DNA of 47,291 bases from Saprospiraceae bacterium (GTDB lineage Bacteria > Bacteroidota > Bacteroidia > Chitinophagales > Saprospiraceae): NCBI GenBank assembly GCA_027488855.1, contig JAIYAV010000170.1, forward strand, positions 1-47,291. The letters are read 5' to 3'. Shown one piece after another: positions 1 through 47,291 of the stretch. A program made the translations under genes and the position numbers. How positions within the stretch are numbered: position 1 is the first letter of the stretch; every line of letters starts with the position of its first letter. Below the pieces are notes generated by a model. The model had not been told where the DNA came from. It did no database searches and was given only the letters and a program-made list of their open reading frames with translations.

Positions 1-162
1 ATGATCCATTCTCGTTTTTTAGTCACTACAAAAATGGGGATTCACATTATCTTTTTTCTATTCTCTTTTTAGGGGCACAAAACGCTGTTGCGCCCGTTCC
101 TGAATGAAATAACTAGCCAAACTAACCACAAAATTTATGCTGATTTCACTATTTTGAGCCCC

Positions 163-239
163 CGACCAGCGGCAGAGCCGCCAAAACGTTTGTAGAAATT
201 CAAGCAGATTAGTTCATTAAAGGTGCAGCACCGCAACCC
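163..239 (+). repeat. REP-like double-hairpin unit, left copy
   Basis: The unit has two short palindromes. The first is GCGGCAGAGCCGC (stem GCGGC/GCCGC) followed by AAAACGTTTGTAG; the second, about 20 nt on, is GGTGCAGCACC (stem GGTGC/GCACC). It ends 8 nt before the transposase start codon. The same two-hairpin unit occurs inverted at 731-805 and again in direct orientation at 896-974. This matches the REP palindromes that accompany single-copy Y1 transposases (RAYTs); that link is family knowledge, while the repeat itself is seen directly. Confidence 0.8.
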
Positions 240-247
240 AATCCCCA

Positions 248-727
248 ATGGCTAATACCTACACTCAGCTCTATTTTCAAATTGTATTTGCTGTAAAAAA
301 CCGCGATGCGCTCATCCAAAAACCATGGCGTGAAAAACTCCATGGCTACATCACTGGCATCGTGCAAAATCATGGGCACAAAATGTTATCCATCAATTCA
401 ATGCCGGATCATGTCCATATGCTTATCGGGTACAATCACACCAAGTTACTTCCTGATTTGATCGAAAACGTAAAAACCAGTTCAAACGATTACATCAAAA
501 TCAATCAACTATCACGGTTTAAATTTGAATGGCAAAAAGGATATGGTGCATTTTCTTATAGTCGTTCCCAGATTCCAGCTGTAGCCAAATACATTGAAAA
601 TCAAGAGGCCCATCATCGGAAAAAGTCATTTAGGGCTGAATATTTGGAGTTGTTGCGCAAGTTTGAGGTGGAATATGATGAGCGTTACGTTTTTGAGTTT
701 TTTGATGATGTTCGAGGGTGGGAGTAA
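248..727 (+). CDS. Y1 (HUH) single-strand transposase, IS200/RAYT family
   Basis: A 159-residue protein of the Y1_Tnp fold, the usual length for IS200/IS605 TnpA and RAYT proteins. It starts MANTYTQLYFQIVFAVK. The HUH motif is in PDHVHMLIG (His55, His57), and the likely nucleophile is Tyr115 in the segment AVAKYIENQEAHH near the C-terminus. Such enzymes cut and rejoin single-stranded DNA at hairpin ends through a 5'-phosphotyrosine link. The frame is open throughout with motifs intact, so the enzyme may be active. It lies between inverted double-hairpin repeats that are its likely substrates. Assignment to RAYT rather than canonical IS200 rests on the flanking repeats, not on residues that can be checked here. 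Confidence 0.9.
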   Translation: MANTYTQLYFQIVFAVKNRDALIQKPWREKLHGYITGIVQNHGHKMLSINSMPDHVHMLIGYNHTKLLPDLIENVKTSSNDYIKINQLSRFKFEWQKGYGAFSYSRSQIPAVAKYIENQEAHHRKKSFRAEYLELLRKFEVEYDERYVFEFFDDVRGWE

Positions 728-730
728 GGT

Positions 731-805
731 GGTTGCGGTGCGCACCTTTAATTCACTCATCCAGCACTATGTCTATAGACGTTTTGGCGGCGCTGCCGCC
801 GGTCG
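731..805 (-). repeat. REP-like double-hairpin unit, right copy (inverted)
   Basis: Reverse complement of the unit at 163-239. The GGTGC/GCACC hairpin begins 3 nt after the transposase stop codon, and the GGCGGC-GCTGCCGCC hairpin follows at about 785-801. Its sequence differs at several positions from the left copy (for example GCGCC for GAGCC in the loop), so the pair is not a fresh duplication. Confidence 0.8.
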
Positions 806-895
806 TCGACTCTAAAGATTACACAATTACCTGATAATCAACTAACATTAAGTCTATTCAAAACGTTACGCCAATTTGGGCTACTCCAGGCAAAC

Positions 896-974
896 CGACC
901 AGCGGCAGAGCCGCCAAAACGTCTGTAGAAAAGGGGGATACCATGCTTTTTAAAGGTGCAGCGCACCGTAACAA
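896..974 (+). repeat. REP-like double-hairpin unit, third copy
   Basis: Direct-orientation copy of the unit at 163-239, nearly identical over its first 36 nt (CGACCAGCGGCAGAGCCGCC and the following AAAACGTCTGTAGAAA). It is followed by GGTGCAGCGCACC, here a perfect 5-bp stem with a 3-nt loop. It lies about 90 nt beyond the transposase unit and abuts the broken 5' end of the DUF5615-like pseudogene, so it probably marks where that gene was cut. Confidence 0.75.
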
Positions 975-1274
975 TTCCTATGATGGCTTGGGGCCTAGAT
1001 TGGATATTGTACGTGTTCACGATGTAGGTCTTTCTGGAAAACCTGACCCTGAAGTACTTAAATGGGCCGTGGCTGAAATCGGATTTTGATTACGCATGAT
1101 GTACCTACCATTCATCCTCTTGCCATGGAATGGATGAATGAAAATCGTCCTATACCAGGGATTTTTCTCGTTGAACAGGATGCTTTACTTGGACGAATAC
1201 TTGATTTGTTGCTGATTGTTCATGCGAGTGAGCAGAGTGAGTGGGACGGGATGATGTATTATTTACCATTATAA
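970..1274 (+). pseudogene. Broken DUF5615 PIN-like toxin gene
   Basis: Two frames together give a recognisable DUF5615-type protein (PIN-like, toxin-antitoxin associated). From 970 the first frame reads LDIVRVHDVGLSGKPDPEVL and stops at 1087-1089. The continuation, in another frame from about 1083, reads ILITHDVPTIHPLAM and runs to the C-terminal WDGMMYYLPL, stop 1272-1274. The conserved VRVQDVGL- and LTHD-like segments of the family are visible in both halves. It lacks the N-terminal acidic segment, which would lie where the third REP unit now sits, and it has one frameshift at about 1083-1087. It is dead as it stands. No antitoxin gene is visible next to it. Confidence 0.7.
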
Positions 1275-1392
1275 GGCCCGTGCGATCAAAATTGAAGGAC
1301 TGATCACAATGTCTTTATTTTGGCCTTTTGAGCCTTTTAGAGCATGTCTAATTTTTTTTGTTTTGCTTCAAATGGCCGCACAAACAAACACA

Positions 1393-1824
1393 TTAACCTT
1401 CTTTCAACTGACTCAATACATTTTCCAAATTAAACATCCTCCCCGTCAAAGTTTTGATTTTTCCTCCCGTTTTGTCTACAAGAATTAAGGAAGGCAAAGC
1501 GTCGGTTTGGTATTCCTTTTTAAACCGCATATAGTCTTGATAAACCTGGCTATTCATTACCAACCCGCCTCCTGGAAGGTCAACCAAAAACAAAATTAGG
1601 TGTTCCTCAGCATATTGCTTAAACTCAGGGGTTGCCAGCACATTTTTGTCCATTTTTTTACAAGGTGCACACCACTCGCTCCCCGTCAAAATGATCAATA
1701 TTTTTTTGTTTTCTTTTTCAGCCTGTTCTTTTGCCTGGCTCCAATCCTTAATCATTTTTATTTCTTGTGCAAAACCTAGGAGTGGAATGGCCAGAAGTAG
1801 CAGTAAAGTTAAGGTCTGTTTCAT
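1393..1824 (-). CDS. Periplasmic thioredoxin-family protein
   Basis: A 143-residue protein with a clear signal peptide (residues 1-20, cleavage after GFAQ) and a thioredoxin-like domain with active site WCAPC (Cys52, Cys55) following TGSE. It resembles the short Thioredoxin_7/DsbD-C-like proteins of Bacteroidota, which act in the periplasm as thiol-disulfide oxidoreductases; the substrate is unknown. The domain is complete, ending with a GRMFN helix segment that normally closes the fold. The upstream IS630 element ends about 70 bp before this start codon, so the native promoter may have been cut or replaced. Confidence 0.85.
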   Translation of the reverse strand: MKQTLTLLLLLAIPLLGFAQEIKMIKDWSQAKEQAEKENKKILIILTGSEWCAPCKKMDKNVLATPEFKQYAEEHLILFLVDLPGGGLVMNSQVYQDYMRFKKEYQTDALPSLILVDKTGGKIKTLTGRMFNLENVLSQLKEG

Positions 1825-1895
1825 TTTTGGCGTTTTTGTCCCTATGGACGATGAAGAAATAAATAGTACTTTTAAACACAGCTTTTTTATGTTTA

Positions 1896-1925
1896 TACCT
1901 CACTGCGTGAGCTTTTGTGCAAAAG
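1896..1925 (+). repeat. IS630 terminal inverted repeat, left
   Basis: Matches the right end (3002-3031, reverse complement) over the first 16 nt and again at GTGCAAAA. It includes the nested palindrome CTCAC-TGC-GTGAG. The transposase stop codon (1900-1902) and last eight or so codons lie inside this repeat, so the end sequence is constrained both as a binding site and as coding sequence. Confidence 0.85.
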
Positions 1926-2946
1926 ACTGAAAGTTGTGTGTTATAAGAGATTTGATCTCTGCTTTGGTTTTGGGGCAATGGTTAATGAGGTGAATAGCGT
2001 CAACGACCACCTCATGGAAAAGGTCAGCTGATTCAAAATAACGATTGGCCAGGATGTCTTTCTTGATGTACTTCCAAAGTCGTTCAATCAGGTTGAGATT
2101 AGGCGAATAAGGTGGTAAAAAAACCAGGGTAATGCCTAAATTCTTGGCACAAGCTTTGACAAAATCACAGTGTTGATATCGTGCATTGTCCAGTACGACG
2201 TAGATTGGACGGCCTTTTTTGCAGCGTTGACTGAGCATTTCTAATACTGTTGTAACCGACTGGGCATTGATATAGGTGGTGTTAATCAAAGCATAAACTT
2301 GCAAAGTTACTGCATCCATCGCCCCTAAAACATTGATCCGATTACGCCCGGCCGCCGCCTTGATAAAGATTCTGGTAAAAGACCAGATCATACTCACTAA
2401 AGGCATGAGGTTAAAATGGGCAGCATCCATAAAGAAGACATAGCATTTTTTGGCTTTTGCTTTTTTCAACAAAGGTTTAAGTTGTTCCTTAACAAAAACT
2501 GCTTGCTTGTCCACATCAGCTTTGGCAGGGATGTGCCCAGCTTTACGTGGTTTCATGCCTAATTTATGCAAAAAGCGCCGTACTTCTGCTACGCTTAAAG
2601 TCTCTCCGGAGATTTGAATGATGGCGGCTCGGGCTTGTTTGACTGTATGCGGGGGATGAGCCCGGAAATAATCTTCAAGGCTTTGCTCATGGCCACTAAG
2701 ACAAGACTTGGGGCCTTGCCAATGGAGTACCTTGAGTTGCTCAAGGCCACCTTCGTTATACGTTTTGATGTATTTAGTGATGGTATTGCGGTGCAAACCA
2801 GTAAGTTCACTCACTTGATGCCGGGTGTAGCCTTGGCTCGTCAGATACAGGGCATCAAAACGTACTCGGATTCGAGCCAAGGGATATTGAATTCTTTCGT
2901 ATTTTACGTGCTCAATGTCAGCCTCGCTGATGTTGAGGGTAAGCAT
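1900..2946 (-). CDS. IS630-family DDE transposase
   Basis: A 348-residue transposase that cuts and pastes the surrounding element at TA dinucleotides. Residues ~25-65 form an N-terminal helix-turn-helix (QGYTRHQVSELTGLHRNTIT). The DDE_3 catalytic core follows, with Asp174 in FFMDAAHF, Asp253 in VVLDNARYQH and Glu288 in NLNLIERLWKYIKK. All three acidic residues and the YSPNLNLIE signature are present, and no frameshift is needed, unlike many IS630 members that use two frames. The C-terminal residues are encoded within the left inverted repeat. Confidence 0.95.
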   Translation of the reverse strand: MLTLNISEADIEHVKYERIQYPLARIRVRFDALYLTSQGYTRHQVSELTGLHRNTITKYIKTYNEGGLEQLKVLHWQGPKSCLSGHEQSLEDYFRAHPPHTVKQARAAIIQISGETLSVAEVRRFLHKLGMKPRKAGHIPAKADVDKQAVFVKEQLKPLLKKAKAKKCYVFFMDAAHFNLMPLVSMIWSFTRIFIKAAAGRNRINVLGAMDAVTLQVYALINTTYINAQSVTTVLEMLSQRCKKGRPIYVVLDNARYQHCDFVKACAKNLGITLVFLPPYSPNLNLIERLWKYIKKDILANRYFESADLFHEVVVDAIHLINHCPKTKAEIKSLITHNFQSFAQKLTQ

Positions 2947-3001
2947 TTGGATTTTGTTTTGGTCGACGTAAATCTAACCTTGCTTACCCTTTTTTGTGCC
3001 C

Positions 3002-3031
3002 TTTTTGCACTTTTTCTCACGCAGTGAGGTA
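3002..3031 (-). repeat. IS630 terminal inverted repeat, right
   Basis: Right end of the IS630 element, 56 bp or more upstream of the transposase start codon; it includes the same CTCAC-TGC-GTGAG palindrome as the left end. It is followed by the TA target dinucleotide at 3032-3033. Confidence 0.85.
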
Positions 3032-3101
3032 TAGTTAACGATCTTTTATGGCAAATGGCCTATTTCATAAAAAAAATTCCCCTAACTGCCCCCCTAACTG
3101 A

Positions 3102-3272
3102 TCACTCCAAAAACAAATCCTCCAGCGTCAGCACCGTTTCCACCAATCCCGAACTATTACCATTTCGATTCAAACCATAAGTGGTAAGCAAGGTAAGGCT
3201 CAGACGTTTGCGGGTTTTGGTGGCTTCTGCGAAAGTCCAGAGTTTTCGACGTAAGGTTGCTGCTTGTTCTTT
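3102..3272 (-). pseudogene. 3' fossil of an AAA-family ATPase (ATPase_2/DUF234-like)
   Basis: Read on the minus strand, this stretch encodes about 56 residues ending in the characteristic C-terminus of the multi-copy AAA ATPases of Bacteroidota: FAEATKTRKRLSLTLLTTYG, then GLNRN and ETVLTLEDLFLE, stop at 3102-3104. Family members typically end in LITTFGL...VVTLDDLF. An in-frame stop lies immediately upstream (3273-3275) and nothing of the P-loop or the rest of the protein remains; GAGCG-type repeats start about 30-70 nt further on. A closely similar fossil with the same neighbours lies at 29825-29953. Family assignment is from memory of the C-terminal motif. Confidence 0.6.
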
Positions 3273-3297
3273 CTAAGGTGAAAAATTTGCAGTTCAA

Positions 3298-3423
3298 GCA
3301 AAAACGCTCAAAAAAATGGAGTTTTCGCTCCAACTCTATCCTAATGCTGAGCGAAAAGTGGGTAAAAAAGGGCACTTTTCGCTCAGAAAACCTAAACTGT
3401 GTGAGCGAAAAGTGTATAAAAAT
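3298..3423. repeat. GAGCGAAAAGTG repeat cluster
   Basis: Three exact copies of GAGCGAAAAGTG occur: plus at 3349-3360, inverted at 3373-3384, plus at 3403-3414. The first two form a perfect stem, CTGAGCGAAAAGTG (3347-3360) pairing with CACTTTTCGCTCAG (3373-3386) over a 12-nt loop. A smaller stem TGGAG/CTCCA is at 3317-3332. No coding signal is convincing here. The same core (GAGCGGAAAGTG) recurs at 29964-30061, again next to an ATPase 3' fossil. Function unknown. Confidence 0.7.
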
Positions 3424-3447
3424 GATAGGGTTTTGGACTAGGGTGAT

Positions 3448-3828
3448 CTAGCGGTTCGTTGTTCTCCTTGGCCAATATGCTTGATAGGTTAAATAAATGC
3501 CAAGCAAAATGAGCAAAGCCTCTATTGTCAAAGCAGAATTATTATTCTTAAACTGTGTTTTATATACATGAGGAAAAAACATACGAATAAGCCCAAGCAG
3601 AATAGCTAACCACCCAATAATTGTCAAGCTCGTTTGCCAACCAAAAACCCAAATGTTATGACTGCGCACAATTGAAATCCCGGCAATAAACAGAAGTACT
3701 CCCGAAAGGTATACTAGCGGTGCAATTTGTGTCTCATAAAGCGTCGGATTCCATATTTTCAATTCTGACAAAACCATAACAATTAATGTCGGTCCAACAA
3801 TGCCTGCAATAGATTTTGATTTTTCCAA
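3448..3828 (-). CDS. Small four-helix membrane protein, unknown function
   Basis: A 126-residue protein with four hydrophobic segments at roughly residues 8-22, 37-54, 63-84 and 98-115, short polar ends and a basic tail (WPRRTTNR). Similar short membrane proteins with IVGPTL- and GWLAILLGLIRMF-like segments are scattered through bacteria without an assigned role; no enzyme motif is visible. The start ATG at 3828 is at the beginning of the first helix region and is the only reasonable one. It lies among mobile and broken genes, so recent transfer is plausible. Confidence 0.7.
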   Translation of the reverse strand: MEKSKSIAGIVGPTLIVMVLSELKIWNPTLYETQIAPLVYLSGVLLFIAGISIVRSHNIWVFGWQTSLTIIGWLAILLGLIRMFFPHVYKTQFKNNNSALTIEALLILLGIYLTYQAYWPRRTTNR

Positions 3829-3921
3829 TTCTGATTATTATGTGTTATGACCTCGCTCTACAAGTACTGCTAACAGCTCATGGCAGCAGGATTTTTATCC
3901 TTGGCATAAACAAGTTTTAAG

Positions 3922-4107
3922 TCAAATTATTCCCTTGGTTTTTACCAAGTCAAAAATCGCACCAACAGCAACCCCTATAGCCAATCCCATGGCTATGCTC
4001 AAAGCCGTGTTTCCCGAAGAAGCGCCATAGGCTGCTCCGAATGCAACGCCAAGAGCAGCCCCAATGCCTATACCATTTCCTGATTTTTTGTTTTCCTTTT
4101 CTGTCAT
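3922..4107 (-). CDS. Small glycine-zipper membrane protein
   Basis: A 61-residue protein beginning MTEKENKKSGNG and consisting of two glycine/alanine-rich membrane helices (about residues 13-30 and 34-52) with GxxxG-type spacing (GIGIGAALG, GLAIGVAVGAIF). Start chosen at 4107; a longer reading from 4164 would add 19 unlikely residues. Glycine-zipper proteins of this size occur as orphan membrane proteins. No function can be stated. Confidence 0.6.
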   Translation of the reverse strand: MTEKENKKSGNGIGIGAALGVAFGAAYGASSGNTALSIAMGLAIGVAVGAIFDLVKTKGII

Positions 4108-4210
4108 AATTGAGTAGTTATTGATGTCAATGAGACTAAAACTACAAGAAAAATTGCAAAACAAGTCCTTAATGGTTAAAAAGATGCACTTTATACTCAG
4201 CCAGCCTTAA

Positions 4211-4250
4211 ACCAAAACGGGCTGCCTCCATTCCTGAAGGCAGCCCGCTC
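4211..4250 (-). terminator. Intrinsic terminator of the susCD operon
   Basis: On the minus strand the stem GGGCTGCCT / AGGCAGCCC (4238-4246 and 4219-4227), 10-nt loop, is followed by GTTTTGGTTT. It lies 28 bp past the SusD stop codon, so the SusC-SusD transcript should end here. Confidence 0.85.
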
Positions 4251-4273
4251 TATTATTTAGCACTCACTAGAAA

Positions 4274-5959
4274 TCAATAACTCTGATTCTGCTTCAAATA
4301 CCCGGGGATATTCGAAGCACCATCGATAGCCGTTTGAGGAATCGGGAACAAACGTTTGAATTTGTCCGCGTTATTCTTTTCCGTCCAAACACCTTCGTAC
4401 TTGTTGAAGCGGATCATGTCGGTACGGCGTTGCAGCTCCCAGTACAACTCAAAGCCACGCTCGCGGTACAACAGATCCAGGTTCATGCTGGTCAAAGCAG
4501 GCGCAGGTTTGCTGAAAGTACGAGCAGCACGGATTGCGTTAACATCCGCCAGGGCACCCGCTGCGTCATTGCCTTTGCGCAATTTGGCTTCAGCGCGCAT
4601 CAGGTATACATCCGCCAAACGTACGATCGGTAAATCCACGTCACCCAGGTTTCGGCCGCTGGCTGACTTTTTGCTGAATTCGTATTTCAATACCCGGTAG
4701 CCGGTACTGTAATCACTACCAGCAACCGTGTAATCCACCTTCTCGGTAAAGTTTACGGGCAGGGTAGGTTTGTTGCGAGAAGTATTGAACAACTTGCCTA
4801 CTTTCAATTTGCCATCGGCACATCTTACAAAAGCGCCATTTACCCGTACAAAACCGTATTGCTGACCGCGCAGGATACCGCGGTTCATGTTAAAAGTAGC
4901 TCCATCCACACAGGAGTCGACTGGAATGGTCCAGTTTTGGCGGTAAAAACGTGGGTCAACCTCAGCAGGGTCGGTTGGCGCGTAAGCATTCACCCAGGTG
5001 CGGTAAAAATCGGGCGTGATCGCTGGGCCATCCGTGCCGTTGGCACCAGGGAAAGCAGCCAAGGGGAATTGATCGCCAGACAAAGAGAAATAGGCCAAAC
5101 GGTTGTGGCCGTTCAATTCAGCGCGTTGATCCACCGCGAAAACCAGCTCCTTGTTGGTGTGGTTGTCCATGTTGAAGATGGAGAAATAGTCGGCTACCAA
5201 CTGGTGTTGACCTCCACTAATGATTCTATTGGTGTAATCAATGACTTTATCCATGTCCTCACCTTTGAAATCAAAAGTAGCGGCATAAGGATCGCGGTAA
5301 ACGGCTGCATTCAGGTGCAAGCGGGCCAATAGACCCCAAACCCCAGCCTTGGTCAAACGACCAGGGCCTACATTCGTCGCCAAGTCGGGTTCGACAGCCA
5401 AAAATTCATCCCGCAGGAAATTCACTGCCTCGGTGCCACGCAGAATGGTAGACACTTCGCCCAGGTCATTTTTGATGAAAATCAATCCAAACAAGTCCAG
5501 CAGTACCAGGTTGTAATAAGCCCGCATCCCCCGTGCTTCCGCAAGGTAGGTTTTGGCAATTGGATCAGGATTGGTAGCCAGTGCGTTGATGGCCGTTACC
5601 GAGCGGGAAATCCCCGTCAACAGAATCGTCCAAGTGTTGCGCACGTTGGGGTCAGCACTGGTGATGGTATGGGTGTGCAAGGCGATGAAGATACCATTGT
5701 CGCCCCAGTCGGTACCCCCACGGTAAGGCAGGATGGCTTCGTCGGTAGAGATTTCCTGCAGTGCGAAGTAGGTCGTGTGCTGAAACAGCGAGGGCAGGGC
5801 AGCATATACTGGAGCCAGGTTGCCATCGGCAGCTTGTTTGTCCGAAAGCCCGACAGCTGAGGTTTCGTCCAGAATGATCTCATCGAGATCGGTACAGCTA
5901 TTGGAGGTAAAAAGAATGCCTACCAACAGCGCCAATGAAAAAACTATATTTTTAGTCAT
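4274..5959 (-). CDS. SusD/RagB-family nutrient-binding lipoprotein
   Basis: A 561-residue outer-membrane lipoprotein. Signal peptide with lipobox TSNSC (Cys22) followed by TDLDEI, typical of SusD N-termini. The body has the TPR-like helical SusD architecture: TYLAEARGMRAYYNLVLLDL near residue 140-160, the conserved VRLADVYLMRAEAKLR segment near 440, and YRERGFELYWELQRRTDMIRF near 510. Family role: it caps the SusC barrel on the cell surface and binds the ligand, usually an oligosaccharide or peptide. It follows SusC by 12 bp in the same operon. No glycoside hydrolase or sensor gene accompanies the pair, so the substrate cannot be predicted. Confidence 0.95.
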   Translation of the reverse strand: MTKNIVFSLALLVGILFTSNSCTDLDEIILDETSAVGLSDKQAADGNLAPVYAALPSLFQHTTYFALQEISTDEAILPYRGGTDWGDNGIFIALHTHTITSADPNVRNTWTILLTGISRSVTAINALATNPDPIAKTYLAEARGMRAYYNLVLLDLFGLIFIKNDLGEVSTILRGTEAVNFLRDEFLAVEPDLATNVGPGRLTKAGVWGLLARLHLNAAVYRDPYAATFDFKGEDMDKVIDYTNRIISGGQHQLVADYFSIFNMDNHTNKELVFAVDQRAELNGHNRLAYFSLSGDQFPLAAFPGANGTDGPAITPDFYRTWVNAYAPTDPAEVDPRFYRQNWTIPVDSCVDGATFNMNRGILRGQQYGFVRVNGAFVRCADGKLKVGKLFNTSRNKPTLPVNFTEKVDYTVAGSDYSTGYRVLKYEFSKKSASGRNLGDVDLPIVRLADVYLMRAEAKLRKGNDAAGALADVNAIRAARTFSKPAPALTSMNLDLLYRERGFELYWELQRRTDMIRFNKYEGVWTEKNNADKFKRLFPIPQTAIDGASNIPGYLKQNQSY

Positions 5960-5971
5960 GATTGTCGTTTT

Positions 5972-8900
5972 TTAGAAAGTTACATTAAGGCCAAAAATCA
6001 CTGATTTTGCTTTCGGGTAGCTCAGATAGTCGATGCCGTAAGAAGAAATGCCACTGATGCTGCGGTCGTTGTTGACTTCAGGATCGTAGCCGTCGTACTT
6101 GGTGCTCAACCACAGGTTTTGCCCCGTTACCGACAAGTTCAACCCTTTTACGTACTTGCTGATGCCCAGTGCTTCGGTGTTGAAGGTATAATTCAAGGCC
6201 ACGTTGTTCAAACGCAAGAAAGCGCCATCTTTCAAATAACGAGTGGATACTGGCGCGGCGTTGTTCACCGATTCGTTAGGGAACAGGGTCGCTTCACGGG
6301 TAGTATTGATCCCTTTTGATAGGCGCAGCTTGTAGAAGTTGGTGTTGGCAGTGTTGTCATAAATCATGTTGCCAGACAATCCGTTGAAGTTGGCGCGCAG
6401 GTCAAACCCTTTGAAAGAGAATACGGTATTGAAGTTGTACATGGTAGTAGGCAAAGCGCTACCCGCAGAAATACGGTCTTTGTCGCTCACTACGCCGTCG
6501 CCGTCGGTATCGCGGTAAGTGCTCAGCCCTTTTTCGTCAAAACCGGTGAACTCTCTCAAGAAGAAAGTACCAATCGGCTGGCCATTCACATATCCATTGA
6601 TGGTTGCAGAAGTCAAACCAGATCCCGAAGCAGATCCTGAAGGAATCACAGTGTAAGGCGAGTTCTCTACGATGTTGTCGATGAAGGTGACGTTACCGCC
6701 CAGTTCCAGTTTGAAACCATTGGCAAAACGGTGACGGTAGCTCAAGTCCAGTTCTACCCCCTGGTTGGTGATCTCCATGTTCTCTACGTTCGTCCAGATA
6801 GAGGAAGCAGGTTGAACCGGGTCGGCAGGAATAACTTCCAGCAGGATGTTGTTCGATACTTTGTTGAAATAATCGATGGTACCCGTCAATGCTCCGTTGA
6901 ACAATGCAAAATCCAAACCAAGGTCGATCTGGGTAGAAACTTCCCACTGAATGTCCGGGTTGGCCAAACGGGTAAAGGTCGTACCAGCAGGGAATGGCCC
7001 AGTTTCAGCGAGTGGATAACTGGTAGTACCCGAAACCGTAGAGGTAAACAATGGCTGGGTGATTTTGGAAGGAATTTCCTGGTTACCCGTTTGTCCCCAA
7101 CCTGCGCGCAATTTCAATTCGCTGAAAATGCCGCCTTTCATGAAGCTTTCTTCAGCAATCCTCCAACCAGCAGACACCGATGGGAAAACGCCATACTTGT
7201 TGTTTTCCCCAAACTTGGAGGAACCATCGGCACGTACCGTTGCAGTCAGCAGGTATTTATCGCGGAACTGGTAATTCACCCGACCAAAGAAAGACTGCAA
7301 CTCATTGATCAAGGCAAAACCACCGGGGCGGTTATTGGCCAGGGTCAATTCTTGTCCCAATCCTGGGTTGTAAATGGGCTCAATGGGCGAAATCGGGAAT
7401 TTGTTGATGCTGGTGCTCCGGCCTTGAAGGTAGATATTCTGGTAAGAATGTCCGGCCAAAGCGGTCAAGCCATGTACATCATTGTCCAAGGTATAAGTGA
7501 CGTAGTTCTCAATCAGGCGGTTGCGATTGATGGTATTGACTGTTTCCAGGCGACCATCTTGCTGAGGCACTGCGCTAGCCAAAGATTGCAGGTCACGGGT
7601 AGAAGTGGCATTGTCGATGCCAAAGTTGAGTTTGTACACCAGGCCCTTAGCCAAAGTCAAGGAAGGTGTAATGCTACCAATGATGCGGTTAACGGTGGTA
7701 ATGTCCTTTTCCAAGCCCAGGGTAATCAATGGGTTGGTTCCGGCGGCATAGCGAAATGGAAGCCCAGTGGTTGGATCGTAAGCAGGATAAGTTGGATTGG
7801 CCGAAATGGCACCACCAATCAAGCTACCGATCGGAGGCCGTTCGTTGAGGGTGCTGGTGGCATTCAGGTTCACATCCACTTGCAGGCGATCGTCCAGGAA
7901 TTTCTGGCTGATGTTCAAGCGGCCAGTGTACAGGTTGAGGTCATTGCCTTTCAGGATACCCTCTTGCTGTTGCAAGCCGAAGGAACCATAATAGGAAAGT
8001 TTATTGGCACCGCCACTCAAAGAGAGGTTGTGGTTGCGGGTAATGGCCGTTCTGCTGATTTCTTTTTGCCAGTCGGTATTTCCTTTCAGGTCTTCCAATA
8101 CGCCACCTACTTTGGGCACTTCCTGACGGTATTCATCCGCAGTGAAAAGGTCAATGGGATTCGCCAAGTTGGAAATACCCAGGCTACCCGAATAAGTCAT
8201 ACCTGAAAAGCCGGATTTGCCTTTTTTGGTGGTGATCAGCACCACGCCATTGGCGCCACGAGAACCATAGATGGCCGTAGCCGACGCATCTTTCAAAACG
8301 TCGATCGACTCAATGTCCTGTGGGTTCAAAAAGGTCAGTGGATTGGTGTTGCCCCCGGTACCAGAATTATCCAGTGCTAAGCCATCCAGCACAAACAAGG
8401 GTGTACTACCCGTGCGTACCCCACCCGGGCCACGGATGGTGATGCTCTGGCGGCCACCGGGTTCGCCTGTAGCTGAAGTTACGTTTACCCCCGATACCTT
8501 GCCTTGCAGCAATTGCTCAGGTGAGTTGATGATGCCTCGGTTAAAATCCTCGTTCTTGATCGATTTGGCCGAACCCGTCATGTCTTTTTTGGTCGTACTG
8601 CCATAACCTACTACGAGTACCTGAGAAAGTTCCAGGGCACTGGACTTCAGGGAAACGTCGATTCTGGTTTGGCTGCCTACCAGTATTTCTTGCTTTTCAT
8701 AACCTACAAATTCAAAAACCAGGATGGCTTTTTCATCCGGTACGGTAAGGGAGTATTTTCCTTCCAGATCAGCGGTAGTCCCTTGGCTGGTTCCTTTGAT
8801 CAGTACGGTACTTCCAATGAGTGGTTCCTGAGTAGTTGCGTCAATGATTTGTCCAGAAATGGTGATTTCGGCATGCTTGTTGAAGCTGGAATGAGGGGCT

Positions 8901-9004
8901 TTTGCTGTTCCAAAAAGCGCTGGAGTGCTGATCAGCATGCCAATCAGCAGCAAAAAACTCCCGACCAACTTGAAAGGAGGTGTGAGTGTAAAAAGATACT
9001 TCAT
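5972..9004 (-). CDS. SusC/RagA-family TonB-linked outer membrane protein
   Basis: A 1010-residue TonB-dependent transporter. Signal segment about residues 1-36; carboxypeptidase-regulatory-like domain about 46-120 (ISGQIIDATTQEPLIGSTV); plug about 130-265 with the signature VLVVGYGSTTKKDMTGS and a GSRGANGVVLITTKKG end; then a 22-strand barrel ending SVIFGLNVTF with the terminal aromatic residue expected for BAM recognition. It lacks the STN signalling domain, so it is a transport-only type. It imports the ligand held by the SusD lipoprotein, using TonB energy. First gene of the operon; a possible promoter lies about 50 bp upstream. Confidence 0.95.
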   Translation of the reverse strand: MKYLFTLTPPFKLVGSFLLLIGMLISTPALFGTAKAPHSSFNKHAEITISGQIIDATTQEPLIGSTVLIKGTSQGTTADLEGKYSLTVPDEKAILVFEFVGYEKQEILVGSQTRIDVSLKSSALELSQVLVVGYGSTTKKDMTGSAKSIKNEDFNRGIINSPEQLLQGKVSGVNVTSATGEPGGRQSITIRGPGGVRTGSTPLFVLDGLALDNSGTGGNTNPLTFLNPQDIESIDVLKDASATAIYGSRGANGVVLITTKKGKSGFSGMTYSGSLGISNLANPIDLFTADEYRQEVPKVGGVLEDLKGNTDWQKEISRTAITRNHNLSLSGGANKLSYYGSFGLQQQEGILKGNDLNLYTGRLNISQKFLDDRLQVDVNLNATSTLNERPPIGSLIGGAISANPTYPAYDPTTGLPFRYAAGTNPLITLGLEKDITTVNRIIGSITPSLTLAKGLVYKLNFGIDNATSTRDLQSLASAVPQQDGRLETVNTINRNRLIENYVTYTLDNDVHGLTALAGHSYQNIYLQGRSTSINKFPISPIEPIYNPGLGQELTLANNRPGGFALINELQSFFGRVNYQFRDKYLLTATVRADGSSKFGENNKYGVFPSVSAGWRIAEESFMKGGIFSELKLRAGWGQTGNQEIPSKITQPLFTSTVSGTTSYPLAETGPFPAGTTFTRLANPDIQWEVSTQIDLGLDFALFNGALTGTIDYFNKVSNNILLEVIPADPVQPASSIWTNVENMEITNQGVELDLSYRHRFANGFKLELGGNVTFIDNIVENSPYTVIPSGSASGSGLTSATINGYVNGQPIGTFFLREFTGFDEKGLSTYRDTDGDGVVSDKDRISAGSALPTTMYNFNTVFSFKGFDLRANFNGLSGNMIYDNTANTNFYKLRLSKGINTTREATLFPNESVNNAAPVSTRYLKDGAFLRLNNVALNYTFNTEALGISKYVKGLNLSVTGQNLWLSTKYDGYDPEVNNDRSISGISSYGIDYLSYPKAKSVIFGLNVTF

Positions 9005-9053
9005 TGAGTTATTTGATTGGTTAGAAGAATTAAATAAACTCTAAAAAACACCA

Positions 9054-9061
9054 CAAACTTA
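9054..9061 (-). promoter_or_regulatory. Candidate -7 promoter element for susC
   Basis: On the minus strand TAAGTTTG matches the Bacteroidota sigma-ABfr -7 consensus TAnnTTTG and would place the transcript start about 45 nt before the SusC start codon. No good -33 TTTG is present at the expected 19-21 nt distance, so this is tentative. Confidence 0.25.
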
Positions 9062-9184
9062 TTGGAATCAAATTTGGTCTTCGGTGCCCGAGCTCAGAAT
9101 TAACGGTAAAATATCAGTAAGCCTTACAATGTAATTTTTGCATTAATTTATGGTAAACGTTTGGTTAGAAAGGGTGCTTATGGT

Positions 9185-9213
9185 TTTGTTTTTGCCAGAA
9201 AAAAGTATCATTG
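9185..9213 (+). promoter_or_regulatory. Candidate promoter for the phosphoesterase gene
   Basis: TTTG at 9185-9188 and TATCATTG at 9206-9213 (7 of 8 positions of TAnnTTTG, counting the two free ones) with a 17-nt spacer, 26 nt before the start codon. The short spacer and the mismatch make this a weak call. Confidence 0.25.
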
Positions 9214-9238
9214 TGTGACCATTTAAGCATTACCCATC

Positions 9239-11887
9239 ATGAGATTACTTTCCTTTCTTGTCGCATTCTTTTTTTGCAGCACAGCTATCCTGGTTTTTGC
9301 CCAAAAAAACAATCCCTATCAACACGAATCAGATGAGCGCAAATTGGACGAAAGTGCTCCGGTGATGATGCCCTATAACCGCTTGGTCGCTTCGGCAGGA
9401 AAAGTACTGACCTATGGCGAACCCCGTCTGGAAAACCATACCTTGGATGTAGCCCTATTGCCCGGAAATACCCACCTGGTCATCGAAGACCGCTTCGGCA
9501 TTGCCATTCTGGATCGCCGTTCTCAAACGATCATTACCCGCTGGGAAATCAACAAAGACCCTCGTTTTTCAAACTTAAAAAATACCTACTCCGGGATCAA
9601 AACCCTGGTTTTTCAAAACCAAACCTATATCCTCTGGAGCGCAGCTGGGCAAGAAAATGACAAAGGAGGGCTGTTGATCGCCTCCTGGGATGGCAATAAA
9701 ATCACCCAGGTCGAGCTGTTGCCCATCCCTCCCAAAGCGCCAGCTCCTGGTGCCTTGCCCAACGAAGTGGAAGTGTCTTTTGAGGCTGGTCAGCCCTTTT
9801 TGTACCTCGTATTGAACGGCAACAACCAATTGCTCAAAATCAATTTTGCCACGCGCCAGATCGTCTGGACGGCCAATACCGGGGTCGCTCCTTTTGGGGT
9901 AAAAGTAGCTCAAAACAAAGTATACGTCAGCAATTGGGCGGGTCCCATGCCTACCGACCCCAAGTTGGAGACTGCGGGCGTGCCATACGGCGAAGCCTAT
10001 ATTGATCCCCGCACTGGAGCTACTTTAAAAGGTACGCTAAGCGTGTTTGACCCAAACACAGGCAAGGCGCTTAAAGAAATTGCAGTAGGCCTCCATCCCA
10101 ATGCCATGGCCCTCAGCCCCGACCAAAAGACCCTTTATGTGGCCAACGGCAATAGTGACGACGTATCGGTGATCGATGTAAGGAGTGATGTAGAAAAACT
10201 AAGAATCCCCGTGGGCTTGTTCCAAATTGGAGGTGCACTACTCGGCAGTAGCCCCAATGGCTTAGCCCTAGATAGCTTGGGTAAAACCTTGTACGTATCG
10301 AACGGGTTGGACCACGCCTTGGCGGTAGTACGCCTGGGTGAAAAGCCCAAAGTAATCGGGTACATTCCTACCGAAGCCTATCCTTCGGGTTTGTTGTGCA
10401 GTCAAAACACCTTATATGTATGCAACCTGGAAGCACGTGGTGCCCGGGTACGCAACAATACGCCAGAGCAGAAAAAACGCTTTTCCAAAACGGATACCAC
10501 TTTTGCTGGCGCTTTTAATGCACACGAACAATTGGCTTCCCTCTCCATCATTCCAGTACCCAAAACATCCCAGCTAAAAAAATACAGCAAACAGGTTCGG
10601 GAAATGAACATGAGCTTCCGGGTGGAAGCTACCCGCCAGGCGCCGCGCCCCAATGTAGCGCCGCGCCCGGTACCAGAGCGCATCGGCGAGCCTTCGGTGT
10701 TCAAACACGTTTTGTACATCATCAAAGAAAACCGGACTTACGACCAGGTCTATGGCGATTTGAAGCAGGGCCGGGGCATGCCCTCCCTCTGTATTTTTGG
10801 CGACTCCATCACCCCGAACCAACACAAACTGGCCCTGGAATATTCCCTGCTCGACAATTACCACGTGTCGGGTAAATCTTCTGCCGAAGGCCACCAATGG
10901 ACGGACGCGGGGATTGTATCCGATTATGTGGAAAAAAGTGTCCGTGCCTGGTTCCGCAGTTATCCGCACCGCCAATACGACGCGATGGTGTACACCCGGG
11001 AAGGGTTCATTTGGAATCATGCCCTGGATCATGGCAAAACGGTACGCATTTATGGCGAGGCTTGCGACATGGAGTTTGACCACAAACTGGACTGGAGCGC
11101 CATTTATCAAACCTACCTTGACAAAAAGCCTTTTGAGTTTAAAAATACCAGCACCATTTCAAGGGTACGCCCCATTTTGTCCCAAAATTTTCCGGGTTAC
11201 GATGACCCCAAAATCAACGATCAAATGCGGGCGGATGCCTTCATTAAGGAGTTAGCAGATTATGAAAAAATGCCGGGTGATCAGTTGCCCCAACTGATGG
11301 TCATGGCCCTCCCCAACGACCATACCGCAGGTACCAGCCCGGGCTACCCTACCTCCCGGGCCCAGGTGGCCGACAATGACCTGGCGCTAGGTCGCATCAT
11401 TGAAGCCCTGAGCAAAAGTCGCTTTTGGGATTCAACGGTGGTTTTTGTTACTGAAGACGATTCGCAAGGCGGCTGGGATCACATTTCGGCCTACCGTACA
11501 GGGGCCTTGGTGATCAGCCCTTATTCCCGATTGGGTAAAACGATCCATACCAATTTCAACCAGATTTCGATGTTGCGCACCATTGAGCAGATTCTGGGCC
11601 TTCCCCCCATGACCAGTATGGATGCTACCGCACGGCCCATGTTTGAATGTTTTACTGATGTGAAGCAAATGGTGCCCTACCAATATTTACCCAACCGAAT
11701 CCCCCTCAACGAAATGAACAAGTCTTTGTCGGCGTTGCAAGGGCCTGCCCTTTTTTATGCCCAAAAATCGCTAGAGCAAATGAGCGGTGGCGTGGACAAA
11801 GGTGAGGATGATCTGATGAATCGGATTCTGTGGTATGCCAGCAAAGGTGACGTACCCTATCCACAGTTCAATCGGAAACAGGAGTGA
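9239..11887 (+). CDS. Secreted beta-propeller/phosphoesterase fusion
   Basis: An 882-residue exported protein. Signal peptide 1-21 (ending LVFAQ). Residues ~45-450 form a seven-bladed-type propeller with YVTN/YncE repeats, for example LSPDQKTLYVANGNSDDVSV and LDSLGKTLYVSNGLDHALAV. Residues ~490-800 are a phosphoesterase domain of the phospholipase C/acid phosphatase family (alkaline-phosphatase-like fold): YIIKENRTYDQVYGD at the start, EGHQWTD, LPNDHTAG and VTEDDSQGGWDHI carry the metal- and phosphate-binding residues. Family proteins hydrolyse phosphate esters outside the cytoplasm; the true substrate is unknown. It is divergent from the SusCD operon. The last 25 codons have a diverged counterpart at 19508-19591. 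Confidence 0.88.
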   Translation: MRLLSFLVAFFFCSTAILVFAQKNNPYQHESDERKLDESAPVMMPYNRLVASAGKVLTYGEPRLENHTLDVALLPGNTHLVIEDRFGIAILDRRSQTIITRWEINKDPRFSNLKNTYSGIKTLVFQNQTYILWSAAGQENDKGGLLIASWDGNKITQVELLPIPPKAPAPGALPNEVEVSFEAGQPFLYLVLNGNNQLLKINFATRQIVWTANTGVAPFGVKVAQNKVYVSNWAGPMPTDPKLETAGVPYGEAYIDPRTGATLKGTLSVFDPNTGKALKEIAVGLHPNAMALSPDQKTLYVANGNSDDVSVIDVRSDVEKLRIPVGLFQIGGALLGSSPNGLALDSLGKTLYVSNGLDHALAVVRLGEKPKVIGYIPTEAYPSGLLCSQNTLYVCNLEARGARVRNNTPEQKKRFSKTDTTFAGAFNAHEQLASLSIIPVPKTSQLKKYSKQVREMNMSFRVEATRQAPRPNVAPRPVPERIGEPSVFKHVLYIIKENRTYDQVYGDLKQGRGMPSLCIFGDSITPNQHKLALEYSLLDNYHVSGKSSAEGHQWTDAGIVSDYVEKSVRAWFRSYPHRQYDAMVYTREGFIWNHALDHGKTVRIYGEACDMEFDHKLDWSAIYQTYLDKKPFEFKNTSTISRVRPILSQNFPGYDDPKINDQMRADAFIKELADYEKMPGDQLPQLMVMALPNDHTAGTSPGYPTSRAQVADNDLALGRIIEALSKSRFWDSTVVFVTEDDSQGGWDHISAYRTGALVISPYSRLGKTIHTNFNQISMLRTIEQILGLPPMTSMDATARPMFECFTDVKQMVPYQYLPNRIPLNEMNKSLSALQGPALFYAQKSLEQMSGGVDKGEDDLMNRILWYASKGDVPYPQFNRKQE

Positions 11888-11941
11888 CACCATGAATCCA
11901 TCTGTAAAATGACCAGTGGTGTACGGAATGGAAGCATCCTC

Positions 11942-14623
11942 TTAGAACCGAAATTGTACTACCAGGTTAGGGGTCAAACCTGCGGCTCGGCGATTGATTT
12001 CACGCAAAGAACCGATCTGCGGCTGGTTGATGGGTGGAAGGTCGAGCACAAAGTCCCTATCCAGGATGTTGATCCGATTGAGTAAATTGTAAATGGAGAG
12101 CCCTATCCTCGCTTCCCATTGGGGGTGCCGCCATTTCCAGTTTGCAGCCATGTCTACACGGATGACTTCCCGCAGCCGTAAGGTGTTCAAGCGCAAATAA
12201 CCAAGTCTTTGGGTGAATCCATTCACACACTCATTGCATTCCACTTGATAAAGGGTATCTGGGGCAGTAACGGGTTGACCAGATCGGTAGTTTAGGTTGA
12301 GGGAAAAATCGAAGTTCTTAAGGGTATACATATTGACCAAGACCAACCTATGCCGAACGTCGCTTTGGGAAGGAAAGGAGACATTGGAATTAAGCCCCGG
12401 AAAATGCTGGGTGACTTTCCCAAGTGAATAAGACACCCAGAAGCTATAAGGATACCAGCTTTTACGCAACAGGAAATCGATCCCTTTGGCTTGGCTACTG
12501 CCATCAAAAGAATAAGGATTCTCTTGGTCTGGTTTTAGGCGCAGGGTTTCTGAAGTCAGGCCGTTGAGTCTTTTGATGTAGCCTTCGGCCCTTATGTACA
12601 AATTGGGGTTGTCGTACTGGAACCCGATGGTGCCTTGCCAGGTATGTTGGGCGGGATTTCCTTTGCTTGATGCTTGCCAAAAAGGAGCCCCTACCCCAAC
12701 GCTGTTCCATTGAAGGCTTTGAAACAAAAATTGATAATATTGGCCAAAAGAGGTTTGGAGTCGCCAGAGAGAATGAGGAAAAGACCATTGCAGCAGTACC
12801 CGAGGCTCATGGTAAAATCGCTGATGGCTTTGGTAATAGTTTTCGCGCATCCCCAACTGTAACAACCAACTGGAATTAAATTTGATGTGGGATTCGACGA
12901 ACAAAGTGTGCAATCCCGAATCAGTACTGTCCCGGTAACGATTGGCTCCTTGTGGATCGCCAAAAGCAATATCCCGATACCTGATTTTATGGGCATATCT
13001 AGAGAATTGATAGCCAAAAGCAATGCTTGTTTTTGGGTCAATACTGAATTTATGATTTAGCTTAAGGGTAATGTCCTCCAATTTATTCAACTGACGATGC
13101 AGGTATTCTTTTGGGCGTTTCCGATCCCAACTGTAAGCGTAACTGTAATAGTTGTGAAAGCGACTAATGGCCAAGGAATAATCCGCCTTTAGCTGCTCCG
13201 ACCATTCACCAGCATACTGGGCACTGATGCCAATATTTTCCGTCGACAAGCCGTCTCGGCTGGTGAAGAAGTAAGAAGGGTCGCTGTATCGATAATAGTA
13301 CTTCAATTGATCTTTCCCTTGGTACAGGCTGGCTGAAACTTTATGTTTTTTGGCTACATCCCACAAGCATTTTGCATTGACATCGAAATAAAAAAAAGTA
13401 GGTTTCCAGCTTACGGTACTATCCCGAGGGTTATGGGTTTCTCTTTCCGATACCACGCGACCATTTTGAAAAACCTGATTGAAAAGATTCTGGTAGGTTT
13501 CGCTTTGCAGCAGGTCTGAATAAGAACGGCGCCCGGCCAACATCACTTTAAGCTTATTGCGGATCAGCGGTGCCTCCAGAAAACCATGAACATGCAGCAG
13601 GTTGAAACCGGCCGTACCATGCCATTTTCTATCGTTGAACTGTGGTTTGGCCGCCACATCGATCACACTTGAGGTTCGTCCGCCATAACTAGCACTGAAG
13701 TTTCCGCCATAAAAATCTACTTTCTGAACCACATAGGGGTTTATCGCATCGTATAAGCCAAAGAAATGGCCACTGTGGTAAATCGGAATTTTATCCCACA
13801 AAATGAGGTTTTGATCTGGCGTCCCTCCACGTACACTGAGGTTTCCAACCCCCTCGTCGGTGTTGTTTATGCCCGGCAACAACAACAATACCCGCGATAC
13901 ATCGGGTTCACCCCAACCGGGCAATATCGGAATGCGTTCTGGACGAAAGGTGGTTGCGTTTCCCAATGTATCGTAGTTGAGCATACTGGTGGCAAAGTCA
14001 ACCACTTCTACTTCTTTCATCCACTGAATAGAAAGCGTAAGGTACACATCTCTGCAAGGACTGGTGCCGGGGCGCAAAACCGGGATTTTCACCATTTTAT
14101 ACCCCAGGCAGCTGATCACTAAAGTGTCGTTTGGCGCATATTTAGCAGTAAAGTGGAAGGCACCATCTGGAGCGGTAACCGCCCCACCTAAACCGGTCTT
14201 TAGGGTAGCCATCGCGCCAACCAGCAACTCACCAGTATCTTCGTTCAATACCCTCCCACAGAAAGTGGTGGTTGGAATGTGTTCTTCTTTGGGAGCAGCA
14301 GGCTGGGCCTGAAGTTTTTTCACCAAAACATATTGACCCTTGATCAATTCATAATCCAGACCATGCTCCGTCAAAAGGGATTGCAACACACTTTTTAGGC
14401 ATTGTTTTTTAAATTCTGCTTGAATGACAATCCCCTGTACGGCATCATTGTCGTAGGAAAAAGAGATGGGATATTTTTTTTCCAACTGAGAAAAAACTTT
14501 GGCCAAAGGGATATTCTTGAAACGGGAGGTAATTTCAAACGTCGGCTGAGCGCTTAAAGGCAAAAGAGGAAAAACCAACAAAAAAAGGACTGAAAAGATG
14601 ATTTTTACGCTAACCTGGTTCAT
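11942..14623 (-). CDS. STN-type TonB-dependent receptor (signal-transducing)
   Basis: An 893-residue outer-membrane receptor. Signal peptide about 1-25 (ending PLSAQ); STN (secretin/TonB N-terminal) domain about 30-100 (FKNIPLAKVFSQLEKKYPIS), the part that talks to FecR in the periplasm; carboxypeptidase-regulatory-like domain about 120-195 (FCGRVLNEDTGELLVGA); plug about 215-320 (LLLLPGINNTDEGVGNLSVR); barrel to the C-terminal LVVQFRF. A FecA-like receptor whose ligand loading should signal to the FecR/sigma pair encoded upstream at 16977-18619. The ligand is unknown. It is last in a minus-strand run, 69 bp after the glycosyltransferase gene. Confidence 0.92.
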   Translation of the reverse strand: MNQVSVKIIFSVLFLLVFPLLPLSAQPTFEITSRFKNIPLAKVFSQLEKKYPISFSYDNDAVQGIVIQAEFKKQCLKSVLQSLLTEHGLDYELIKGQYVLVKKLQAQPAAPKEEHIPTTTFCGRVLNEDTGELLVGAMATLKTGLGGAVTAPDGAFHFTAKYAPNDTLVISCLGYKMVKIPVLRPGTSPCRDVYLTLSIQWMKEVEVVDFATSMLNYDTLGNATTFRPERIPILPGWGEPDVSRVLLLLPGINNTDEGVGNLSVRGGTPDQNLILWDKIPIYHSGHFFGLYDAINPYVVQKVDFYGGNFSASYGGRTSSVIDVAAKPQFNDRKWHGTAGFNLLHVHGFLEAPLIRNKLKVMLAGRRSYSDLLQSETYQNLFNQVFQNGRVVSERETHNPRDSTVSWKPTFFYFDVNAKCLWDVAKKHKVSASLYQGKDQLKYYYRYSDPSYFFTSRDGLSTENIGISAQYAGEWSEQLKADYSLAISRFHNYYSYAYSWDRKRPKEYLHRQLNKLEDITLKLNHKFSIDPKTSIAFGYQFSRYAHKIRYRDIAFGDPQGANRYRDSTDSGLHTLFVESHIKFNSSWLLQLGMRENYYQSHQRFYHEPRVLLQWSFPHSLWRLQTSFGQYYQFLFQSLQWNSVGVGAPFWQASSKGNPAQHTWQGTIGFQYDNPNLYIRAEGYIKRLNGLTSETLRLKPDQENPYSFDGSSQAKGIDFLLRKSWYPYSFWVSYSLGKVTQHFPGLNSNVSFPSQSDVRHRLVLVNMYTLKNFDFSLNLNYRSGQPVTAPDTLYQVECNECVNGFTQRLGYLRLNTLRLREVIRVDMAANWKWRHPQWEARIGLSIYNLLNRINILDRDFVLDLPPINQPQIGSLREINRRAAGLTPNLVVQFRF

Positions 14624-14692
14624 TGTACAAAAATGAGTAAAATCGCAAGGGCAAAGTACTCATTTTTGATTTTTTTCAGGACAAAGGGAACA

Positions 14693-15601
14693 TCAATTGT
14701 TTAAGTAGATGAATCTCTTCTTGAGTTTAACCTTCCAGCGGTCGATCCGCTTTTTCCAGTCTAGGCTTACCGTTTCTTCTGGATCGGGCAATACGCCCAA
14801 AAAGGTGGTACCAATTTTGAGGTAATGCTTGAAAAAAGTATTGCTGCTCATGCCCCATTTGAGGATGAAAGTGCTGCGGCCATCGTTGCGTTTTACCCGG
14901 GCAGTTGTTCTACTGCCAAAGTGATAGGCTCTGCTCTTACTCAGGCCTTTGTAATAGCGCACACCGTAATGCCAAAGTTTGATCATAAAATCTGGATCGC
15001 TGTACATTCCGGGTGTAAACTCAACGCTGAGGCCACCTACCGCACGGTAAACAGCAGTAGGCAAAACCATGGGATACCATTGACTGCCGTTCCAGTCTTC
15101 TTTTTCAATTTGGGCGAAGGTTTTTAAAAAACGCTCCTCTTCAAATTCATCGGGATGCAAGCCAAAAGCCTGATTGGCGATGACACAGGGGTTTCCTTTG
15201 TCAAAGGGTTCAATCATGGTGCTGCTGATGCACCATTTGGAATCGGGCCGGGTGGCAATTTCTTCCAACAAATAGCGATCCCACTCCGGGCAAAGGTACA
15301 TGTCGTCGTCGATGAAAACCAGGTACGCTGATTGTGCCAAATGTGATGCGGCGTTGAATCCGTAGCAAACCCCGCAGTTGCTGCTACTTTTGCTAAAACT
15401 TACTTCCTGTTGGGTGCGTACCCATTCTTCCGTACCATCTAAACCTTCGTTGATGTGTACTACAATTTGATGGCGGAATGCACTGTTTTTTTGAATGCTC
15501 TCAATCGTACATTTCAAATACGCCAGATTGTTCCAGGATGGAATCAAAATGGAAAAAACCGGATCATAATCCAGGGCAACCTGGTGGTAAGCAAAATCCA
15601 T
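14693..15601 (-). CDS. Family 2 glycosyltransferase
   Basis: A 302-residue cytoplasmic GT-A enzyme. It opens with the nucleotide-sugar motif FSILIPSWNNLAYLKCTIES (about 17-36), has SNCGVCYGFN near 75-83 and the metal-binding VFIDDDMYLCPEW (Asp98-Asp100). The C-terminus is basic (KVKLKKRF), suiting membrane association. It would transfer a sugar from a nucleotide donor to a glycan or lipid acceptor; neither can be named. Its ATG lies 3 nt after the aminotransferase stop codon, so the two are almost certainly translated from one message and may act in sequence on an amino sugar. Confidence 0.9.
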   Translation of the reverse strand: MDFAYHQVALDYDPVFSILIPSWNNLAYLKCTIESIQKNSAFRHQIVVHINEGLDGTEEWVRTQQEVSFSKSSSNCGVCYGFNAASHLAQSAYLVFIDDDMYLCPEWDRYLLEEIATRPDSKWCISSTMIEPFDKGNPCVIANQAFGLHPDEFEEERFLKTFAQIEKEDWNGSQWYPMVLPTAVYRAVGGLSVEFTPGMYSDPDFMIKLWHYGVRYYKGLSKSRAYHFGSRTTARVKRNDGRSTFILKWGMSSNTFFKHYLKIGTTFLGVLPDPEETVSLDWKKRIDRWKVKLKKRFIYLNN

Positions 15602-15604
15602 AAA

Positions 15605-16762
15605 TTACCATCCTTTTTTCAGTACTTCGGCAATGTATTCCACATTGGCTTCGGTAACTTTAGCGTGGAGAGGGAGTACAATATAACGTTCTTCGATGGC
15701 ATCCATTTTAGGAAATTTGCCAGTAGTTCGTCCACCAAAAATGGAATAACGGTCGTTGCGGTAATGCACCTGGGCCGACTCAATGCCATGATTGCGCAGG
15801 TGCACAATTAGCCGTTCGCGATCATCAACTTCCGCGGTGAGCAACCAGGCGGCATGTTCCCGATCAGTGTATTCAGTGCCGATTACGCGGATTCCCTCAA
15901 CATTTTTGAGCAGCTTGGCGTACAAGCGGTAAAGGTTTTGACGATGTGCCAGGTGATCATCAAACTCCGCCAATCCTTCCAGTCCAATGCTGGCGGCGAT
16001 GTCATTGAGCTGGTATTTGTACCCTACCTCAGTAATGTCGTTTTCCCAAATTCCTTTTTGCTTGCTGCTGCGGTCAATGCCAAACCAGCGGATGCGCTTA
16101 GCTTTTTCAACCAACGCAGGGTTTTTGATGACCAACATTCCACCATCGCCGGTCGTGATGTGTTTGATGGCTTGAAAGGAAAATATGGTAAAATCGCTCT
16201 GGCTTCCAATGTAGTGGTCTTTGTACTTGGCGCCTATTGCGTGTGCTGCATCTTCAATGATCGCGATGTTGTGTGCTTTGCCCATTTCCCACAATGCCGA
16301 CATGTCGCAAGGTAATCCACCATAGTGAACGCATACTATTGCTTTTGTTCTGGGGGTAATCAGCGATGCTACATGGTTGACATCAAGGTTCAGGTTTTCA
16401 TCAACATCGGCAAATACAATCTTTACACCCATGTACAAAAATGGGATATTGGTTGCTGTACAGGTGAAAACAGGGACAATTACTTCATCGCCTTCTTCCA
16501 AACCAGCCAGAATATAAGCCAAATGCAGGGCATCGGTACCGGAACCCACTGCAATACAAGTACATGGATCGGTGAATTTTGCCTGAAACCGTTTCTCAAA
16601 TTCATCTACTTTAGGACCTTGACCGATCCACCGGGTGTTCAACACTTCGCTTACCGCTTGGGCCGCATTTTTTGGAATATTGGGATAAAACAACACAATC
16701 CCATCTTGAGTATCCATCAAAGGCAACTCATTCATGGGTTTTTCCTTGAGCTTCTGGATCAT
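15605..16762 (-). CDS. DegT/DnrJ/EryC1-family sugar aminotransferase
   Basis: A 385-residue PLP enzyme of the nucleotide-sugar transaminase family. The catalytic lysine is Lys200 in FTIFSFQAIKHITTGDGG, and Asp171 in IEDAAHAIGA contacts the PLP ring nitrogen. GSGTDALHLAY (about 73-83) and the RYNYRLND-like segment GYKYQLNDIAA are also conserved. Members make amino- (often 4-amino or 3-amino) dideoxy sugars on nucleotide carriers for surface glycans. A second possible start is Met10. It is tightly coupled to the downstream glycosyltransferase. No dehydratase or epimerase gene is present, so the substrate must come from elsewhere. Confidence 0.92.
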   Translation of the reverse strand: MIQKLKEKPMNELPLMDTQDGIVLFYPNIPKNAAQAVSEVLNTRWIGQGPKVDEFEKRFQAKFTDPCTCIAVGSGTDALHLAYILAGLEEGDEVIVPVFTCTATNIPFLYMGVKIVFADVDENLNLDVNHVASLITPRTKAIVCVHYGGLPCDMSALWEMGKAHNIAIIEDAAHAIGAKYKDHYIGSQSDFTIFSFQAIKHITTGDGGMLVIKNPALVEKAKRIRWFGIDRSSKQKGIWENDITEVGYKYQLNDIAASIGLEGLAEFDDHLAHRQNLYRLYAKLLKNVEGIRVIGTEYTDREHAAWLLTAEVDDRERLIVHLRNHGIESAQVHYRNDRYSIFGGRTTGKFPKMDAIEERYIVLPLHAKVTEANVEYIAEVLKKGW

Positions 16763-16976
16763 ACAACGAGGATATTAACAAATGTGCATCAATTGAACCA
16801 ATTCACCTGTACTCCCTTTGCGGTCAGAAACCTGCAATGGAATCATTAGTGTAGCATAACGGTTCAATTCAAATTGACCCTACCGATAATCCAAGAAATT
16901 GTAATTTTTTTTTACTCTAGCGCAAAATCAAGTTGTATGCGCTGAGTTAAGCAGTTGACCACATTAAAACAAGCCA

Positions 16977-17891
16977 CTATTTGTCTTCAAGGTAAACCTG
17001 ATCCTGAACAACTCTATATTTTAGTTCCATGGGGATGCAGATCATATTTAATGCCAATTCCAAATCTTCGTTGCGAAAAACTCCGGTAAAGCGTCGGGAA
17101 TGGTATTTTTCTTTATTGGGCACTACGACATTGAACTGGGTTTCAATTTTAGTCAATACTTCTTCAAAAGAGGCTGCATAGAAACTGCTTTGGCCTTGCT
17201 GAGCGAGGGGAAACTGCTTGGCTGCCTTCGGGGGCGAATGCTCGGTACTGGTATACAATTGTGCAAAATCTCCCTGCTCAAGTAGATAGGGCCTGGCTTT
17301 TTGACTATTTGAAATGACTTTGACCTTACCATAAATGCATTGAACCGCCAAAGTGCTATCCCGTGCCAACACATTGAAGGAAGTGCCGATTACGACTACT
17401 TTGCCAACCTGGCTTTTGATGGTAAAGGTACTGCCGGGTTTAACCTGAAAAAAAGCCTCTCCTTCCAAGTCCAATGAGCGTTCTTGCGGCCAGCGTTTGG
17501 GCAAAAAACGTATCGTGGTTTTGCCTTGCATCGTCACTTTAGTCCCATCGGGTAAAACAAAATTTCTGTTTTCAGAAAGTTCAGTTTTTAAGACAACCCC
17601 TCGATTTGGAAGCAGAAACCAAATCAACAATCCCAAAAATACAAGCGCTGCGGTGGCTTGAAGCCAGCGCAAAAGCGTTATGGATTTTCCTCGTCTTGGC
17701 TGGTTTGACGTTTTTTCGTGTAGAGTACGATACGCTTTTTCTTCATTAAATGATGGAGCTTTAAGGGTAGCCAAGCTATTGATCATCCGTTCATAGTCCT
17801 CGTATTCAGGGGATTGCTCAAATTCCTGTTTTTCAGAGTCAGACAATTCGCCTGACAACCACCTGGCCAAAAATGTATCGTCACGAAACAT
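16977..17891 (-). CDS. FecR-family anti-sigma factor
   Basis: A 304-residue inner-membrane regulator. The cytoplasmic part (1-75) begins FLARWLSGELSDSEKQEFEQ, the sigma-binding region; one transmembrane helix about 77-95; periplasmic FecR domain about 100-205 (FVLPDGTKVTMQG, LDLEGEAFFQVKPG, VVVIGTSFNVLA); and a C-terminal DUF4974 domain about 230-300 (SFEEVLTKIETQFNVVVPNK). It should hold the adjacent ECF sigma factor until the STN-type receptor signals. It follows the sigma gene by 56 bp. The receptor gene is not next but three genes on, after an aminotransferase and a glycosyltransferase. Confidence 0.93.
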   Translation of the reverse strand: MFRDDTFLARWLSGELSDSEKQEFEQSPEYEDYERMINSLATLKAPSFNEEKAYRTLHEKTSNQPRRGKSITLLRWLQATAALVFLGLLIWFLLPNRGVVLKTELSENRNFVLPDGTKVTMQGKTTIRFLPKRWPQERSLDLEGEAFFQVKPGSTFTIKSQVGKVVVIGTSFNVLARDSTLAVQCIYGKVKVISNSQKARPYLLEQGDFAQLYTSTEHSPPKAAKQFPLAQQGQSSFYAASFEEVLTKIETQFNVVVPNKEKYHSRRFTGVFRNEDLELALNMICIPMELKYRVVQDQVYLEDK

Positions 17892-17947
17892 TTATCGGAG
17901 TTAAAATGATGAACATTATTTTTAAAACGGTTTACGAATCAAACACC

Positions 17948-18619
17948 CTACTTAGTTGGTCCATTTGATTTCAGGTTGTGTCGAAGTGCTACCAGTGCGC
18001 CATGCATTCTTTTTTCTACTGCCTTTACACTGATGTTCAACAACTCGGCTATCTCGGTATATTTCAAGTCATCGAAACGGTTCAGTAAAAAAACCACCCT
18101 CTGGGGTTCTGGAAGCTCCGCAATGGATTGCTGCAATTGCTGCATTAGTTCTTCGTGTTCAAATAAAAGCTGTGGGTTATTGAGTTCATGGGTTGCTGGA
18201 ATACTTTGTTGCAAAAATTTAAATACCACTTTTTCATGACGGGTATGGTCAATAAAAAGGTTATGGGCCACTTTAAACAAAAAAGAACGCGCTTTTTCAA
18301 TGGGAACTTTTTCACAATCTTGCCACAATTTCAAAAATGCTTCCTGTAACCAATCTTCGGCCAATTGCAAAGAACCACTTTTATAGTACAAAAAATTGCG
18401 CACTACTTGTCCATGCAAACGGAACAAGCGTTCAAAGTTTTTTTCTTCACATACAGAGCTAGAATTTGGCTTCGACACTAAAAGTGGGTTAAACAAATGG
18501 ACAAACTTAAACTCACTACTGCACAAGAATAGACCAAATTTACACTGGAATTGTGGAAGTGATGGAAGAATTTGCACAAAAAAATCCCGTAGAAGGTTAA
18601 ACATGAAGGAAGAGTTCAT
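17948..18619 (-). CDS. ECF RNA polymerase sigma factor
   Basis: Sigma-70 region 2 (FERLFRLHGQVVRNFLYYKS through AEDWLQEAFLKLWQDC) and region 4 (LPEPQRVVFLLNRFDDLKYT, EIAELLNISVKAVEKRMHGA) give a standard FecI-like Bacteroidota ECF factor. The open frame from ATG 18619 has a 47-residue leader that does not look like a sigma domain. An in-frame GTG at 18476-18478 would give a normal 176-residue protein and leave about 170 bp of promoter space before the divergent methyltransferase gene, instead of 27 bp. The shorter form is therefore more likely. It should direct transcription of the FecR-controlled STN receptor cluster. Confidence 0.9.
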   Translation of the reverse strand: MNSSFMFNLLRDFFVQILPSLPQFQCKFGLFLCSSEFKFVHLFNPLLVSKPNSSSVCEEKNFERLFRLHGQVVRNFLYYKSGSLQLAEDWLQEAFLKLWQDCEKVPIEKARSFLFKVAHNLFIDHTRHEKVVFKFLQQSIPATHELNNPQLLFEHEELMQQLQQSIAELPEPQRVVFLLNRFDDLKYTEIAELLNISVKAVEKRMHGALVALRHNLKSNGPTK

Positions 18620-18646
18620 TCTTTTGTACTAAAATTCTTTTCAATT

Positions 18647-19435
18647 ATGGTGAAGCAGGATTTAGACATCAAAAATGTACCCCATTCTAGAATCAATGCA
18701 CTGCATTTTATTGCGCGTTATTTGCAAACCGAAGCGGTAAAGGGAAAAATTCTGATTGATGTCCCGGCAGGCTCAGGGTTTGTGTCCGCAATGTGTCGAG
18801 ATGCAGGAGCCCTGGTGGAACCATTTGACTTACACCCAGAAGTTTTTAGCGCGCCTGGCCTGGAATGCAAAAAACTAGACCTCAATGAGCCCTTACCCAT
18901 TGCCTCCGATTACGCGGATTACGTACTGTTTATGGAAAACGTTGAGAGTATGTCTGATCAATTGCACCTGCTCCGGGAATTGGCGCGGATCCTTAAGCCA
19001 GGGGGGAAACTCCTCATCACCATGCCCAATCACAGCAATTTGAAAAGCCGCGCAACGTATTTTTGGTTGGAATCGGAGCAAATCAAACAATTTTTACCGA
19101 ATGAATTCAATGGCATAGTGGGCTATGATGATCAACACGTTTATTTGGGGCGGTTTTTCCTATGCGGTGTCCAGCGATTGCGCAGTTTGGCCGGGTTGGC
19201 AGGATTACAAGTAGAAAAAGTACATCCCAATGTGCCAAGTACGTCGGCAATCTTGATTTTTGTTCTGGTTGCCCCGTTTTTGTACTTGCGTTCCTGGCTT
19301 ACTTTGCGGCGCTCGCTGCGGAAGAGTAAGAATCCGTTAGAAAAGCAAGTGTTGCATTTGCAATTCAAGTTAAATACCAGTACAATTGTGCTGTTGCACA
19401 AACACTTGTGCATTACTTTCATCAAGCCCATTTAA
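18647..19435 (+). CDS. Class I SAM-dependent methyltransferase
   Basis: A 262-residue protein with the class I methyltransferase fold: motif I ILIDVPAGSGFVSAMC (Asp38, Gly42, Gly44), the acidic loop at about 60 (FDLHPEVF), motif IV DYVLFMENVESM, and a post-motif LKPGGKLLITMPNHSN, as in the Methyltransf_11 group. The C-terminal part (about 200-225) is hydrophobic and then strongly basic (LRSWLTLRRSLRKSKNPL), suggesting membrane contact. The substrate is unknown; linkage to the surface-sugar genes across the divergent promoter is only suggestive. Confidence 0.85.
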   Translation: MVKQDLDIKNVPHSRINALHFIARYLQTEAVKGKILIDVPAGSGFVSAMCRDAGALVEPFDLHPEVFSAPGLECKKLDLNEPLPIASDYADYVLFMENVESMSDQLHLLRELARILKPGGKLLITMPNHSNLKSRATYFWLESEQIKQFLPNEFNGIVGYDDQHVYLGRFFLCGVQRLRSLAGLAGLQVEKVHPNVPSTSAILIFVLVAPFLYLRSWLTLRRSLRKSKNPLEKQVLHLQFKLNTSTIVLLHKHLCITFIKPI

Positions 19436-19507
19436 AAATACCAATTGTGCTGAATGGGTACCCGGCCTATCATCATCAATTGTTGGCTGCGGTCAAGGCC
19501 TATCCCA

Positions 19508-19591
19508 AAGGATGATCTGATGAATCGGATTTTGTGGTACGCCAATAAGGGTGATCAGCCTTATCCCTTATTTAGAAGTATTAAAAATTAA
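19508..19591 (+). pseudogene. C-terminal remnant of a second propeller/phosphoesterase
   Basis: Twenty-six codons plus stop read KDDLMNRILWYANKGDQPYP and a short tail. They match the C-terminus of the intact gene at 9239-11887 (DDLMNRILWYASKGDVPYPQ). Over 63 aligned nt about 48 are identical and many differences are synonymous, so this is an old coding paralogue, not a recent copy error. Nothing of the rest of the gene is found upstream, where an unrelated short coding-like stretch (IPIVLNGYPAYHHQLLAAVK, from about 19440) abuts it. Confidence 0.6.
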
Positions 19592-19885
19592 TATTTGTAT
19601 TGTTTTTTTCATAAATGTGCACTATTTTTGTAGAAATATCGCAAACGCGACATTTAGAGGCTATTTTTGTGAACATTTTTTGAGCTTGAGTATTTCTCCC
19701 CTCCATTGTACTCACCTCATTTTGACTGTCTACATCTCCATACCATTTTATCTTGGTTTTATCACTCTAGAATCACACCATACCTGGGCTATGGTGAGGT
19801 TTCAGTGTGTCGCATTGTCTATTTCGATTGTTGCTTTTCAACAACATAGGGTACTCTATTTAACTCATGATCAAAAAAAACTGTA
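19592..19885 (+). other. Leader region of the cytochrome peroxidase gene
   Basis: A/T-rich non-coding stretch upstream of the peroxidase gene. A short hairpin TTGTTG-CTTTT-CAACAA lies at 19828-19844, about 40 nt before the start codon. No clear TTTG/TAnnTTTG promoter pair was found. An open frame across this region (from 19551) has no protein-like character and is not called. Confidence 0.4.
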
Positions 19886-21244
19886 ATGAAAAAGCTATTG
19901 GTAGCTGTTCTTTTTTTGGCTGCGCTCGCTTATGTTATTTCTTGTGAGCGAGAAGTCGCCACTGATTTAGACCTCGACAGTCCTTTGGAGGCAATTTTGG
20001 ATCAGAAATCGGTGACTGGTTCTTTTACGGGTTACATCATGCCTGAAAGCACTGATTTTGCCAAGCTACCCAACCAGGACGCTAAAAACCCAGTAACGGC
20101 GGAAAAAGTAGAGCTGGGTCGTTTGTTGTTCTTTGAGACAGGTATGGCGCTTGAGAACAAATACCCCTCATCAAAGGGCACATTCTCTTGCAGCAGCTGT
20201 CACATTCCCAATCGGGGCTTCACGGCAGGACGCTTTCAGGGCATTGCAGATGGAGCGGTCGGTTTTGGACAAAGCGGTGAAGGCCGTCAAAAAAGTTCAG
20301 TCTATTTTGGACACGAGGTGGACGCACAAGGTGCCAGACCGCTTCCGGTCATCAACACCACATACATCTCCAATGCCCTTTGGGCGGGTGCTTTCGGGTC
20401 TTTCAACGTCAATGAAGGCACTAGTGCCGTCTGGAATCAAGATACCCTGGTTGCCATCAATCACGAGCAATTGATGGGGCTTGAAGCCAACAATGCCCGC
20501 GCTCTAGCGGTACACCGCCAGGTGATCAACAAAACGGTAATGGATCAACTGGGTTACACCGAGATGTTTGATAAGGCATTCCCTGAAATTCCGGTAAAAG
20601 ACCGCTACAACCGCAAAACGGGCTCTTTTGCTATCGCGGCATACTTCCGCACCATCCTGACCAACCAGGCGCCTTTTCAACGTTGGTTGAAAGGCGAAAA
20701 AGATGCCATGACTACCCAACAGAAGAAAGGGGCCGTGGTCTTTTTTGGCAAAGCAGGTTGTGTGAATTGCCACAATACGCCTTCACTGAATGCGTTTCCA
20801 CACCGCTTCTTTGCACTGGGGGTGAACAACCTGTACCAAAGCAATTTCAATGTGTTCCGTACGGACGCAGCCGACCGCCGCAATCTGGGCCGTGGTGGGT
20901 TTACGTACAAGGAGGAAGACATGCACAAGTTTAAGGTACCGCAATTGTACAACCTTAAGAACGTAGGGTTTTACTTCCACGGTGCCAGCAAAACTTCCTT
21001 GCGGGAGGTAGTTGAATATTTCAACGCGGGAATTCCTGAAAATCCTTTGGTGCCAGCTGGCCAGATTTCCAGCTTGTTCAAACCGCTCAATTTGTCTAAG
21101 GAAGAAGTAGACGACTTGACCGAATTCCTTGAAAATGGCTTATTCGATCCAAATTTGGAACGGTATGCACCAACCAAGACCAAGTCAGGCAACTGCTTTC
21201 CAAATAATGACCCACAGTCAAAAATTGACATGGGCTGTAACTAA
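19886..21244 (+). CDS. Di-heme cytochrome c peroxidase (CcpA/MauG family), lipoprotein
   Basis: A 452-residue exported protein. The signal peptide ends in a lipobox-like VISC (Cys20), so it is probably a lipoprotein. Two c-type heme sites are present: CSSCH (residues 102-106) and CVNCH (about 292-296). The first half holds the CCP_MauG domain (ELGRLLFFETGMALENKYPS, FSCSSCHIPNRGFTAG), the second the C-terminal peroxidase heme domain (KFKVPQLYNLKNVGFYFHGA). Family members reduce hydrogen peroxide, or oxidise organic substrates or protein residues as MauG does. About 60 nt downstream is a strong terminator. It stands alone on the plus strand. Confidence 0.92.
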   Translation: MKKLLVAVLFLAALAYVISCEREVATDLDLDSPLEAILDQKSVTGSFTGYIMPESTDFAKLPNQDAKNPVTAEKVELGRLLFFETGMALENKYPSSKGTFSCSSCHIPNRGFTAGRFQGIADGAVGFGQSGEGRQKSSVYFGHEVDAQGARPLPVINTTYISNALWAGAFGSFNVNEGTSAVWNQDTLVAINHEQLMGLEANNARALAVHRQVINKTVMDQLGYTEMFDKAFPEIPVKDRYNRKTGSFAIAAYFRTILTNQAPFQRWLKGEKDAMTTQQKKGAVVFFGKAGCVNCHNTPSLNAFPHRFFALGVNNLYQSNFNVFRTDAADRRNLGRGGFTYKEEDMHKFKVPQLYNLKNVGFYFHGASKTSLREVVEYFNAGIPENPLVPAGQISSLFKPLNLSKEEVDDLTEFLENGLFDPNLERYAPTKTKSGNCFPNNDPQSKIDMGCN

Positions 21245-21301
21245 GAATTAAACTGCTCCAGATATTTTTTACGCTTATTCTACTAGAGGTTTCTGTAAGA
21301 A

Positions 21302-21344
21302 GAGGTGTTGTCGGCGGATCGCGGGCAACACCTCAGCTTTTTTT
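21302..21344 (+). terminator. Intrinsic terminator of the cytochrome peroxidase gene
   Basis: Stem GAGGTGTTG (21302-21310) with CAACACCTC (21326-21334), 15-nt loop, followed after CAGC by seven T. The T tract overlaps the stop codon of the convergent MFS gene (21343-21345). Confidence 0.85.
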
Positions 21345-22566
21345 ACAGGGCTATTTTTTTCCCAAAGCCCTGCCCCTTCAACCACCAAAATCCCAGCATC
21401 CCCACCAAACAGCAGGCACTCAACACATACCACAAACTGCTAAAACCCCATTGCTCGGCCACATTCATGCCAATGTTGGGCGCAATGATGTGCCCAAAGG
21501 CCCAGGCGCTGGAATACAAACCCAGGTATTGCCCCTGGGTATTCGCGGGGGCACGATCCACCACGATGCTGTTGGCAAAAGGCAATTGGAAAATCTCCCC
21601 AAAAGTCACGGCGACCAAACACAGGATCGCGGCGGTGGCCTGATGGGGTGTAACGTTGAGCAGGATAAAACCCAGCCCGATCATGGCCGCGCCCAATATC
21701 ACCAGACTCATCTTGGCATGTCGCCCTTCGAGACGAGAAACGAGGGGCATCTCAATAAAGGTGATGATGATGCCATTGCCCGCCAGCAAAAAGCCGATCA
21801 CATTTTCGTCCCAGTGCCAGCTCTCCTTCAAAAAGACCGGAACCATGCTAAAAAACTGCAAAAAGGCAACGGCGTTGATCGCAATCAGCACAAAAAAGAG
21901 CAAAAACTGCTTGTCACGGTAAGGGGAGAGTGCGCGTCCTTCGGCTTTGGTCGCCGCCTTTTCCTTGCGCATCGATTTTTTTTCCACCAAAAAGTAACGC
22001 AAAATAAAAGCCGCACCAATGCAGGTAAGCCCATCTACCCAAAACAGCCATTTGTAGCCAAAACTGTGCGCCAAAATACCCCCCAGCGCAGGCCCCATGC
22101 CAAAACCTAGATTGATGGCCAAACGCACCAAAGTCAAGGAACGGGTATAATCCTCCGGCTTGCTGTAAGCTGAAATCGAGGCCATGTTGGCCGGACGGAA
22201 GCTGTCACCCACTATTCCTACAACGAATACCGTAATGCACAAACCCACTAAACTCTGGATGTGCTGAAGGGCAAAAAACATCAATCCGGTCAAAAACAAA
22301 GACCCAAACATCACCTTATACGAACCAATCAAGTCGCTCAAACGGCCACCCATGATGGTACCAATGACGGCACCAGCGCCAAAGGAAGTCAGGATCAAAG
22401 CGGCTTGCCCCTTGGAAAAATCCAGTTCCTGGGTCAGATAAACCGCCAAGAAAGGGAATACCATCGTTCCCGCCCGGTTGATGAAAGAAACCAGGCCCAG
22501 CATCCAGATGTCGCGATTGAGTCCAGCAAAAGAACTGAGGTAGGCGTTGAGTGCACGTGTAAGCAT
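21343..22566 (-). CDS. MFS transporter, drug-exporter type
   Basis: A 407-residue inner-membrane protein with twelve predicted helices and the Major Facilitator signature in the loop between helices 2 and 3 (GGRLSDLIGSYKVM, residues ~74-87). FGAGAVIGTIMG precedes it, and NLGFGMGPALGGIL in helix 5 resembles the exporter motif C. The central loop is basic (KSMRKEKAATKAEGR). It most likely exports a small molecule by proton antiport; the substrate is not predictable. The region just before its start codon is an unusual CA-rich leader. Confidence 0.88.
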   Translation of the reverse strand: MLTRALNAYLSSFAGLNRDIWMLGLVSFINRAGTMVFPFLAVYLTQELDFSKGQAALILTSFGAGAVIGTIMGGRLSDLIGSYKVMFGSLFLTGLMFFALQHIQSLVGLCITVFVVGIVGDSFRPANMASISAYSKPEDYTRSLTLVRLAINLGFGMGPALGGILAHSFGYKWLFWVDGLTCIGAAFILRYFLVEKKSMRKEKAATKAEGRALSPYRDKQFLLFFVLIAINAVAFLQFFSMVPVFLKESWHWDENVIGFLLAGNGIIITFIEMPLVSRLEGRHAKMSLVILGAAMIGLGFILLNVTPHQATAAILCLVAVTFGEIFQLPFANSIVVDRAPANTQGQYLGLYSSAWAFGHIIAPNIGMNVAEQWGFSSLWYVLSACCLVGMLGFWWLKGQGFGKKIAL

Positions 22567-22612
22567 AAGAATGGGTGTGGGTTTGAGTGTGGGTGTGCGT
22601 GTGGGGGCAGCC
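22567..22612 (-). repeat. CA-rich low-complexity leader of the MFS gene
   Basis: Immediately upstream of the MFS start codon the sense strand is almost purine-poor: runs of CACAC and CCCACAC interrupted by single bases (the plus strand reads GTGTGGG, GAGTGTGGG, GTGTGCGTGTGGGGG). It is not a perfect repeat. It occupies the place of the ribosome-binding region, where no Shine-Dalgarno sequence is seen. Confidence 0.5.
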
Positions 22613-22775
22613 CAATGTTGCTGCCTCTATTCCAAATTACAAACCCAATAATTAACCCTTCGAGCAACCACCCGGTTGAAAGTTAAGTTCCTGAAAAATA
22701 ACCGATAAAACGCCTACTTACCATCGCCAATTCGGGACAAAGCGCACTTTCAATCCCAATCATTTGCAGGATACC

Positions 22776-24128
22776 TCATTGCCCCCCATTCGGTTTTGGG
22801 CGCGGGATCAAATACAGTATTTTCTGCCGATTGTCGGCGTAATGAATTTTCTCGCCATCAAACACCGCATTTTGCTCCAACATGATGCGTACCTCTTTGT
22901 TCCATTCGGGCAAAAAGACTTTGTTGTTGAGCTCGATGGCGTAAGCGGTATTGGGCAAAACGGGGTAATCTCCAGTGCCGGGCACCCCGCCTTGCATGTC
23001 CCACATGCCAATCGCTGGCCCAGCCCCGTGGCCGTGGTACCCGATTGGGTGGGAGTAAATTTGGGGGTTTAAGCCCTCAGCCTTGGCTTTGCTAATGGTC
23101 GCGCCCAGGATTTCATTGCCGGTACGTCCGGTTTTGTATTCGTTGGTGAGGATGTCCATCAAGCGGAGGCCTTTTTGGTAAGCCTGAAGCAAATACGCGG
23201 GAGGTGCCGATTCTCCTGGCTTCAAGACATAGGCATTTTGCTGGGTATCGGTGTTCAAACCCAGGTATTTGATGCCAAAATCGATGTGTACCAGGTCGCC
23301 AGGTTGAATGACGGCGGCATCGGGGCGTTGGGCGAAACTGCGGTTTTGCTCATTGCCACTGGGATCGGCGCGTTGTACATCGCAGGTGGGGTGAAACCAG
23401 GATTCGAGGCCCAAACCCCGCACTTTTTCCCGATAAAACCAGACCACATCATCGGTAGTGGTAATGCCCGGCTGAATGACCACTTCCGAAAGCCCCTCGG
23501 CGATGATGTCGTGGGCAATGCGGCAAATTTGTTCGTAGACGGTCAGCTCGGCGGGGGTACGCACTTCCAGCCAGTTGACCGCCAGGCGTTCGGCGGAGAC
23601 CAGGCGTTTTTCATATTTGTTGTCGAGGGATTCGCGGAGCTTTTGATGGTGAAACGCGGAGAGTCCGTCGGCATGGCCGAAGTTGGTACTCAGGTTGATG
23701 CCGATTCGTTGGGGGTTGCGCTCCGCCACCAGTTGGGCCAGGCGTTTCCATTGATCGGGCTCTTTTTCCGGGTCCCAGGCTTTTTTGAATACCTCACCCA
23801 CATCGTAGCGGGCACAAGCCAAAAATTCCAGTGGTTTGTCTTTACCCGGATCATAAATCAGCAACATCGTAGTGCGCCGTGCCGACAACCAAGTGGCGGG
23901 CAACATCGTGCGCAGCACCGGATCCTCATTGTACTCCCGCGCAATGACCAACCACATGTCGATCCCTTCCTTGCGCATCAACTCGGGCAACAAACTTTGG
24001 CAACGCTCCTTCAACCAGCGATCCTGCACCACGGCCTGCTCCCGCAAGGTCAATACTTTTGCTTGCTGTGCCATACTTGCCACTGCACAAACCAAGCTGA
24101 AAACGAAACTCAAGACTATCTTTTTCAT
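22776..24128 (-). CDS. Secreted M24-family metallopeptidase (Xaa-Pro peptidase-like)
   Basis: A 450-residue exported protein starting MKKIVLSFVFSLVC with a signal peptide ending SMAQQ; an upstream in-frame ATG at 24158 would spoil the signal sequence. The N-terminal creatinase-like domain is followed by a pita-bread M24 domain whose five metal ligands can be placed: Asp in VHIDFGIKYLG, Asp in LNTDTQQ, His in SHPIGYHGHGAG, Glu in YAIELNN and Glu in IMLEQNAVFDGE. Family members remove N-terminal residues from peptides, often before proline. Relatives are common in Bacteroidota as periplasmic enzymes. Downstream genes are on the same strand but spaced by 210 bp. Confidence 0.9.
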   Translation of the reverse strand: MKKIVLSFVFSLVCAVASMAQQAKVLTLREQAVVQDRWLKERCQSLLPELMRKEGIDMWLVIAREYNEDPVLRTMLPATWLSARRTTMLLIYDPGKDKPLEFLACARYDVGEVFKKAWDPEKEPDQWKRLAQLVAERNPQRIGINLSTNFGHADGLSAFHHQKLRESLDNKYEKRLVSAERLAVNWLEVRTPAELTVYEQICRIAHDIIAEGLSEVVIQPGITTTDDVVWFYREKVRGLGLESWFHPTCDVQRADPSGNEQNRSFAQRPDAAVIQPGDLVHIDFGIKYLGLNTDTQQNAYVLKPGESAPPAYLLQAYQKGLRLMDILTNEYKTGRTGNEILGATISKAKAEGLNPQIYSHPIGYHGHGAGPAIGMWDMQGGVPGTGDYPVLPNTAYAIELNNKVFLPEWNKEVRIMLEQNAVFDGEKIHYADNRQKILYLIPRPKPNGGQ

Positions 24129-24181
24129 ACCTACCGTTTTAAACAATTCATCATTCATCTCTCATCTCTCATCATTCATCT

Positions 24182-24373
24182 TTAAACATAGTCCGTTTTC
24201 GGCCGCTCAAAGATCAACTCATAACTCATCATCATGGCCGAGCTCATGCTGGAAAATATCTGCACGAGCCGCCAGCCTTCTTCGGCATATTCCGCAATGA
24301 TGGCCTGGTAATCTTCTTTAGGGAGATTGTTCCACACGTTGGTGGTCAATTTGATAAATTTGTATTCAAACAT
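24182..24373 (-). CDS. DUF4177-like small protein
   Basis: A 63-residue protein with the DUF4177 pattern: MFEYKFIKL at the start, a central AEEGWRLVQIFSS strand-turn, and a final YELIFERPK strand. The family is a small alpha-beta fold of unknown role. It sits 11 bp after another tiny gene (24385-24612), probably in the same transcript as the cytochrome gene. Confidence 0.75.
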   Translation of the reverse strand: MFEYKFIKLTTNVWNNLPKEDYQAIIAEYAEEGWRLVQIFSSMSSAMMMSYELIFERPKTDYV

Positions 24374-24384
24374 GGCTTTGTTGT

Positions 24385-24612
24385 CTATGGGTTAAACAAT
24401 TCGTCAATGGACTTTTGCAAGTCGCGGGTTCGGTCTTCGGTGTAGTTGGAGCGGAAGTCTGCTTCCACTTCCCATTCGGGGGTAAAATGTTCGGATGGGG
24501 CCGTGGGGGTATGGGCAGCACTCAGGACATTGGCTACTGTTTGTAAAACCTCCGGGTCCTGGGTTTGTAGGACTTGGTTGATGATGAAGAGTTTGAGTGC
24601 TTTGAGTTCCAT
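24385..24612 (-). CDS. Small acidic protein, antitoxin-like N-terminus
   Basis: A 75-residue protein starting MELKALKLFIINQVLQTQDP. This N-terminus resembles short Bacteroidota proteins annotated near toxin genes (a helix that sets up a dimer), and the C-terminal half is acidic and polar (EWEVEADFRSNYTEDRTRDL). No toxin gene lies next to it, so the antitoxin idea is weak. The start at 24612 is chosen over 24651 because it opens directly into the conserved helix. It begins 5 bp after the cytochrome gene stop. Confidence 0.6.
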   Translation of the reverse strand: MELKALKLFIINQVLQTQDPEVLQTVANVLSAAHTPTAPSEHFTPEWEVEADFRSNYTEDRTRDLQKSIDELFNP

Positions 24613-24617
24613 ATTTT

Positions 24618-25742
24618 TTAATTGCAATTTCCCTTCAATTCCGCGATCCAATCCCGAATCAGCTCCACTGCCTCCGTATGCACCATCACCCGGCCAATTT
24701 CCGGCATCATCACCCCAGGGTCAGTATTTTCCATGCGGTACAATAGAATCGATGCCGCAGGCTGCCCCGGAACAATGCCGAATTGACGCCCTCCCGAACC
24801 TTTCCCTGCCGCTACGGGCGGTTTACAAAAGCCCAGGTGTGCCAAGTCTTGCTCATCAGCCTGCAAATACAAACCCGAACTGTGCGCAGGCCCCTGCGGA
24901 TGGTGGCAATGCCCACAATTCACATCCAGGTAGGCCAGGGCGCGCTCTTGCAGGGAGCCGCTTTCCGGTTTGTCCCAAGCGGCGAGTTTGGCAAATTTTT
25001 GCCCATGATCTCCCGCAGCCAGATAACCCGCCTTTTGCCAGCGACTCAGTTGGTTTTCGGTTTTGCCATCGGGGTAGCGCAAGTCCTTGTTAAGGTTGGC
25101 TACTTTGGGGCCGATGGGCTGAATGATGGCATCCCGATTGTGGCAGCTCTTGCACTGCGTCTTATTGGGAACAAGGTATTCAATGTTTTGTTTATGCCCT
25201 TTTTCGTCCTGCCAGCTTACGGGTTTGATGTCGCCAACGATGTTCAGTTCTGCGTCGTTTTCGGCGTCGTCCCATACGTAAGTGAAGGCCTGCCACTCCC
25301 CTTTTATTTTCATCAAAAGCCGCGTTTCCACTACATCCCAATCGGCTTCTGGCTTGGCAAAATCGGCAGGATAATAGAAGTTTTTGATCAAAACAGCCTG
25401 ATCCGGGAAGTCCAGTCGACCGTCGGCAGCTACTTTGGCCTGGGTACCTTTGGGCATCCACACAAAGCGGGCTTTGTGGGCATAATCGGTAAACAGCGGC
25501 GTGATCAATTCGTAAGGCAAAACGCCAGCATTGGGCTGCAAGTCGCGTTGGATGCCTGTAAAAAAGCCGTAGTCCGAAAGTTTGGGGTAAGGTGCTTTGC
25601 CAGGATCAAAACGCACCGGGCCACTCACCGCCATGCCTTTTTTTTGTGCAGCAGGACTTTGGCAGGTGAAACAGAAGCTAAGTGCCAGCAAAAATCCAGC
25701 AGCTAAAATCCGACCTTTTTTGAACTGCTTTTTCATTTGCAC
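24618..25742 (-). CDS. SO2930-family di-heme c-type cytochrome, lipoprotein
   Basis: A 374-residue exported protein with lipobox CFTC (about Cys27) and two heme c motifs, CKSCH (about residue 196) and CGHCH (about residue 275). The sequence pattern (LSDYGFF, LPYELITPLFTDYAHKARFV, IEYLVPNKTQCKSCH) fits the SO2930 family (TIGR03806), which is regularly encoded beside a parallel beta-helix protein of the TIGR03805 group, exactly as here. The role is unknown; an electron-transfer or redox-linked surface function is inferred from the hemes. The ATG at 25742 (or Met3 at 25736) overlaps the end of the beta-helix gene. Confidence 0.9.
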   Translation of the reverse strand: MQMKKQFKKGRILAAGFLLALSFCFTCQSPAAQKKGMAVSGPVRFDPGKAPYPKLSDYGFFTGIQRDLQPNAGVLPYELITPLFTDYAHKARFVWMPKGTQAKVAADGRLDFPDQAVLIKNFYYPADFAKPEADWDVVETRLLMKIKGEWQAFTYVWDDAENDAELNIVGDIKPVSWQDEKGHKQNIEYLVPNKTQCKSCHNRDAIIQPIGPKVANLNKDLRYPDGKTENQLSRWQKAGYLAAGDHGQKFAKLAAWDKPESGSLQERALAYLDVNCGHCHHPQGPAHSSGLYLQADEQDLAHLGFCKPPVAAGKGSGGRQFGIVPGQPAASILLYRMENTDPGVMMPEIGRVMVHTEAVELIRDWIAELKGNCN

Positions 25743-26911
25743 TGGTACGGTTTTAAGTCAGGATTGATGTTTTTAAAATCGTTGGCGGCGTCGATGTTGG
25801 CAAAGCGCAGGCCAGTCTGGGGCTGATCGATGCAGATGTTCATCGGGTTGCTCCCGCTGGGGCGTTTGTCATCCAGGATGCCATCGTAGAGGATGTCCTG
25901 GGGTTTGCCACCGAAGTAAACGTTGACCATTTTGCCGAAGTCTTTGCTCAAGTCGGGCAGGGCTTTTTTGCGCTCAAAACGGTTGTTGTGCAGCTTGATG
26001 TCGTAGGTGTAGGGGTCGTAGTTTTTGTCGTCCCATTTCAGTTGCACAATGTGGTAACTGGCAATGGCAGCACCCATGGTTTTGTGGCCGATGACTTCGT
26101 TGTGGTGGGCCTCCACGTCTTTGGCAGCCAGAAAAATCAGGCCAGTGCCCGGCGCAACGGTGGCAACGATGTTGCCTTCGGGCGCAAAGTTGCGGTGGTT
26201 GTTGCTGATGATTTTGTTGTGGTGAATTTTGCAGGTTTTGCCATTGCCAGCGGGTAAGCCGGGCAGGTCAAAGACCAAAATTCCACCAGTGTTCTTTTCC
26301 GAACGGCAATATTTCACCTCAGCGTTGGTGCAGTTTTCAATTTCGATACCCGCTACGTTTTCGTGGGCGTAGGAGTTTTTAACCACCACATTTTTGGATT
26401 GCCCGACGTAGATGCCCGCATCGGAAGCGAAGGAAGCTTCACACCGATCGATCAACACGCCCTCGCAGCCCACGGGGTAAAGGCCGTAACCGCCGTTGCT
26501 GGCTTTGGCACCGCCGCTCCAGGTCGTTTTTACATTGCGCATGGTGACATTTTTGGCATCCTGCACCCGAATGGCATCCCCTTTGGTATCGGTAACGGTA
26601 AGGTCCTGGATGAGTACTGAATCAGCGGTGATTTTGAGGCCTTCAGCACCAGCTTTTTGGCCCAAAAAAGAAAGAATGGTTTTGTCTTTGCCCGCGCCCT
26701 GGATGGTTACACCTTTTACCCCATCCAACAACAAGGGGCGGTCAAAATGGTGAGTCCCTGCCGGAATCTTGATCACATCGCCGGGTTTGGCGTTGATCAA
26801 TTGGGTTTGCAGGTCGTTGTAGAGTGCAGTATCGACGTCTCCGGGATCGGAGGGGCGGCTGTTGCAGGCGGCGCAGATAAAGGCCAAAATTGCGAGCTGA
26901 GTGAACTTCAT
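25733..26911 (-). CDS. Parallel beta-helix lipoprotein (TIGR03805-like)
   Basis: A 392-residue protein with lipobox CAAC (Cys16) and a right-handed parallel beta-helix built from repeats such as VKGVTIQGAGKDKTILSFLG, ADSVLIQDLTVTDTKGDAIR, KNVTMRNVKTTWSGG and NTGGILVFDLPGLP. This fold usually binds or cleaves polysaccharide, but no catalytic residues of a known lyase can be pointed to. It is first in a short operon and overlaps the di-heme cytochrome gene by about 10 bp, the conserved pairing of this family. Confidence 0.88.
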   Translation of the reverse strand: MKFTQLAILAFICAACNSRPSDPGDVDTALYNDLQTQLINAKPGDVIKIPAGTHHFDRPLLLDGVKGVTIQGAGKDKTILSFLGQKAGAEGLKITADSVLIQDLTVTDTKGDAIRVQDAKNVTMRNVKTTWSGGAKASNGGYGLYPVGCEGVLIDRCEASFASDAGIYVGQSKNVVVKNSYAHENVAGIEIENCTNAEVKYCRSEKNTGGILVFDLPGLPAGNGKTCKIHHNKIISNNHRNFAPEGNIVATVAPGTGLIFLAAKDVEAHHNEVIGHKTMGAAIASYHIVQLKWDDKNYDPYTYDIKLHNNRFERKKALPDLSKDFGKMVNVYFGGKPQDILYDGILDDKRPSGSNPMNICIDQPQTGLRFANIDAANDFKNINPDLKPYQCK

Positions 26912-27005
26912 GAACTTGGTTTTGTAACTTGTTTGACGAAGATATAAAACCCCTTGCTTATTTTGGGCCTAGCTGCATTTTCTTGTCTGTAAATTAAAAC
27001 CAATA

Positions 27006-28334
27006 ATGGGAAAAGTCCTTTTGCATCTACTCTTGTCCGGCATCATGGTCGCCACGATGTACCAATTGGGCTACCATTGCCAGCAAACTGATTTTTGGCC
27101 GCTGTTGGGGACTTATGCTGTTTTTTTTGGCGCGTACGCCCTAGTGCTCAAGCTGGCGGTGCAAAAGACAAGCATTCAGTGGTACCTGCTTTTGGGGATT
27201 GGCCTGCGGCTAATGCTCCTGTTTTCCATGCCCAACTTATCCGATGATGTGTACCGCTACCTCTGGGACGGCAAACTGTGGCTCAACGGCATCAACCCTT
27301 TTGTACATCCCCCCTCCTACTATGTGCAACAAGGTGTGTTACCCGCTGGGCTTAGCATGGAGCTTTACGCAGAGCTCAACTCACCGGATTACCACACCAT
27401 TTACCCACCCATTGCGCAAGGCTTGTTTACGTTGAGTGCTGCCTTGTTCCCAGAAGACCTCTATGCGAGTATTGTGGCAATGAAAGTGGGGATTTTGTTG
27501 GCAGAACTGGGTAGTTTGTGGCTCCTGAGGGCTTTGTTGCAACGCTACCAACTCCCAGCACAGAACATCCTGATTTACACCCTCAATCCCTTGATCATCC
27601 TGGAATTGGTCGGCAATGTCCACCTGGAGGCGCTGATGATTTTTTTCCTGTTGCTGGCTCTGTATTTGCTGCAAAAACAACTACATGGCTGGGCGAGTGT
27701 AGCACTGGCGGGCTCCATTGCGAGTAAGTTGTTGCCACTGATGTTTCTGCCTTTTTTGATCCGGCGTTGGGGTTGGCCGCAGCGGAGTGTGCGGTATTTT
27801 GCATTGCTGAGCGGGGTGTTGTTGTTGCTGTTTGTGCCGATGCTCAGTTGGGAGTTTATTCAGGGTTTTGCCTCCAGTCTGGATTTGTACTTCCAAAAAT
27901 TTGAGTTCAACGCTGGGGTGTATTACCTGCTGCGTTGGGTATTTTATGTGCTAACGGGCTACAATTTGATTCTTGTTTTGGGGCCTCTTTTAGGTTTATT
28001 GGTGGTGTACAGCATCGTCAAAATGGCGCAACGAGAGCAGGATTTGCGTTGGGAAAAACTGCCGCTATTGATGCTGCTGGCTTTCAGTTTGTATTTGTTT
28101 TCGGCAACCATCATCCACCCCTGGTACTTAGCGGTGCCGATTGTATTGTGCGTGCTCACGCCGCTGCGTTTTCCGGTGCTTTGGTCAGGATTGGTGGTAT
28201 TGTCGTATAGCCATTATGAAGGGGGTGGTTTTGCGGAAAATTATTGGTTGATTGGAGTTGAGTATGGGGTGCTGGGGGTGTTTTTGGCGATGGAGTGGTG
28301 GGACAAATTTTTTCTAAAAAAGGGCCTTTTTTGA
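27006..28334 (+). CDS. GT-C family mannosyltransferase-like membrane protein
   Basis: A 442-residue integral membrane glycosyltransferase with about twelve hydrophobic helices. The first periplasmic loop has the GT-C signature, here NLSDDVYRYLWDGKLWLNGI (Asp80-Asp81), followed by NPF and a second acidic/aromatic site SPDYHTIYPPIAQ. This pattern is shared by polyprenyl-phosphate-mannose-dependent transferases (MptB/PIG-M-like). It would add a sugar, probably mannose, from a lipid-linked donor to a surface glycan or protein. The gene stands alone, divergent from the beta-helix/cytochrome operon. Confidence 0.82.
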   Translation: MGKVLLHLLLSGIMVATMYQLGYHCQQTDFWPLLGTYAVFFGAYALVLKLAVQKTSIQWYLLLGIGLRLMLLFSMPNLSDDVYRYLWDGKLWLNGINPFVHPPSYYVQQGVLPAGLSMELYAELNSPDYHTIYPPIAQGLFTLSAALFPEDLYASIVAMKVGILLAELGSLWLLRALLQRYQLPAQNILIYTLNPLIILELVGNVHLEALMIFFLLLALYLLQKQLHGWASVALAGSIASKLLPLMFLPFLIRRWGWPQRSVRYFALLSGVLLLLFVPMLSWEFIQGFASSLDLYFQKFEFNAGVYYLLRWVFYVLTGYNLILVLGPLLGLLVVYSIVKMAQREQDLRWEKLPLLMLLAFSLYLFSATIIHPWYLAVPIVLCVLTPLRFPVLWSGLVVLSYSHYEGGGFAENYWLIGVEYGVLGVFLAMEWWDKFFLKKGLF

Positions 28335-28431
28335 GTTTTTTTTGTAGTTTTAAATTCTTTGTAGGCAATAATCACGGTAGAAAAAATAGGATTTAGAACA
28401 AGACATGATGCGTTAATTTAAAAACGATACA

Positions 28432-29145
28432 GTGACAATCGAATTAATACCAGTAATTGAGCTCGGATACAATAATCAGGACATCCAATTTCCTGACAAG
28501 AATCCATACTGGGTATTTCCAGATGAATGGGACAAATATCGTAGTGACACTTATTTAAAAGCAGGTTTCAAAGACCATTTTACTCCTTATTTACAAGGTT
28601 CTTCTTTTTATAAGCTGACCGATATAACCGACAACAACTTAATAAAGTTGACAAAAGACCATACTGAAGAAATGCGAAATGGAAATTATGCAAGAGAACA
28701 AGCAAGTGCATTTTTTGGGGGTTATGTGTTGCGTATTAACGGCCAAGACAAATATTTCCCTCAATGTTGCGGTGATTTAAGCGATATTCAATACTGGGAC
28801 AAACTCCTCACAGAAGATAAAAGTTTTTTCTATCAAGGACACCCTGAACCTCAAGTAACCATTACTACCGACACAATAATTTTTGACTTTACAGTTGGAG
28901 AGTTTGACGAACATTTTGCACCACCTCCAATCGACAACAGACTTGAATTCCGTAAAATCGAATTGAATAAAGCGCTGCAAAGTGTAAAAACAGAATTGAA
29001 AACATTTGCGGACAGAATAATTAAAATAAACATTGACGAACACTTGAATATCCGCGACATTGACAAACTCTTAATTTGGGGCAATAATGACGTGGAAGAA
29101 AACCCATCGCCTAACAGCAGTTATCTCAAGCCGACACAAGAATGA
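28432..29145 (+). CDS. Orphan protein, unknown function
   Basis: A 237-residue soluble, acidic protein beginning TIELIPVIELGYN with a GTG start (the only sensible start; an in-frame stop precedes it). No signal peptide and no helix long enough for a membrane. One cysteine pair (FPQCCGDL) and a charged C-terminal half (residues ~170-225) are visible. The length and composition resemble immunity- or SMI1-like proteins of polymorphic toxin systems, but no motif proves it. Codon use is richer in A/T than its neighbours. It overlaps the next gene by 4 nt (ATGA), so the two are translationally coupled. Confidence 0.65.
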   Translation: MTIELIPVIELGYNNQDIQFPDKNPYWVFPDEWDKYRSDTYLKAGFKDHFTPYLQGSSFYKLTDITDNNLIKLTKDHTEEMRNGNYAREQASAFFGGYVLRINGQDKYFPQCCGDLSDIQYWDKLLTEDKSFFYQGHPEPQVTITTDTIIFDFTVGEFDEHFAPPPIDNRLEFRKIELNKALQSVKTELKTFADRIIKINIDEHLNIRDIDKLLIWGNNDVEENPSPNSSYLKPTQE

Positions 29146-29684
29146 ACTTTCCACTTAGCATAAACTTGGGCAATTGGCTAACGCAACTGAATGGAAAAAC
29201 AGTTGACAGAATATATCAAGTTGATTTCAACAAAGACAGACACGATGACATTTATTTGCCTTGGTTGCTGTTCATAACATTTTCAGACTTTGACCATTTT
29301 TTAGAAATTGAAGGTGACTTTGATGGAGACCATATAAAGCTGAATCTTTACGAGAATTCCAATCTTGACAACAAAATTAAAAAAAACAACCTGCCTGAAG
29401 AACCAGACTGTTGGCAAGTTTACGACACTAAACCAGACGAAATACTTGGACTACTTTTAGGGCAAAAAATTGAGTTTTTTGAGTATGGAATTGACAAAGA
29501 TGAATTTGAAATTAACGGATCACTAATTCAAGGGCAAAAAGACGTTTTTAATTTTATTAGGCTTAATTGTAAAAAATCAACCTTGACAATTTTTGAAGGC
29601 TCAATGACAGGACTTGAAATTTCAAGCGACCCTGAAGTAAAATTAAATTTTGAAGAAACATTTAACAGGTATGATACGAAATAG
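29142..29684 (+). CDS. Orphan protein, partner of the preceding gene
   Basis: A 180-residue soluble, acidic, A/T-rich gene product starting MNFPLSINLGNWLTQLNGK, with several aspartates in loop-like runs (VDFNKDRHDDIYLPW, EIEGDFDGDHIKL). No signal peptide, membrane helix or known motif. Its ATG overlaps the previous stop by 4 nt. As a pair the two could be immunity-like or a small accessory module; no toxin gene is present in the window. Base composition and the adjacent ATPase fossil and repeats suggest transfer. Confidence 0.65.
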   Translation: MNFPLSINLGNWLTQLNGKTVDRIYQVDFNKDRHDDIYLPWLLFITFSDFDHFLEIEGDFDGDHIKLNLYENSNLDNKIKKNNLPEEPDCWQVYDTKPDEILGLLLGQKIEFFEYGIDKDEFEINGSLIQGQKDVFNFIRLNCKKSTLTIFEGSMTGLEISSDPEVKLNFEETFNRYDTK

Positions 29685-29824
29685 AAAATTGGTCAAAAAG
29701 CGATTCCACTACATTTAGCCGGGCTATAACGCGGCGGTCTTCTAAAAAATTTGCGTAGCGTATTTGTGCCATGATGTTTTGTTAAACACCATGTGATACT
29801 AAAAAATCCCCCCTGAATGTTTTA

Positions 29825-29953
29825 CTAATCGCGAAACAAGACCTCCATACTGAGATCATTTTGTACCAATGCCATGGCATGATCATTTCGAACCAGGCCG
29901 AAAGTGGTGATCATCATCAGAAAAATGGCTTTGTTGGTAGCGGTTATTGCCTT
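29825..29953 (-). pseudogene. 3' fossil of an AAA-family ATPase
   Basis: The minus strand encodes KAITATNKAIFLMMITTFGL, then VRNDHAMALVQN and DLSMEVLFRD, stop at 29825-29827. It has the C-terminal signature of the multi-copy AAA ATPases of Bacteroidota (ITTFGL ... LTMDxLF) and aligns with the fossil at 3102-3272. Upstream the coding likeness ends within a few codons and GAGCG-type repeats begin. No start, P-loop or rest of the gene remains. Confidence 0.6.
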
Positions 29954-29963
29954 AAAAATAGTG

Positions 29964-30061
29964 CAAGTGAGCGCTAAGTGTACAAAAACAATCGATTCCG
30001 CTCACTTGTGTTTTTCTTTTGAGCGGAAAGTGTGTTTTTTAGCCAGTTTCCGCCCACTTGA
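29964..30061. repeat. GAGCGGAAAGTG repeat cluster, second locus
   Basis: Copies of a core closely related to that at 3298-3423: GAGCGCTAAGTG (29969-29980), an inverted CCGCTCACTTG (29998-30008), GAGCGGAAAGTG (30021-30032) and an inverted CAGTTTCCGCCCACTTG (30044-30060). The strongest cross-locus match is GTGAGCGCTAAGTGTACAAA (from 29967) with GTGAGCGAAAAGTGTATAAA (3401-3420). As at the first locus it starts right at the truncated end of an ATPase fossil. Confidence 0.6.
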
Positions 30062-30215
30062 TAAAAAGACTATTCATCAGACTAAAAGTCGTTGAACAGC
30101 ATATCAAGCTCCAATTTCCTCTTTTGTCCTCCATCCACCAAGTCGCCCTTCCTACCCAAAAATCCCCAAAATTCCGTAAATTACCCCCTCCAACATCCAC
30201 CAAGAACCGCAGCTT

Positions 30216-32456
30216 ATGGCCCAAAAACTCCTTTTTATCGCCCTGTTCTGTCTGGGATTAACCCAGCTGCAAGCCCGCCACATCATCGGTGGGGCCATGA
30301 GCTACAAGTGCCTGGGGCGCAACGAATACGAGTTCACCCTGCGCCTGTACCGCGATTGCAATTGCCTCGGTTGTCCGCCCTTGGATGCGGTGGCCTATAT
30401 CGGCATTTACCGTTGCAGTACTCCGGCTCAATGCGGCACCCAACTCTCGGCGTTTGGTAGTGTGGATGTACCCCGGCAGAGTTTGCTCAACATCCCTCCT
30501 CCGGAATACCCCTGTTTGGTGCCCCCCGATGTGTGTGTGGAAGAGGGGGTATATATTTTCCGGTACAACCTGCCTTTGTCTACGATGAGTTACCATGTGT
30601 CTTTTCAGCGCTGCTGTAGGGATGAAACCATGAGCAACATCGCCCTGGCTGGTTCGACGGGCGTCACCTATACCGTAGAAGTTACGCCCGAGGCCCAACA
30701 ATTGTGCAACAGTAGCCCGCAGTTTTCCATCGTTCCACCTTCGGTGATTTGTGCAAATGCACTGTTGGTTTACGACCATTCTGCCGAAGAAATGGACGGG
30801 GATAGCCTCGCCTATGAATTGTGTGCGCCGCTCGCCGGCGCGGGCAATACCAATGGGCAACAACTTTCCTTTACTTGTTCAGGGAGTACTCCTCGCCCAG
30901 CTTGCCCGCCGCCTTATACCGAATTGTACTATCGCCAACCTTATTCCGCCGCTCAACCCATTCTGGGCGATCCGCTGCTAAAAATTGATCCACGCACGGG
31001 GCTCATCACCCTGCGTCCCAGTGCCTTGGGGCGTTTTGCGGTGGGCGTCTGCGTGCGTGAGTACCGCAAGGGTGTGCTGCTGAGCCGCGTAACCCGCGAC
31101 TTTCAGTTCAACGTCACCGATGGTTGTAATCCCAAAGTACAGCCCGATGTCAAAGAAGATGTAAAACTGGCCGAAAAAGAATTTTTGATCCGCTCCTGCG
31201 GCAAAACCCTGGTGGACATCAGCAATGAAAGTACGCCACGTGAATCCATCAAGTTGATCAGCTGGAGTTTTGACCTCAAGAAAGGCCCGACCTACCAAAG
31301 CAATCAATGGGATCCTCAGATCCAATTTCCCGATACGGGGCGTTACCAAGGCAAGTTGCTACTCAATCCTGGCTTTGAATGTGCTGATTCGGCGAAGGTC
31401 ATTGTGCACGTTTTACCTTTGTTACAGGCCGATTTTAGTTTTGATTATGATACCTGCAAAGCGGGGGAAGTTCAGTTTCAGGACCTTTCAATTGTACATG
31501 CCAAATCCATCCAGGAATGGAGCTGGTTTTCGGGTGAACGAGGTACGAGTAAACTTGCCAATCCCAGCTTTCAATATGAATATCCCGGAGTAAAAAAGGC
31601 ACGTTTGACGGTACGGGATGCCAATGGTTGTGTTTCTACGATCCAAAAAGAGGTGCGCTATTTCCCCGTACCTAAACTGTTATTGACCACCCCCAGTTCG
31701 GCAGAATTGTGTGAACCGGGGCAGGTTTATTTCCAAAACCTCTCTACGCCGGTGGATACAACTTATCGAATTGAATGGAAATTTGGTGACGGGGGCGTCT
31801 CCCGCAAGCATAGTCCCAGTTATACCTATCCGAACGACGGGCTTTATTCGGTGGCACTCAAGGTGGTTTCACCGATCGGCTGCGAAACCGACACGATTTA
31901 CCCTGATTTAATCCGCATTAAACCCACCCCGAATGCTGCTTTTGCCATTGAGCCGCCGGAGGTGACCAATGTATTTCCCGATTTTCAACTTCAGGATCAG
32001 TCCACCGATGCGGTGCGCTGGTTGTGGCAGTTTGGCGATGGCCGTCAGTACACCGATCATAACCCGAGTGCAACTGCTCGCGAGCTGGGCACTTTGCGCA
32101 TCACTCAGTTTGCGTACAACAATTTTGGTTGCCAGGATAGTACCTCCCAAGTGCTGCGCATTTTACCGGAAGTGCGCTACTTTTTACCCAATGCCTTTAC
32201 CCCCAATGGTGATTCGGTCAACGATGAACTCCGAGCGGTGGGGATTTTTGCGGGCATGCGCAATTTCCGCATCAACGTGTGGAATCGTTGGGGTGAAATG
32301 GTGTTCCAATCCAGCAACCCGCAGGATACCTGGAATGGGCTGAAATTCAATCAGGGGAGCGAGCTTCCGGTTGGGGTGTACACCGTCTTGGCCAGCTACC
32401 TCGATCCAAAAGACCAAATGATCGAATATCGAGGATTTGTTACTTTACTACGTTAA
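30216..32456 (+). CDS. PKD-domain surface protein with CHU_C sorting signal
   Basis: A 746-residue T9SS cargo. The signal peptide ends near LQARHIIGG; the N-terminal ~300 residues (HIIGGAMSYKCLGRNEYEFT) are the cysteine-rich region common to Bacteroidota PKD proteins. Three PKD-like domains follow at about 400-470, 485-560 and 570-640 (WKFGDGG, WLWQFGDG). The C-terminal 90 residues (FLPNAFTPNGDSVNDELRAV to EYRGFVTLLR) are a gliding-motility-associated CHU_C domain, the type B signal for T9SS export and surface attachment, usually with a PorP/SprF-like partner. The binding target is unknown. Confidence 0.92.
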   Translation: MAQKLLFIALFCLGLTQLQARHIIGGAMSYKCLGRNEYEFTLRLYRDCNCLGCPPLDAVAYIGIYRCSTPAQCGTQLSAFGSVDVPRQSLLNIPPPEYPCLVPPDVCVEEGVYIFRYNLPLSTMSYHVSFQRCCRDETMSNIALAGSTGVTYTVEVTPEAQQLCNSSPQFSIVPPSVICANALLVYDHSAEEMDGDSLAYELCAPLAGAGNTNGQQLSFTCSGSTPRPACPPPYTELYYRQPYSAAQPILGDPLLKIDPRTGLITLRPSALGRFAVGVCVREYRKGVLLSRVTRDFQFNVTDGCNPKVQPDVKEDVKLAEKEFLIRSCGKTLVDISNESTPRESIKLISWSFDLKKGPTYQSNQWDPQIQFPDTGRYQGKLLLNPGFECADSAKVIVHVLPLLQADFSFDYDTCKAGEVQFQDLSIVHAKSIQEWSWFSGERGTSKLANPSFQYEYPGVKKARLTVRDANGCVSTIQKEVRYFPVPKLLLTTPSSAELCEPGQVYFQNLSTPVDTTYRIEWKFGDGGVSRKHSPSYTYPNDGLYSVALKVVSPIGCETDTIYPDLIRIKPTPNAAFAIEPPEVTNVFPDFQLQDQSTDAVRWLWQFGDGRQYTDHNPSATARELGTLRITQFAYNNFGCQDSTSQVLRILPEVRYFLPNAFTPNGDSVNDELRAVGIFAGMRNFRINVWNRWGEMVFQSSNPQDTWNGLKFNQGSELPVGVYTVLASYLDPKDQMIEYRGFVTLLR

Positions 32457-32525
32457 ATCTTCTGCATCGGTAGAGGAAAAGTAGCATGGTAGGGTGCCAA
32501 GCCTTATCTTTAATCACAAAAAAAC

Positions 32526-33254
32526 ATGTTTGGATCCTTCCTCGCAGGTGTCAGCGCTTATGGTCGTGCGCTTCAGTTGTGCTTCAAGTACAATTTGTGG
32601 ATCTATTTTTTGGTGCCCGCCTTGTTGTGTATCCTTCTGGGAGGCGGCATGATCTACGGCATCTGGAGCGTTTCAGATGACCTGGGCAATTGGATGGCCG
32701 GTTTTTGGCCTTTCAATTGGGGAAAAAGTTGGGTCGACAATGTGGCGCAGGTATTCGGTGGGCTGGCTGTAGGGGCTTTTGGCTTCATCATTTTCCGCAA
32801 TCTGGTGCTGGCCCTTGCGGGTCCATTTATGAGTTTACTTTCGGAGCGGGTGGAAAATCGGCTTCGCGGACAGGCATCCGCAGCGTTTAAAATGAGTGCT
32901 TTTTTGAGTGATATGGCGCGGGGCATCCGCATTGCCCTCCGATTGATTGTACGGGAGTTGTTTTTTACCAGTGTTTTGTTTCTGTTGGGTTTAATTCCTG
33001 GTTTGGCCTTGATCACCACCCCGCTGATCTTTATCGTACAGGCTTATTATGCTGGGGCTGGAAACATTGATTTTGCGCTGGAGCGCCATTATCGGGTGCG
33101 GGATAGCATTCGTTTTGTGCGCCAACATCGGGGTCTGGCAATTGGGAATGGAAGTGTATATTTGTTGTTGTTGCTTTCCGTGGTTGGATTTTTGGTGGCT
33201 TTGCCTTTGGGTACCATTGCGGCTACGGTGGAAACGGTAAAAAGAATTAAATAG
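32526..33254 (+). CDS. EI24-domain membrane protein (CysZ-like)
   Basis: A 242-residue inner-membrane protein of the EI24/CysZ superfamily with four main hydrophobic regions (about 22-47, 80-105, 140-168, 208-233). The sequences GLAVGAFGFIIFRNLVLALA, GPFMSLLSERVENRL and FIVQAYYAGAGNIDFALER are the conserved family blocks. CysZ imports sulfate; most Bacteroidota homologues have no proven substrate. It lies 70 bp after the PKD gene and 51 bp before the lipoprotein gene, so the three may share a transcript. Confidence 0.85.
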   Translation: MFGSFLAGVSAYGRALQLCFKYNLWIYFLVPALLCILLGGGMIYGIWSVSDDLGNWMAGFWPFNWGKSWVDNVAQVFGGLAVGAFGFIIFRNLVLALAGPFMSLLSERVENRLRGQASAAFKMSAFLSDMARGIRIALRLIVRELFFTSVLFLLGLIPGLALITTPLIFIVQAYYAGAGNIDFALERHYRVRDSIRFVRQHRGLAIGNGSVYLLLLLSVVGFLVALPLGTIAATVETVKRIK

Positions 33255-33304
33255 TGCTGACAGCTGATTGCTCATAGCTGATGGCTAAATAAAAACCTAA
33301 AACC

Positions 33305-34201
33305 ATGAAAACCCATTTGAACTTACTACTCCTTCTTTGCTTGTGCTGCAGCTGTGCCCAACTCAATTACCTGGATCAAGCGCAAAACGCCTTCAATCAA
33401 GGGGCCAGTTTGGAAACCAACCTCAGTTTTGGTGAACCTGCCTTGCTGGGGCAACCTTCGGCAGCGGGTAGTCAGGCGATGAGTTTAGCGACGCCGGACT
33501 TGTGTTACCGCCTTGCCTATGCCCAGGTCAATAAAGCCCTACTCCAAGACAGTAAGCTCAAAGCCGATGGGGTATTGGTCAATGCCCATTCCCTACGTGC
33601 ACTGAGCGCCTGGAAGTTAGGCTTGTATGCTCAGGCAACTGAAAGCGCCCTGGCGGCCAAAATTGCCCTGCAAGATTCTGACGTGCCCCTCCCCCGCGAA
33701 GCAGCAATGATGACGGCTCTGGAAGGACTCATCCAAGCGGATCAGGCTTTTGTGGCGGTGCAAAAATTCAAGTTGGACAATCAAACCCGCAGTACCAGCC
33801 CCAATGCTTCGGAAGCACTCACCCTGATGGCCAACATCCGCAAACAATACGAAGCGGACATCACCAACAGCAGTGGAACGGGGAAAATTGATAAAGCACT
33901 GAGCATTTTGGATAAAGCCAAACTGGAGGTTGCGGGCCGTGCCGATATTCAAATCTATTTCATCATGTCACAACTGGCCGCACTGAAAACCTGGCTGGAT
34001 GAGTTGGATCAAATCTACAGCCTGCTCAAAACTTTTGGTTTTGCCAGCAACAACAACAATGATTTAAAACGCTGGTTTGATCAGGAAAACGATCGTTTTA
34101 CCCAAAAGCGGAATCTGTACATGAGCCAACTCGCCCCTTTGTTGCCACAGCAAAAAGAGAATGTGATGTACAAACGTTGGGAGGAGTGGTTATTTAATTG
34201 A
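33305..34201 (+). CDS. Helical lipoprotein, unknown function
   Basis: A 298-residue protein with a lipoprotein signal (LLLCLCCSCAQLN; the lipid-bearing Cys is about residue 18). The mature part is almost all alpha-helical with repeated Ala/Leu-rich amphipathic segments (HSLRALSAWKLGLYAQATES, EAAMMTALEGLIQADQAFVA), suggesting a TPR-like solenoid. No known family is recognised. The stop codon (34199-34201) directly abuts that of the convergent yraN-like gene, leaving no space for a terminator. Confidence 0.8.
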   Translation: MKTHLNLLLLLCLCCSCAQLNYLDQAQNAFNQGASLETNLSFGEPALLGQPSAAGSQAMSLATPDLCYRLAYAQVNKALLQDSKLKADGVLVNAHSLRALSAWKLGLYAQATESALAAKIALQDSDVPLPREAAMMTALEGLIQADQAFVAVQKFKLDNQTRSTSPNASEALTLMANIRKQYEADITNSSGTGKIDKALSILDKAKLEVAGRADIQIYFIMSQLAALKTWLDELDQIYSLLKTFGFASNNNNDLKRWFDQENDRFTQKRNLYMSQLAPLLPQQKENVMYKRWEEWLFN

Positions 34202-34567
34202 CTACAGCCCCGGCCAAAATGCATCTTTTAGGTACTCCACCTTGGTTTTTCCATCGTCGCGCAGGATGATGCTGATGACGTCGAAGCGGATTTCGCCGAG
34301 GTGTTCTATCTTTTCGCAATACACTGAGGCAGCACCCGCCAGCATACGTTTCTTCTGGGAAGTAATAAAAAACTCGGGCGGCCCGAAGCGATCGGAGCTG
34401 CGGGTTTTGACCTCTACAAATACAATGATGTTGCCTTCTTGAGCAATGATGTCTACTTCGGCGTGGCCAGTGCGCCAGTTTTTGGATCGGATGGTCAAGC
34501 CTTGAGCTTCGAGGTGTTGTTGGGCAAGGGTCTCGCCTTTTTGTCCCAAAATGATATTATCTGTCAT
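34202..34567 (-). CDS. yraN: YraN/UPF0102-family predicted endonuclease
   Basis: A 121-residue cytoplasmic protein, the usual length for UPF0102. It shows the family signature of a PD-(D/E)xK-type fold: GQKGETLAQQHLEAQG, HAEVDIIAQEG (Glu37, Asp39) and VFVEVKTR (Glu52, Lys54). These residues would coordinate a metal for DNA cleavage; the biological substrate is not known. It is a housekeeping gene in most Bacteroidota. Confidence 0.92.
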   Translation of the reverse strand: MTDNIILGQKGETLAQQHLEAQGLTIRSKNWRTGHAEVDIIAQEGNIIVFVEVKTRSSDRFGPPEFFITSQKKRMLAGAASVYCEKIEHLGEIRFDVISIILRDDGKTKVEYLKDAFWPGL

Positions 34568-34625
34568 CGTGCGCTATTTAATTCACTATTTCGTTGTTTT
34601 TTTCTGCAATATAAACTTATTTATT

Positions 34626-34663
34626 AAAAAAACAAAAGAGGCAGACTTTTGGAAGCCTGCCTC
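34626..34663 (-). terminator. Intrinsic terminator of the HYR/dockerin protein gene
   Basis: On the minus strand the stem GAGGCAG (34657-34663) / CTGCCTC (34638-34644) with a 12-nt loop is followed by TTTTGTTTTTTT. It lies about 30 bp past the stop codon of the 1305-residue surface protein. Confidence 0.85.
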
Positions 34664-34691
34664 AGAATACCGTTCAAAAACATAGTTCTTA

Positions 34692-37600
34692 TCAATACGA
34701 AGTATAGATCATTCGTTTGCTTGCAGTAAAGGAATCGGTCGAGAGCTGGTAATAGAACACACCCAAGCCGGGTAGTGTTTGTTTCGGTATTTTCAGTTCG
34801 TTGTAACCCCTTTCAAACTTCGCGGAATGTTTGAAAACCAAACGGCCCGCTGCATCGAAGATGCGGATGTGTGCATCCTGCGCTTTTGGCAAAGAAAACG
34901 CAAGGTTGGTTTCGCCGCTAAAAGGATTCGGGTAGTTTTGGTACAAATGAATGCCTTCTCCCTTTTGGTCGGCGGACTCATTCACTTTGAGCAAAACCTG
35001 CATCAATTCACCCGCCTGGTTGTAGGCCTCGGAAGGTGTCGGTGCCTCTTTGATGGACAGTGCAGTAGCCAAATCAGCCGCCCGCAACGCTTTGAAGCGT
35101 ACGGAGAACAGTTGGCGGCGACCATCGGGTACATTTTGACCTTTGCTGTCCCAGCTGGTGTTGAGCAAACCTGCTTTCAGGTCGGCGGTGCCCAGGTTGC
35201 CTTCACTCCATTGGGGCAGTTCCCCGTTTTTGGCATCCAGCACTTGGAGTAGGTGGTGGTCAAAATCCAGGGTAAACTGGAAGCCTTGCACATTTGATAC
35301 CCCTTCAGCACTGAATTCTACGGTAACTTCTTCTCCAGCTTCAAAAGCCTGATTGCTGGTTTCAATGATGAGTTCGCCATTCGTGGTCCGGCCATCGGTA
35401 TTGGCCAGACTGTTCGGTTTGGCGCTCATGTTCACGTCGCCCACTTTTATCCCCACAAAGTCGGCCCGGCCTTCCTTCGACAAAAAGTTGTTGAGGCTTT
35501 TTGCTTCAGGGTAAAGTGCCTTGAGCGGATCCTGACCCTCAGGAAATTTAAAACTGGCATCAATAAAGCGCCAGGAAGTGTTCCCGTTGGGAAAACTGGT
35601 TTCCATGTTCAGGATCAATTTACGCAGGCGGATCAAGTCTACGGTAGAAATATGCCCAGATTTGTCAACATCCGCAGCAATGTGCTGATAAGGCGTTTTG
35701 AGCAAGCTCAAGCCCAGGATATGCTTTTGGATGATCACTAGGTCTATTGTCGTTACCCCGTTGATGGGGTCTTCATTCTTTTGTGGTACGATGGTGTAAT
35801 CTCCACCCAGGGGTACTTCAGGCAGCTGGTAATTCCCATCCACCCCGGTAGCCGTTTGGCCCAATTGTTTGCTACCAGAAATGGCAACCGATTCAATTTG
35901 GACACCTACTTCTGTTTTGATTATCCCTGAAATTTTACCCACTTTAGAGCCATCGGGTGCGCACAACTTTCCGTTGTCCTGAATGTCGATAAATGTGGTA
36001 CAAAAAGCACCATTGTTCAAGGTATCGTACACCCAAAGCTGGACGGACTGGCGGCCAACGTCGGCACAGGTAAAGGTCACTTGTTCGGCGGGGTTGGTCA
36101 GTAGGGTTCCTGAACCCCGGCGGATGGCAATACGGGCAGGTTTTCCGCCACAATCGTCGTAACTTCCCGCATCAAACAACTTTGCATCGATGAGTGCTGC
36201 GGTTTGGCCATCCTTGATGTCTAGCGTAGTAGACAAACCATTGAGGCACTGCGGTACGGGTGGTTTTTTGTCCACCACAGTAATGGTCATCGAGCCTTGA
36301 GTAGCGTTGCCGCACTGATCTACGGCCCGGAAATTGATCTTGTGCGTGCCTACGGGGTAAGTACCAGAGGCCAAAGCCCCCTTGAGGTCAGCGTATTTGC
36401 CATCATTGGTAATCGTTACGATGCCCCCACAATCGGTACCAGTAGCTGCCCGCGTAGTCACCTTGATGGTTTTGCAGTGTTCGGTCAAGAAGAATGTGGT
36501 GTCTTTGGGCACGACCAAGGTTGGAGATGTACGGTCTTCCACTCTGATCAGCTGAGTAAACGTAAAGATCGACTTTTGTGGATCGGTGGGGTCGTGGCCG
36601 CACCAGTCGATGACTGACCATTTCCGGAAGATTTGGAAACAAGTTTCATTTTGAGATTCAAACCTGCGGTCTTCATAACTGATGCCTACGGTTCCACAAA
36701 TGGGGGAGGTGACGACTGGCTCGCGGTTTTCGAGGGGCAAATCTTTAGGATCCGTTTTTCCCCCACATCCTACGATGGTATAGTCCTTTGGCCATTTGAT
36801 CATTGCGGCGGTCAACTTGTTGTTGTTGACAATCGTAATGGTTTGGCTACAGGTAGCCGTGCGTCCCTTCCAATCTTTGGCGGTGAAGGTGCGGTTGATT
36901 TTGCCCCGGTTGCATTCGGCACGCTCGTAGCTGCTGGTAGAATCCAGGGTAAAGGAGCAGTTTTCGAGTACGATCGGGCTTCCAAATACGTGCAATTTGG
37001 TGATGTCCGTTGTGCATTCAACCACTTTGTTGGCAGGGCAAGTAATGCGTGGCCCCAATTCATCGCGAATGGTTACGGTAAAATCACAATCATTGTACTT
37101 GCCATAGAGGTCGCCCCCCTGACTTTCACGCGCGGGGTCAACTGGGCCGTTTCCTGGGTCAACTTCATATACCCGGAGGGTAACTTTTACATTTTGGCTG
37201 TCTACGTCATTGCAACAGAACACGGCGTAATCATCGTAGTATTCCTGGTAATCAGGAGTAGAAGGGCTGTCGTCCCCATTGATTTTGTTGCAAGAACCAG
37301 CTACCCAGCGACGGGCCTTGTAGTACAGGCGTGTTTTGCAATTGTCCCTGCTGCCTTCATCAAAACTTTTCGCCTGAATGAAAGCGACCCCACCTTCGGG
37401 GAGTGAAATGATGTTGTTTTTGCGGCAAACTACCGTTGGGACTTCTTCATCCACAACGGTAAGTGTGGTTGTACACACTGAAGAGTTTCCGCACAAATCA
37501 ATCGCAGTATAGGTAATGGTATGGGTACCTAGTGGCACATTAAAGTGAGGGTTAAAGCCCGAACTTCCGTAAGAAGCCCGAACAGAAACGGCTGGATTTG

Positions 37601-38609
37601 GATCACAATTGTCACTTGCAGTTGGTCTGGGCAACTGGATGGCAGCGGTACATTGCCCCGGATCGGTGCGCTTGCGGATCGGTGCCGGGCAAGTCAGCGT
37701 TGGGGCTACCTCGTCTCTTACCTGGATGACCTGGGTTGCTTCCCGGATTGCTCCGGTACAACGATCCAATATCGTCCACTTCCGAGAAATTAATCGACCC
37801 AATCCTTCACAAATCTTAGTGGTATCATCGCGAAACGTAATCACAAAATCGCAGAATCCATTGCTCTTGAGTTTGCGACCTTGAAAAGTTGGTACCCCGG
37901 TTATGGACGTATCCGCACTGGGCCGATCACAAGGTAAGTTCACCAAACCAGGGATGCTCACATCGGCAACACCGATTTTTTTCAAAACTATTTTCTGAAT
38001 ACAGGTATCGGCATTTCCAGAAGAATCCCGGGCAATCCAGCTCCGACGGATGTAAATTGCAGTATCGCTGCCGCAACGCCCCCGCAGGAATAAGTCTTCA
38101 TAACGCAGGCGCACAGTGCGGTTGATGTTGTCAGTTACTCTAGGGCGGCCCAGTACTCTTGCACTGGTATCTGCGACACAGAACAAGGTTGTATCGCGAC
38201 AAAAGATTTCAGGCGCCTGCGTATCAAACACTTGTATGTATCCAGAGCAGTTAAAACTCGTAGCGTTATCTCGTACCAGTACAGTTAATACTTTTCCAAT
38301 TCTTCCACGTACACTGATTCTCAATGGATCGGGCCCATTGGCAATAAACTCTCCATTTTCATCTACAACAGTAATGGTTTTCGCTCCTGCACAGGTAGAG
38401 GTTGCATCAACAATCAGTTCACTACCGATGTTTACTTCGCCAGATGCCCCCACACTAATGCGGACAGGGGCGGTAGGGGAAATACTTTTACACACCAATT
38501 GACACTGGGCTGATACCGTTTGGCTCCAGAACATCAGGACCGGAATCAAGATCGGAATCCATCTCGTCCATCCTTCTAAAATGGGAATGTACGGTGTTCT
38601 CTCATTCAT
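34692..38609 (-). CDS. HYR-domain surface protein with dockerin- and cohesin-like modules and T9SS type A signal
   Basis: A 1305-residue T9SS cargo. Hydrophobic signal segment about 17-35 (ending TVSAQ). Then several HYR/Ig-like domains, clearest at about 302-392 (LGTHTITYTAIDLCGNSS) and 696-787 (VGTHKINFRAVDQCGNAT). A carboxypeptidase-regulatory-like domain is at about 890-950. A type I dockerin-like pair of calcium-binding helices follows at about 950-1065 (NGVTTIDLVIIQKHILGLSL, DVDKSGHISTVDLIRLRKLI, VGIKVGDVN). A cohesin-like domain is at about 1078-1205 (GFQFTLDFDHHLLQVLDAKN), then the type A sorting domain from about 1225 (YQNYPNPFSGETNLAFSLPK). Dockerin and cohesin in one chain is unusual. 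Own terminator downstream; an upstream terminator separates it from the porP-like gene. Confidence 0.9.
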   Translation of the reverse strand: MNERTPYIPILEGWTRWIPILIPVLMFWSQTVSAQCQLVCKSISPTAPVRISVGASGEVNIGSELIVDATSTCAGAKTITVVDENGEFIANGPDPLRISVRGRIGKVLTVLVRDNATSFNCSGYIQVFDTQAPEIFCRDTTLFCVADTSARVLGRPRVTDNINRTVRLRYEDLFLRGRCGSDTAIYIRRSWIARDSSGNADTCIQKIVLKKIGVADVSIPGLVNLPCDRPSADTSITGVPTFQGRKLKSNGFCDFVITFRDDTTKICEGLGRLISRKWTILDRCTGAIREATQVIQVRDEVAPTLTCPAPIRKRTDPGQCTAAIQLPRPTASDNCDPNPAVSVRASYGSSGFNPHFNVPLGTHTITYTAIDLCGNSSVCTTTLTVVDEEVPTVVCRKNNIISLPEGGVAFIQAKSFDEGSRDNCKTRLYYKARRWVAGSCNKINGDDSPSTPDYQEYYDDYAVFCCNDVDSQNVKVTLRVYEVDPGNGPVDPARESQGGDLYGKYNDCDFTVTIRDELGPRITCPANKVVECTTDITKLHVFGSPIVLENCSFTLDSTSSYERAECNRGKINRTFTAKDWKGRTATCSQTITIVNNNKLTAAMIKWPKDYTIVGCGGKTDPKDLPLENREPVVTSPICGTVGISYEDRRFESQNETCFQIFRKWSVIDWCGHDPTDPQKSIFTFTQLIRVEDRTSPTLVVPKDTTFFLTEHCKTIKVTTRAATGTDCGGIVTITNDGKYADLKGALASGTYPVGTHKINFRAVDQCGNATQGSMTITVVDKKPPVPQCLNGLSTTLDIKDGQTAALIDAKLFDAGSYDDCGGKPARIAIRRGSGTLLTNPAEQVTFTCADVGRQSVQLWVYDTLNNGAFCTTFIDIQDNGKLCAPDGSKVGKISGIIKTEVGVQIESVAISGSKQLGQTATGVDGNYQLPEVPLGGDYTIVPQKNEDPINGVTTIDLVIIQKHILGLSLLKTPYQHIAADVDKSGHISTVDLIRLRKLILNMETSFPNGNTSWRFIDASFKFPEGQDPLKALYPEAKSLNNFLSKEGRADFVGIKVGDVNMSAKPNSLANTDGRTTNGELIIETSNQAFEAGEEVTVEFSAEGVSNVQGFQFTLDFDHHLLQVLDAKNGELPQWSEGNLGTADLKAGLLNTSWDSKGQNVPDGRRQLFSVRFKALRAADLATALSIKEAPTPSEAYNQAGELMQVLLKVNESADQKGEGIHLYQNYPNPFSGETNLAFSLPKAQDAHIRIFDAAGRLVFKHSAKFERGYNELKIPKQTLPGLGVFYYQLSTDSFTASKRMIYTSY

Positions 38610-38704
38610 GGCACAATGTTTTTGACGGTTTCGAATTAAGAATTTTTATTATCCAAAACCAATACCGTGCCAAAGTGCTTCTGAAGAATGTTTTTTTATT
38701 TTTT

Positions 38705-38740
38705 CCAAAAAAAAAGCCCCCTTCACAACTGAAGGAGGCC
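38705..38740 (-). terminator. Terminator-like hairpin before the HYR gene
   Basis: On the minus strand a stem GCCTCCTTC / GAAGGGGGC (one mismatch, 6-nt loop; plus-strand arms 38716-38724 and 38731-38739) is followed by nine T. It would end transcripts coming from the porP-like gene (stop at 39121) and lies about 95 bp upstream of the HYR gene start. Confidence 0.7.
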
Positions 38741-38975
38741 ATCCCAAAAACCGATTTAAGTATATTCTTGACGCATTTTCAGGGTACCATGCAGGTACAC
38801 TAGAAGCGATACAATTCAATTGGAAAATCAGAAAACAAGTGTGTAGGGAAAGGAATGTAGCCTTTTAAGCTTATTCAAACAGTTAAAGGAGGGAAGAAAC
38901 TGCTGAATAGATATTAACGAGCAACAAATATCAAAATTTTATTAAATAATCCCAATACCCAATTGTTGGTATTTT
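38741..38975. other. Non-coding stretch between porP-like gene and HYR gene
   Basis: A/T-rich, no convincing open frame on either strand. One short inverted pair, GTACC/GGTAC, is at about 38784-38798. Nothing else identifiable is seen before the long inverted repeat at 38976. Confidence 0.4.
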
Positions 38976-39119
38976 GATTTCGGATGTGGGATTGCGGATT
39001 TCGGTTGGCGCTTCGCATTAACTATAAGCATCTTATTGTAAAACACTTACACTTTGAGTTCAAAGTTAATTTTGTAAGCGAAGCACCAGCCGAAATCCGA
39101 AATCCCAAATCCGAAATCG
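38976..39119. repeat. Long inverted repeat, CGATTTCGGATTTGGGATTT type
   Basis: Two imperfect arms of about 42 nt (38976-39016 and 39078-39119), made of GATTTCGG-like units and ending in GCGCTTCGC or its variant GTGCTTCGC, pair across a loop of about 60 nt that itself holds a short ATTAAC/GTTAAT pairing. The right arm ends one base before the porP-like stop codon. It could be a small non-autonomous mobile element or a transcript-end hairpin; no target duplication is obvious. Confidence 0.75.
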
Positions 39120-39120
39120 A

Positions 39121-40053
39121 CTATCTTCTACCGTAACGGCTACCAGGCTTGTTTTGTGGTCCTTTAAATCCAAAGGCCAAAGTCACTTCATGAGAGCCAG
39201 TAGAGTATTGCTGTAAGTCTTGCATCGATAAATCAAAGGTGTAGAAAAAGCGGAAGCTATCCGATATTTCTGAACCAATCAATGCCCCGATGGTTTTGAG
39301 AGAGCGGTAAGACAAACCCGCAATCAACTTATCATTAAGGATACCAGCTTTGAGGTTGATGTCGACATTGAAAGGGGTGTCTTTGATTTGACGCACCATG
39401 ATCGAGGGTTCCAGACTCAACTGGTTGTTGGACAGTTCAAACTTGTGGCCTACCAGAAACACATAGTGCTGAAACAAGCTGCCTGATCCCTCAGTTGTGC
39501 CAATATTGTTCAGTCGCTCTGCAATCAAGTTGGTAAAGCTCAAACTGGCATAGGTATTTTCATAAAATCGAGCAAAGAATCCCAATGACGCATCGAATTG
39601 TTGACGGCCATTCACCGCTGCTTCGATGATGTCATCACCTTGTTGATAATCTGGTTCTCCCAATACATTATTGCCTACTGATACCTGGCTGAATTCGGTT
39701 GAAAAACCAATAGCCAGCTTGACATTTTCATTGACCTTGAAGCGGAAACCCGAATTCAAGCGGGCACGTACGCGGGAAATGCGAGCTGCACTTTCCCCCA
39801 TGACTGCCAGGCCAAAACCAAAAGTATTGCCCATTGGGCCGTGGTATTGCACGCCTACATTTTTGGGTGCATCGGGGAATCCAATCCATTGGCCGCGTGC
39901 ATTGAACTGAATTTGGTGGGTTTCTTCAAAACCAGCAGCAGCCGGGTTGATCAAAATTGGCGCCAGGTTGTAGTGCGTAAAAATGGCTTCATCCTGAGCC
40001 CAAAGTAAAGCTGTTGGCAACAGCAACAATATAAGATGTAACAATTTTTTCAT
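39121..40053 (-). CDS. PorP/SprF-family T9SS outer membrane protein
   Basis: A 310-residue outer-membrane beta-barrel protein. Start set at 40053 (MKKLLHLILLLLPTALLWAQ), which gives a clean signal peptide. An alternative ATG at 40077 adds eight residues. The mature start DEAIFTHYNLAPILINPAAA is the PorP/SprF hallmark (QxxxYxxNPxxINPAxAG). Family knowledge: SprF-like proteins help export and anchor type B (CHU_C) cargo such as SprB. Here it directly follows a 1960-residue protein with SprB repeats and a CHU_C end, so it is very likely its dedicated partner. Long inverted repeats lie on both sides of the gene. Confidence 0.92.
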   Translation of the reverse strand: MKKLLHLILLLLPTALLWAQDEAIFTHYNLAPILINPAAAGFEETHQIQFNARGQWIGFPDAPKNVGVQYHGPMGNTFGFGLAVMGESAARISRVRARLNSGFRFKVNENVKLAIGFSTEFSQVSVGNNVLGEPDYQQGDDIIEAAVNGRQQFDASLGFFARFYENTYASLSFTNLIAERLNNIGTTEGSGSLFQHYVFLVGHKFELSNNQLSLEPSIMVRQIKDTPFNVDINLKAGILNDKLIAGLSYRSLKTIGALIGSEISDSFRFFYTFDLSMQDLQQYSTGSHEVTLAFGFKGPQNKPGSRYGRR

Positions 40054-40100
40054 GGCTAAAATCGGTTGATGGTTCATGGAATATTGTTAAGGGGCGATAA

Positions 40101-40202
40101 AAAAATAAGTATTTCATTTTACCCAAAGATTAGATAAGTAAACGGTTCATTTTAAGTTTCTTATCTAATCCTTGGGCTCAGAAAAAATGAACACTTATTT
40201 TT
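40101..40202. repeat. Long A/T-rich inverted repeat upstream of the porP-like gene
   Basis: Arms 40101-40138 and 40160-40202 are imperfect inverted copies (shared AAAAATAAGT, TCATTTT, CCCAA and GATTAGATAAG) around a 20-nt loop. On the minus strand the structure ends in CTTATTTTTTTATC, so it could act as a terminator or a stabilising 3' end for the 1960-residue gene's transcript. It leaves under 50 bp before the porP-like start, with no room for a separate promoter outside the repeat. Confidence 0.75.
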
Positions 40203-40215
40203 GCCCAACTACTAA

Positions 40216-40250
40216 GTATCGGGGCAGTCATTGGGATGCTGCCCCGATAC
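40216..40250 (-). terminator. Strong GC-rich hairpin after the cohesin scaffold gene
   Basis: A perfect 12-bp stem GTATCGGGGCAG (40216-40227) with CTGCCCCGATAC (40239-40250) and an 11-nt loop, 11 bp past the stop codon at 40262. On the minus strand it is not followed by a T tract (TTAGTAGTTGG), so it may be an mRNA-stabilising or partial-termination hairpin in the scaffold-porP transcript. Confidence 0.55.
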
Positions 40251-40261
40251 AAAAAGCTTGC

Positions 40262-43200
40262 TTATTTTTCTCTTAGCAGCGTAATTGACCCTTTTGCCTG
40301 TATCTCTTTGCCATCGGCGTTCTTATAGTCCAAAATGTAGTAGTAGGCACCTTCTGGGAGTAGCTCTCCGCTTTGGGTGGTACCATTCCAGTCGTTGTTG
40401 TAGTTTTGAGCCTGGTAAACGAGTTGCCCCCAACGGTTGTAGATAAAAATTTTGTTGTCAGCAAATTCCTGAATGCAATTGATCAGGAAGGTTTCGTTCG
40501 AACCATCTCCATCTGGAGAAATAACCGAGCGAATGTCCAGACAGGGCAAACGGCGGTCTTTTACTTCAATGGCGCTCACATCAGGGGTTGATTTACAACC
40601 TCTTGAATCGGTAATCTGTACGAAGTACTCTCCGGGACAAAGGCTTTTTACAATCGAATCCCCACTGGTAACCGGCGCATTCCAGCGGTAAGTGTAGGGC
40701 TTAACTCCTCCCTTAGCCAAAGCCAATACCTGACCATTACAACCTTCGGTTGCATTGATGCTCTGGATTTGTACAGTAATTGCGTTTGGTTCCTTTATTT
40801 CAAAGGATTTGGTCACGGTACAATTGTTCTTGTCGGTAATGGTAATGGCATAGGCCCCTTTGGTCAAGCCAGTAATCCGGGGAGTGCTACGTCCGTTGCT
40901 CCAAGCGTAGGTAAATTTCCCTCCAGCCAGGCCTCCTTCTACTTCTGCAGCAAGTTCACCATCCCGGCTCCCGATACAGGATACATCGGTAACAAAGGCA
41001 CTCACATTCAAAGCATCTGGTGCTTTCAATTCTACTTCTTCCTCTACGCTACAACCCAGGCCATCCGTGATGCGTACCTTATATAGGCCTACTGTGGCAT
41101 TGTTGAGTACGGAAGTAGAAGCAATCAGGTTTCCTTTCAAAGACCATTCATACACGTAAGTTGGTGCACCGCCACCGTTGGCACCCGTAGCACGAACCGA
41201 ACCATCTTTGGCAGTGGCGCAGCTTACTGCAAAGCCATTGAAGCTGGATAAAATTTGAATATTCGCGGTCAATTTCGAAGCAGTAGTAACGGTATATTGT
41301 TTTTCAAGGCGCAAACCCGAATTTTCTCTAACCACAAAACGGTACGCCCCAGCGGCAACATTGCCCAAATCTTTAGTTTTGGAAATGGTGTCCCCTCTGG
41401 CACTCAACCAGGCATAACGATACGGTGTTGATCCTCCAAGAACGGTGACGTTTACACCACCATTGTCATCATCGGGGCAGCTGGTATTGACAATCGCTGC
41501 ACTCACGGTGAAGGTTGTCAAAGGAATCGGTGCGAATGTTTTGCGGCAACCATTGGCATCAATAACAGATGGCACAAAATTGCCCTCACACAGGTTGATG
41601 ATTTGGAAACCCACGTTTGGTGAATTCCAGGAAACCTGGTAGCCAGGAGTTCCACCAGTAATCGACAGTGCAATGCTCCCTGTACAGCCAGGATCTTCGG
41701 AATCGTGACGAACTGCAAAGGAAGAAATGACCAGGGGATCAGGTTGGCCTACTGTAAGCGATCCATCAAATACCGTATTTCTTGAATCGGTTACTTTGTA
41801 AGTATAAGTACCTGCCGCCAGATTTTTACGCTCAAATGCGCCTAGGGCAAGGTTCTCTGGTTGTCCATTGTTGAAGGCTAAAGCGTAAGGCCCTACCCCA
41901 CCCAATACTTGTAAACGAACTGCACCTGACGCTTCTCCATTACATTTGAGGCCAGTAATGTCGCTGGTGACGGAGAGTGGAATGGCTACCAGTTCAACTT
42001 TAAAACAGCCTGTTGCGGTACAACCCACCAAATCGGTTACGGTCACACAATACTCACCCACAGCCAATGCCGACAAGTTACTAGTGGTACTGTTGTTGCT
42101 CCATTTGTAAGTATAGCCTGGTTTTCCTCCGGTTACCGTGAGCGAAATTGCCCCATTTGTGCCACCAGGAGCATTCACATCCGTAACTGTCCGGGCGATT
42201 TTGATTTCGGTCAGCGCCGGAACCAATGCACTTCCAGTTACGGTATTGTTCTGACTATCGGTTACGGTTACCGTATAGTTACCCGTTGCAACATTGCTGA
42301 TGTTTTGGGTAGTTACGTTGTTGTTGCTCCATTTATACGTATAAGGAGCAACCCCACCCGTGGCCAGCAGGCTTACACCGCCGTTGGCTTGCCCAAAGCA
42401 GGCTTCTGTAACGGTTAGGTTCACTTTCAAGCGCTGCACAATCGAGGCGCACATGGTCGTTGTACAATTGGTATTGTCGGTTACAGTTACACAATATTGG
42501 CCAGCAGCACCTAAATTGCTGATGTCTTCGGTAGTCGCAGTGTAGTTATTCGGACCAACCCAACTGAATTTGTAAGGCGCGATACCACCAGAAATGGCAA
42601 TGTTCACAGCACCGTTGGTCGTATTTTGGTCAAAATTAACCGGATCGATAGATGTGATGCGTACACTTTGCTCGGTAGAAACGGTTACAGAACCGGTGAA
42701 AGTACAACTCTTCGAGTCTGTAACGGTAAACGCATAACTGCCTCCCGCAACATTGCTCAATTGATTCGTAGTGGCATTGTTTGCCCATTTATAGGTGTAT
42801 GGAGCCGTGCCCCCCGTAGCAGTAATGGTTGCAGAACCAGTTGGCGTTCCATCACATTTAGCAGGCTGAGTGCCAGTGCTTGCATTGAGCGCAGCAGCAG
42901 GTTGGCCCACCGCGGTAGGACTAGATACGGCCCGGCAGCCATTGGCATCGGTCACCGTCAAGGTATAGCTGCCTACTGGAACATTGGTCGGATTGGCTAC
43001 AGCGGCCAGGTTTCCACTCCAGGCATAAGTAAGGGGAGTGGTACCACCAGTAACTACAGCGGCAAGTGAACCACTGGCCTGACCAAAACAGTTGGCATCA
43101 GTTTTTGTAATTCCAGTAATGGCTAATGCAGCGGTAGGTTGTGTCACATTGAAAGTACCAACTGCGGTTGCATTGCTGGCGTCAGTCACCGTCACGCTAT

Positions 43201-46144
43201 AGGAACCAGCCGCGAGGTTGCTTAGATCTTGAGTTGTTGCATTATTGCTCCACTTGTAGGTATAAGGAGCAGTTCCATTGCGCACTTCAATATTGATGGC
43301 ACCTTTACTTTCTCCAAAGCAAGGAACATTGGTGATTACTGCTGGAGAAACAATGGTAGGCGCATTGGGATTTCCGATGGATACAGTACCATTAAAGGTT
43401 TGATTTGGAATGGCTTTTTCAGTGACATCGGTTAATTCAATCGTTTTGGTTTTATCAATGCCCACCGTTGAAGATCCGGAAGTTCCTTTGATGGTGAAAC
43501 ACATCCGCATGATCACTGCATTGTTGGGCAAGGTCACCCCCGCAATCTGGTCATCTACCCACGAAAGGTTGATAAAGCCCGTCGTATTATTGGCATTGAT
43601 GCTACCTGTGGAAAATCCACGTAGGCCAGCATTCAGATTGTCAAAAGATTTATGGGTCAGGAATGCTGGATCAAATTTGATCGCATACTGCATTCCAATC
43701 ACGTTTTTGAAATTGGACGTAGTCAACTCCAGACACACATCACTATTCGTAGCGCCGCTAGCACTACCTACTGTTAGCGTTAAATCCGAAGTTGTAACCG
43801 TACCAATGGTCACTGTACCTGCGCCGGTTTGTACGACGGCAGGCAGGTTGTTTGACCGGGTAACAGTTAGACCTGTTGTGCTAAAATTTACTTGTGACGC
43901 GCCTGTTTTTAGTGGCGTAAAGCACACATCAAAAATATTGGACGTGCTGGCCAAAGTGACCCCGCCAACCGTTGCAGTGCTCCAATTGACCTTTAAAGAT
44001 CCAGCGGTAACCCCACCTGTGCCCGGAGGTGTAAAGGATGCTTGAGTCAATCCAGCAAGGCTGAGATTGGTAACACTTTTGAATTGTAGTGCGGTGGCAT
44101 CATAAGTCATGGTGCCTGCGAGTGCTGAAATATTGGTAAAATCCACCACACTCACTTTGACACATACATCCTGTGCCATTACTCCAGACTGGCTACTCAC
44201 ATTGAGTTTTACATCGGGCAGATTAGAGGCACTGCCAATGGTAATGGTACCAGGTTGGCCCGTGAACGGCAATGGGGTATTGTCTTTATCGATGGCTTCG
44301 GGGGCAGGGGTAGTGGCAAAAGTTACGTTTGAAGCAACATTTGTGACTTTGCCTTTGAAACAGACATCAAAAATGGCAGTGCCATTAGCCAAGGTAATTC
44401 CAGTTACATTGGGGTCACTCCAAGATACCTTGATCCTACCAGCAGGGTTCGTACCCACTCCTGGCAAACCAAACGATGCTTCGGTCAAGCCATTGAGGTT
44501 AAAATTCTTAACCGCTGAAAATTCTAGTTGAGTTGTATTGTAGCTGATCGTAAACTCCAAACCAATCATGTTGGTGAAGCCACCAGCCGTATTCACTTTA
44601 ATACAAACTTCCTGATTGGTTGCAGGTACCGTTGCATCGGTGAGATCGAGTGTAAAATTTGTTGAACCGCTGCCACCTGAACCAACTGTGATGGAACCGG
44701 ATTGGCCACTAAACGTAACTGGTTGTTGATCCTTATTGATGACTTCAGAAGTACCACCAAAAGTAACCGTTGAAGTGACGTTGTTTACTTTAGGCTTAAA
44801 ACACACTTCAAAAATAGCTGTGCCATTGGGTACACTTACCCCGGTGTTTACATTAGGGTCATTCCAAGACAATTTAATTGAGCCCAATGGAGTACCACCA
44901 ACTCCAGGCTTGCTAAAATTCGCATCAGCTAATCCAGCCAAGTTGAAGTTTTTGACAGACACAAAATCCAGTTGAGTGGAATTGTAGGTGATGGTATATT
45001 CAACACTAAGCAGATTCGTAAAATTAGTTACGTTGACCTTTTGGCATACGTCCTGGCCCACGGTACCAGTTGCATCAGTCAAATCAAAAGTGGCTGCGCC
45101 AGTGGTACCAGAGCCTCCAGTAACCGTGATCGTACCCGTGGTACCATTCAAGGTTACAGTCTGATTGTCCTTGTTTTGAACTTGTGCCCCCGAAGCAAAG
45201 GACAGGGTTGACGTAATGCCTGCCAATTTTGTAGTAAAACAAACATCAACAACTGCTGTGCCGTTGGCCAAAGTATTTCCAGCGGCGGGCGTTGTACTGG
45301 TCCAGTTCATGGTCAGTGTGCCCGGTGTAGCCGAGTTAAAATTAGCAGCAGTCAGTCCGGTCAAATTAAAGTTTTTGACGGAAGCGAAATTGAGGTGGGT
45401 CGTATTGTAATTGATAGACAATTGAGCAGTCTTCAGATTGGTAAACCCAGAAACGGCATTGACTTTTACACAAACCTCTTGATTAACCGCTGGAGCGGTT
45501 GCATCGGTAATGTCCAAGGCCAGAATGCCACCTGTTCCACCTCCTCCACTGCCCCCTGCGCCAATGGTGATTACCGGTTGGGCCACGCTATTATCTACCG
45601 CAACATTTTGTTCGGCCTTGTTGATGACCTCTTTGTAAACAAAACGAAGATTGGTGGTCGCATCCAGGTTTACGGCCGTAAAGCAAATGTCAAAAATAGC
45701 CGTACCATTAGCTAAGGTTACCCCAGTAATGTTGTTGTCAAGCCAGGATACCTTTAAGGTTCCAGTGGGGTTGTTGCCCGCGCCTGGCAAGCCCATTGTG
45801 CCTGCGGATAAACCCGCGAGATTAAAGTTTTTAACTTCTTTAAAAGTGAGTTTGGTAGAGTCAAATTTAAGTGAAAACTCAAGCCCAATGATGTCAACAA
45901 AACCTGAGACTTTAACTTGAGCACAAAACTCGCCTCCTTTTTGGACCGTTGCATTCGCAATTGTCAAGGAGAATCCCATGAGTGATTCATCCGCTGGGAC
46001 GATCTCAATGGGTAATTTTTTATCACCTGTAACAGCAGATGAATTGTTGGAAAATGCTTGAAATGGAGTGAATATGGCCAGAAATACAAAAGCTATTGAC
46101 CCTATCTTCACCCCACGGAGCAGGTGTGTAATAATCGGTTTCAT
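40262..46144 (-). CDS. Giant surface protein: six cohesin-like modules, SprB repeats, CHU_C signal
   Basis: A 1960-residue T9SS cargo. Signal region 1-32. Six tandem cohesin-like modules of about 145 residues span about 58-928, starting near 58, 205, 351, 495, 645 and 788. Each has the pattern GLEFSLKFDSTKLTFKEVKN ... GTLKVSWLDNN ... LANGTAIFDICF. Gly/Ser linkers (GAGGSGGGGTGG) separate some of them. About twelve SprB-like repeats follow (about 930-1870; CFGESKGAINIEV, GTAPYTYKWSNNATTQDLSN). The end (about 1872-1960; ISPDGDGSNETFLINCIQEF to KGSITLLREK) is a CHU_C type B sorting domain. Probably a long surface adhesin or scaffold. Flanked by a single-cohesin protein upstream and a PorP/SprF gene downstream on the same strand. 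What the cohesins bind is unknown. Confidence 0.92.
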   Translation of the reverse strand: MKPIITHLLRGVKIGSIAFVFLAIFTPFQAFSNNSSAVTGDKKLPIEIVPADESLMGFSLTIANATVQKGGEFCAQVKVSGFVDIIGLEFSLKFDSTKLTFKEVKNFNLAGLSAGTMGLPGAGNNPTGTLKVSWLDNNITGVTLANGTAIFDICFTAVNLDATTNLRFVYKEVINKAEQNVAVDNSVAQPVITIGAGGSGGGGTGGILALDITDATAPAVNQEVCVKVNAVSGFTNLKTAQLSINYNTTHLNFASVKNFNLTGLTAANFNSATPGTLTMNWTSTTPAAGNTLANGTAVVDVCFTTKLAGITSTLSFASGAQVQNKDNQTVTLNGTTGTITVTGGSGTTGAATFDLTDATGTVGQDVCQKVNVTNFTNLLSVEYTITYNSTQLDFVSVKNFNLAGLADANFSKPGVGGTPLGSIKLSWNDPNVNTGVSVPNGTAIFEVCFKPKVNNVTSTVTFGGTSEVINKDQQPVTFSGQSGSITVGSGGSGSTNFTLDLTDATVPATNQEVCIKVNTAGGFTNMIGLEFTISYNTTQLEFSAVKNFNLNGLTEASFGLPGVGTNPAGRIKVSWSDPNVTGITLANGTAIFDVCFKGKVTNVASNVTFATTPAPEAIDKDNTPLPFTGQPGTITIGSASNLPDVKLNVSSQSGVMAQDVCVKVSVVDFTNISALAGTMTYDATALQFKSVTNLSLAGLTQASFTPPGTGGVTAGSLKVNWSTATVGGVTLASTSNIFDVCFTPLKTGASQVNFSTTGLTVTRSNNLPAVVQTGAGTVTIGTVTTSDLTLTVGSASGATNSDVCLELTTSNFKNVIGMQYAIKFDPAFLTHKSFDNLNAGLRGFSTGSINANNTTGFINLSWVDDQIAGVTLPNNAVIMRMCFTIKGTSGSSTVGIDKTKTIELTDVTEKAIPNQTFNGTVSIGNPNAPTIVSPAVITNVPCFGESKGAINIEVRNGTAPYTYKWSNNATTQDLSNLAAGSYSVTVTDASNATAVGTFNVTQPTAALAITGITKTDANCFGQASGSLAAVVTGGTTPLTYAWSGNLAAVANPTNVPVGSYTLTVTDANGCRAVSSPTAVGQPAAALNASTGTQPAKCDGTPTGSATITATGGTAPYTYKWANNATTNQLSNVAGGSYAFTVTDSKSCTFTGSVTVSTEQSVRITSIDPVNFDQNTTNGAVNIAISGGIAPYKFSWVGPNNYTATTEDISNLGAAGQYCVTVTDNTNCTTTMCASIVQRLKVNLTVTEACFGQANGGVSLLATGGVAPYTYKWSNNNVTTQNISNVATGNYTVTVTDSQNNTVTGSALVPALTEIKIARTVTDVNAPGGTNGAISLTVTGGKPGYTYKWSNNSTTSNLSALAVGEYCVTVTDLVGCTATGCFKVELVAIPLSVTSDITGLKCNGEASGAVRLQVLGGVGPYALAFNNGQPENLALGAFERKNLAAGTYTYKVTDSRNTVFDGSLTVGQPDPLVISSFAVRHDSEDPGCTGSIALSITGGTPGYQVSWNSPNVGFQIINLCEGNFVPSVIDANGCRKTFAPIPLTTFTVSAAIVNTSCPDDDNGGVNVTVLGGSTPYRYAWLSARGDTISKTKDLGNVAAGAYRFVVRENSGLRLEKQYTVTTASKLTANIQILSSFNGFAVSCATAKDGSVRATGANGGGAPTYVYEWSLKGNLIASTSVLNNATVGLYKVRITDGLGCSVEEEVELKAPDALNVSAFVTDVSCIGSRDGELAAEVEGGLAGGKFTYAWSNGRSTPRITGLTKGAYAITITDKNNCTVTKSFEIKEPNAITVQIQSINATEGCNGQVLALAKGGVKPYTYRWNAPVTSGDSIVKSLCPGEYFVQITDSRGCKSTPDVSAIEVKDRRLPCLDIRSVISPDGDGSNETFLINCIQEFADNKIFIYNRWGQLVYQAQNYNNDWNGTTQSGELLPEGAYYYILDYKNADGKEIQAKGSITLLREK
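43360..45975 (-). repeat. Tandem cohesin-coding repeats
   Basis: The DNA encoding the six cohesin-like modules repeats with a period near 435 bp. Recognisable recurring stretches on the plus strand are GTGCCATTAGCCAAGGTAAT-like and TTGAAGTTTTTGACAG-like segments. The copies are diverged, modules 2-4 being closest to one another and module 6 the most distant, which suggests old duplication with some later homogenisation. Confidence 0.6.
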
Positions 46145-46176
46145 CTTTTCGGAATTTGGGATAAAGTGAGTAATGA

Positions 46177-46980
46177 TTATTGCATAAAAATCACTGGTTG
46201 CAAAGTAAATGAAGTTCCCTGGTACATGCGGACAAAGTAATTGCCCGGGGATGGAAAGACTGATTTTGGCAATAATAACTCTTGCTTACCGGCTAAATAA
46301 GAGCGTTTTTCTGTGTGGACTATTTTTCCTAGAACATCAACCACTTCAATATTCATTCTACCTGCGTCACGCAAAGTGAACTCCAATGTAAGGTTGGTAT
46401 TGAATGGGTTAGGATAAGCCTTGTTGACGCGAAGTTTATTAGGGTCACTAGCAAAGACGGCTGCACTGGTTTGAGGTTTGATGACTACAATGCCATCCGT
46501 ATATTGTGTATTTACAGTAGAGAAAGTAGTGTCGATAATTTCTCTTTCCAAGGTGGGAGACGCTGCAATGCTTACAAAAGAGATTGGACTTTTAGCGCCA
46601 GGCTTCCCGATAACTTTAAAATAAATAGAAAACAGCGTAGTGTTGTCTTTTACGCTTAGTCCAGAAATTCCTTCCTGCCACAAAAAGCGAAGCACGCCAT
46701 TTTTGGTGTTTATGTACCCAAAATGGTCGTTTTTGCTTAACGGAATACCAAAATTGCCAATGGAGTCAAAACTGATCACGGCAGAATCCCATGCAACAGC
46801 AAAAGATGCACCAATGATTTTTTTGAAGCCCGCTACTTTGACATTGGCGACATAGGTTTTGGCGCCACTTGGGAGGGTATCTTTATTCGCAGAAATACGG
46901 GTAAGCGTTTGAGCATTACCCTGGGCTAAGCATAGGAATGTCACTGCCCAGCATAGGAGTACTTGAATAGTTTGTTTCAT
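46177..46980 (-). CDS. Single cohesin-like protein with T9SS type A signal
   Basis: A 267-residue T9SS cargo. Signal peptide 1-24 (ending QGNAQ). One cohesin-like domain at about 28-165 (KIIGASFAVAWDSAVISFDS, GVLRFLWQEGISGLSVKDNT). A type A sorting domain closes it at about 185-267 (VNKAYPNPFNTNLTLEFTLR, GNYFVRMYQG). It starts 32 bp upstream of the giant cohesin gene and is almost certainly its operon partner. It lacks SprB repeats and would be attached to lipopolysaccharide by the usual type A route, unlike its type B neighbour. Confidence 0.9.
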   Translation of the reverse strand: MKQTIQVLLCWAVTFLCLAQGNAQTLTRISANKDTLPSGAKTYVANVKVAGFKKIIGASFAVAWDSAVISFDSIGNFGIPLSKNDHFGYINTKNGVLRFLWQEGISGLSVKDNTTLFSIYFKVIGKPGAKSPISFVSIAASPTLEREIIDTTFSTVNTQYTDGIVVIKPQTSAAVFASDPNKLRVNKAYPNPFNTNLTLEFTLRDAGRMNIEVVDVLGKIVHTEKRSYLAGKQELLLPKSVFPSPGNYFVRMYQGTSFTLQPVIFMQ

Positions 46981-47078
46981 ATCATGGGATTATATAAGTT
47001 CCTAAACGAGAAACTTTAAACCAATGCGAAGGTAATGAAAATTTGAAAAAAAAAGAGAAATTATAAGAATTATAACAG

Positions 47079-47104
47079 AAAAGGGCAGTGCCAAAGCACT
47101 GCCC
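47079..47104 (-). terminator. Intrinsic terminator at the window-edge gene
   Basis: Perfect stem GGGCAGTGC (47083-47091) with GCACTGCCC (47096-47104), 4-nt loop, followed on the minus strand by TTTTCTGTTAT. About 70 bp after the stop codon of the partial gene and upstream of the cohesin operon, so the two are separate transcripts. Confidence 0.8.
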
Positions 47105-47173
47105 TCTCCGTTTGATCAGCCCAAGAATAAACTCATAGTCTTTCCATGAATCAATTCAGGGGTTATGGATCGA

Positions 47174-47291
47174 TTATTCAACAATAATCATCTTCTTGGT
47201 AGCAGTGAAATCGTCAGCTTCCAGAGTGTAGTACAACACACCAGTAGCATTCAAATCGCCAGCTTTCAAAGTGATTTGGTTGAAACCTTTA
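47174..47291 (-). CDS. T9SS cargo protein, C-terminal end only (cut by window)
   Basis: Thirty-eight C-terminal codons are visible, reading KGFNQITLKAGDLNATGVLY, then YTLEADDFTATKKMIIVE and stop. This is the end of a type A T9SS sorting domain (GVYYYxLxxxxxxxTKKMIxxE pattern). The N-terminal body lies beyond position 47291, so the function is not known. Confidence 0.85.
   Translation of the reverse strand, partial: KGFNQITLKAGDLNATGVLYYTLEADDFTATKKMIIVE

What the first reader, a model, noticed from the sequence alone, without database searches (positions are those of the whole stretch)
34692..46980. Possible T9SS-exported cohesin/dockerin surface assembly
Within 12.3 kb on one strand there are a protein with six tandem cohesin-like modules, a single-cohesin protein, a protein with a dockerin-like EF-hand pair plus a cohesin-like domain, and a PorP/SprF export partner. 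All three cargo proteins have T9SS C-terminal signals (two type A, one type B). Cohesin-dockerin pairing is proven in Gram-positive cellulosomes; isolated modules occur widely elsewhere, but an ordered cluster of scaffold, dockerin protein and dedicated export partner in a gliding-type bacterium suggests a cell-surface complex that is not cellulolytic (no enzyme gene here). The modules are seen in the sequence; the complex is inferred.
Basis: partly seen in the sequence, partly recalled or inferred. Interest (0 to 1): 0.75.

Follow-up and report, generated by a model that had tools for sequence, protein, structure and literature searches.

The report
T9SS-exported cohesin-dockerin surface scaffold operon
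A relative of a sheathed bacterium carries a conserved gene cluster for a large surface protein studded with six "socket" (cohesin) modules, its likely dedicated export partner and a protein with a matching "plug" (dockerin) module, so these bacteria may build cellulosome-like surface assemblies for a purpose other than digesting cellulose.

Summary
On the minus strand lie a one-cohesin protein (267 aa), a six-cohesin protein with SprB repeats and a type B signal (1960 aa), a PorP/SprF protein, and a HYR-dockerin-cohesin protein with a type A signal (1305 aa). Family profiles pick out cellulosomal cohesins and dockerins in the PDB, and modelled scaffold modules match crystal cohesins (TM 0.81). 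The dockerin has a variant first calcium loop, a canonical second one, strong two-fold symmetry and a conserved extension. The first three genes look like an operon: in 41 family genomes (30 genera) PorP follows the scaffold in 40 and a one-cohesin gene precedes it in 33; in the other 8 the contig begins inside the scaffold or within 0.7 kb of it. Dockerin units number at least 26 in this genome and 29 in Haliscomenobacter hydrossis (sheathed, non-motile), mostly beside a cohesin and T9SS tail; a few proteins, including an ExeM/NucH-type nuclease, end in a dockerin with no tail. Binding is not shown: coevolution gives no sign of docking within a chain and no positive evidence between chains. 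Best reading: a non-cellulosomal T9SS-linked cohesin-dockerin surface system, a new variant of a known kind.

The parts
46177..46980 (-). one-cohesin protein, 267 aa, type A T9SS signal (P267)
   Evidence: a one-cohesin gene precedes the scaffold in 33 of 41 family loci
40262..46144 (-). scaffold protein, 1960 aa: six cohesins, SprB repeats, type B T9SS signal (P1960)
43361..45991 (-). six tandem cohesin modules, about residues 52-928 of P1960
   Evidence: six profile hits; modules 3-4 modelled with pLDDT 90.6 and matched to crystal cohesins
40262..43348 (-). SprB-repeat region and CHU_C type B signal, about residues 933-1960 of P1960
   Evidence: SprB 12 stretches, CHU_C 1870-1956; TIGR04131 57.9 bits, cut-off 35
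39121..40077 (-). PorP/SprF-family membrane protein, 318 aa, presumed cognate shuttle of P1960
   Evidence: PF11751 E 2.8e-52, TIGR03519 189.4 bits; directly downstream of the scaffold in 40 of 41 loci
38715..38740 (-). terminator-like hairpin that may close the three-gene operon
   Evidence: pattern match; 18 found against a mean of 15.6 in shuffles, so weak alone
34692..38609 (-). HYR-repeat, dockerin, cohesin, type A tail protein, 1305 aa (P1305)
35421..35786 (-). dockerin core plus conserved extension of P1305 (residues 942-1063)
34974..35420 (-). linker and cohesin of P1305 (residues 1064-1212)
   Evidence: PF00963 1085-1188; modelled; Foldseek cohesin hits
34638..34663 (-). terminator-like hairpin after P1305
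   Evidence: pattern match only

Best explanation
This is a non-cellulosomal cohesin-dockerin surface system exported by the Type IX secretion system. The three-gene operon makes a multi-cohesin scaffold (P1960), its own PorP/SprF shuttle and a small one-cohesin companion (P267). P1960 leaves through the T9SS, is handed to its PorP/SprF partner by its type B signal, and presents its cohesins (six here, 3-10 in relatives) outside. Dockerin-bearing proteins made elsewhere then plug in: mainly large surface proteins whose common C-terminal cassette holds both a dockerin and a cohesin, and a few that end in a dockerin without a T9SS tail (an ExeM/NucH-type nuclease among them). Because cassette proteins carry one plug and one socket, they could also join each other in chains. 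Shown by sequence: modules, export signals, gene order and its conservation, genome-wide dockerin set. Inferred by homology: shuttle pairing and surface anchoring. Inferred and untested: cohesin-dockerin binding, chain formation, and the biological role (matrix or sheath, holding of enzymes).
For: Cohesins: Pfam; PDB profile search; model of modules 3-4 (pLDDT 90.6) matches 5nrm_A and 5nrk_A at target-normalised TM 0.81 and 1ohz_A at 0.79. Dockerins: at E 0.01 or better 93 of 95 cassettes match PF00404 and 75 of 95 match PF00963; PDB profile search; the two halves are 49% identical in register against 2-16% out of register, loop-closing D in 95 of 95 in both halves, T at position 11 in 91 and 74 of 95, R at position 18 of the second half in 82 of 95. 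The two profiles find the two chains of one solved complex, 5nrk. Gene order: PorP downstream in 40 of 41, one-cohesin gene upstream in 33 of 41, dockerin-cohesin gene as a neighbour in 26 of 41 family loci. Co-occurrence in the same 150 genomes: cohesin absent in 10, dockerin unit absent in 14, both absent in 8 (Fisher P 2.4e-8); none of the 41 scaffold genomes is dockerin-free (P 0.009). Dockerin-terminal proteins: five of 29 units in H. hydrossis, with look-alikes in this genome. Type B substrates of Flavobacterium johnsoniae tested there need cognate PorP/SprF shuttles, often genetically linked (PMC12618676, abstract and passages).
Against: No binding test. Most dockerins sit beside a cohesin in the same chain (22 of 29 in H. 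hydrossis; 27 of 30 examined in G056), unlike enzyme-borne cellulosomal dockerins. The P1305 model has pTM 0.80 for a four-domain chain, which may mean a rigid cassette rather than free plugs and sockets. Coevolution over 164 cassettes gave no doc-cohesin signal (18 pairs in the top 0.5% against 37.7 expected), so no positive evidence for pairing. The first calcium loop is not canonical. The presence correlation is confounded: in most proteins dockerin and cohesin share one ORF, and the genomes are related. Six genomes have cohesins without the dockerin unit and two the reverse. PF00404 at loose thresholds is not specific: at E up to 1 it also matched in 9 of 14 control genomes, over its cut-off in 2. 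How dockerin-terminal proteins without a T9SS tail would leave the cell is unknown.
Confidence: 0.6

Rival explanations
1. The cassette is a structural stalk: Ig-like, dockerin-like, extension and cohesin-like modules form one rigid C-terminal rod that holds HYR adhesins off the surface, and dockerin and cohesin no longer bind anything in trans. The scaffold cohesins are then Ig-like spacer repeats in an adhesin.
For: Dockerin and cohesin sit at near-constant spacing in most proteins; pTM 0.80 for the cassette; couplings join Ig, dockerin and extension; no doc-cohesin coevolution.
Against: Scaffold cohesins occur without dockerins and several dockerins occur without cohesins, at protein ends; dockerin symmetry and residues at recognition positions are kept; cohesin and dockerin tend to be absent together.
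Confidence: 0.25
2. Self-docking: within each cassette the dockerin docks on its own cohesin, giving a clamp, with trans exchange only rarely.
For: Dockerin and cohesin in one chain at near-fixed spacing; high pTM.
Against: Doc by own-cohesin couplings were below expectation (18 against 37.7) while within-cohesin, doc-extension and Ig-extension couplings were above it. Ig-cohesin and extension-cohesin pairs were below expectation too, so this is absence of signal, not proof. Model coordinates and PAE could not be inspected.
Confidence: 0.12
3. P1960 is an ordinary SprB-type gliding or attachment adhesin with its SprF; the neighbouring dockerin gene is unrelated.
For: SprB repeats, type B signal and PorP/SprF neighbour are the known adhesin arrangement (PMC12618676); the dockerin-cohesin gene may be a separate unit and was seen as a neighbour in 26 of 41 loci.
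Against: 3-10 cohesins are seen in 40 of 41 orthologues and a one-cohesin gene precedes the scaffold in 33 of 41; the type species is described as non-motile. Many loci end at contig ends, so 26 of 41 is a lower bound.
Confidence: 0.25
4. A cellulosome-like polysaccharide-degrading complex.
For: Multi-cohesin scaffold plus dockerin proteins.
Against: No glycoside hydrolase or carbohydrate-binding module in the four window proteins or in the nine own-genome dockerin proteins scanned. The other dockerin proteins of the genome were not scanned in full.
Confidence: 0.04

Closest known systems
Clostridial cellulosome (e.g. Acetivibrio cellulolyticus ScaB, Clostridium thermocellum CipA)
   Same: Multi-cohesin scaffoldin, dockerins with two-fold symmetry, dockerin-borne proteins encoded elsewhere; among the closest solved cohesins and dockerins by sequence and the closest cohesins by fold.
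   Different: T9SS type B signal and PorP/SprF partner instead of Gram-positive anchoring (the latter recalled); SprB repeats and no CBM found; most dockerins sit beside a cohesin in the same protein; conserved dockerin extension; no glycoside hydrolase in what was scanned.
Non-cellulosomal cohesin-dockerin proteins of archaea (Archaeoglobus fulgidus 2xdh; ANME archaea, PMC9012536, passages)
   Same: Cohesins and dockerins outside cellulose degradation; 2xdh is a fold match (target-normalised TM 0.78).
   Different: The passages seen say that archaea with such domains lack large multi-cohesin scaffoldins; here the scaffold has 3-10 cohesins.
SprB/SprF and other type B adhesin and shuttle pairs of Flavobacterium johnsoniae (PMC12618676, abstract and passages)
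   Same: Type B signal and neighbouring PorP/SprF gene; SprB repeats in the cargo (Pfam).
   Different: Added tandem cohesins and a one-cohesin companion gene; the nearest named organism is non-motile.
Adaptor scaffoldins carrying both a dockerin and a cohesin (recalled, no call)
   Same: One dockerin and one cohesin in a single protein, allowing chains.
   Different: Here many paralogues per genome carry this pair together with a T9SS tail, many with HYR-type regions.

Membership tests
Cohesin (PF00963) | Match over the curated cut-off | tested here: met
   Six stretches in P1960 (109.6 bits); P267 28.2 and P1305 29.5 bits against 24.1
Cohesin (PF00963) | Cohesin fold | tested here: met
   Model of P1960 modules 3-4 and Foldseek: target-normalised TM up to 0.81, rmsd 2.5
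Dockerin type I (PF00404) | Match over the curated cut-off | tested here: inconclusive
   P1305 21.3 bits whole, 23.3 bits as a fragment, cut-off 22.9; other units of this genome are above it
Dockerin type I (PF00404) | Two similar calcium-loop-helix halves | tested here: met
   49% identity between halves in register, 2-16% out of register, 95 cassettes
Dockerin type I (PF00404) | Two canonical calcium loops (consensus recalled) | tested here: inconclusive
   Second loop fits; first loop is a variant with N-G shifted by one position
Dockerin type I (PF00404) | Calcium-dependent binding to a cohesin | not testable with these tools
   Needs purified proteins or a two-chain prediction
Cellulosome | Scaffoldin with several cohesins | tested here: met
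   Six in P1960; 3-10 seen in 40 of 41 orthologues, the other cut off by its contig
Cellulosome | Dockerin-borne plant cell wall enzymes and CBMs | tested here: inconclusive
   None in the four window proteins or in nine own-genome dockerin proteins; the remainder of the at least 26 dockerin proteins was not scanned
T9SS cargo | C-terminal sorting domain | tested here: met
   TIGR04183 on P267 and P1305, TIGR04131 on P1960, all over cut-off
Type B substrate with cognate PorP/SprF shuttle | PorP/SprF gene next to a type B substrate gene | tested here: met
   Window, and 40 of 41 loci including it
Type B substrate with cognate PorP/SprF shuttle | Export depends on that shuttle | not testable with these tools
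   Needs gene removal
SprB-type gliding adhesin | Host glides | tested here: inconclusive
   H. hydrossis described as non-motile; motility of this strain unknown

The most novel reading that the evidence does not exclude
Saprospiraceae build a protein mesh on their surface (in Haliscomenobacter perhaps part of the sheath) by T9SS export of a multi-cohesin hub and many plug-and-socket cassette proteins that polymerise through cohesin-dockerin bonds; dockerin-ended enzymes without a T9SS tail are held by, and perhaps exported together with, their cohesin partners.
Probability: 0.2. Interest if true: 0.88.

Novelty: new variant of a known kind. Interest (0 to 1): 0.62.

Why it matters
One T9SS cellulase paper states that its genome, consistent with other Bacteroidetes, had no cohesins or dockerins (PMC5831590, one passage). 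A conserved gene order in 30 of 100 sampled genera of this family (a lower bound) that joins a multi-cohesin scaffold to a PorP/SprF-family gene, with 19-29 dockerin units found in each of the three genomes of this genus, would add an assembly principle coupled to a secretion system and outside cellulose degradation. It makes two questions testable: what the large HYR and SprB-repeat surface proteins of Saprospiraceae assemble into, and what the Haliscomenobacter sheath is made of. It could also supply new plug-and-socket pairs.

Tried and rejected
Self-docking was tested by coevolution on 164 non-redundant cassettes (177 before removal of near-copies): pairs within cohesin, within dockerin, dockerin-extension and Ig-extension gave signal, doc by own cohesin did not (its best pair ranks 53rd overall). 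The analysis is shallow (effective number 140), its top list also holds pairs between distant domains that are probably noise (for example extension with tail), and the binding-face positions were chosen by me from the model's strands. It only lowers that reading.

A cellulosome reading was checked by Pfam on the window proteins and nine dockerin proteins and not supported.

RNA families in the window: none at gathering score. The promoter and terminator scan is barely above its shuffles, so the transcription units are tentative.

The idea that the conserved GDVN at the end of the extension is a permuted first calcium loop came from a weak stretch (1.4 bits) and was not pursued.

Some weak PF00404 matches lie in 1000-1190-aa ORFs whose ends do not look like dockerin proteins (L031, L033, L038); they were left out of the dockerin alignment.

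The nuclease of the third genome of the genus (G016) could not be judged: its contig ends inside the gene.

Literature: searches listed no paper, by title and abstract start, on a cohesin-dockerin system in Saprospiraceae or on a T9SS-exported multi-cohesin scaffold; the listings are capped and the library holds open-licence papers only. A review of non-cellulosomal modules (Peer 2009) is not held, so earlier mention there cannot be ruled out.

The 41 scaffold genomes were picked by me from the listing (best hit 389 bits or more), not by a script; weaker relatives were left out, so 41 of 150 is a lower bound.
Full report
Reading along the minus strand: 267 aa (46980-46177), 1960 aa (46144-40262), 318 aa (40077-39121), 1305 aa (38609-34692). 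The gaps are 32, 184 and 511 bases. Terminator-like hairpins lie at 47109-47078, 38740-38715 and 34663-34638 on the same strand (18 found against a mean of 15.6 in shuffles, so suggestive only). The simplest layout is a three-gene operon and a separate 1305-aa gene. The window is a whole contig, C270, of an 8.37 Mb draft genome in 422 contigs, so what lies upstream of 47291 is not known.

Domain content. P267: one cohesin, type A tail. P1960: six cohesins, 12 SprB stretches, CHU_C type B signal. The 318-aa protein: PorP/SprF family, E 2.8e-52. P1305: HYR repeats, a weak carboxypeptidase-regulatory-like domain, a dockerin at the edge of its cut-off, a cohesin and a type A tail.

Are the modules genuine? 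Single-sequence searches of the PDB were weak: none of the listed hits of P1960 is a cohesin, and P1305 reached dockerins at 0.002-1. Profiles do better. A profile of 38 cohesins from the window and loci of the genome collection gives cellulosomal-type cohesins in its first 15 rows (5nrk_A 1.9e-11 first) and the Archaeoglobus cohesin 2xdh as row 16 (0.0025); two designed Ig proteins follow at 0.003 and 0.005. A profile of 24 dockerin units gives 4uyp_B (1.8e-8) first, then chains labelled serine protease (8x39, 8x3a), and cellulosomal dockerins such as 4uyq_B and 5nrk_B. An AlphaFold2 model of P1960 modules 3-4 (22 rows, pLDDT 90.6, pTM 0.53) matches 5nrm_A and 5nrk_A at target-normalised TM 0.81, rmsd 2.5. 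The model of P1305 residues 882-1305 (95 rows, pLDDT 94.4, pTM 0.80) has three helices in the dockerin region and a beta-rich cohesin region; Foldseek gives cohesins among its best hits, mixed with pilins, antibodies and other Ig-like chains. Coordinates and PAE could not be inspected. The pdb_via library was absent.

The dockerin. The second loop is canonical; the first is a variant (for example D-x-D-x-x-N-G-V-S/T-T-x-D). In 95 aligned cassettes the two halves are 49% identical in register against 2-16% at shifts of 1-4; the loop-closing D is present in 95 of 95 in both halves; position 11 is T in 91 and 74 of 95; position 18 of the second half is R in 82 of 95; position 19 is K or R in 70 and 80 of 95. 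Residues at positions 11, 12, 15, 18 and 19 contact the cohesin in Ruminococcus flavefaciens complexes (PMC5429695, passages; I matched the numbering by eye). An extension of about 55 residues follows the third helix; its W, K, G and D are invariant in all 24 own-genome units aligned. Couplings tie it to the dockerin and to the preceding Ig-like domain. At E 0.01 or better PF00404 matches 93 of 95 cassettes and PF00963 75 of 95.

How common. Own genome: 25 cohesin matches in 19 ORFs and at least 26 dockerin units (29 of 70 candidates were scored). PF00404 itself is loose: at E up to 1 it matched in 9 of 14 control genomes, over its cut-off in 2, and some weak own-genome matches look unrelated. 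The extended unit is more specific. G112, of the same genus, has a chromosome of 8,371,686 bases, the figure printed for Haliscomenobacter hydrossis, described there as non-motile with a hyaline sheath (PMC3156403, passages). It has 29 units at E 0.001 or better: 22 followed by a cohesin (one of these with its end not in the stretch held), 2 by a tail only, and 5 at the end of the protein, four within 2 residues and one with 51 residues after the match (L220 and L221 are weak). The third genome of the genus, G016, has at least 19. In G056, 34 units were found and 30 examined: 27 are followed by cohesin and tail, 3 end the protein. Of 150 family genomes, 140 have a cohesin and 136 the dockerin unit; 8 lack both, 2 lack only cohesin, 6 lack only dockerin (Fisher P 2.4e-8; related genomes and shared ORFs inflate this). 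In a draw from the class, 12 of 296 genomes have the unit; 5 of these are in the same family and the other 7 carry one or two copies each.

The operon. I examined the window and 40 other family loci whose best hit to P1960 had 389 bits or more. PorP follows the scaffold in 40 of 41; in the other the contig ends inside the scaffold. A one-cohesin gene precedes it in 33 of 41; in the other 8 the sequence begins inside the scaffold (7) or 0.65 kb before it (1). A dockerin-cohesin gene is a neighbour in 26 of 41. Scaffolds show 3 to 10 cohesins in 40 of 41; one is cut off before its cohesins, and other truncated ones are undercounted. The 41 genomes fall in 30 genera; none lacks dockerins (P 0.009). 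Of the 78 named loci, which were fetched for the cassette and not for the scaffold, 6 show PorP with a multi-cohesin scaffold, one PorP alone and one a scaffold piece alone. This genome holds a second multi-cohesin protein with a type B signal (48.3 bits, cut-off 35) beside another PorP-family gene (161 bits, cut-off 90.55) on contig C195.

Proteins that end in the dockerin. Own genome: C90, an ExeM/NucH-family extracellular endonuclease (477.8 bits, cut-off 300); C25, with a Trypsin_2 match below its cut-off (18.7 against 27.6 bits); C206 and C140, without another domain over its cut-off; a 139-aa frame on C140 without a methionine, probably a gene fragment; and C393, a dockerin protein of about 193 aa from its first methionine, which starts 66 bases after an 837-aa cohesin protein that has a type A signal (28.7 bits, cut-off 23). 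Five look-alikes exist in H. hydrossis: the nuclease by search (72% identity), the other four by C-terminal resemblance only. ExeM/NucH relatives in G104 and G006 (37 and 38% identity) have no dockerin and end in type A signals just below the cut-off (21.7 and 19.0 against 23 bits), as if plug and tail were alternatives; a relative in G140 has neither, the G016 relative is cut by its contig, and for the rest the end was not examined. N-termini look like signal peptides by eye; no predictor was run.

Self-docking test. On 164 non-redundant cassettes, pairs in the top 0.5% of coupling scores were in excess within cohesin (57 against 39 expected), within dockerin (25 against 7), dockerin-extension (38 against 17) and Ig-extension (29 against 19), and short for dockerin by own cohesin (18 against 38), as they were for Ig-cohesin (26 against 40) and extension-cohesin (25 against 39). 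Recognition positions by the binding face scored no higher than random sets (P 0.76). This argues against cis docking but is shallow, and it gives no support for pairing in trans, which a promiscuous system would not show in any case.

Mechanism. P1960 most likely leaves by the T9SS and is kept on the surface by its PorP/SprF neighbour, as reported for type B adhesins of F. johnsoniae (PMC12618676, abstract and passages). Its cohesins then capture dockerin proteins. The cassette proteins, with one plug and one socket, could extend the assembly. The last two steps are inferred. The strongest contrary facts are the rarity of free dockerins (3 of 30 and 5 of 29 in the two genomes classified), the variant first loop and the absence of any binding evidence.

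Novelty. Cohesin-dockerin systems outside cellulosomes are known; ANME archaea carry many such proteins, and archaea are said to lack large multi-cohesin scaffoldins (PMC9012536, passages). A T9SS-linked multi-cohesin scaffold with its own shuttle did not appear in the listings of my searches, which cover open-licence papers only. I rate it a new variant of a known kind.

Noticed in passing
L174 (G000:C195:33000-48000), 3026-8731 and 8766-9782, minus strand: A second multi-cohesin protein (1902 aa, five cohesins, type B signal over cut-off) beside a PorP/SprF-family gene in the same genome, so the window scaffold is not the only one.
   Followed up: partly
L180 (G000:C393:15000-21474), 3138-6296; compare L221 in G112: A cohesin protein with a type A signal followed 66 bases later by a small dockerin-only protein, a natural candidate pair for a binding test; the H. 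hydrossis locus also has a small dockerin protein after an ORF with a similar C-terminus.
   Followed up: partly
L167 (G000:C90), 1686-4907; L187 and L189 in G104 and G006: An ExeM/NucH-family nuclease that ends in a dockerin in this genome and H. hydrossis, while two distant relatives end in near-cut-off type A T9SS signals.
   Followed up: partly
L193-L196 (H. hydrossis); contigs C143, C26, C382, C361 of G000: Four H. hydrossis cassettes are 96-99% identical in DNA, and several draft contigs here have cohesin matches within the first 0.5 kb; recent duplication or gene conversion of cassettes may explain the fragmented assembly.
   Followed up: partly
L176 (G000:C202:10000-18845), 5373-8675, minus strand: One protein with the order cohesin, cohesin, dockerin, cohesin, tail: a single chain with several sockets and one plug.
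   Followed up: no
window 30216-32456, plus strand: A 746-aa protein with a type B sorting signal (TIGR04131 39.1 bits, cut-off 35); its neighbours of 242 and 298 aa were not tested for PorP/SprF except that the 298-aa one had no NCBIfam match.
   Followed up: no
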